This document shows, in pieces, positions 1 to 26,348 of a stretch of 26,348 bases of DNA. Origin of the DNA: a virus; IMG/VR virus record IMGVR_UViG_3300042893_001295, positions 1 through 26,348 of that record. One strand, written 5' to 3'. A program made the position numbers and the translations under genes. Numbering within the stretch: position 1 is the first letter of the stretch; the number at the start of each line of letters is the position of its first letter. The notes under the pieces were generated by a model. It had not been told where the DNA came from. It saw only the letters and a list, made by a program, of their open reading frames with translations, and searched no databases.

Positions 1-17
1 CCTGAGCTATACGCACT

Positions 18-25
18 GATAAATA
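18..25 (+). promoter_or_regulatory. T4-type late promoter candidate (GATAAATA)
   Basis: GATAAATA matches the T4 late promoter TATAAATA in 7 of 8 positions. The same core occurs between genes at 15132 and 24932. Transcripts from it would read into the structured leader and the radical SAM gene at 255. It overlaps the possible tail of an upstream reading frame, so the call is uncertain. Confidence 0.35.
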
Positions 26-113
26 CCCAATCCCTGCCTTAGGGACCGTTTGATGCTACGGTATAGGCGTCAGGTGCTCACTACCTTTAAGCAGGATTCG
101 CTACCCTTGTTTT

Positions 114-134
114 AAAAAGTGTGAGGCTTTTTTT
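114..134 (+). terminator. weak terminator-like hairpin with T run
   Basis: AAAAAG at 114-119 pairs with CTTTTT at 127-132 around a 7-base loop, and the T run continues to 134. The stem is almost entirely A-T, so termination would be weak. It may end transcripts from the left or be chance in AT-rich DNA. Confidence 0.25.
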
Positions 135-147
135 CTTAAACAAAAAT

Positions 148-255
148 ATGAAATACATAAAGAAAAGTGATATCAGTTGGATTAAACATCACGAGTTTTC
201 ATATCGTGAGTCACTACAGATTTGCACTCTCTCAGAATATCCAGTGGAAACTTAA
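148..255 (+). CDS. possible 35-residue peptide coupled to the radical SAM gene
   Basis: An ATG at 148 opens a 35-codon frame whose TAA at 253-255 shares its last base with the ATG at 255 of the next gene (TAATG). This is the coupling used by most real gene pairs in this window. The peptide is basic at the N terminus and carries one Cys (residue 26) and several aromatic residues. No clear Shine-Dalgarno sequence precedes it, which is the main argument against. It might be a leader peptide that couples translation, or, more speculatively, a substrate peptide for the radical SAM enzyme. I recognise no family. Confidence 0.35.
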   Translation: MKYIKKSDISWIKHHEFSYRESLQICTLSEYPVET

Positions 256-1415
256 TGAGTAGTACCCACTGTGTTTTAGCCAATATTGGACTTGCTGTGC
301 AAAATGCTGGCGGAGTTAGTATATGCAATCAAAGTCGCGAATCATTAGTCAATGATGATAACGATCCGATTGTACTGAGTAAACATTCACTAAAGGATGC
401 CTGGAACTGTTTAAGCAGACACCGCATTGCAGATGCTCTCGACAATAATATAAAACATCCAAACTGTCAGGATTGTTGGGACGAAGAAACCGGCGGCAGA
501 GAAAGTAAGCGTATCAGGTCCAATAGACAATTTGCAGATGTCAAACCAATGGCACAGCAGCCAAAGGTGATAATGATCAAGCCAGGAAATACTTGCAATC
601 TAGCATGTAGACATTGTAATCCATGGACTAGTAGTAAATGGATTAAATTTTACCATCAAGTGGAATTGGCAGGGCAAGGAACTGAAGAAGAATTTAAATC
701 TAAATTTCGATCATATAGTGAAAGTTATTCTGCAACAAGTAACACGTGGTCGGTGCTTAACGAATGGGCTCCAAGTGTTGTTTTTTATGACTTATATGGT
801 GCTGAGCCGATGCTGATTGATTCTCTATGGAATTTGATAGAAAACAGTAATCATTCTGAAACAGATATTCACATTAACACCAACGGAACCATATGGAATG
901 AAGAGATACAGAACATTCTATTAAAATTTCGTTCTGTTCAATTAGATATATCAATAGACGGAATCAACGACAGGTTTGAATACATGAGATTTCCAGCTAA
1001 ATGGGACACAGTTGAGCACAATATCGATAGATATAAAGAATTAGCAGAAAATAATAGCCATATCAACCTTCATATCATAATAACTGTTAGTGCATTAAAC
1101 ATTTATTATGCTGACGAGACTTGGGAATATTTCAACAATAAAAAAATAAATTCAGGATTCAATATACTGCATCAGCCATATCATTTAAACATGAGAATAC
1201 TCCCGACGGAGATTAAGAGAATTATTTCAAAGAAGTTGATTGATTCCAATACCCAAGCTGCATCACTCATTGACACTTTAAATATTAATAGTGAAAATCA
1301 AGAAAAGAATTTTTCAGAATTTATTCGTATTACCTCAATGCACGATGAGATTAGAAAAGAAAGTTATGCCAAAGTCTTTCCAGAAATGTTCAATATACTT
1401 GATAATTCAAGATAA
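255..1415 (+). CDS. radical SAM protein with N-terminal cysteine (twitch/SPASM-like) module
   Basis: A 386-residue protein counted from the ATG at 255. This start is preferred to the upstream TTG at 222 because of the TAATG junction. The radical SAM cluster motif CX3CX2C is at C114, C118 and C121, so the enzyme should bind a [4Fe-4S] cluster and cleave S-adenosylmethionine to a radical. N-terminal to it are C6, C24, C71 and C74 with a short W-containing helix between, resembling the auxiliary-cluster motif usually C-terminal in SPASM/twitch proteins. The substrate is unknown. The third radical SAM protein at 17219 has the same layout. The gene looks more AT-rich than gp43, as expected of accessory cargo. 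Confidence 0.8.
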   Translation: MSSTHCVLANIGLAVQNAGGVSICNQSRESLVNDDNDPIVLSKHSLKDAWNCLSRHRIADALDNNIKHPNCQDCWDEETGGRESKRIRSNRQFADVKPMAQQPKVIMIKPGNTCNLACRHCNPWTSSKWIKFYHQVELAGQGTEEEFKSKFRSYSESYSATSNTWSVLNEWAPSVVFYDLYGAEPMLIDSLWNLIENSNHSETDIHINTNGTIWNEEIQNILLKFRSVQLDISIDGINDRFEYMRFPAKWDTVEHNIDRYKELAENNSHINLHIIITVSALNIYYADETWEYFNNKKINSGFNILHQPYHLNMRILPTEIKRIISKKLIDSNTQAASLIDTLNINSENQEKNFSEFIRITSMHDEIRKESYAKVFPEMFNILDNSR

Positions 1416-1427
1416 GTAATGTACAAT
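1399..1427 (+). promoter_or_regulatory. sigma70-type promoter for dsbA
   Basis: TTGATA at 1399-1404 and TACAAT at 1422-1427 are separated by exactly 17 bases. The expected start near 1434 leaves a short leader containing AGGAG before the ATG at 1451. The -35 lies inside the end of the radical SAM gene. Confidence 0.65.
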
Positions 1428-1450
1428 AAGATTTTCAACTAGGAGTTATT

Positions 1451-1711
1451 ATGTCCGCACGTATGTTTTCAGCAGAACAAAAAGCCAAGCTCACACAGAT
1501 TATCAATGAGGGCGTGGGCGTATTACAAGAAATCGAAGACCTGAATGCAGGTTTGTCGGATACAGTCAAAGCAGTAGCAGAAGAGATGGAAATTAAACCA
1601 GCCATTCTTAAAAAAGCCATCAAGATTGCACAGAAATCTAAACTGGGCGACACTAATGCAGACCACGAAGAATTGAATACAATTTTGGAAACTGTGGGTC
1701 GTACCCTGTGA
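1451..1711 (+). CDS. dsbA: DsbA-like late transcription regulator
   Basis: An 86-residue, Cys-free, probably all-helical protein, close to the 89 residues of T4 DsbA, a double-stranded-DNA-binding protein that aids late promoters. The central stretch (roughly residues 30-62: acidic helix, then LEIKP-like turn, then a Lys-rich helix) matches my memory of DsbA-type proteins in marine T4-like phages. No catalytic motif is present. It has its own sigma70-type promoter and an AGGAG ribosome site 5 bases before the ATG. The stop overlaps the next start by 4 bases (GTGA). The family name rests on length, pattern and phage context, so it is a probable and not certain call. Confidence 0.55.
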   Translation: MSARMFSAEQKAKLTQIINEGVGVLQEIEDLNAGLSDTVKAVAEEMEIKPAILKKAIKIAQKSKLGDTNADHEELNTILETVGRTL

Positions 1712-2013
1712 TAGAGTCATTCGGTAGTTGGCTGCGCTCTACACGTGACTGGATGCGGGCTGACTTTGATTCGTATCCAGTTAGATTTACTCTGGAGATC
1801 ACAGCCTGGGTAATGAGCATTATCTGCGCTGCCTGGATGGGTATTACACTACCACACCCACCGTTCTTTATCTTGTATCCATTGTTTATTATTCAATGTG
1901 CTATTTTTACCTGGGCGTCGTGGACTCGTGGAAGCTTTGGTATGTTGTCCAACTATCTATTGCTAATGACCATTGATTTAATAGCATTGGCCCGTTTAAT
2001 TATGGTGAGTTAA
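1708..2013 (+). CDS. small multi-pass membrane protein, unknown
   Basis: A 101-residue protein starting at a GTG that overlaps the dsbA stop by 4 bases. Three hydrophobic segments are visible at about residues 28-46, 52-70 and 78-99, preceded by a charged N-terminal region. This suggests three inner-membrane spans. I recognise no family or motif. It ends directly before the ATG of the SGNH-type gene, so the two are probably translated from one message. Confidence 0.7.
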   Translation: MIESFGSWLRSTRDWMRADFDSYPVRFTLEITAWVMSIICAAWMGITLPHPPFFILYPLFIIQCAIFTWASWTRGSFGMLSNYLLLMTIDLIALARLIMVS

Positions 2014-2745
2014 ATGAATCACTGGACTTTTGAAGATTTTGAATGCGCTGAAAATCTACGCAACGGTTTTAGTCAGTATTCTGGAACGGATATTCCTAAA
2101 AATATCTTGCAATGGGCACCGGACAAACTTAACGATCCCGAAATTAGTTATCAGTTTAATAGTCGTGGATTTCGAACTTGCGAATTAGTATATGAGCCAG
2201 ATAAGTTCAGAATTGTTACCACTGGGTGTAGTTTTACTATGGGGGTGGCGGTCAAACAGTCGGCGTGCTGGCCCGAAGTTTTATCAACTAAAATACCAGA
2301 TAGTGTATTATACAATCTGGGTGTTGGTGGGGCTAGTATAGATTACGTAATACGAAGTATTTTTGTTACTTTAGACGTTTTGAAGCCCAATCTTGTATGT
2401 GTGTTATTGCCAGATCCCGCTAGATGCGAAGTTGTCTTAGATGGCGACATCCATCATGCCACAGCACACAGTCCGATTTTTTATAAAAATTATGCAAATG
2501 ATGAATACCAGGAATATCAAAAAACTAAAAATCTTGAGTTTTTAAAACTGCTTTGCAAACACAATCAAGTTCCATTGATAATTTGTGATTCGAAAAATAT
2601 TTTTAATATTGCTGATTCACTTGACCATCAAGAACTATCTAAATTTTTAGATGTTGCTCGTGACGGATTACATCATGGCGAAGGATGGCATAAACATGTT
2701 GCAAATAAATTTTTAAGCATGTATAATAAAGAGTCACTGGCTTAA
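2014..2745 (+). CDS. SGNH/GDSL-type hydrolase-like protein
   Basis: A 243-residue protein with the spaced motifs of SGNH hydrolases: a GCSFTMG block with candidate nucleophile S73, a GxGG-S block near residue 105, and a C-terminal D-x-x-H (D217, H220, with H221 adjacent). Such enzymes remove acyl groups from sugars, lipids or peptidoglycan. The real substrate cannot be read from sequence. The stop codon of the preceding membrane protein is followed at once by this ATG. A 5-bp hairpin (ACTGG 2736-2740, CCAGT 2746-2750) spans the stop codon. A second, unrelated-looking protein with similar motifs is encoded at 20561. Confidence 0.6.
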   Translation: MNHWTFEDFECAENLRNGFSQYSGTDIPKNILQWAPDKLNDPEISYQFNSRGFRTCELVYEPDKFRIVTTGCSFTMGVAVKQSACWPEVLSTKIPDSVLYNLGVGGASIDYVIRSIFVTLDVLKPNLVCVLLPDPARCEVVLDGDIHHATAHSPIFYKNYANDEYQEYQKTKNLEFLKLLCKHNQVPLIICDSKNIFNIADSLDHQELSKFLDVARDGLHHGEGWHKHVANKFLSMYNKESLA

Positions 2746-2794
2746 CCAGTATGTACCAAGGTCATGGCGAGCCACAAGTCGTCGAGGAGAAGGT

Positions 2795-5458
2795 ATGAGT
2801 TATGTTGACGCTCTGTTTGACAGAGACAAAGATCGCATTCACGTCGTGGAACGTGTCAAGGGTCAGAGAGTATTTCGAGAGTATCCAGCCAATTACGTCT
2901 TTTATTATGACGATCCACGTGGTAAATTTACCACAATCTACGGCAGTCCTGTCAGCCGCTTTAGTACCAACAACGGAAAAGAATTTCATAAAGAACAGAG
3001 AATTAATTCTGGCAAACGACTGTGGGAGTCAGATTTTAATCCCATCTTTCGTTGTCTGGCAGACAATTATCTGGGCGCAGATAGCCCCAAACTCAATGTA
3101 GCATTTTTCGACATTGAGGTGGACTTTGATCAGAAACGTGGCTACAGTAAGCCCGACGATCCATTCAATCCCATCACTAGTATCTCAGTATACATGGAGT
3201 GGTGTGATAAGATGGTGACCCTGGTGGTCCCACCTAAAACATACAGTTGGGAGACTGCCCAGGAAATCTGCAACAAGTACGAAAATTGTTTCTTATTTGA
3301 GCGCGAAGAAGAAATGCTGAATACGTTCTTGGATATCATTGACGATGCAGACGTATTGTCAGGTTGGAACAGTGAGGGATATGATATTCCCTATACCACC
3401 ATGCGTATTAATAAGATACTCAGCAAAGATGATACACGTAGACTTTGTTTATGGGGACAATTTCCCAAGAAGCGCATGTTTGAACGATATGGTGTAGAAA
3501 GTCTGACGTTTGATCTTGTGGGCCGTATCCATATGGACTATATGCAATTGTATCGCAAGTACACATACGAAGAGCGACACAGCTATAGCCTGGATGCCAT
3601 TGGTGAATACGAGGAATGTGGCAGTAAAGTTGCATACGAAGGCACTTTGGATCAACTTTACAATAAAGAATTTGAAAAGTTTATTGACTATAACAGACAG
3701 GACGTTATGTTGTTGGCCAAACTGGATAAGAAGCTACGCTTCCTGGATCTGGCCAATGAACTGGCACACGACAATACTGTATTGCTACAGACCACTATGG
3801 GTGCTGTGGCAGTTACTGAGCAGGCTATTATTAATGAAGCACATCAACGTGGTTTAATTGTACCCAACAGGAAAAAATCAGATGACGGTGAAAATACCCA
3901 AGCAGCAGGTGCCTATGTTGCTCATCCCAAAAAAGGGGTCCACGAATGGATTGGCGCGATCGACATCAACAGTCTCTACCCGTCAGCAATCCGTGCTCTT
4001 AACATGGGACCGGAAACAATCGTTGGTCAACTCCGACCAGTCATGACTGAGAAATACATCAGCGATAAAATGGCCGCAGGGTCAAGTTTTGCCGATGCCT
4101 GGGAAGATATGTTTGGTAGTTTGGAGTATCAGTCGGTTATGAACTCAGAGCCCGGAACAGAGATTACTATTGACTGGGAAGATGGCAATGTTTCAGTACA
4201 CAGTGCCGCTGAAGTCTGGCGGATTATATTTGACAGTCGACAGCCCTGGATTCTCAGCGCCAATGGTACAATATTTAAGCACGACATGAAAGGAGTTATT
4301 CCCGGACTTCTGGAGAGATGGTATGCAGAAAGAAAAGAACTTCAAGCTAAAAAGAACACCGCAGAAACTCCTGAGGATAAAGCCTTCTGGGACAAACGAC
4401 AACTTGTTAAAAAGATCAACCTCAACAGCCTCTATGGCGCGATCCTTAATGCGGGATGTCGCTTTTTTGACAAAAGAATTGGTCAGAGTACGACGCTTAC
4501 TGGGCGGTGCATCGCGAAACACATGGACGCCTTCGTCAATGAAGCGATTACGGGCTCGTATGATCATATTGGAGATGCAATTATCTATGGCGATACGGAC
4601 TCTGTCTATTTCTCGGCGTGGCCGGCATTCAAAGCGGAAGTGGAAGCAGGACGTATGACCTGGGATCACGACACCTGTGTGGAAATTTATGACACCATTG
4701 GTGAAGCCGTAAACGAAAGTTTTCCGGGATTTATGGAACGAGCTTTCCATTGTCCCAGAGACATGGGCGACATTATCAAAGGTGGACGTGAGCTGATCGC
4801 CAGTAAAGGTTTATTTATCAAGAAGAAGCGTTATGCTGTTCTGATTTTTGATCTGGAGGGAAACCGTCTTGATGTAAATGGTAAGCCCGGTAAAGTTAAA
4901 GCTATGGGCCTGGATCTTAAAAGATCCGATACACCCAAGCTGGTGCAGGACTTTTTAAGTGAAATCCTACTGGATGTTTTGACTGGTAGCAGTCGTGAAG
5001 CCACTGTGGATAAAGTGCGAAACTTTAAACTCAAGTTTGCAGATTTGCCAGCCTGGCAGAAAGGTACACCCAAACGTGTAAACAATTTGACCAAGTATAC
5101 AGCAGAAGAACAACGACTGGGCAAAGCCAATATGCCGGGCCATGTTCGTGCAGCCATGAACTGGAACAATCTCAAGAATATGATGAGCGACAACTACAGT
5201 ATGAGTATTGTGGACGGTATGAAGACCATTGTATGTAAACTCAAAGATAATCCCATTGGATTTACCTCAGTGGGCTATCCCATTGATGAAAGTCGTATCC
5301 CACAATGGTTCAAAGATCTACCGTTTGACGACGATCTGATGGAAACCACAATTGTGGATCAGAAGGTGGAAAACCTTTTAGGTGTTCTAGGGTGGCGTAT
5401 CGCTGAAAGCACTGACATTAAGTCTACATTCGATAGTTTGTTTAGCTGGGGTGAATAA
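2795..5458 (+). CDS. 43: family B DNA polymerase, gp43
   Basis: The 887-residue replicative polymerase with proofreading exonuclease. Exonuclease motifs: Exo I with D106 and E108, Exo II around D197, Exo III with D303. Polymerase motifs: motif A DINSLYPS with D390, motif B KKINLNSLYG ending near residue 547, motif C YGDTDS with D600 and D602. T4 gp43 is 898 residues, so this is full length, with no intein or intron. A strong AGGAGAAGG ribosome site precedes the ATG; it lies within a 15-codon frame (2751-2798) that ends in ATGA with this start. It works with the sliding clamp at 6453. Bases about 3945-4640, covering motifs A to C, use NCG and CTC codons far more than the rest of the gene (see findings). 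Confidence 0.97.
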   Translation: MSYVDALFDRDKDRIHVVERVKGQRVFREYPANYVFYYDDPRGKFTTIYGSPVSRFSTNNGKEFHKEQRINSGKRLWESDFNPIFRCLADNYLGADSPKLNVAFFDIEVDFDQKRGYSKPDDPFNPITSISVYMEWCDKMVTLVVPPKTYSWETAQEICNKYENCFLFEREEEMLNTFLDIIDDADVLSGWNSEGYDIPYTTMRINKILSKDDTRRLCLWGQFPKKRMFERYGVESLTFDLVGRIHMDYMQLYRKYTYEERHSYSLDAIGEYEECGSKVAYEGTLDQLYNKEFEKFIDYNRQDVMLLAKLDKKLRFLDLANELAHDNTVLLQTTMGAVAVTEQAIINEAHQRGLIVPNRKKSDDGENTQAAGAYVAHPKKGVHEWIGAIDINSLYPSAIRALNMGPETIVGQLRPVMTEKYISDKMAAGSSFADAWEDMFGSLEYQSVMNSEPGTEITIDWEDGNVSVHSAAEVWRIIFDSRQPWILSANGTIFKHDMKGVIPGLLERWYAERKELQAKKNTAETPEDKAFWDKRQLVKKINLNSLYGAILNAGCRFFDKRIGQSTTLTGRCIAKHMDAFVNEAITGSYDHIGDAIIYGDTDSVYFSAWPAFKAEVEAGRMTWDHDTCVEIYDTIGEAVNESFPGFMERAFHCPRDMGDIIKGGRELIASKGLFIKKKRYAVLIFDLEGNRLDVNGKPGKVKAMGLDLKRSDTPKLVQDFLSEILLDVLTGSSREATVDKVRNFKLKFADLPAWQKGTPKRVNNLTKYTAEEQRLGKANMPGHVRAAMNWNNLKNMMSDNYSMSIVDGMKTIVCKLKDNPIGFTSVGYPIDESRIPQWFKDLPFDDDLMETTIVDQKVENLLGVLGWRIAESTDIKSTFDSLFSWGE

Positions 5459-6393
5459 TGTCTTTGTATGAATTAGTCTCACTTAAACAATTGTTGATTA
5501 AGTCTATAGAACCACAACCGGCTATTGATCAGTTGTTAATTTTACGAGATAATATACATAATATTAAAAATTTAGTATCCGTGAGTTTTGATAATGAGAT
5601 CTTTATTGATACCACAGTGGACTATTATAACAATCTTATAAATTTAGCTCAACAACCATTGGCTGAGTTAACAAAAAAGATAGACGCGATCAACACCCAA
5701 ATTAATGAAATTACACATCGCCTATTCTATAACAATTATGAATTAGAAGAATTATATAGTTCTGTAGAAAATGATAGAATTGCACGTAAGATACACATTG
5801 GTAAAGAAGTTGAAGATATTATCCGACAAAGAATATGGATAAACACTAACTGGAAATATCCCGCTTTGGAGATTGGGTGTCGAGATGGTGAGTGGACTCG
5901 GGAAATGGTTGCCGCGGACCCCTTATATGTAGTGGATCATCATCATGAATTTTTAAATGCAGCAGTCAAACAGTTTACTCCAGAATATCAGAGACGCATT
6001 CGACCATATCATCTGAATAACCACGACCTGTCAATATTACCACAAGATCAGTTTGGTTTTATTTTTAGTTGGGGGTATTTTAATTATGTTAGTATAGACA
6101 CTATTAAAAAATATCTACAACAGATTATGAAATTATTAAGGCCTGGTGGGCTATTTTTGTTTAGTTACAACGATGGTGACACCCCCACTGGCGCTGCCAT
6201 GGCAGAATCCTTTTCACAGACTTACCTGCCAAAAAGTGCCTTAATACTTCTATGTCAAAGCATGGGATTTAAAATAGAAAATGTTATTGACCCAGCAAAT
6301 GGAATTAGTTTGTTGGAGATCAAACGCCCGGGAACATTGCGTACCATTAAGGCACATCAGGTTTTGGGCGAAATGAAACGCCGTGAAATTTAA
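5458..6393 (+). CDS. class I SAM-dependent methyltransferase with N-terminal helical region
   Basis: A 311-residue protein whose ATG shares a base with the polymerase stop (TAATG). Residues 1-110 are helical with probable coiled coil. From about residue 136 there is a Rossmann methyltransferase domain: motif I around E138-IGCRDGE-145, an acidic end of strand 2 (VVDHHH), and a post-motif LLRPGGLFLFSY near residue 225. The class is clear; the substrate is not. It sits between polymerase and clamp, but its AT-rich, variable look is that of accessory cargo. It could modify a glycan, a small molecule or a protein. Confidence 0.75.
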   Translation: MSLYELVSLKQLLIKSIEPQPAIDQLLILRDNIHNIKNLVSVSFDNEIFIDTTVDYYNNLINLAQQPLAELTKKIDAINTQINEITHRLFYNNYELEELYSSVENDRIARKIHIGKEVEDIIRQRIWINTNWKYPALEIGCRDGEWTREMVAADPLYVVDHHHEFLNAAVKQFTPEYQRRIRPYHLNNHDLSILPQDQFGFIFSWGYFNYVSIDTIKKYLQQIMKLLRPGGLFLFSYNDGDTPTGAAMAESFSQTYLPKSALILLCQSMGFKIENVIDPANGISLLEIKRPGTLRTIKAHQVLGEMKRREI

Positions 6394-6402
6394 TCAATGG
6401 CA

Positions 6403-6431
6403 TTGACTTCTCTAAATACAACTACTATAAT
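6403..6431 (+). promoter_or_regulatory. sigma70-type promoter for gp45
   Basis: TTGACT at 6403-6408 and a perfect TATAAT at 6426-6431 are separated by 17 bases. The predicted start near 6438 gives a short leader with GGAG before the ATG at 6453. This is one of the best matches in the window. Confidence 0.8.
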
Positions 6432-6452
6432 ATAACATCTATCGGAGAACTT

Positions 6453-7184
6453 ATGAAATCCACATTACGTGATATCGTACAACACACACATGGACTGGGT
6501 AATATTGACCTGGTTAAAATAACTGGCACCGCAGAAGAAACAATAATTAATGCCATTGCGGAAGATCGCTCAGTTATTCTAGAAGCCAAATTCAAAGCAC
6601 CAGTGGCTGAATTCATTGGCACAGTGGGTATGCCCAATCTGGGAAAGTTGAATACCATCCTAAATATTCCTGAATACAAAGATGAAGCCAAGATTACTGT
6701 TACACGCCAGGACCGTAATGGCGAATCTGTTCCAGTGGGCATTCACTTTGAAAACGCAGCCAGTGACTTTAAAAACGACTACCGTTTTATGGCCGCTGAG
6801 ATCGTCAATGACAAACTCAAAGCAGTTAAGTTTAAGGGCGTTAAATGGGGTGTGGACATTGTCCCCACAGTCGCCTCCATCCAACGTCTAAAATTTCAGG
6901 CTAGTGCCAACAGTGAAGAAACAACTTTTGTTGCTAAAACTGAAAATGGTAACTTAAAATTTTACTTTGGTGATGCAGCCAGCCATGCCGGTGACTTTGT
7001 ATTTGAATCTGGTGTCGCCGGCTCGTTGACCAAATCTTGGTCCTGGCCAGTCAACAGTGTAATCAGCATTCTGAGTCTAAGTGGCGACAAGACATTTAAG
7101 ATTTCAGATGAGGGTGCAGCAATGATCACTGTGGACTCGGGCATCGCTGAATACAGCTACATTATTCCAGCACAAACCAAGTAA
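6453..7184 (+). CDS. 45: DNA polymerase sliding clamp, gp45
   Basis: A 243-residue protein (T4 gp45 is 228) with the pattern of a two-domain, beta-rich clamp. An N-terminal helix is followed by alternating strands, including an F-x-G-x-V-G-M-P-x-L-x-x-L block near residues 53-70. A C-terminal half ends in a strand rich in alternating hydrophobics (ISDEGAAMITVDS, then YSYIIPA). T4 clamps are trimers that tether gp43 to DNA and, with late factors, activate late promoters. Its own strong promoter and its place just after the polymerase support the call. There are no catalytic residues, so the identification rests on pattern and context. Confidence 0.75.
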   Translation: MKSTLRDIVQHTHGLGNIDLVKITGTAEETIINAIAEDRSVILEAKFKAPVAEFIGTVGMPNLGKLNTILNIPEYKDEAKITVTRQDRNGESVPVGIHFENAASDFKNDYRFMAAEIVNDKLKAVKFKGVKWGVDIVPTVASIQRLKFQASANSEETTFVAKTENGNLKFYFGDAASHAGDFVFESGVAGSLTKSWSWPVNSVISILSLSGDKTFKISDEGAAMITVDSGIAEYSYIIPAQTK

Positions 7185-8197
7185 TGCCAGCGCCGCTGAT
7201 AAAGATACATCCTTATATGTTTGAAGCCAGGTCTCGCGGATTAGCCAGGTCTGAGCCTATAACTAATACTTGCAACATGCCCAGCCGTGGCCTTTCCATT
7301 GATATGGAAGGCGATTGCTATGTATGTCACTGCGATGCATATTTACCAGTGGCTGTCACCAATATTTTAGATGTAGATCACCTGGCAGATATATGGCAGA
7401 CCAGTGCTGCTAACTATCTGCAAAAAAACATCACAGAACAAAAGTTTACCTATTGCGCTGTGGAACATTGTGGTATATTAGATCATTCAGTGAATTTACA
7501 ACGATATGAGATCAGTGTTAACATTGACGAAAGTTGTAACTTGGCTTGTCCCACTTGTCGCCGTGGACCCATTATGCACAGTTCAGGTGATGTATACAAG
7601 CGCCGATTAAAGATGGTCAACCATCTGGTCAGTCTGGCCAATGAGTTTGATGCACCACTATTATTGACCATGAGTGGCAATGGCGATCCACTGGCCAGCA
7701 CCATTATGCGCCCACTCGTACTAAACTGGCAACCCAAGCAAAATCAGGAAGTAAAACTGTTTACTAATGGTCTACTTATGGATAAACTGTTACCAGACAG
7801 CGGTATATTTCCGCACATTAAGTATTACCAACTCAGTGTGGATGCCGGTAGTCAGGAGGTGTATGAGCGTGTTCGCAGACCCGGTCGATACAATGTGCTT
7901 AGACGAAACTTGGACTGGTTAGCCGCTAATAAATCTCCAGATACCCATGTGCTGCTTTTTTTCTGCCTTAGTGCAGCCAATGTTTATGACGTCAAGAACT
8001 TTGTAGACATGTGTACTGAGTATGGATTCTATGGTAGTATTACCAAACTGGATAACTGGTATACATTTGACGATTTCGCCAGTCAGGATGTGGCTAATCC
8101 GACACACCCACTACACGCGGTGGCTTTAGATCAATTGCGATCAGTCCTGAGTACACCCAGAATCACTATACCACACACATTAACTAAATTACTATGA
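7184..8197 (+). CDS. radical SAM protein with N-terminal cysteine module (second copy)
   Basis: A 337-residue protein overlapping the clamp stop by one base (TAATG). The radical SAM motif is at C118, C122 and C125 (CNLACPTC). An N-terminal half carries C30, C45, C48, C50, C91 and C96 and a SPASM-like D-I-W-x-T helix near residues 69-73, so an auxiliary Fe-S cluster probably precedes the barrel. A GNGDPL segment near residue 165 fits the SAM-binding GGE region of the family. The substrate is unknown. It shares module order with the proteins at 255 and 17219 but differs in cysteine spacing. It overlaps the sulfotransferase by 4 bases. Confidence 0.8.
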   Translation: MPAPLIKIHPYMFEARSRGLARSEPITNTCNMPSRGLSIDMEGDCYVCHCDAYLPVAVTNILDVDHLADIWQTSAANYLQKNITEQKFTYCAVEHCGILDHSVNLQRYEISVNIDESCNLACPTCRRGPIMHSSGDVYKRRLKMVNHLVSLANEFDAPLLLTMSGNGDPLASTIMRPLVLNWQPKQNQEVKLFTNGLLMDKLLPDSGIFPHIKYYQLSVDAGSQEVYERVRRPGRYNVLRRNLDWLAANKSPDTHVLLFFCLSAANVYDVKNFVDMCTEYGFYGSITKLDNWYTFDDFASQDVANPTHPLHAVALDQLRSVLSTPRITIPHTLTKLL

Positions 8198-8814
8198 GTT
8201 TTATAAATTACCATCAGGACCGTGGGCATGTTTTTGGAGAATGTTGGAGTTATCCAGACTCTGAATTTATGTACATTAATATACCAAAAAATGCCACCAG
8301 TTGGACTAAACAAAATCTACAGAACTGGGGTTGGGAATGTTACAATTATCATACTGATAATCTTAAAAAAACTCCAATAATAGTATTGCGTGATCCTGTG
8401 GATCGTTGGTTGAGTGGCATTGGTGAATACATGTACCTGTATCATCGAAACATTAATATTGCTGAATTTAATGAAGCATTCCATGATCTAGTATTTGACA
8501 AAATAGCCTTTGACGATCACACTGAGCGCCAAGTATACTTCCTGGAGGGCTTAGAACTCACCAACGCAATATATTTTGAATTTGGTACCAATTACCGACA
8601 AAACTTTAGAAATTTCCTCATTAGTAATCAAATGCCCGATCAATATAGTAGATATGAATATCAACATGTAAGCGATGACAGCCCTGAGCGTCGACAATTT
8701 AAAAAAATATTTGGTGAGCAGATCCAACGATCTAAATATCTCTATCAAATAGAACAATACTTTAAACCTGACTACGAACTAATAGAAAAAGTGGAATTTT
8801 ATGGAACGCGATGA
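8194..8814 (+). CDS. sulfotransferase family protein
   Basis: A 206-residue protein with the two hallmarks of PAPS-dependent sulfotransferases: an N-terminal phosphate-binding segment NIPKNATSW with K32 (5'-phosphosulfate loop), and VLRDPVDRWLSG with R66 (3'-phosphate site). It should move sulfate from PAPS to a hydroxyl or amine, most often on a sugar. It is shorter than typical carbohydrate sulfotransferases but includes both cofactor loops. It overlaps the radical SAM gene by 4 bases and dpdA by 14. The acceptor could be a surface glycan, a virion glycan or a modified base; only the family is seen in the sequence. Confidence 0.75.
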   Translation: MSFINYHQDRGHVFGECWSYPDSEFMYINIPKNATSWTKQNLQNWGWECYNYHTDNLKKTPIIVLRDPVDRWLSGIGEYMYLYHRNINIAEFNEAFHDLVFDKIAFDDHTERQVYFLEGLELTNAIYFEFGTNYRQNFRNFLISNQMPDQYSRYEYQHVSDDSPERRQFKKIFGEQIQRSKYLYQIEQYFKPDYELIEKVEFYGTR

Positions 8815-10534
8815 CCTAACTAGTAAACAGAACGACTATGCAGTTTTTCTACCAGCACTAAGTGGATTCTATGCCACATACATTGGCAAACAACGATCCG
8901 ATGCGAGCTTTATTCCACCAGAACGCATGCCTGCGGGTATTCCTGATATGGAGCAACTCAATTGGCTGAATCCACAGAAGGGACTATTTCCCTATCGCTG
9001 GAGTCTGTACTCAGCAGGACACGCCAATCTGGATTTAAACAAGGTAGATCCAGGTGAGGATATGGTTCGTGATCGCGACCCCAGTGCCATTATCTTGGGC
9101 GACTCGGGCGGATTCCAGATTGCCAAAGGTGTCTGGGAAGGTATCTGGGCGGCACCCGATAGCCCTGGTGTACAGGCTAAATTGACTGAACTAGCTGGTA
9201 AAACCGAACAACGTGTTAATAAATCGGGCAAGACTGTCACAGTTGACTTACTAAAAGAATACCAAGATAAATTGGATGCCGCACAGAAAAAACGTGAGGG
9301 TGTTCTCAGATGGATGGACGGTGTTATGAACTGGGGCATGGTACTGGATACACCAGCCTGGGTTGCTAACACACCAGTTGGACCTAAAATTGGCCTATAC
9401 ACATATGATGATGCCGTGGCTGCAACCAAATATAACAACGAATATTTTATTCGGCATCGTAAAGGCGTTGAAAATGGTGGCGTTAAGTTTTTGAATGTAT
9501 TACAAGGTAGTCATCATACTGAAGCATTTAACTGGTATGAGACCATGAAGGATTTCTGTGATCCTATCAAATATCCCGGCAGACACTTTAATGGTTGGGC
9601 CATGGGAGGTCAGACCAAGACCGACGCTGAACTTATGATTCGTTTGCTGATTGGTATGAAGTTTGACGGATTACTACAACAAGGTAAGCAGGATTGGTTG
9701 CACGTTCTGGGAACTAGTAAGATTGAATATGCTCTGCTATTGACTGACCTGCAGCGAGCCATTCGTAAATATGTTAATCCTGATTTTACCATCAGCTTTG
9801 ACTGTGCGAGTCCATTCCTGGCCACAGCCAACGGACAGATCTACCATCATGCCGATCTGAGTCGGGATAATGGACGCTGGAGTTATCGTATGAGTAAGAG
9901 TATTGACGATAAGAAATATGCCCTGGATACTCGTACATTACGTGAAGTGGCCATGCACGATTTTGTTGACCACTTTAAACATTTTGATGAAAGTCCCATC
10001 AGTGCTCATTGTAAGATCAGCGACATCTGTATCTACAAGCCTGGTGTCCCCAAGACTGATCTGGAGTTGGATGATGTGATCTTTGATCTACATAATCCCG
10101 ATCACTATGTAGTACAACCAGATCTTAATAAAATTAACAAGATTGGACGCACCAGCTGGGACAGTTTTAGCTATGCTCTACAAATGGGCCACAATGTCTG
10201 GACACATATCTATGCGGTGCAAGAAGCCAATCGCCAATATGATCAGGGTCGGCTGCCCAAGAGTATGCAATGGAGTACTGGTGATTATTCCAAATGTCGC
10301 GACCTAGTAGAACAGATCTTCTCCGCGTCAACTCGGGAAGAAGCAGAAGCAATCATTACCAAATATAAGATGTATTGGATTGAAATTTTAGGATCGTTTG
10401 GTAATATTGGTAAGAAAGCCATCAACTCAGAAACACAATTCCAAGCCCTGTTTACTTTCGTTGAAGATGATAACGACGGTGAGATTGGTGATGACATGGA
10501 ATTTGATGAAACTAAATTAGACAATCTATCCTGA
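8801..10534 (+). CDS. dpdA: DpdA, 7-deazaguanine DNA transglycosylase
   Basis: A 577-residue member of the tRNA-guanine transglycosylase superfamily. Motif GDSGGFQIA with D101 matches the TGT substrate-binding block, and ISFDCASPF with D334 is the probable nucleophile. GGQTKTDAE near residue 267 and H403/C404/C410 may be substrate and zinc sites. Phage DpdA swaps guanine in DNA for preQ0 or a derivative, giving resistance to restriction. It is longer than bacterial TGT (about 375 residues), which fits the phage DNA enzyme. FolE, QueD, QueE and YhhQ in the same window support the DNA-modification role over tRNA queuosine. The start overlaps the sulfotransferase by 14 bases. Confidence 0.87.
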   Translation: MERDDLTSKQNDYAVFLPALSGFYATYIGKQRSDASFIPPERMPAGIPDMEQLNWLNPQKGLFPYRWSLYSAGHANLDLNKVDPGEDMVRDRDPSAIILGDSGGFQIAKGVWEGIWAAPDSPGVQAKLTELAGKTEQRVNKSGKTVTVDLLKEYQDKLDAAQKKREGVLRWMDGVMNWGMVLDTPAWVANTPVGPKIGLYTYDDAVAATKYNNEYFIRHRKGVENGGVKFLNVLQGSHHTEAFNWYETMKDFCDPIKYPGRHFNGWAMGGQTKTDAELMIRLLIGMKFDGLLQQGKQDWLHVLGTSKIEYALLLTDLQRAIRKYVNPDFTISFDCASPFLATANGQIYHHADLSRDNGRWSYRMSKSIDDKKYALDTRTLREVAMHDFVDHFKHFDESPISAHCKISDICIYKPGVPKTDLELDDVIFDLHNPDHYVVQPDLNKINKIGRTSWDSFSYALQMGHNVWTHIYAVQEANRQYDQGRLPKSMQWSTGDYSKCRDLVEQIFSASTREEAEAIITKYKMYWIEILGSFGNIGKKAINSETQFQALFTFVEDDNDGEIGDDMEFDETKLDNLS

Positions 10535-10546
10535 TTAATATACAAT
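10518..10546 (+). promoter_or_regulatory. sigma70-type promoter for the T-fold gene
   Basis: TAGACA at 10518-10523 and TACAAT at 10541-10546 have a 17-base spacer. The -35 lies in the last codons of dpdA. The expected leader holds AGAGGA before the ATG at 10566. Confidence 0.55.
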
Positions 10547-10565
10547 AACAGTTAGAGGAACAGTA

Positions 10566-11030
10566 ATGAATCAAGAACAACGCGAACTAATTGAAAGAAT
10601 ATCAAGTACAGCCCAACGGCAAATTTGGGTAAACTTCAAAAAAGAAGGCATACATAAATACCCTGCAGCATTAACAGACCCCATGCTGGCTACAGGAGAT
10701 GAATATGATGTATCGTTTTTGGGTTATCCTCATCGTCATATCTTTCACTTCCGGGTGTGGATCGATGTATTCCACAATGACCGAGACATTGAGTTCATCC
10801 AGTTCAAACGCTGGCTGGAAAACCTTTACCGTTCCCCCGATAACCGTAATAAGAATACCGTTTTAAGTTTAGATTACAAATCATGCGAAATGATTGCCGA
10901 CGATCTGTACGTACAGATTGCTGCACGATATTCCGGACGCAGTGTCTGGATAGAAGTAGCCGAAGATGGTGAGAACGGCTGCTTGATCAAGTACAACACT
11001 CATCGACCATATCAATCAATCAGTATCTAA
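10566..11030 (+). CDS. QueD-like T-fold protein, function unknown
   Basis: A 154-residue protein that I align by eye to the 6-pyruvoyltetrahydropterin synthase/QueD fold. H56-x-H58 followed by a beta strand matches HGHSY. DIEFIQFKRWLE (75-86) matches the D-F-x-x-L-K helix. C107-E108 followed by an amphipathic helix matches the P-T-x-E helix, and VWIEVAEDGENG (127-138) matches the final strand with E130 and E133. It lacks the catalytic Cys and the first zinc His of QueD. Such proteins recur in marine T4-like phages as hypotheticals. It has its own promoter directly after dpdA. It may bind a pterin or purine, or pair with another T-fold protein; function is inference. Confidence 0.6.
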   Translation: MNQEQRELIERISSTAQRQIWVNFKKEGIHKYPAALTDPMLATGDEYDVSFLGYPHRHIFHFRVWIDVFHNDRDIEFIQFKRWLENLYRSPDNRNKNTVLSLDYKSCEMIADDLYVQIAARYSGRSVWIEVAEDGENGCLIKYNTHRPYQSISI

Positions 11031-11039
11031 GGAAATAAC

Positions 11040-11306
11040 ATGGCCCAACCTACTTGGCTAAAGAAGTACCTGCGCATGAAACCCGAAGTTCGTTCAATTT
11101 TTGACGACCTGGATCGCTATCGTGAATTTTGTGTGGAGCAAGGATACTTCTTTGACGAAGCACATCTGTATAACGAGAAAACGCCCTGGGGTGAAATGCA
11201 ACGTATCCTCCGCGGTAAACCTGCTCGTCCGGGCTGGAACCCTTACCCACGTGCCGAGCGCAAACCTTACGACAAGCCACGCACCAACTATCGAGTACGA
11301 GATTAA
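11040..11306 (+). CDS. small conserved phage protein, unknown
   Basis: An 88-residue protein with a well-placed AAGGAA ribosome site 5 bases before the ATG. The N-terminal half (FDDLDRYREFC, then a Y-F-F-D-E-A-H-L-Y stretch) resembles a short protein I associate with many marine T4-like phages. The C-terminal third is Pro/Arg-rich and very basic, so nucleic-acid binding is plausible. No catalytic motif is visible. Confidence 0.7.
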   Translation: MAQPTWLKKYLRMKPEVRSIFDDLDRYREFCVEQGYFFDEAHLYNEKTPWGEMQRILRGKPARPGWNPYPRAERKPYDKPRTNYRVRD

Positions 11307-11337
11307 TCATGGCTAATATCAGTAATAGGATTTAAGT

Positions 11338-11502
11338 ATGGAAAACTCTCGATGTAGTACCTGCGGGATGAAAATCAAATCTGACTGTGATTATCAACAG
11401 GGCCGTTGTCCGCATCGCGCCAGTTTGGTTGACTTAATCCTGACAAGTCCATATTATATGCGATTCCACAATCTACTTAAACGCTTACGTATTATTAAAT
11501 GA
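11338..11502 (+). CDS. 54-residue four-cysteine microprotein
   Basis: A 54-codon frame preceded by AGGA 9 bases upstream and ending in ATGA with the start of the glycosyltransferase gene. Four Cys lie in the first half (C6, C9, C17, C24), spaced CX2C-X7-CX6C, with H26 close by. This suggests a small metal-binding knuckle followed by a basic helix (residues 33-54). I recognise no family. The coupling and ribosome site support a real gene. It might be a zinc-binding regulator or partner. Confidence 0.65.
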   Translation: MENSRCSTCGMKIKSDCDYQQGRCPHRASLVDLILTSPYYMRFHNLLKRLRIIK

Positions 11503-12563
11503 ACACAATCTATATTGTACCCATTGAGCCCATTGACTCTCGATACACTAAGCAATGGTACGACAATATTCCAGGTATTCTAGAATCAGCTATTACTACA
11601 CAAGGTACGAACTACACTGTCAAAACTATCGACGGAGTGACTATACCAGCAGGTACTACCAGTGGTGCGTTCCTGGACTTTGGTGCCACCAATGTCTACA
11701 AGGCCAGCCAGACAGAGGCCATCAGTCGACTGTTTAGCACTGGTGAGATCAAGCCAGGTGATAAGTTTTTGGTAACAGATGCCTGGAACTTTGCCATCAC
11801 AGCCATACGTTACATGAGTGACCTACTGGATATTCCTGTAGAGATACATGGCATCTGGCATGCAGGTGCTTATGATCCCACAGATATTCTGGGATACAAA
11901 ATGCAAAAACCCTGGCCACACCATCAGGAACGTGCCTGGTTCCATGCTTGTGATCGCAATTACTTTGCCACTGATTTCCACAAAGACATGTTCTTGCGTA
12001 ACTTGGAGATTTCTGCGGAGTTTCATCACAAAGCAGTACGTAGTGGACAACCACATACGCCCATCATCGATCAGTGCAGTCAGTATTGGAACACCATCAA
12101 GACCGACACCATGATCTGGCCACATCGATACAATGCTGACAAGCAGCCAGACATTGTGGAACATTTGCAATTGAATATCTATAGCAACACACTGATCACA
12201 CAGAAGATGAATCTCAGCAAGGCAGAGTACTATCAGACACTGGGTCGATGCAAGGTGCTGTTTAGCTGTAGTCTACATGAGAACCTGGGCATCAGTGTCA
12301 TGGAAGGTGTGCTGGCTGGTGTCATACCTGTGCTGCCAGATCGTTGCAGCTATACAGAAATGTATTTGCCGGAATTTAAATATCCCAGAATCTGGACTGA
12401 GAGTTGGGAAAATTATATAGCATACCAACTGCCCATGGCTGATTTCATCAATCAGCGTATACGTAACTATAATAACTATATCCCAGCATTGATGGAACAA
12501 AAGGCCATCTTGATCAAGGATTACCTGCAACCCACTGTCATGGTCAATCAATTGACATCATGA
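11499..12563 (+). CDS. GT-B glycosyltransferase (GT4-like)
   Basis: A 354-residue protein whose C-terminal half carries the EX7E motif of GT4-type retaining glycosyltransferases (E261 and E269 in ENLGISVME) followed by G-x-I-P-V-L-P. The N-terminal half has Rossmann-like strands and an EIHGIWHAG stretch near residue 115. It should transfer a sugar from a nucleotide donor. No hydroxymethylcytosine enzymes are visible here, so a T4-like DNA glucosylation role is not shown. A decorated 7-deazaguanine, a virion protein or a host glycan are all possible acceptors. It overlaps both neighbours by 4 bases (ATGA). Confidence 0.7.
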   Translation: MNTIYIVPIEPIDSRYTKQWYDNIPGILESAITTQGTNYTVKTIDGVTIPAGTTSGAFLDFGATNVYKASQTEAISRLFSTGEIKPGDKFLVTDAWNFAITAIRYMSDLLDIPVEIHGIWHAGAYDPTDILGYKMQKPWPHHQERAWFHACDRNYFATDFHKDMFLRNLEISAEFHHKAVRSGQPHTPIIDQCSQYWNTIKTDTMIWPHRYNADKQPDIVEHLQLNIYSNTLITQKMNLSKAEYYQTLGRCKVLFSCSLHENLGISVMEGVLAGVIPVLPDRCSYTEMYLPEFKYPRIWTESWENYIAYQLPMADFINQRIRNYNNYIPALMEQKAILIKDYLQPTVMVNQLTS

Positions 12564-12754
12564 TGGACACCAAACCGGAAATCTGGTTGGCGGTTTGCGA
12601 GGAACATTTTCCTGGCAAAACCGACGCTGAGATTATGTCATACAGTATGAAGGCTGCCGCCGATTGGTATCACGGCCAGGATAATGCATTGGCACAATTG
12701 TTTGACCAATACGTAATGATTAAAAACTTAAAAGGAGATGTAAATGGCAACTAA
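12560..12754 (+). CDS. small phage protein, unknown
   Basis: A 64-residue acidic, probably helical protein that overlaps the glycosyltransferase stop by 4 bases. W9, W36 and Y37 could form a small hydrophobic core. Its end overlaps the next gene by 11 bases and includes that gene's ribosome site. No recognised domain. Confidence 0.6.
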   Translation: MMDTKPEIWLAVCEEHFPGKTDAEIMSYSMKAAADWYHGQDNALAQLFDQYVMIKNLKGDVNGN

Positions 12755-12959
12755 GAAATCAGCAGTAAGTAAAATCAGCGATAAGCTGGCCAAGGTAAAT
12801 GAGAACTATAATGTTTATATGTACGATAATGGATACATGTTTGAGATCAGTGGCAAGGATTCTGAAGGCGATTGGAAGACTGCCAAGATCATGTGCGCGA
12901 CAATTGATCAGTTGGTAGAACTGGTTCGTGAGGCAGACAGCATGGAACGTGACGACTGA
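12744..12959 (+). CDS. small phage protein, unknown
   Basis: A 71-residue protein with a strong AAAGGAG ribosome site before the ATG. A basic N terminus precedes a beta-like stretch (NVYMYDNGYMFEISG, residues 22-36) and a C-terminal helix ending in an acidic tail. It resembles short conserved marine-phage proteins of unknown function. The stop overlaps the next start by one base (TGATG). Confidence 0.65.
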   Translation: MATKKSAVSKISDKLAKVNENYNVYMYDNGYMFEISGKDSEGDWKTAKIMCATIDQLVELVREADSMERDD

Positions 12960-13534
12960 TGTTCAAACAGCTTTTCGAATTTGAAAAAGCTCTGTCTGAG
13001 TACACTGGTGCACCTTATGTAATATTAACAGACGGGTGTACCCATGCTATTGAATTATGCATGCGATACGATCAGGTCAAAGCCTGTAAATTTACAGCCC
13101 ATACATATCTTAGCATTGCCATGACCATGCGTCAACTGGGCATCAGTTATGAGTTGATCGAAGAACGATGGACTGGTGAGTATCAATTTTACGGCACTCG
13201 AGTCTGGGATAGTGCTCGCAGACTGGAACGTGACATGTATCGATCTGGAGCCATGCAGTGTTTAAGTTTTGGTCACAGTAAGCCTCTGGAAATTGGAAAA
13301 TGTGGGGCCATATTATTAGACGATGTTGCTGCCTATCATGTTATAAGTCGTTGGAGGAGTGACGGCCGCGATCTGACAGTAAGTCCCTGGCAGGAACAAG
13401 CTAAATTTAGCGTTGGTTATCACTATTGTCCTACTCTGGAGTCCTGTGCTCAGGGTCTGGAAAAATTACCTCAGATTAACCAACCACCTAAATATCATCA
13501 ATATCCTGATCTCAGGCATATTCAAATTGTTTGA
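12959..13534 (+). CDS. half-length DegT/DnrJ/EryC1-type PLP aminotransferase-like protein
   Basis: A 191-residue protein matching only the large-domain core of DegT-family sugar aminotransferases (usually 360-400 residues). TDGCTHAIEL (24-33) fits the PLP phosphate-binding turn. FTAHTYLS (45-52) corresponds to the AYTYVA block. D84 in VWDSAR fits the PLP-pyridine Asp, and K108 in SFGHSKPLEIG fits the Schiff-base Lys. All key cofactor residues seem present, but the C-terminal small domain is missing. It may be a compact enzyme, act in a dimer, or have lost activity. DegT enzymes make amino sugars on nucleotide carriers, which would fit the neighbouring glycosyltransferase. The last codons hold the -35 of the folE promoter. 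Confidence 0.65.
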   Translation: MFKQLFEFEKALSEYTGAPYVILTDGCTHAIELCMRYDQVKACKFTAHTYLSIAMTMRQLGISYELIEERWTGEYQFYGTRVWDSARRLERDMYRSGAMQCLSFGHSKPLEIGKCGAILLDDVAAYHVISRWRSDGRDLTVSPWQEQAKFSVGYHYCPTLESCAQGLEKLPQINQPPKYHQYPDLRHIQIV

Positions 13535-13559
13535 CTATACTGTCAAAATAAATTATAAT
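13531..13559 (+). promoter_or_regulatory. sigma70-type promoter for folE
   Basis: TTGACT at 13531-13536 and a perfect TATAAT at 13554-13559 are 17 bases apart. The expected start is near 13566, and an AAAGGAA ribosome site follows before the ATG at 13583. Confidence 0.85.
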
Positions 13560-13582
13560 ACATTATCTTAAAGGAAAAACTG

Positions 13583-14281
13583 ATGTCAGAAGGTAAACAT
13601 CTGAGCGAAATAATTCGCTCTCGCATGCAGCAGGACGGTAAGAGATTTTGGGCTGGTGATAATATCAGCGAATACTTGGCTGACAGTGATCGCGAACATT
13701 TGATCAATGAAGCCACTGAGGCCTTTGAAGATGTACTGGACACATTACTTATTGATCGAGAGAATGATCCCAACAGCAAGGGAACTGCACGTAGATTGGC
13801 CAAGATGTATTTTAACGAGATCATGGCCGGTCGTTACGAATCTGCTCCAGATGCAACAGCATTTCCAAATGATAGTGAGGATAGATATGAAGGTATGTTG
13901 GTTGTGCGCAGTGAGTTGCGCAGTATGTGCAGTCACCACCATCAGCCTGTTAGCGGTGTTGCCTACATCGGAATTATCGCAGCCAACAAGCTTATTGGGC
14001 TTTCTAAGTATACTAGGATTGCTCAATGGTGTGCTCGCCGTGGTACTTTGCAGGAAGAGCTCTGTAACGACATCGCCAGAGAAATAAGCCGGGCCACAGA
14101 CAGTAACAACGTAGCTGTCTACATTCAAGCAACACATGGATGCTGTGAGAACCGCGGTATCATGGCACATAGTTCGTTAACACAGACTACTGTACTAAAG
14201 GGTCGCTTCCTGGAAGATGCTGGTACCAAGAAAGAGTTCTTTGACAACATCAAACTACAACAAGAGTTTGCGCCCAGATGA
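13583..14281 (+). CDS. folE: GTP cyclohydrolase I
   Basis: A 232-residue FolE (E. coli 222). It opens GTP to 7,8-dihydroneopterin triphosphate, the first step to folate and to 7-deazaguanines. The zinc site is intact: C116 and H119 in SMCSHHH, and C187 in HGCCENRG. The family blocks P-V-S-G, NKLIGLSKYTRI and R-x-x-x-x-QEEL are in order. Its own strong promoter and the queD and queE genes nearby point to a role in the 7-deazaguanine path. The stop overlaps the ATG of a short frame at 14278. Confidence 0.95.
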   Translation: MSEGKHLSEIIRSRMQQDGKRFWAGDNISEYLADSDREHLINEATEAFEDVLDTLLIDRENDPNSKGTARRLAKMYFNEIMAGRYESAPDATAFPNDSEDRYEGMLVVRSELRSMCSHHHQPVSGVAYIGIIAANKLIGLSKYTRIAQWCARRGTLQEELCNDIAREISRATDSNNVAVYIQATHGCCENRGIMAHSSLTQTTVLKGRFLEDAGTKKEFFDNIKLQQEFAPR

Positions 14282-14346
14282 TTACTCTGCCTCCCGGTTG
14301 TACCGTTAGTCAGAATATCAGGATCGTGGTCAGTGACATTGACTGA
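14278..14346 (+). pseudogene. 5' part of a probably frameshifted small gene
   Basis: A 22-codon frame begins with an ATG that overlaps the folE stop (ATGA), as real junctions here do, and ends at a TGA at 14344-14346. It reads like a protein start (MITLPPGC, then a beta strand). The next frame, shifted by one base, continues with LTDDMVQWF as if it were the rest of the same protein. Skipping one base near 14338 would join them smoothly. This suggests an indel, a sequencing error, or +1 frameshifting (the stop is TGA followed by C). Confidence 0.45.
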
Positions 14347-14617
14347 CGACATGGTTCAATGGTTTGTGGATGTGGGTGGCTCAGTCAGTACTGACCATCA
14401 ATTCAAAACGTATTCTTATCCCCCAGAGCGCGAAAAGATCATCAAACGTGTCAGCTACGGCCGTGGCAAGTATTGTTATCGGCTGCAGGATGGCACTAAT
14501 GGCACCTTGTTACACTTCCAGGGCGAAGATGCAGTGGTGGCATCGGCATTTATGTTAAGATTTAACAACTACATATTATCACACAACTTTCCGGAGTTTA
14601 CCAATGAGCACGCCTAA
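14333..14617 (+). CDS. conserved phage protein, unknown (likely missing its true N terminus)
   Basis: A 94-codon frame opening at a GTG. No good ribosome site precedes it and the frame is open upstream to 14282 without an ATG, so the GTG may not be the true start. The body has an acidic start (TDDMVQWF), a basic middle (residues 30-48) and a compact C-terminal half with RLQDGTNGTLLHFQGEDA. It resembles small conserved T4-like phage proteins. See the entry at 14278 for the probable N-terminal part. It overlaps the phosphoribosyltransferase by 14 bases. Confidence 0.6.
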   Translation: MTLTDDMVQWFVDVGGSVSTDHQFKTYSYPPEREKIIKRVSYGRGKYCYRLQDGTNGTLLHFQGEDAVVASAFMLRFNNYILSHNFPEFTNEHA

Positions 14618-15104
14618 AAAATATTACACTGATCGAGATGTTCGCAGTTTCGTACATAAAATTATTCGTGACATGACGGCAGACGGCTGGCGACCCGACT
14701 ACATCGTGGGATTGACCCGTGGTGGGTTGGTACCAGCTAATATGTTGAGTCAGTATCTGGATATCCCCATGAATGCCTTAAAGGTCAGTCTCCGCGATGA
14801 TACTGATAGTCAAGAAAGTAATCTCTGGATGGCTGAAGATGCATTTAATGGCAAAAACATCTTGATCGTGGACGACATTAACGACACGGGTGCTACATTA
14901 AACTGGATACGTCAGGATTGGCCTAGTGGCTGTCTTCCTAACGATGAAAAATGGAATACCGTTTGGAATAACAATGTTCGATTTGCTGTACTAGTGGATA
15001 ACCAGAATAGTGAATTTGACACCATTGACTACAGTGGCGTAGAGATCAATAAAGCCGAAGAAGATGTCTGGATTGTTTTTCCTTGGGAAAATTGGTGGGA
15101 ATGA
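14604..15104 (+). CDS. type I phosphoribosyltransferase
   Basis: A 166-residue protein with the PRPP-binding signature ILIVDDINDTGAT (residues 86-98, D90 and D91), an early GLTRGGLVPA loop (36-45), and a C-terminal W-I-V-F-P-W-E segment typical of purine (xanthine/guanine) phosphoribosyltransferases. It would join a nucleobase to ribose 5-phosphate from PRPP. In this setting the base could be guanine for GTP supply or a 7-deazaguanine for salvage; the latter is inference. No terminator follows it before the queD control region. Confidence 0.8.
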   Translation: MSTPKKYYTDRDVRSFVHKIIRDMTADGWRPDYIVGLTRGGLVPANMLSQYLDIPMNALKVSLRDDTDSQESNLWMAEDAFNGKNILIVDDINDTGATLNWIRQDWPSGCLPNDEKWNTVWNNNVRFAVLVDNQNSEFDTIDYSGVEINKAEEDVWIVFPWENWWE

Positions 15105-15131
15105 TATTTACTGTGTATGTAATTCGAGCAA

Positions 15132-15139
15132 GATAAATA
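15132..15139 (+). promoter_or_regulatory. T4-type late promoter candidate (GATAAATA) upstream of queD
   Basis: GATAAATA is followed by ATAGTATC. The stretch ATAAATAAnAGTATC is shared with the site at 24932, so the match extends beyond the promoter core. Late transcripts starting near 15146 would read through a hairpin into queD. Confidence 0.5.
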
Positions 15140-15149
15140 ATAGTATCAC

Positions 15150-15174
15150 AGCGGTCTCGGGCATCATCCCCGCT
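15150..15174 (+). other. hairpin upstream of queD
   Basis: AGCGG at 15150-15154 pairs with CCGCT at 15170-15174, and GGG at 15159-15161 can pair with CCC at 15168-15170 as an alternative inner helix. There is no T run after it. It would sit in the leader of late transcripts and just before the sigma70-type promoter. Confidence 0.4.
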
Positions 15175-15202
15175 ATACAAACTCTGCTGCCTATGCTATA
15201 AT
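15174..15202 (+). promoter_or_regulatory. extended -10 promoter for queD
   Basis: A perfect TATAAT at 15197-15202 is preceded by TGC, the extended -10 element. TATACA at 15174-15179 gives a 4-of-6 -35 with a 17-base spacer. The start near 15209 falls at the AGGAG ribosome site (15209-15213), so the leader would be only about 11 bases. Confidence 0.7.
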
Positions 15203-15219
15203 TAACATAGGAGAAATAA

Positions 15220-15771
15220 ATGATTCATTATAACGAAACTGATTTAATAAAGTCTATTAATCAGCAAACACTTTTGCAACCTAGGCAATACAAATACACT
15301 AGCACCAAAGAATACCACGATGCATTTCCTTGTGCGTATAGACAGTGGCGGGCCGATAGTCACTGTAATTTAATTCATGGCTACAGCTTTAGCATGAAGT
15401 TTTACTTTGGTACAGACGACTTAGATGTACGCAACTGGGCCGCTGACTACGGCGGACTTAAAGAACTTAAAAATGTCCTGGAAATGCAGTTTGACCACAC
15501 ATTGTTGGTGGCCGAAGATGATCCAGAGTTGCAGACATTTATCATGTTGGAATCCAAGAACATGGCCAAGTTGACCATCCTGCCCAAACTGGGTTGCGAG
15601 GGTTTGGCAGACATGCTGTACAAATTTATCAATGGCGTGTATATTCCTGATAACTGGGGACCAGGTGAGGCAGAACGCCTATGGTGCTATCGTGTAGAAG
15701 TACGTGAAACACAGAACAACATGGCGTTCCGTGAAGGCCATCGTGAATGGGCAGAGGATTTATTTGCATAA
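15220..15771 (+). CDS. queD: QueD-type 6-carboxy-tetrahydropterin synthase
   Basis: A 183-residue T-fold enzyme (E. coli QueD about 120) that would turn dihydroneopterin triphosphate into 6-carboxy-5,6,7,8-tetrahydropterin. The core FPCAYRQW, then SHC with catalytic C49, then H53-G-Y55 aligns with the QueD F-x-A-A-H and C-x-x-x-H-G-H blocks. FDHTLL near residue 91 holds the D-H pair, and VEVRET near 159 is the final strand with the substrate Glu. The first and third zinc His are replaced by Tyr (Y40, Y55). A long-form subfamily with HGY exists in my memory of phages and Alphaproteobacteria, so this may be normal for it. It has its own promoters and is coupled to the aldolase gene (TAATG). Confidence 0.85.
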   Translation: MIHYNETDLIKSINQQTLLQPRQYKYTSTKEYHDAFPCAYRQWRADSHCNLIHGYSFSMKFYFGTDDLDVRNWAADYGGLKELKNVLEMQFDHTLLVAEDDPELQTFIMLESKNMAKLTILPKLGCEGLADMLYKFINGVYIPDNWGPGEAERLWCYRVEVRETQNNMAFREGHREWAEDLFA

Positions 15772-16409
15772 TGTTAGAAACTATTTGTGAAGTTTTAGTA
15801 GACGCTTACAGGCGTAACTGGATCACCAGTCGAGATGGTAATGTCAGTATTCGTCATCATGGTCGTGACCATTTTTACATTACCCCAACTGGGGTACGTA
15901 AGCAAACTCTACAGCCAGATCAATTTAAGAAGATTGGAATAACAACACGCCCTGACTCGATTAATGGCTGGGTTGTATTGCCATATACTGATATCAGTGA
16001 GAAACTTGTTCCCAGTGGAGAAATCCCCTTACACTTTGGGCTACAGAAAAAGATGGGCCAGCATAGCGCAGATGTCAGAGTAGTAGTCCACCTACATCCT
16101 ACTTACTGTATAGCAGCCATGCATGCCGGTATAGATTTGAGTACTATCAGCGATGCGTTTCCGGAACTCAATCGCTACACCCGAGTAGCACCCAATGTGG
16201 GTGATGTACCTCCTATAAGCCAAGAGCTTGCTGACGAATGTCACAGGAATCTGCAATTAGATGCAGCAGGTAACATTGCTTATGACATTGTGGGCATTAA
16301 AGGACATGGTGTGGTTGCTATTGATACCAGCCCATGGCGTGCATATGAACATATCGAAAGATTGGAACACATCTGCCGTATAGTGCTGGCATCTGGAAAA
16401 CATGAATAG
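15771..16409 (+). CDS. class II aldolase/adducin family protein
   Basis: A 212-residue protein counted from the ATG at 15771, chosen over the in-frame ATG at 15747 because it forms TAATG with the queD stop. GNVSIR (22-27) binds the substrate phosphate in this family. E84 is the catalytic acid, and the zinc ligands are H107 and H109 in VVHLHP and H179 in KGHGVV. These match L-fuculose-1-phosphate aldolase. It would cleave or form a phosphorylated ketose, giving dihydroxyacetone phosphate and an aldehyde, or act as a related dehydratase. A role in building a sugar-like side chain is conjecture. Confidence 0.8.
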   Translation: MLETICEVLVDAYRRNWITSRDGNVSIRHHGRDHFYITPTGVRKQTLQPDQFKKIGITTRPDSINGWVVLPYTDISEKLVPSGEIPLHFGLQKKMGQHSADVRVVVHLHPTYCIAAMHAGIDLSTISDAFPELNRYTRVAPNVGDVPPISQELADECHRNLQLDAAGNIAYDIVGIKGHGVVAIDTSPWRAYEHIERLEHICRIVLASGKHE

Positions 16410-16593
16410 TTTTGAAAAAATCTGGGCCCGGGCCACTGGCCATTTAATGGGCGAGACTGATCACGATCGTCCAGATGTTCCTGTACTGACCTTGCGGGAG
16501 GCACGTATAGCTCTGTTCCTAAAAACATTCTGGATAGGAATCCATGTTATTACTTGCTGTTTCATTATTACCAATGTAATAAGGCATTGGTAG
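16402..16593 (+). CDS. small single-span membrane protein, unknown
   Basis: A 63-residue protein overlapping the aldolase by 8 bases. A polar N-terminal half is followed by one hydrophobic segment at about residues 39-59, so it is probably anchored in the inner membrane by its C terminus. The stop lies in the right arm of an inverted repeat that precedes the transporter gene. No family recognised. Confidence 0.6.
   Translation: MNSFEKIWARATGHLMGETDHDRPDVPVLTLREARIALFLKTFWIGIHVITCCFIITNVIRHW
16569..16592. repeat. 8-bp inverted repeat before the yhhQ-type gene
   Basis: TACCAATG at 16569-16576 and CATTGGTA at 16585-16592 are perfect inverse complements with an 8-base loop. The right arm contains the end of the small membrane gene. 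It could be an RNA hairpin before the transporter or a protein-binding site. No T run follows. Confidence 0.5.
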
Positions 16594-16617
16594 TATTATT
16601 AACTATGAGGACTTAAA

Positions 16618-17229
16618 ATGTTAGACCGTTTTTTACCCGGCGTAGACCGTACATTAGTTTTAAAGTTAGTGGCATTCCACACATTTGTCATCGCCATTAG
16701 TAACTGGTTAGTTCAATATAAGTTTGGATTCTTTGGACACCCCATTGCAGTATCAGCATTTACATTCCCACTGGTGGTAGTGGCCACTGACCTTACAGTT
16801 CGTATGGTGGGCAAAACCACTGGTCGAGCGGTGGTGGCACTGAGTTTTATTCCAGCAATTATTGCCAGTATTCTGGTAGTATTAGCATCTGGCGCACCAA
16901 GTTCAGTAGCTGTTCGCATTGGCATTGGTAGTGGCTTGGCATATTTTATTGGAACATTGTTGGATGTATATATATTCCAATATTTCCGAGAAAAATACAA
17001 CAGCTGGTGGATTGCACCCACATTAAGTAGTATTGTTACTACCATCGTGGATACCTACACCTTCTTTAGTACAGCGTTCTACAAGAGTGCCAACACGTTC
17101 ATGGCAGATAACTGGCACATCGTTGCTACCAATCATATTATCATCAAGGTATTAGTAGGATTACTGGTCGTTATCCCAGCATACGGTGTTTTACTTAACT
17201 ATATGCAAAAGAAGCTGGATGCAAAATAA
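16618..17229 (+). CDS. yhhQ: queuosine precursor transporter (YhhQ/VUT family)
   Basis: A 203-residue membrane protein with six hydrophobic segments, at about residues 15-33, 42-60, 68-90, 98-119, 125-148 and 165-190. The N-terminal I-S-N-W, the VVVATDLTV block ending near residue 61 and the G-K-x-x-G-R stretch match the COG1738/YhhQ pattern. The family carries preQ0 or preQ1 across the inner membrane. In a phage with dpdA, folE, queD and queE, it would supply precursor for DNA modification. It has a GAGGAC ribosome site and overlaps the next radical SAM gene by 11 bases. Confidence 0.85.
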   Translation: MLDRFLPGVDRTLVLKLVAFHTFVIAISNWLVQYKFGFFGHPIAVSAFTFPLVVVATDLTVRMVGKTTGRAVVALSFIPAIIASILVVLASGAPSSVAVRIGIGSGLAYFIGTLLDVYIFQYFREKYNSWWIAPTLSSIVTTIVDTYTFFSTAFYKSANTFMADNWHIVATNHIIIKVLVGLLVVIPAYGVLLNYMQKKLDAK

Positions 17230-18484
17230 AAAAACCTGGCCTATTGATATAGAGCCCACGTGTCAAGCAAAATGGAACTGGAGTACTATTTACTTAACCA
17301 ATAGTGCTTCAGCTTCATGTCATCGCACAACACAGTACAAATTTGATTTAGATTCTTTTGACGATTTTCATAACCTTCCTGAGAAGATTAGAGATCGTCA
17401 GATGATGCTGGACGGGCAATGGCCCGGTAATGGGTGTGAGTATTGTCGTAAAATTGAAGATGCTGGTGGATTTAGCGACCGTATGTTCAACAATACTAGT
17501 AATAATGCCACGCCAGATGAAGTATTGACAGACCCCACTGTAGTTCGTGTGATTCCCAAAATGGTCGAAGTGTATTTTGATAATACTTGTGATCTCAAGT
17601 GTACCTATTGTGGTCCCTGGTATAGCAGTGCCTGGGCCGCAGAGAACAAACGTCATGGATATTGGGAAAATCAGAGCTTTCAACTAATTGATGACTACAA
17701 AAAGAGCGATAATCGCCGAGCCTATGTCGAAAAGTTCTGGCTATGGTGGGATCGTCATTATGATCACCTAACACATTTTCAATTTCTGGGTGGAGAACCG
17801 TTCTTCCAACGTGAATTTGATGAGTGTCTGGATTTTATCGAAGCTCGCAGTAACCCCAATCTGACTTTTAATATCAGCAGTAATTTAAACTGCACTACTG
17901 ATCATTTAAAAGAAAAAATAGAACGTTTTCGACGTATGCAGGAAGATGGAAGGATTAAGACACTACAAATTACTGGCAGTATAGACTGCTGGGGACCTGA
18001 GCAGGAACATATCCGTTATCCTTTAAATTTGGATAGATTCAAAAATAATTTCGATTATTTGGTCAGCCAGAAGTGGTTAGTATTAAGTATTAATAGTGCT
18101 ATTAGTAGCTTGAGCATTAAAACCATGCCGGACTTATTACAAAGATTAAATTCCTGGAGGGAACATCGTCCTATATATCAGAACTTTATGACTATCCAGG
18201 ACCCCATGCCTATGAACCCCGATTATCTGGGTGGTGAGGTATTCAAAGAAGATTTTGAGAAAATAATTAGCATTATGCAGGAGACCGAACACATGGATAG
18301 TTGGTATAGCAATTTTGTCCCCTATATGCAAGGCATTGCTCGACAGGTAGCTGCTAGTAAGCCCAACCCAAGTAAATTGAAGGAATTCAAGGCTTATCTA
18401 AATGAACTAGATCGTCGACGTGGTACTAACTGGCCTGCATTATACCCATGGCTGGTTCAAGAGTTTAACCGTCATGAAATTTAA
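17219..18484 (+). CDS. radical SAM protein with N-terminal cysteine (twitch/SPASM-like) module (third copy)
   Basis: A 421-residue protein counted from the ATG at 17219. The frame is open upstream to an ATG at 17186, but 17219 has AGAAG just before it and gives a short overlap with the transporter gene. The radical SAM motif is at C124, C128 and C131 (CDLKCTYC), with FLGGEPFFQ near residue 198 as the GGE SAM-binding motif. The N-terminal module has C15, C34, C73 and C76, nearly the spacing of the protein at 255 (CX18C then CX2C). The pair are probably paralogs. Neighbours are yhhQ and queE. The substrate is unknown. Confidence 0.82.
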   Translation: MQNKKTWPIDIEPTCQAKWNWSTIYLTNSASASCHRTTQYKFDLDSFDDFHNLPEKIRDRQMMLDGQWPGNGCEYCRKIEDAGGFSDRMFNNTSNNATPDEVLTDPTVVRVIPKMVEVYFDNTCDLKCTYCGPWYSSAWAAENKRHGYWENQSFQLIDDYKKSDNRRAYVEKFWLWWDRHYDHLTHFQFLGGEPFFQREFDECLDFIEARSNPNLTFNISSNLNCTTDHLKEKIERFRRMQEDGRIKTLQITGSIDCWGPEQEHIRYPLNLDRFKNNFDYLVSQKWLVLSINSAISSLSIKTMPDLLQRLNSWREHRPIYQNFMTIQDPMPMNPDYLGGEVFKEDFEKIISIMQETEHMDSWYSNFVPYMQGIARQVAASKPNPSKLKEFKAYLNELDRRRGTNWPALYPWLVQEFNRHEI

Positions 18485-18501
18485 CTTTGGTCATATTCTT
18501 T

Positions 18502-18530
18502 TTGACATTCACAAATCAATCAATTACAAT
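18502..18530 (+). promoter_or_regulatory. sigma70-type promoter for queE
   Basis: A perfect TTGACA at 18502-18507 and TACAAT at 18525-18530 are 17 bases apart. The start would be near 18537, right before the leader hairpin at 18541. Confidence 0.8.
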
Positions 18531-18540
18531 TATTAAATAG

Positions 18541-18579
18541 ATGCCAAATAAAATTCTAAATACTTGGCATAAAATAGAA
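18541..18579 (+). promoter_or_regulatory. possible H-type pseudoknot in the queE leader
   Basis: ATGCCAA at 18541-18547 pairs with TTGGCAT at 18564-18570. Within the 16-base loop, TTCTA at 18554-18558 can pair with TAGAA at 18575-18579 in the A-rich tail. This gives an H-type pseudoknot at the 5' end of the predicted message, 28 bases before the queE ATG. The topology, not the sequence, resembles the preQ1-I riboswitch. Five A-T-rich pairs can arise by chance, so the second helix is uncertain. Confidence 0.4.
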
Positions 18580-18607
18580 AATAATTATTTACAGAGAGAC
18601 ACAAATA

Positions 18608-19489
18608 ATGTTCGGCACTAATGAAATCGTAGGCAAGAAGTATTTTAAGGATGCACCTGCCGACAGCTTGTTTGTAACCAGTATGTTCTTTACCCTTCAA
18701 GGTGAGGGACCATATGCAGGTATGCCAGCCCTATTCATTCGCCTGGCCAAGTGCAACTTAGATTGCAGCTTCTGCGATACATTCTTCGACGACGGCGATT
18801 GGATGACTTATGCTGAAATTTCCAAGAAGGCGCACGAAACTATCCTGGCATTCTGGCAGGACCAAGGTAAAGAGGTTCCTAACTGGGCAGTTGAGCAACA
18901 ACACGTGGGAAAGATGTACCCCAACATTGTGTTGGTTATGACAGGTGGTGAGCCCTTGATCCAGGAAAACATTTCGGAGTTTATGGCGCAACAGTTGCAC
19001 AACTTTAAGGAAGTGCAGGTAGAAAGCAATGGCATCCCCGATACTGTCGTACCCCCAGGCGTTACATTGGTTTGCAGTCCCAAATGTGTGGAGAAGAATG
19101 GTCGTGCCATCAAGTACTTTGCTCCCAGCAAGACTATCTTGGATCGTGCAGACTGTTTAAAGTTTGTGGTAAGTGCCGATCCCGAAAGTCCATACAGCAG
19201 CGTTCCTGACTGGGCGTTGGAGTGGCGAGATCGCACAGGCAAGCAAATCTACTGTAGCCCAATGAATGTGTACAATAGTTTACCACAACGGATCAAGCTG
19301 TTGCGTTCTGAGAAAGGTACTATTACCATGGCAGAACGTAGTACTGTAGATGAGGTCATCAGCTTCTGGGAACCAGGCCTGTTAAACTTGGAGGCCAATC
19401 AACGCAACCATGAATACACAGGACAGTATTGTGTAGAAAATGGTTTACGATTGAATCTACAACAACACCTGTATGCGAGTTTAGCTTGA
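18608..19489 (+). CDS. queE: 7-carboxy-7-deazaguanine synthase
   Basis: A 293-residue QueE (commonly 210-250). It converts 6-carboxytetrahydropterin to 7-carboxy-7-deazaguanine by radical SAM chemistry. FFTLQGEGPYAG (27-38) is the family signature. The cluster cysteines are C49, C53 and C56 (CNLDCSFCDT), and MTGGEPL near residue 117 is the GGE motif. VESNG and the late C-S-P motifs are present. An insertion after the cluster (about residues 60-105) makes it longer than bacterial forms. It is preceded by a strong promoter and a structured leader. The stop overlaps the next start by one base. Confidence 0.95.
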   Translation: MFGTNEIVGKKYFKDAPADSLFVTSMFFTLQGEGPYAGMPALFIRLAKCNLDCSFCDTFFDDGDWMTYAEISKKAHETILAFWQDQGKEVPNWAVEQQHVGKMYPNIVLVMTGGEPLIQENISEFMAQQLHNFKEVQVESNGIPDTVVPPGVTLVCSPKCVEKNGRAIKYFAPSKTILDRADCLKFVVSADPESPYSSVPDWALEWRDRTGKQIYCSPMNVYNSLPQRIKLLRSEKGTITMAERSTVDEVISFWEPGLLNLEANQRNHEYTGQYCVENGLRLNLQQHLYASLA

Positions 19490-19701
19490 TGCCACTGGAT
19501 ACTCTTATGAATATTCGAGACGAAGTCTGGGCTCGACCATGGAAACTACAATTTGCATGGAAGCCTCAGAGGTGCTATGCATCAAATGAATTAATTTGGC
19601 TGACTTGGGGTTATAGAGGAACATCACAGTATATTATTAATACGCCCGCAATATGGTTGACCAAAGTTGAGTATCTGATAAAGTGCTTAAAAGATGTCTA
19701 A
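19489..19701 (+). CDS. small phage protein, unknown
   Basis: A 70-residue protein from the ATG at 19489, which forms TGATG with the queE stop. The frame is open upstream to 19429, but that would overlap queE by 61 bases. It is rich in Trp (six) and basic. I see no domain. It overlaps the next gene by 8 bases. Confidence 0.6.
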   Translation: MPLDTLMNIRDEVWARPWKLQFAWKPQRCYASNELIWLTWGYRGTSQYIINTPAIWLTKVEYLIKCLKDV

Positions 19702-20155
19702 TATAGCCAAGGGTCGCAACAGCTACGACAGCACATTTGGTAATACTGTAGTACCATTCTTCAACAAGAACGTCACCCCATATCCCACAGAAGCAGGTGG
19801 TCCTGCATTTGATCTAGTGCCAGTCACCCGACAAAAAGACATCATGCTGAACGTGGCTCGTATGCACGCCGAGCAAGAGTACAACAGGATTATGGAACTG
19901 GTTGATGTCCTACAGCGACAAGCCGCAGATATCAAACGCAGATTAGATTTGACCGACATGGTACATGCAGCTAAGTATGATTTTCAAATAGCACATGGAC
20001 AAACGTATTGGTTGGTACAAGATACACGCCGAAACGAACTCATACTGTGTGGCATGGAACCAGACGGTTGGTCAGCTGGTGCTCCTACGTGGTATGAGTA
20101 TATTGTAGCAGTAAAGTGGTTAGGTGACCACACCTGGATTGAAGTAGAGGAATAA
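19694..20155 (+). CDS. conserved phage protein, DUF2452-like
   Basis: A 153-residue protein. An N-terminal region rich in Gly, Pro and Asn (GPAFDLVPV near residues 36-44) is followed by a long helix (about 50-88) and a compact end with Y-x-F-Q-I-A-H-G-Q-x-Y-W-L (residues 95-107). This layout fits DUF2452 proteins, whose function is unknown to me. It overlaps the preceding gene and stops one base before the next ATG. Confidence 0.6.
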   Translation: MSNIAKGRNSYDSTFGNTVVPFFNKNVTPYPTEAGGPAFDLVPVTRQKDIMLNVARMHAEQEYNRIMELVDVLQRQAADIKRRLDLTDMVHAAKYDFQIAHGQTYWLVQDTRRNELILCGMEPDGWSAGAPTWYEYIVAVKWLGDHTWIEVEE

Positions 20156-20156
20156 T

Positions 20157-20564
20157 ATGTTTGACAAACTAAAAAATATGTTTAAAAAAGAACCGTCTGT
20201 GGTAGTGGAACCCAAAAAGGCACCTAAACCCAAGGCACCTAAAAAGACAGAAAAAGAAATATCCACAGAAAATGATGAACCGTATGTTTCTATAATCAGT
20301 GTGGCCCTGGATCCAAACAACATTGGAAACGGTTCATTTGAATTGGATTGGAACGACAAATTTATCGTCAAGTTGGTTAAAGCTGGATACCAGTTGAAAG
20401 CTGGCGAAGATGAAAATGTTATCGTGGATCGCTGGTTCCAGGATGTGTGCCGCAATGTGGTACAGGAGAACTTCGAACAGTGGGAAGCCAATCAGCCAGC
20501 TGAGTCTCGCCCACGCAACATGGATCGCCGAGACTTAGGCGGTGGACGTTCTGAAATATCGTGA
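20157..20564 (+). CDS. conserved phage protein, unknown
   Basis: A 135-residue protein in two parts. Residues 1-42 are a very basic Lys/Pro-rich tail. Residues 43-115 form an acidic, probably globular domain with FELDWNDKFI and V-D-R-W-F-x-D-V-C-R-N-V-V. It resembles conserved hypothetical proteins of marine T4-like phages. The Lys/Pro tail suggests binding to nucleic acid or another acidic partner. The stop overlaps the next gene by 4 bases (GTGA). Confidence 0.65.
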   Translation: MFDKLKNMFKKEPSVVVEPKKAPKPKAPKKTEKEISTENDEPYVSIISVALDPNNIGNGSFELDWNDKFIVKLVKAGYQLKAGEDENVIVDRWFQDVCRNVVQENFEQWEANQPAESRPRNMDRRDLGGGRSEIS

Positions 20565-21286
20565 CACTTCTGTATGTAAATGGTGACAGTCATACTGCGG
20601 CCGCTGAAGCAGTAAATCCACACGGTTTTGCACAAGATGACGGTCAATACTTGCAACGTGGACGACGACCACATCCAGACAATCTAAAAGTCAGCTGGGG
20701 GCGAAAATTGGCAGACCTTATGAATGCCGATTTTAGTTGTAATGCCGAGAGTGCTAGTAGTAATGATCGGATTAGACGTACCACTATTGATTACCTGACC
20801 AGTCGCAAGGATCGAAAAATTCAGGACCTGCCCTGGCCTGATTATATGGTTATTGGTTGGAGCACCTGGGAGCGGGCTGAATGGTTATATGACGACATAT
20901 ACTGGCAAGTGAATGCTGGCGGTGTTGGTCACGACTGGCCCGATGAAATCAAACGTCGGTACAAAAATTACGTGGCCAATATCGATTACCAAAAGTGTAT
21001 GCGAGAAGAACACAAAAAGATCTATCAGATGCATCTAGATCTAAATCTGATGGGATTCAAACACTTGTTCTTTAATACATTTCTACCATTTAGCGGTACT
21101 GAACAGGTGGATTGGGGCAACAGCTATCTGGAACCTTACAATCCAGACTTCACATTCTATAACTGGTGTTTGGCTCAGGGTTTTAAGACGGTGTATCCAG
21201 GATCGTATCATTTCGGTCCAGATGCTCATGCTGCCTGGGCTGAATTCATTTATCCATATATTGTCCAGACTGCCTTGACACAATAA
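20561..21286 (+). CDS. SGNH/DUF6071-like protein
   Basis: A 241-residue protein starting at a GTG that overlaps the previous stop. Three spaced motifs suggest an SGNH-type fold: NGDSHTA with S10 at the N terminus, E-S-A-S-S-N-D near residue 66, and D221-A-H223 at the C terminus. I associate this pattern with phage DUF6071 proteins. The region between is rich in Trp and Tyr, which fits carbohydrate contact. It differs in sequence from the SGNH-like protein at 2014. The last codons contain the -35 of the RNase H promoter. Confidence 0.6.
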   Translation: MTLLYVNGDSHTAAAEAVNPHGFAQDDGQYLQRGRRPHPDNLKVSWGRKLADLMNADFSCNAESASSNDRIRRTTIDYLTSRKDRKIQDLPWPDYMVIGWSTWERAEWLYDDIYWQVNAGGVGHDWPDEIKRRYKNYVANIDYQKCMREEHKKIYQMHLDLNLMGFKHLFFNTFLPFSGTEQVDWGNSYLEPYNPDFTFYNWCLAQGFKTVYPGSYHFGPDAHAAWAEFIYPYIVQTALTQ

Positions 21287-21304
21287 CATATATTATGCTA
21301 CTAT
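21275..21304 (+). promoter_or_regulatory. sigma70-type promoter for RNase H, possibly leaderless
   Basis: A perfect TTGACA at 21275-21280 and TACTAT at 21299-21304 are 18 bases apart. The expected start near 21311 coincides with the ATG, and no Shine-Dalgarno sequence is visible, so the transcript could be leaderless. Confidence 0.55.
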
Positions 21305-21312
21305 TATAGCAT
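21295..21312. repeat. inverted repeat spanning the -10 and the RNase H start codon
   Basis: ATGCTA at 21295-21300 and TAGCAT at 21307-21312 are perfect inverse complements with a 6-base loop. The right arm contains the first two bases of the start codon. It may be a DNA operator or a start-occluding RNA hairpin in messages read through from upstream. Confidence 0.45.
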
Positions 21313-22309
21313 GAAATATTTAATCGTAGACACAGCTAATACATTCTTCCGAGCACGTCACAGTGCCCATCGTCAGAGCGACACCTGGGACAAACTGGGC
21401 TTTGCCATTCACGTAACCCTAAGTAGTGTCAATAAAGCGTTCCGAGACCAGAAGGCAGATCATGTGGTCTGGTGCCTGGAGGGACGCAGTTGGCGCAAGG
21501 ATTTTTATGAGCCGTACAAAAAGAACCGAACAGTTGCCCGTGCTGCACTTACTGAAGCTGAGGCTGAAGAAGACCGGCTTTTCTGGGAAACATTTGACGA
21601 ACTACAAACTTTCATCCGTGAGCGCACCAATTGTACTGTTCTCCAGCACCCAAGATTGGAGGCGGATGACCTGGTGGCAGGATGGATTCAAAGTCACCCT
21701 GCAGATCAACACGTAATTGTCAGTAGTGACACTGACTTTTATCAGTTGCTGTCTGAGAATGTCAAACAATATAACGGAGTAGCCGATGAGCTCCACACCA
21801 TCCAAGGTATCTTTGACAAAAAGGGTTCCCCAGTCAAAGATAAGAAAACAAAAGAAGCCAAAAAAATTCCGGATCCCAAGTGGATTCTTTTCGAAAAGTG
21901 CATGCGGGGCGATCCGACCGACAACATTTTTTCGGCTTATCCAGGCGTTAGGACGGTTGGATCAAAAAACAAAGTCGGTCTCACAGAAGCCTTTGAAGAT
22001 AAGACCTCAAAAGGCTTTGCGTGGAACAACCTCATGCTCCAAAGGTGGGCGGACCACAACGGCCAGGAACACCGTGTTCTCGACGACTATGAGCGTAATC
22101 GCATCCTCGTCGACCTCTCGGCGCAACCGGAAGAAATCAAAGCCCTGATTACTGAAACAATATCAGCTGGCAGTCAGCCTAAAAATATATCCCAAGTGGG
22201 TCTGTATTTTATGAAGTTTTGCGGTAAGTATGACCTGGTCAAGATTGGTGATCAGGCACAAGAGTACGCTCAATGGTTAAGCTCACAATATCCAGATAAG
22301 GAATTATAA
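21311..22309 (+). CDS. rnh: T4-type RNase H, 5'-3' exonuclease
   Basis: A 332-residue FEN1/T4 RNase H family nuclease (T4 protein 305) that removes RNA primers and flaps from lagging-strand fragments. Metal ligands appear in order: D7 in the N-terminal VDTAN strand, E117, D119 and D120 in LEADDLV, D140 and D142 in SSDTDF, and D201 and D204 in GDPTDN, followed by a helix-hairpin-helix-like YPGV-R-T-V-G. A Lys-rich loop lies at about residues 172-190. Codons from about 21860 to 22140 differ from the flanks (see findings). The stop shares a base with the next start (TAATG). Confidence 0.92.
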   Translation: MKYLIVDTANTFFRARHSAHRQSDTWDKLGFAIHVTLSSVNKAFRDQKADHVVWCLEGRSWRKDFYEPYKKNRTVARAALTEAEAEEDRLFWETFDELQTFIRERTNCTVLQHPRLEADDLVAGWIQSHPADQHVIVSSDTDFYQLLSENVKQYNGVADELHTIQGIFDKKGSPVKDKKTKEAKKIPDPKWILFEKCMRGDPTDNIFSAYPGVRTVGSKNKVGLTEAFEDKTSKGFAWNNLMLQRWADHNGQEHRVLDDYERNRILVDLSAQPEEIKALITETISAGSQPKNISQVGLYFMKFCGKYDLVKIGDQAQEYAQWLSSQYPDKEL

Positions 22310-22485
22310 TGTTCGATAAAATTTTAATATGGTTTCGTAAAAATGAGATTCAGTGTGTCTGGTTCATCATTGGCTTTTTATCAATGGCACTTCTTGAAGC
22401 CCTGGCTCGCGGTGATTACATCACAGCAACCATTAATGCTGCATTAATTGTTATAAATTTCCATCTGAGGCCAAGAGCTGCATGA
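22309..22485 (+). CDS. small membrane protein, unknown
   Basis: A 58-codon frame starting in the RNase H stop (TAATG) and ending in ATGA with the next gene. Two hydrophobic stretches, at about residues 16-33 and 39-52, suggest two spans or a hairpin. It ends in a basic tail. Double coupling supports a real gene. No family recognised. Confidence 0.65.
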   Translation: MFDKILIWFRKNEIQCVWFIIGFLSMALLEALARGDYITATINAALIVINFHLRPRAA

Positions 22486-22682
22486 GAAGTATCTGGTTTG
22501 AAGTGGTCATTTCAGTCTTAATCCTAGTGGGATCAGGCCTGGCTGTAATAGGATTACTGAAAAATGCACCCAAAACAAAAGTGTATAATTGTAGCTTGGC
22601 TGAATTTCACCCAGATTTTCCCATTGCAGTAAAAGAACAATGTAGGCATATTACTAAACATCCGACTGAAAATTCAAAATGA
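22482..22682 (+). CDS. small single-span membrane protein, unknown
   Basis: A 66-residue protein with one N-terminal hydrophobic segment (about residues 5-26) and a polar tail holding C37 and C54 in a Y-N-C-S-L-A-E-F-H-P-D-F-P context. The two Cys could form a disulfide if the tail is periplasmic. I associate this tail with conserved small proteins of marine T4-like phages. It is coupled to both neighbours by ATGA overlaps. Confidence 0.65.
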   Translation: MRSIWFEVVISVLILVGSGLAVIGLLKNAPKTKVYNCSLAEFHPDFPIAVKEQCRHITKHPTENSK

Positions 22683-23050
22683 ATATACATCTTACCGTAC
22701 TAACGTTATTTCTCATGTTCATGGTCAAACACTTTGTGGTTGACTTTGTTTGTCAGACGCGATATCAGTGGAGCAATAAGGGAATCTACGGCCACCCCGG
22801 AGGCCTACTACACGCAGGGTTACATGGACTGGGCACAGTAATTTGTCTGTTGGCATTTTCATGGGAAGACATATTATTTCTAGCCCTGATGGATGCAGTA
22901 TTCCATTACCACATTGACTGGGCCAAGGTCAAAATCAACAACCGTATGGGCTGGACTGCCGATAATTCCGAATACTTCTGGTGGCTATTGGGTGCTGATC
23001 AATTGTTGCACATGATAACATATATCATTATTATAGGATTGATAGTATGA
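22679..23050 (+). CDS. DUF3307-type membrane protein
   Basis: A 123-residue membrane protein with hydrophobic segments at about 4-22, 42-62, 64-78 and 104-122. K-H-F-V-V-D-F near the N terminus, Y-G-H-P-G-G-L-L-H-A-G-L-H in the loop, and H-Y-H-I-D-W-A-K later match the His/Asp-rich pattern of DUF3307. The conserved polar residues within the membrane suggest a site for metal or substrate, but the function is unknown. Confidence 0.72.
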   Translation: MNIHLTVLTLFLMFMVKHFVVDFVCQTRYQWSNKGIYGHPGGLLHAGLHGLGTVICLLAFSWEDILFLALMDAVFHYHIDWAKVKINNRMGWTADNSEYFWWLLGADQLLHMITYIIIIGLIV

Positions 23051-23068
23051 TAACCAAAGGAAATAAAA

Positions 23069-23443
23069 ATGAAGTGGTTTGATAAGTGGTTTTATCGCAA
23101 AGCACGATGGTGCTGGCATCGTGCAGGACAACAATATCCTGAGCTCAAAGCCGAGCAAGATTGTTTAGATGAAATGTCTGATCGAAGTCAAGACGGTAAA
23201 ATAGCTTGTTGGAGTAAAGATTCATTAATTGAAGTGAATTCTGATGTAACTAAAAACACTGTTGATATGGAAAATAGTATTCGCTTTAATGTATTGCCCT
23301 GCACTGGTGGATTGGTATTGGAAGTTAATATATTTGATCGCAAATCACACGAAAACACCACCAAAACTTATTTAATTCCTGACGGCGAGCCCATTGCTGA
23401 ACGAATTGGACAATACGTAACTATGGAAATGATGCAAAGATAA
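23069..23443 (+). CDS. conserved phage protein, unknown
   Basis: A 124-residue soluble protein with an AAAGGAAA ribosome site. The first 15 residues are basic and aromatic (MKWFDKWFYRKARW), which could touch membrane or nucleic acid. The rest reads as a small alpha-beta domain with a beta-rich middle (residues 65-95) and a C-terminal helix. I recognise no motif. The stop overlaps the next ATG by one base. Confidence 0.6.
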   Translation: MKWFDKWFYRKARWCWHRAGQQYPELKAEQDCLDEMSDRSQDGKIACWSKDSLIEVNSDVTKNTVDMENSIRFNVLPCTGGLVLEVNIFDRKSHENTTKTYLIPDGEPIAERIGQYVTMEMMQR

Positions 23444-24255
23444 TGGAAACAACTTTTGAAGTCCCAAAAATTCGCTGCGGTCATCGCATTGGCACTGGCG
23501 CTGACGCTGCATACTGGTTTGAAATGGACCATGCTGGCGAAGGTTCACGCAGTCTGTTGAGTATCTTTGATCTATATCTAAATCAATATGGCTGGGATCG
23601 GTTTATTCAGCCCGGTATGACCTGTATTGACATTGGTGGGCACTCAGGAGATACTGCCATCCCCATGCAGTATCTGGCACGAGCCACTGTACTCAGTGTG
23701 GAGCCCAATCCGCTGATCAAGCAATATCTGGACTTCTGTTGTGATATGAATGCTCATCTGGGCAGATTTGTCACAGCAGGTGAAGCAGTTACTACTGAGA
23801 ACTGTTCAGCAGTAGAGATACTGGATCACAACAATGCCATGTGCAATGGCGGGCGTATTGACCCCAATTGGACTCAGGAATTACAGACACGTATGCGCAA
23901 CATGGCTGGTGATCGAATCACTGTTCCTGGACTAACACTAGAAAATCTCTGTGCTAAATATTTAAGTGAAGCTGAAATTCAAAACACAGGCTTTATCAAG
24001 ACAGACACAGAAGGACATGATTGTTCTATTCTGGAATCAAGTGCCAGTTTCCTGGAACGACTAAAACCCACAATATTTACCGAATGGTTCTTTGCTTATA
24101 CTGATGTAGAAAGTCGTAAATTATTCGATGTCATTAATGATCTCGGATATCGGCCATTCTATCCTGGTACACTAGAGCCAGCCACTGTGGATCGTCGTAG
24201 TGAAGATCTGGTGTTGATTCATCATACCAAAATTCAGGAGTTCTTCAATGAGTGA
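23443..24255 (+). CDS. FkbM family methyltransferase
   Basis: A 270-residue SAM-dependent methyltransferase. Motif I CIDIGGHSGD lies near residues 63-72, the acidic SAM-ribose residue is in LSVEPNP near 87, and FIKTDTEGHD near 184-193 is the FkbM signature, followed by P-T-I-F-T-E-W. FkbM enzymes usually O-methylate sugars or small molecules. Among a glycosyltransferase, a sulfotransferase and an aldolase it may cap a glycan, though no substrate is shown. It overlaps the next gene by 8 bases. Confidence 0.85.
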   Translation: METTFEVPKIRCGHRIGTGADAAYWFEMDHAGEGSRSLLSIFDLYLNQYGWDRFIQPGMTCIDIGGHSGDTAIPMQYLARATVLSVEPNPLIKQYLDFCCDMNAHLGRFVTAGEAVTTENCSAVEILDHNNAMCNGGRIDPNWTQELQTRMRNMAGDRITVPGLTLENLCAKYLSEAEIQNTGFIKTDTEGHDCSILESSASFLERLKPTIFTEWFFAYTDVESRKLFDVINDLGYRPFYPGTLEPATVDRRSEDLVLIHHTKIQEFFNE

Positions 24256-24706
24256 GATTATCGCAAAACCAGTAGTCAAGAATAAATTTTGGATAGTAGA
24301 AGAAGATGGTGCGAAGATTGCCACCATCCAGGCTGTGGAAGAAGGTGGGTTTGCCTATGTGCGTGACACCAACAGGGAAGTATTCCCCACCATCAAGTTA
24401 TTGAGTGAGCGATATAATATACACATCGCCAAGACCACCACTGCGGCCAAAACAGTCAAAGGTGACTGGGAAGTATATGGATTTCCGGTAACCGGCCGCC
24501 CACACAATATATTATACAATGTGCCGCGTAAACTTCCAGTATATACCAAAACAGTTAAAAGTCGTAGCTATTATTGTGCTGGTCATTATCTGATCAAACT
24601 AAAGGACACTTGGGAAAGTCATTTTTGTCCCAAACTGATCACAGTTAACCGTTATCCCACACAGGGCCCATTCCATATTGCCATGACAGGACTAAACGAT
24701 GAGTGA
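24248..24706 (+). CDS. conserved phage protein, unknown
   Basis: A 152-residue protein with a probable beta-rich N terminus (residues 10-45). The more typical region (about 70-145) contains V-Y-G-F-P-V, a basic R-K-L-P-V-Y-T-K stretch, Y-Y-C-A-G-H-Y-L-I and S-H-F-C-P-K-L-I-T. I associate this second part with a hypothetical protein found across marine T4-like phages. No catalytic motif is evident, although the Cys/His pairs could bind metal. Confidence 0.65.
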   Translation: MSEIIAKPVVKNKFWIVEEDGAKIATIQAVEEGGFAYVRDTNREVFPTIKLLSERYNIHIAKTTTAAKTVKGDWEVYGFPVTGRPHNILYNVPRKLPVYTKTVKSRSYYCAGHYLIKLKDTWESHFCPKLITVNRYPTQGPFHIAMTGLNDE

Positions 24707-24914
24707 ACCCAGCATTCATATTAAAAATTTTAACGATAAAGTTAAATTAATGAATCAGACTCAGCGTAAAGAGATAGTACTAAGTGCGGCAGATGCACGT
24801 AGTTTACACGCTGAAATATACGGTTTATTGGCACAAATCGCCGATTTAGCCAGAGTTTCAGAGTCGCCTGAGCCAGTAATACAAGTGGGCATGGATGGCG
24901 GTGGATTTAAGTAA
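24699..24914 (+). CDS. small helical phage protein, unknown
   Basis: A 71-residue protein overlapping the previous gene by 8 bases. Residues 20-52 form a likely long helix or coiled coil (T-Q-R-K-E-I-V-L, then L-H-A-E-I-Y-G-L-L). The end is Gly-rich. Short proteins of this shape are common in T4-like phages; the function is unknown. Confidence 0.6.
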   Translation: MSEPSIHIKNFNDKVKLMNQTQRKEIVLSAADARSLHAEIYGLLAQIADLARVSESPEPVIQVGMDGGGFK

Positions 24915-24920
24915 TATACG

Positions 24921-24958
24921 CTGTTTTCCAGCATAAATAAAAGTATCGAGGAAAACAG
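24921..24958 (+). promoter_or_regulatory. hairpin covering the ribosome binding site, with a late promoter in the loop
   Basis: CTGTTTTCC at 24921-24929 pairs perfectly with GGAAAACAG at 24950-24958. The right arm covers part of the GAGGAAA ribosome site of the gene at 24962. The 20-base loop holds CATAAATA. Messages read from upstream would carry the whole hairpin and be poorly translated, whereas late messages starting near 24946 would lack the left arm. T4 genes e and soc are controlled this way. Confidence 0.7.
24932..24939 (+). promoter_or_regulatory. T4-type late promoter (CATAAATA)
   Basis: CATAAATA differs from the T4 late consensus TATAAATA at the first base only. It shares ATAAATAAnAGTATC with the site upstream of queD. 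Confidence 0.65.
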
Positions 24959-24961
24959 AGA

Positions 24962-25249
24962 ATGAGCCGACCTAAACCCACTGTGTTGTTGGAGCACGTC
25001 AATAAATCTAACTACAAGAGCGAGCAAATTCTTGCCAGTGATGGAATCTGGGCAGTATATTATGATGCTCAACCTATCAATCTAAAAACACAAAATATGT
25101 TGGTCAGTTACCCCGGACCCAAATACAAAAAGGTGTCCTTCAGTAACAGTGGCCACGCTATCAACTTGGCAAAAAAATTGAATGTATTGTTCAAGACTGA
25201 TAAATTTTCAGTCGTTCTGTTGCGCCAGGGTGAGCAAATATATCCTTAA
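24962..25249 (+). CDS. conserved phage protein under late control, unknown
   Basis: A 95-residue basic protein. A central segment (about 25-65) reads as beta strands around Y-P-G-P-K-Y-K-K, and a helix follows (68-78: H-A-I-N-L-A-K-K-L-N). I recognise no family. The leader hairpin and the late promoter indicate that translation is held back until late in infection, so a virion, assembly or lysis-timing role is more likely than replication. Confidence 0.65.
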   Translation: MSRPKPTVLLEHVNKSNYKSEQILASDGIWAVYYDAQPINLKTQNMLVSYPGPKYKKVSFSNSGHAINLAKKLNVLFKTDKFSVVLLRQGEQIYP

Positions 25250-25601
25250 TCAGTCGGAATACCAACAGCGTATTCTGACCAGTCTTGAATTAGACCCCAA
25301 TATCTTAAATGGTGCCCAGTACACCTGGTGGTATAATCCCACCAACCCCTCTAGTCTAAGACTGACCAAGTTGGGCCATAAATGGTTCAGTGGTGTGGCA
25401 AAAATCGCCACTTACCATGTGGGGCTGGGAGACCAGATGATCTATCCAAAACAGCTATTGCAGTTGGAACGATTGTTCACAGCACCCTATTATATACAGA
25501 CACTGAAGAAGCTCTGGGTATATAGTGAAACTGATTACATCATGCTACAGTTACACGGCAGTGATCTAAAGACCTATTTAAACAACCTGGAAAATCAATA
25601 A
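25230..25601 (+). CDS. conserved phage protein, unknown
   Basis: The start is uncertain. The frame is open from an ATG at 25182, but that overlaps the previous gene by 68 bases and gives an unlikely Cys-rich start. A GTG at 25230 gives a 20-base overlap and a 123-residue product, which I prefer. The body contains Y-T-W-W-Y-N-P, S-L-R-L-T-K-L-G, P-K-Q-L-L-Q-L-E-R-L-F and Y-I-M-L-Q-L-H-G-S-D-L. This looks like a compact, well-conserved domain that I associate with marine phages, without a known role. Confidence 0.6.
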   Translation: MSKYILNQSEYQQRILTSLELDPNILNGAQYTWWYNPTNPSSLRLTKLGHKWFSGVAKIATYHVGLGDQMIYPKQLLQLERLFTAPYYIQTLKKLWVYSETDYIMLQLHGSDLKTYLNNLENQ

Positions 25602-25622
25602 GTTGTAAAAATACAACGCTGG

Positions 25623-25651
25623 TTGACCACAAAACCCCTTAATAGTAAACT
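25623..25651 (+). promoter_or_regulatory. weak sigma70-type promoter candidate before the cell-wall hydrolase
   Basis: TTGACC at 25623-25628 and TAAACT at 25646-25651 are 17 bases apart; the -10 matches only 4 of 6. A small hairpin (GTTGTA 25602-25607, TACAAC 25612-25617) precedes it without a T run. Confidence 0.35.
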
Positions 25652-25653
25652 GA

Positions 25654-25676
25654 CTATCTTAATAACTCTAAGATAG
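25654..25676 (+). promoter_or_regulatory. hairpin next to the cell-wall hydrolase ribosome site
   Basis: CTATCTTA at 25654-25661 pairs perfectly with TAAGATAG at 25669-25676 around a 7-base loop. The AGGTG ribosome site (25675-25679) begins in the right arm, so folding would limit translation of the hydrolase at 25685. T4 lysozyme is also held back by a leader hairpin, but no ATAAATA is visible here. Confidence 0.5.
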
Positions 25677-25684
25677 GTGCTGCC

Positions 25685-26293
25685 ATGCGGCGAATTATTG
25701 TGGAATTAAGTTTTGTCAGTGGTATTTTATTTTCAGCCTACACCATTATCAGTATACCTGATATGGTGCGTCAGCTGATTAATCCAGTGGGAATTTTTCC
25801 TATACCGGATCCTATACCAGAACCCTCAGTGCAGGTGTCATCTAAAGAAATCAAGAATTTTTCAGTCAATCCAGTTCTGTTGTATCGAGTATCGTACCAA
25901 CTAAAGTTTACTGCTAAAGAAATGGATTGTTTGGCTAAAAACATTTTCTTTGAATCAGCCACGGAAGACCATGCTGGTAAACTAGCAGTGGCACAGGTCA
26001 CATATAACCGTTTGAAAAACGGCCGTTGGGGTGATGACATCTGTAAAGTGGTATATGCCCGAGCACAGTTCAGCTGGACTCTGGATCAGAGAAAGATGCG
26101 CACACAACCGTATGGGGTCAATTGGGAGAACAGTCAGCAGGCAGCTAGAGATTTTGAGTCAGGTAAACGAGTAGATCGATTACGTGACAGTCTGCATTAT
26201 CATGCTGATTGGATTCGTGCGCCAAAATGGGCCAAATCTGACAATCAGGTGCACAAGATTGGACAACACGTTTTTTATGCGTCAATAAAATGA
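25685..26293 (+). CDS. SleB-type cell-wall hydrolase with N-terminal membrane anchor
   Basis: A 202-residue protein. Residues 1-33 form a basic then hydrophobic segment, a signal anchor or SAR-like export signal. A Pro-rich linker follows (about 36-55). Residues 75-202 are a Hydrolase_2/SleB domain: C78-L-A-K-N-I-F-F-E90-S-A with the catalytic Glu E90, A-V-A-Q-V-T-Y-N-R, A-Q-F-S-W and H-Y-H-A-D-W. It would cleave peptidoglycan, either as endolysin or as a virion-associated enzyme. The anchor makes it likely to act at the inner-membrane outer face or periplasm. The stop overlaps the next start (ATGA). Confidence 0.85.
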   Translation: MRRIIVELSFVSGILFSAYTIISIPDMVRQLINPVGIFPIPDPIPEPSVQVSSKEIKNFSVNPVLLYRVSYQLKFTAKEMDCLAKNIFFESATEDHAGKLAVAQVTYNRLKNGRWGDDICKVVYARAQFSWTLDQRKMRTQPYGVNWENSQQAARDFESGKRVDRLRDSLHYHADWIRAPKWAKSDNQVHKIGQHVFYASIK

Positions 26294-26348
26294 AGAACCA
26301 TTTTGGTCGTTGTGTAGCTAGTATTATGCCACCAGAATCTATCGGCAC
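26290..26348 (+). CDS. start of a further gene, cut by the window end
   Basis: An ATG at 26290 overlaps the hydrolase stop by 4 bases and the frame stays open to the last base (19 complete codons). Too little is present to name it. The ATGA junction supports a real, coupled gene. Confidence 0.55.
   Translation, partial: MKNHFGRCVASIMPPESIG

Follow-up and report, generated by a model that had tools for sequence, protein, structure and literature searches.

How a phage might exchange guanine in its DNA for a 7-deazaguanine, apparently without a QueC of its own, and whether a sugar is then placed on the inserted base, is the question raised by the locus studied here, a stretch of 26,348 nt from the viral record IMGVR_UViG_3300042893_001295 (the window). 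The replacement of guanine by 7-deazaguanine in phage DNA is a known defence against host restriction. An earlier note on this DNA had proposed a 7-deazaguanine DNA-modification module within a T4-like replication region, and this proposal is supported by the genes, their residues and the fold and lineage of the DpdA-like protein. The genes for DpdA, FolE, QueD, YhhQ and QueE are real, intact and all encoded on the plus strand (see the table), so that FolE, QueD and QueE of the preQ0 pathway (FolE-QueD-QueE-QueC) are present and DpdA is linked both to this pathway and to DNA replication genes. The catalytic residues named for DpdA (D101/D334), FolE (C116/H119/C187) and QueE (C49/C53/C56) are likewise all in place. 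On these sound grounds we infer that a 7-deazaguanine is likely to occur in the DNA of this phage. The absence of QueC was overlooked by the earlier reading.

Features of the modification locus and its replication setting (coordinates in the window)
Feature	Coordinates	Strand	Evidence
T4-type family B DNA polymerase, start of conserved block	2795..5458	+	T4/RB69-type gp43 best match, E=6.5e-61
phrog_12062 protein, from its position a probable sliding clamp	6453..7184	+	between polymerase and DpdA
DpdA, predicted DNA guanine transglycosylase, unannotated subfamily	8801..10534	+	577 aa; D101, DSGGFQ, D334
h10566 (phrog_17812), conserved DpdA partner	10566..11030	+	154 aa; candidate QueC bypass / CDG decarboxylase
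GT, GT-B/GT4-like retaining glycosyltransferase	11499..12563	+	354 aa; EX7E at E261/E269
mini-DegT, short PLP aminotransferase-like	12959..13534	+	191 aa; PF01041 E=1.1e-10; candidate PLP lysine in SFGHSKPL
FolE, GTP cyclohydrolase I	13583..14281	+	Pfam E=4.7e-39
PRT, Gpt-like purine (xanthine/guanine) phosphoribosyltransferase	14604..15104	+	NF006613 E=2e-15
QueD, phage-type, altered zinc site (YRQ...C...HGY)	15220..15771	+	phrog_2389 E=2.3e-36
YhhQ, 7-cyano/7-aminomethyl-7-deazaguanine transporter family	16618..17229	+	NF008406 E=1.4e-51; TIGR00697 above cutoff
QueE, 7-carboxy-7-deazaguanine synthase	18608..19489	+	phrog_2076 E=6.7e-44; C49, C53, C56

The DpdA-like protein has no match among Pfam, PHROGs, NCBIfam or PADLOC models, and searches of the PDB with its sequence and its profile gave no match either; judged by its sequence, it appears to form a group that escapes every public family model tried. 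Its AlphaFold2 model (pLDDT 80.8) adopts the (beta/alpha)8 fold of TGT enzymes, and its sole matches in the PDB at E<=0.001 are tRNA-guanine transglycosylases (QTRT1, archaeosine TGT; best E=2.9e-7, TMt 0.52), while its matches in BFVD include nt-1 DpdA2 and a Motura protein named 'tRNA guanine transglycosylase'. D101 and D334, to which catalytic roles are assigned by homology, are invariant in an alignment of 41 sequences. Within a set of seven sequences the protein matches both nt-1 DpdA2 (7.9 bits, E=5e-4) and the ACP17 homologue (17.9 bits) only weakly, and it has no significant sequence match to 9g DpdA. By sequence it belongs neither to DpdA1 nor to DpdA2, and profiles of the window type and of DpdA2 separate cleanly (nt-1 DpdA2 708 bits vs none). 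The weak sequence match and the fold match together suggest phage DpdA2 of nt-1 as its nearest characterised relative.

The replication setting is kept in IMG/VR relatives, in which the gene order polymerase-methyltransferase-clamp-DpdA-h10566 is retained; the phrog_12062 protein has no sequence match in the PDB, and a near-identical phage was not found in the isolate collection. The strong promoters claimed for three of the pathway genes were recovered in part, with sites matching 11/12 bases upstream of FolE (13531) and QueE (18502), as well as upstream of the clamp (6403), and a site of 10/12 bases with TG before QueD (15174). This evidence is suggestive only, because 54 promoter-like sites were observed against 40.8 +/- 6.0 in shuffles. 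That a modified guanine in a T4-like phage would be notable in itself does not hold, as Vibrio phage nt-1 is already known to carry dPreQ0 at 0.1% of G and the Schizotequatrovirus (Vibrio phage) 6E351A dPreQ1 at 15% of dG (PMC12028318, PMC6884629). The cluster of nt-1 and the schizotequatroviruses (DpdA2, FolE, QueD, QueE, QueC) resembles the window in its T4-like background and in combining FolE, QueD and QueE with a DNA transglycosylase of TGT fold, a DpdA distantly related to that of the window; it differs in that its DpdA2 is of a separate subfamily, it possesses QueC, and it lacks both GT and h10566.

QueC is absent from the window by motif search, from a 67.8-kb contig of the same virus (G026, 100% identical to the window over 9,321 nt) and from a 340-kb relative, whose QueE is 78% identical to that of the window. 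No QueC match exceeded the cut-off in 24 GT-bearing records, and near-threshold QueC-like matches in DpdA relatives are, by their sequence, NAD synthetases. Counting against the reading favoured below, distant PP-loop proteins, possibly diverged QueC, are encoded by one GT-bearing record (G042) and by the h10566-bearing Vibrio phage D479, and Vibrio 2.275.O carries a DpdA of the window type without GT, but with QueC and QueF. The small protein h10566 is a candidate for bypassing QueC: it was found in 21/21 loci retrieved with DpdA as bait and in 38/41 retrieved with GT, and also in isolate 7-deazaguanine phages without QueC such as Cellulophaga phiST. A CDG decarboxylase, DpdL, and dDG phages were reportedly described by Cui et al. 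in 2023; such an enzyme would explain a route without QueC, and h10566 occurs in phages that lack QueC. The protein has no significant family match and no PDB or Pfam support. Its weak local profile match to QueD (40 columns, pairwise E=6e-5, probability 65%; reversed decoy 0.3%) makes a QueD fold no more than possible. Two other candidates for the decarboxylation were rejected, namely a class II aldolase overlapping QueD, which is neither conserved with the module nor present in deazaguanine phages, and the phage QueD itself with its altered zinc ligands (HGY, not HGH), because the same HGY variant occurs in the QueC-bearing phages Iggy, Erebus and R5C.

The glycosyltransferase had been listed as an incidental gene between the core genes; instead, this GT4-like enzyme is a near-invariant genomic partner of the window-type DpdA and of related DpdA2-type enzymes. 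With DpdA as bait it was found 0.9-3.8 kb downstream in all 21 loci, and with GT as bait DpdA was present in 52 of 53 loci, or 40 of 41 after dereplication. Two GT subtypes (A, B) combine with two DpdA subtypes (X, 2) in 49 A-X, 30 B-X, 9 A-2 and 1 B-2 pairs, and the GT subtypes are only ~22% identical, while the DpdAs paired with them are ~60% identical. By tblastn the window GT matched 19 of 50,697 phage records, and the 15 strong matches are all in phages with DpdA homologues; among isolates the pair is found in the PA5oct group, ACP17, Xanthomonas X1, Phosso and Synechococcus BUCT-ZZ01. The predicted structure of GT (pLDDT 93.6) has a GT-B fold and matches BshA, MshA and glycogen synthase (best E=6.9e-11), and in 26 sequences E269 of the EX7E motif is invariant and E261 nearly so. 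GT4 enzymes as a class use many acceptors, sugar-gene clusters of phages have otherwise been attributed to surface polysaccharide (PMC7824862), and, if the base is 7-deazaguanine itself, its C7 lacks an obvious O or N group to which a sugar could be attached; these points were counted against the sugar-transfer reading. Among the sugar-type genes listed earlier, this glycosyltransferase (weak in Pfam, firm by fold) and the mini-DegT were borne out, whereas the 'sulfotransferase' (8194-8814) has no Pfam match. The mini-DegT occurs in 17/21 DpdA-bait and 7/41 GT-bait loci, a nucleotide-sugar epimerase in 20/21 DpdA-bait loci and PRT in 31/41 GT-bait loci, while the conserved set does not include the sulfotransferase-like and aldolase genes, which are confined to particular lineages.

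Similar gene sets are found in known phages. Pseudomonas jumbo phage PA5oct encodes a DpdA of the same family (31% identity) with GT and h10566 immediately downstream and, like the window, no QueC. Its system for deazaguanine synthesis and incorporation has already been noted, and the available part of that source does not mention GT and h10566 as components (PMC7824862); in the PA5oct record all three genes, DpdA, GT and h10566, continue to be labelled 'hypothetical'. Acidovorax phage ACP17 and Synechococcus phage BUCT-ZZ01 share with the window a T4-like genome with QueD, FolE, DpdA, GT, h10566 and QueE and without QueC; their clusters are of queuosine type and, unlike the window, both carry a DpdA2-type enzyme, and BUCT-ZZ01 has the other GT subtype.

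A post-replicative, QueC-independent 7-deazaguanine DNA-modification module with a built-in sugar-transfer step is the best reading of the locus and is favoured on balance, with reserve. By homology, FolE would convert GTP to H2NTP, from which QueD would make CPH4 and QueE subsequently 7-carboxy-7-deazaguanine (CDG), while YhhQ might import a further precursor. The phyletic pattern alone suggests that, without QueC, CDG is converted by h10566, with decarboxylation to 7-deazaguanine as the likeliest reaction, or alternatively that a host QueC makes preQ0. Judged by fold and conserved residues, DpdA would then exchange guanine in DNA for the modified base; D334 would serve as the nucleophile and D101 would bind the base, and the Gpt-like PRT could return the guanine set free to GMP and GTP. 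Finally, GT may use a nucleotide-sugar to glycosylate the inserted base, yielding a bulky guanine that would block restriction. A sugar-coated guanine is suggested by the nearly constant pairing of DpdA with an enzyme that transfers sugars; a sugar on the inserted base is plausible, but unproven. We propose only tentatively that the DNA contains a glycosylated 7-deazaguanine, in which a QueC-independent base is inserted by DpdA and a dedicated GT4-type enzyme adds the sugar, which in some lineages would be supplied by a GalE-like epimerase and the mini-DegT. The T4 alpha/beta-glucosyltransferases are comparable in that a GT-B enzyme places a sugar on a premodified phage DNA base, but there the base is cytosine (hydroxymethylcytosine) and the handle is made at the nucleotide level; the top 50 structural matches of GT include neither of the T4 enzymes.

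The plainest alternative is a phage 7-deazaguanine modification in which CDG is the product of the module and is completed by host QueC (or not at all), insertion by DpdA yields dPreQ0, dCDG or dDG, and GT is linked by chance and has an unrelated job. QueC is present in most hosts and YhhQ belongs to a preQ0/preQ1 transporter family, both of which count for this explanation. In known phages DpdA, FolE, QueD and QueE together with QueC suffice, and modification by preQ0-type bases with nothing further is already known (PMC6884629). Against chance linkage, GT is kept under both independent baits, with both DpdA types and in varying gene order, which does not hold for the remaining sugar-like genes of the window, and we regard this explanation as rather unlikely.

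It is improbable that the acceptor of GT is a soluble intermediate, a pterin or deazapurine glycosylated before, or instead of, its insertion into DNA, as might be envisaged from the cyanobacterial tetrahydrobiopterin glucosyltransferase. This structure (5zer) is among the structural matches of GT, but only at rank 39 among many GT4 enzymes and at 9-14% identity. The adjoining FolE and QueD are pterin-pathway enzymes, GT is as tightly linked to FolE (39/41 GT-bait loci) as to DpdA (40/41), and in Phosso it stays with FolE and QueE while DpdA lies ~170 kb off; against this, GT is mostly directly beside DpdA, with zero genes between them in PA5oct, ACP17 and X1. More improbable still is an auxiliary metabolism that raises queuosine in host tRNA, with the DpdA-like protein acting as tRNA-guanine transglycosylase, although its fold is that of tRNA TGT and phages with preQ0 genes but without DpdA are thought to act in this way (PMC6884629). 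The TGT family model PF01702 matches neither DpdA nor anything else in these phages, in a search whose control gave a signal in 14/14 genomes, the CxCxxC zinc motif of TGT was not seen in DpdA by eye and a TGT sequence match is lacking, so that in sequence the protein stands apart from tRNA TGTs; moreover, its position is fixed beside DNA polymerase and clamp, and among characterised proteins its closest relative acts on DNA.

Phages with such a DpdA are currently overlooked because the tested public family models do not detect it, and phage DNA-guanine modification is extended here to this DpdA group, with h10566 and GT named as two unannotated, near-invariant partners of DpdA. Since this triad is also carried by phages already in culture, among them BUCT-ZZ01 (grown on Synechococcus elongatus PCC 7942), ACP17, X1 and PA5oct relatives, the prediction can be tested directly. 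If true, a sugar-hypermodified guanine would be a class of phage DNA base, glycosylated deazaguanine DNA, of which no description was found in the literature searched (Cui et al. 2023 lay outside that search). As predicted, this sugar-bearing guanine would be the counterpart to the glucosylated cytosine of T4.

The pairing of DpdA, a DNA guanine transglycosylase-like protein, with a GT4-like glycosyltransferase (GT) was observed from both sides. Among 21 distinct loci collected with DpdA, each with at least 6 kb downstream of it, a GT of the window family is located 0.9–3.8 kb downstream of DpdA in 21/21, as found with a GT profile built partly from members of the same clade, and the small conserved protein h10566 is likewise present in all 21. 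Of 53 loci collected with the GT alone, with at least 4 kb on either side, 52 contain a DpdA homologue (40/41 once dereplicated), and the dereplicated set contains h10566 in 38/41 and FolE in 39/41 loci. The link between the two GT subtypes is also recovered with single sequences as queries (E 1.9e-13 for X1, 1.3e-10 for ACP17, 1.1e-8 for PA5oct, 1.8e-4 for the window). GT and DpdA subtypes recombine: all four combinations of two GT and two DpdA subtypes were found (49, 30, 9 and 1 dereplicated loci). Isolates carrying the pair are the PA5oct group, ACP17, X1, Phosso and Synechococcus phage BUCT-ZZ01. At E<=1e-3 the window-type GT was matched in only 19 of 50,697 phage records, in which the 15 strong matches all belong to phages with DpdA homologues; in Xanthomonas phage PhiXhv-12, the sole phage examined with a weak match, the GT is close to a Gat-QueC gene. 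One PhiXhv-12 cluster combines Gat-QueC, an LmbE-type deacetylase, this distant GT-family member, GNAT-like proteins and an oxidoreductase, possibly a second sugar-linked deazaguanine system. A conserved protein of ~168 aa (EVEHTPA...IYFGAN), without Pfam or PHROG match and not found in the window, is encoded downstream of DpdA in 20/21 DpdA-bait loci; in ACP17 it sits before DpdA instead.

The DpdA protein (577 aa) is recognised by no model of Pfam, PHROGs, NCBIfam or PADLOC, nor does any PDB sequence match it; nevertheless, judged by its sequence relatives, it represents a real protein family. There are 57 IMG/VR loci with homologues (roughly 48–87% identity); the PA5oct group (31%) has one as well, as do Sinorhizobium phage Phosso and Vibrio phage 2.275.O, and all are annotated as 'hypothetical'. 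D101 and D334, the catalytic Asp residues, are invariant across 41 sequences. PDB matches of its AlphaFold2 model (pLDDT 80.8) at E<=0.001 are tRNA-guanine transglycosylases only, and its viral structure matches include nt-1 DpdA2 and the Motura transglycosylase. The DpdA profile matched nt-1 DpdA2 weakly and an ACP17 protein, which adjoins QueD, FolE and QueE, better; by sequence, DpdA belongs to neither DpdA1 nor DpdA2, the two subfamilies compared.

Neither the window nor a 67.8-kb contig that continues this virus contains QueC; the gene is also absent from a 340-kb relative, and none was found over cut-off in 24 GT-bearing records, isolates included; nt-1 and 2.275.O, both without GT, contain QueC. 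QueC is also absent from five h10566-bearing isolates without GT match (Cellulophaga phiST, Rhizobium RHph_I1_18, Vibrio Bakedbeans, Aeromonas Ahp1, Chryseobacterium MA9V-3), and h10566-bearing Vibrio D479 encodes a distant PP-loop protein. As these isolates were picked via h10566 itself and are not an unbiased count, the pattern is only suggestive; it points to h10566 as a candidate for bypassing QueC. Cui et al. (2023) reportedly characterised a decarboxylase (DpdL) of 7-carboxy-7-deazaguanine (CDG) from phages with 7-deazaguanine. Several relatives (L072, L073, L075) have a QueE cluster motif with a long insertion between cysteines 2 and 3 and an NAD synthetase gene beside QueE. Moreover, a phage-type QueD lacking two of three usual zinc histidines (YRQ/FRQ for GHR, HGY for HGH) occurs in the window, ACP17, Phosso and phages Iggy, Erebus and R5C, equally in phages with and without QueC.

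The module genes reported in the earlier note are all intact on the + strand, the catalytic residues it named for DpdA, FolE and QueE were all found, and firm family-model matches secure FolE, QueD, QueE and YhhQ. Its T4-like setting agrees with the DNA polymerase, best matched in the PDB by T4/RB69-type polymerases. The strong promoters it proposed hold only as consensus matches (three 11/12 sites, 5' of the probable sliding clamp gene, FolE and QueE), with a modest excess over shuffles. The 26,348-nt window is an IMG/VR fragment; another contig in IMG/VR (67.8 kb) matches its positions 11240-20560 at 100% identity across 9,321 nt and by sequence is the same virus, continuing downstream. In every relative found with DpdA as bait, a class I methyltransferase gene separates those of DNA polymerase and clamp, which is not so in PA5oct. 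Three more radical SAM proteins are encoded in the window, one of them scoring beyond the NCBIfam N_Twi_rSAM cut-off, and a class II aldolase gene overlaps QueD, its closest phage-collection homologues (21–27% identity) lying outside deazaguanine phages.

Positions of the genes and clusters discussed
Feature	Record	Position	Strand
Radical SAM protein	window	222-1415	
Class I methyltransferase	window	5458-6393	
Probable clamp	window	6453-7184	+
Radical SAM protein	window	7184-8197	
DpdA	window	8801-10534	+
h10566	window	10566-11030	+
GT	window	11499-12563	+
Mini-DegT	window	12959-13534	+
FolE	window	13583-14281	+
PRT (Gpt-like)	window	14604-15104	+
QueD (altered zinc site)	window	15220-15771	+
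Class II aldolase	window	15747-16409	
YhhQ	window	16618-17229	+
Radical SAM protein (N_Twi_rSAM)	window	17186-18484	
QueE	window	18608-19489	+
EVEHTPA...IYFGAN protein	L056	12307-12813	
PhiXhv-12 cluster	L178	115242-131982	

A modified guanine in a T4-like phage is less notable than had been supposed, since 7-deazaguanine in phage DNA is already known, T4-like Vibrio phages included (PMC6884629, PMC12028318), and a jumbo-phage survey points out a deazaguanine system in PA5oct (PMC7824862). The portions of the literature searched contained no description of this DpdA group, the DpdA-GT pairing or the QueC-less pattern with h10566.

The GT model is confident (pLDDT 93.6): it shows a GT-B enzyme with an EX7E motif, and BshA, glycogen synthase and MshA are its nearest structural matches. 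Relatives with the other GT subtype encode a GalE-like nucleotide-sugar epimerase in 20/21 loci, mostly directly 3' of the GT, and mini-DegT in 17/21, company that fits nucleotide-sugar use by the GT and leaves its acceptor unspecified. In the best-supported chain, GTP would be converted by FolE, QueD and QueE to CDG; h10566 may then process it, DpdA would exchange the base into DNA, and the GT may finally add a sugar. Guanine would be set free at each exchange, and the Gpt-like phosphoribosyltransferase (PRT), present in 31/41 GT-bait loci, could turn it into GMP; in BUCT-ZZ01 the gene beside QueE is annotated xanthine-guanine phosphoribosyltransferase. We regard a sugar-bearing guanine in phage DNA as a serious prospect, falling somewhat short of an even chance.

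Follow-up and report, generated by a model that had tools for sequence, protein, structure and literature searches.

A late promoter within an inverted repeat before a conserved gene of large T4-like phages: a candidate switch for late translation and its predicted leaderless alternatives

What might be the significance of a T4-type late promoter lying between the arms of an inverted repeat, one arm of which covers part of a ribosome site, when the gene that follows belongs to no known family? The question is raised by a 26,348-base virus record from a large uncultivated T4-like phage (the whole of this stretch is referred to here as the window), in which the site fills the 47-nt gap between a 71-aa gene and a 95-aa gene with its ATG at 24962. 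All the assigned genes of the window are on the + strand, and the closest relatives of its DNA polymerase are those of two jumbo phages, Sinorhizobium phage Phosso and Agrobacterium phage Atu_ph07. A blastn search of positions 24000-26348 against phages gave no match. The genes relevant to the argument are as follows.

2795-5458, + strand: T4-like DNA polymerase (phrog_262)
in the window, + strand: QueD-, QueE- and GTP-cyclohydrolase-like genes
21311-22309, + strand: exonuclease
24699-24914, + strand: co-directional 71-aa gene (ending ...MDGGGFK), which read-through RNA would cross
24962-25249, + strand: 95-aa gene (MSRPKPTV...), product without assigned function
25230-25601, + strand: next gene, with a GTG start and a 20-nt overlap with the 95-aa gene; no family match

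The original prediction spoke of an unknown gene, and the 95-aa product indeed found nothing convincing in Pfam, PHROGs or NCBIfam and no match among PDB sequences; its AlphaFold2 model is poor (mean pLDDT 64.5). The protein is highly conserved (36 of 95 columns are invariant among 38 sequences), and relatives are encoded in at least 599 IMG/VR stretches, in 15 of 50,697 phage records (all 15 from phages of at least 284 kb) and in six contigs from bacterial assemblies, five of them metagenome-assembled. When 109 loci were surveyed by tblastn, the neighbours corresponding to the genes at 24248, 25230 and 24699 were found in 95, 81 and 77, respectively, counts that are low, as the 95-aa gene itself was recovered in only 96 of these 109 loci, all of which hold one. 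The gene at 25230 probably shares the late RNA of the gene at 24962. Downstream of these two genes is a putative cell-wall hydrolase gene (25685-26293; Pfam Hydrolase_2, PHROG endolysin, hydrophobic N-terminus), just 5' of which a perfect 8-bp inverted repeat (CTATCTTA/TAAGATAG, 25654-25676) without ATAAATA was seen by eye. Such a hydrolase was the downstream neighbour in only two of the 109 loci (by the same low-counting tblastn), so a role of the switch in the timing of lysis is not general.

The elements of the intergenic site are:

24917-24926, + strand: box TACGCTGTTT, of the family form T[AG]CGYANNTT, overlapping the left arm
24921-24929, + strand: left arm CTGTTTTCC, 5' of the predicted late start and so present in read-through RNA only
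24930-24949, + strand: 20-nt loop, holding CATAAATA
24932-24939, + strand: late promoter core CATAAATA, recognised by family conservation (-13 to -6 in T4 numbering)
24945, + strand: predicted late transcription start, 6 nt after the last A of the core
24948-24953, + strand: Shine-Dalgarno site GAGGAA
24950-24958, + strand: right arm GGAAAACAG, covering GGA of the Shine-Dalgarno site

The core motif by itself proves nothing, since YATAAATA occurs twice in the window, below the chance expectation of 4.1; it is conservation among relatives that is informative. NNTAAATA was present within 80 nt of the start in all 106 upstream regions of the family (the window and L007-L111), and took the form ATAAATA in 97 of them, compared with 83 of 5300 random 80-mers; as the loci had been picked by protein similarity, this is not an effect of selection. 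The 106 cores comprise 52 GATAAATA, 42 CATAAATA, two TATAAATA, one AATAAATA and nine with C or G at the second place, so that the family has a TATAAATA-like 8-mer with variable first bases just 5' of the gene, as expected of a T4-type promoter (GC/AC variants at -13/-12 are reported for late promoters of Aeh1 in an extract of PMC2988020). In a further 80 loci, at least ten of them on contigs already in the set, the core was always within 40 nt, and the three of 105 loci with a more distant core were left out of the later family analyses (pair tests, 139 unique sequences and tree). A gp55-type late sigma factor (phrog_234) was found in T4 and in six of the nine relatives searched (the window itself being a 26-kb fragment); these six are the largest, and phrog_234 was not found in the three shorter contigs. 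The gp45 family (phrog_223) was found in T4 and in none of the nine, whose versions may be too diverged. ATAAATA shows a strong coding-strand bias in G001 (48/10), G002 (15/44), G004 (13/37) and G005 (5/24), a weak one in PA5oct (78/67) and SCTP-2 (198/163), none in G006 (5/5) and little or none in two small contigs; a pattern control was useless here because ATAAATA reads the same backwards. Many of the other ATAAATA sites, when the stretches were read, were followed after about 18-26 nt by a start codon that has a Shine-Dalgarno site. The gp45 result and the weak or absent strand bias in PA5oct, SCTP-2 and G006 count against it, but taken together the sequence evidence makes it well supported that CATAAATA at 24932 would act as a late promoter, as had been proposed, and as one of the gp55 type. 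The T4 8-mer is numbered -13 to -6 (in an extract of PMC2988020), which places the predicted start at 24945 and would leave late RNA without the left arm.

The repeat, too, is as originally described: two perfectly complementary 9-nt arms around a 20-nt loop with CATAAATA inside it, the right arm lying over part of the ribosome site of gene 24962. The window thus has the layout of T4 gene e, with the late start between the arms and the ribosome site hidden, although of GAGGA the stem takes in only GGA. A stem of this kind is in itself not unusual, since the window contains five perfect 9-bp repeats with loops of 3-30 nt (two being registers of one repeat), and it is its position that counts. 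RNA from 24915 to 24965 folds to -10.8 kcal/mol with the 9-bp stem, a value that none of 200 dinucleotide shuffles reached, and a longer RNA (24905-24975) to -11.5 (7 of 200 as low). The two flanks of the promoter core (the left one, and the right one ending at the start codon) were also paired as a duplex. For the window this gave -13.5 kcal/mol (P about 0.01 when the right flank was shuffled 300 times), and the T4 sites before MNIFEMLRIDERLRL, which we take to be gene e and which were scored in this way as a positive control, gave -10.3 and -9.1. The predicted pairing of the Shine-Dalgarno core is 0.51 in the long RNA and falls only to 0.41 in the late RNA, because the first two bases of the core are outside the stem; so small a drop speaks against a translational switch.

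The reading that we think fairly probable is that gene 24962, and probably 25230 with it, is translated mainly from late RNA by means of a promoter-in-hairpin switch, as T4 gene e is. Read-through RNA from the upstream co-directional genes would carry both arms and form the 9-bp stem, in which half of the Shine-Dalgarno core is computed to be hidden; RNA started at about 24945 would have no left arm, and its ribosome site would be freer. In the window the stem is stable and has the geometry of T4 gene e, and the hairpin is plausible on these grounds alone, its conservation in its own lineage not being demonstrable.

It is this last point that gives some substance to a different explanation, which we consider rather doubtful: that the promoter is real but the hairpin of the window is a chance by-product, the left arm being kept for the sake of the T[AG]CGYANNTT box while the right arm drifts. 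The distance from this box to the ATAAATA core is nearly constant at 16-17 nt. The looser T[AG]C[ACG] takes its place in 41 of the 45 sequences belonging to the window's class (those without a GGAG leader), compared with 2 of 23 other late promoters; the box is possibly an operator or an extra promoter element. In the sister contig L004, whose gene is 81% identical to that of the window, the left arm and promoter are the same and the right arm is mostly lost (GGAATAGAC instead of GGAAAACAG; duplex -6.1). The window's leader is also present in four contigs (L002, L003, L005 and L006), which were found by searching for that leader itself and look like near copies, and a scan with a degenerate arm pattern gave 17 stretches, namely five known relatives and 12 others that do not precede the 95-aa gene. 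Nor does the class as a whole covary, as described below. Against a by-product are the low probability of so strong a stem (P about 0.01, and none of 200 shuffles as low), its exact overlap with the Shine-Dalgarno site, the strong covariation of the sister class with GGAG leaders, and a compensated change (TTATCC/GGATAA) in the more distant relative L089, where the duplex (-7.3, P 0.27) is not significant alone.

Covariation was assessed without fixing the register of the stem; a column-wise analysis on one alignment was dropped because the stem slides by at least one position relative to the Shine-Dalgarno site between relatives. When right flanks were swapped among 84 non-redundant sequences, own flanks paired better (mean -6.65, swapped -5.11, z -7.2). 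Lineages can mislead such an all-swap test, and we therefore also compared nearest relatives (by coding sequence, with both arms different and without reuse): own arms won over swapped ones in 39 of the 52 pairs (sign test, P 4e-4). The two classes behave very differently. With the GGAG leader, own arms were better in 27 of 30 pairs (P 8e-6), both arms changing while complementarity stays (for example CCTACATTT/AAATGTAGG in L108, CGTAGTTTA/TAAACTACG in L075, CTCCTAGTTTA/TAAACTAGGAG in L203 and CCAGTTTA/TAAACTGG in L093), and in this branch the stem clearly appears, to judge from the pattern of substitutions, to have been kept by evolution. In the class without GGAG, which includes the window, the 22 pairs divided evenly, 11 favouring own arms and 11 swapped ones, and gave no signal; the window's duplex is among the strongest of this class, in which stems are scattered, so that here the stem may be a recent or optional addition. 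A partner for the left arm was sought further downstream: the window's class gave no clear signal, its best z (-2.1) being that of the leader itself, and in the GGAG class the leader came out best. Individually, among 139 unique sequences, 19 duplexes had P<0.01, 38 P<0.05 and 57 P<0.1 against shuffled right flanks, where about 1, 7 and 14 would be expected by chance. The cultured relative PA5oct has a 7-bp CCAGTAA/TTACTGG around the promoter (P 0.12, not significant alone). In the leaders of L007, L013, L023 and L026 the Shine-Dalgarno site appears, by eye, to lie within, or next to, the loop of a small hairpin formed by the late RNA itself (for example TATATGT..ACATATA), and the same is seen at L172, before another gene in G005.

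The proposal that the hairpin silences read-through RNA has therefore fared unevenly: the geometry and stability of the window's stem and the covariation of the GGAG class speak for it, and L004 and the 11:11 outcome in the window's own class against it. The uncompensated variation of arms that had been named as a sign against the switch is thus seen in part and close to the window, in L004, and the window's class as a whole gives no signal, whereas compensated changes are found in the GGAG class and in L089.

An inverted repeat around a promoter could instead be a DNA operator, bound by a repressor dimer or serving autorepression, rather than an RNA hairpin. The autorepression of I-TevI at its own late promoter (an extract of PMC2988022) provides a precedent, and the box has some weak dyad symmetry (2.2-3.3 of 6, compared with 1.7-2.7 for swapped halves), but an operator would be expected to keep its sequence, whereas among relatives the letters of the arms vary widely with complementarity retained, the spacing of the arms varies and G-U pairs are present; we regard an operator as improbable. 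Still less credible is a transcription terminator of the upstream unit: T-run hairpins were seen by eye just before late promoters elsewhere in G001 and G005, but the stem here is AT-rich with a 20-nt loop and, again by eye, has no T-run after either arm on either strand.

Returning to the promoter-in-hairpin switch, we note that hairpins around late promoters are also found before other genes. In a set of 22 further late promoters, each from a different protein cluster, own flanks again paired better than swapped ones (z -2.9, P 0.004). The family mean of -6.65 is no stronger than that of 35 other late promoters of G001 and G005 (-6.70), which counts against the switch, although these 35 themselves include strong cases. 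Very strong hairpins occur at late promoters of other genes at L159 (-22.6) and L170 (-17.6), in G001 and G005, and at Phosso 265114 (-26.6); L144 and L170 precede related genes (MARIHEE.../MAKIHEE...). Over all sites the swap test was significant in Phosso (z -2.9, P 0.004) and not in T4 (P 0.06), Atu_ph07 (P 0.18) or PA5oct (P 0.15). Terminator-like hairpins with T-runs were noticed by eye directly before the late promoters L130, L132, L134, L160 and L182 of G001 and G005.

Some members of the family appear to have dispensed with the leader. The distance from core to ATG in the 139 unique sequences is 5 nt in 12, 7 nt in five, 8 nt in three, 10 nt in one, 11-14 nt in none and at least 15 nt in 118; thus in 20 of them the ATG follows the motif by only 5-8 nt, and their late RNAs are predicted to be leaderless or nearly so. 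A 5-nt spacer would put the A of the ATG at +1, given a late start 6 nt after the core.

Exactly 5 nt from ATAAATA/CTAAATA core to ATG: L111, L197-L201, L217-L220, L228, L232, L237, L245, L250, L033, L056, L072

Only 1 of 21 short-leader sequences shows significant pairing, so most do not rely on a hairpin. Mapped on a tree built quickly from 151 coding sequences, the leaderless state (24 rows with 8 nt or less) requires ten changes at the fewest, at least three of them forced by well-supported branches, and L062 has a Shine-Dalgarno site and stem while its close relatives L197-L201 (95-96% identical protein) are leaderless. Predicted leaderless gp55-type sites also precede other genes in the clade: in G001, G004 and G005 an open-frame ATG lies 4-7 nt after the core at 16 of 105 sites and 8-10 nt after it at none, counts that have no control motif because only stretches around ATAAATA were taken. 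An ATG 4-6 nt after the core was found at none of the sites with an ATG within 44 nt in T4 (0/30), Phosso (0/39) or Atu_ph07 (0/24), and in PA5oct at 2 of 40, like control motifs. With the ATG at the late start, or 2-3 nt after it, read-through RNA would be without any ribosome site, so that the hairpin and leaderless layouts would both keep such RNA untranslated. We tentatively suggest, as a possibility that falls somewhat short of being likely, that the clade has interchangeable ways of tying translation of this gene to the late start, the covarying hairpin and the loss of the leader, with repeated switching between them.

If the switch is real, a textbook form of T4 control, described for a few lysis, capsid and endonuclease genes, would reach a conserved gene in a clade of large phages that is very widespread. 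Its natural variants are numerous enough for tests of covariation, the leaderless ones allow us to ask whether what selection maintains is the link between translation and the late start and not the hairpin as such, and a cultured relative with a similar layout (PA5oct) makes the switch testable.

How does this compare with known systems? The T4 precedent invoked by the original prediction is sound: in an extract of PMC3014915, inhibitory structures are described at e, soc, 49 and I-TevI, whose late transcripts are without the 5' strand, and synthesis of lysozyme is given as 100-fold lower when the transcripts are long. The layout described there is that of the window (promoter between the arms, right arm over the ribosome site, late RNA without the 5' arm), and the late-gene hairpins of I-TevII, I-TevIII, segB and Aeh1 mobE (an extract of PMC2988022) likewise combine promoter and hairpin within longer transcription units. 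In contrast to T4 gene e, the window's gene is not a lysozyme, an endonuclease or a member of any known family, and its stem scores as the stronger (-13.5 compared with -10.3 and -9.1). Unlike homing endonuclease genes, it is conserved and mostly syntenic in a clade of large phages and has no endonuclease family match. At T4 gene 25 a stem in the initiation region is kept across many T4 relatives with its sequence conserved (an extract of PMC3014915), whereas in the GGAG class it is complementarity that is kept as the letters change. In the open-licence literature on late promoters of jumbo phages and on leaderless late genes of T4-like phages, including extracts of PMC5312081 and PMC11845039, we found no report of the hairpin described here or of leaderless gp55-type late genes. 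Since the inhibitory leaders of T4 are already described, the mechanism is not new; what look new are the gene concerned, the branch in which the arms covary and the leaderless layout.
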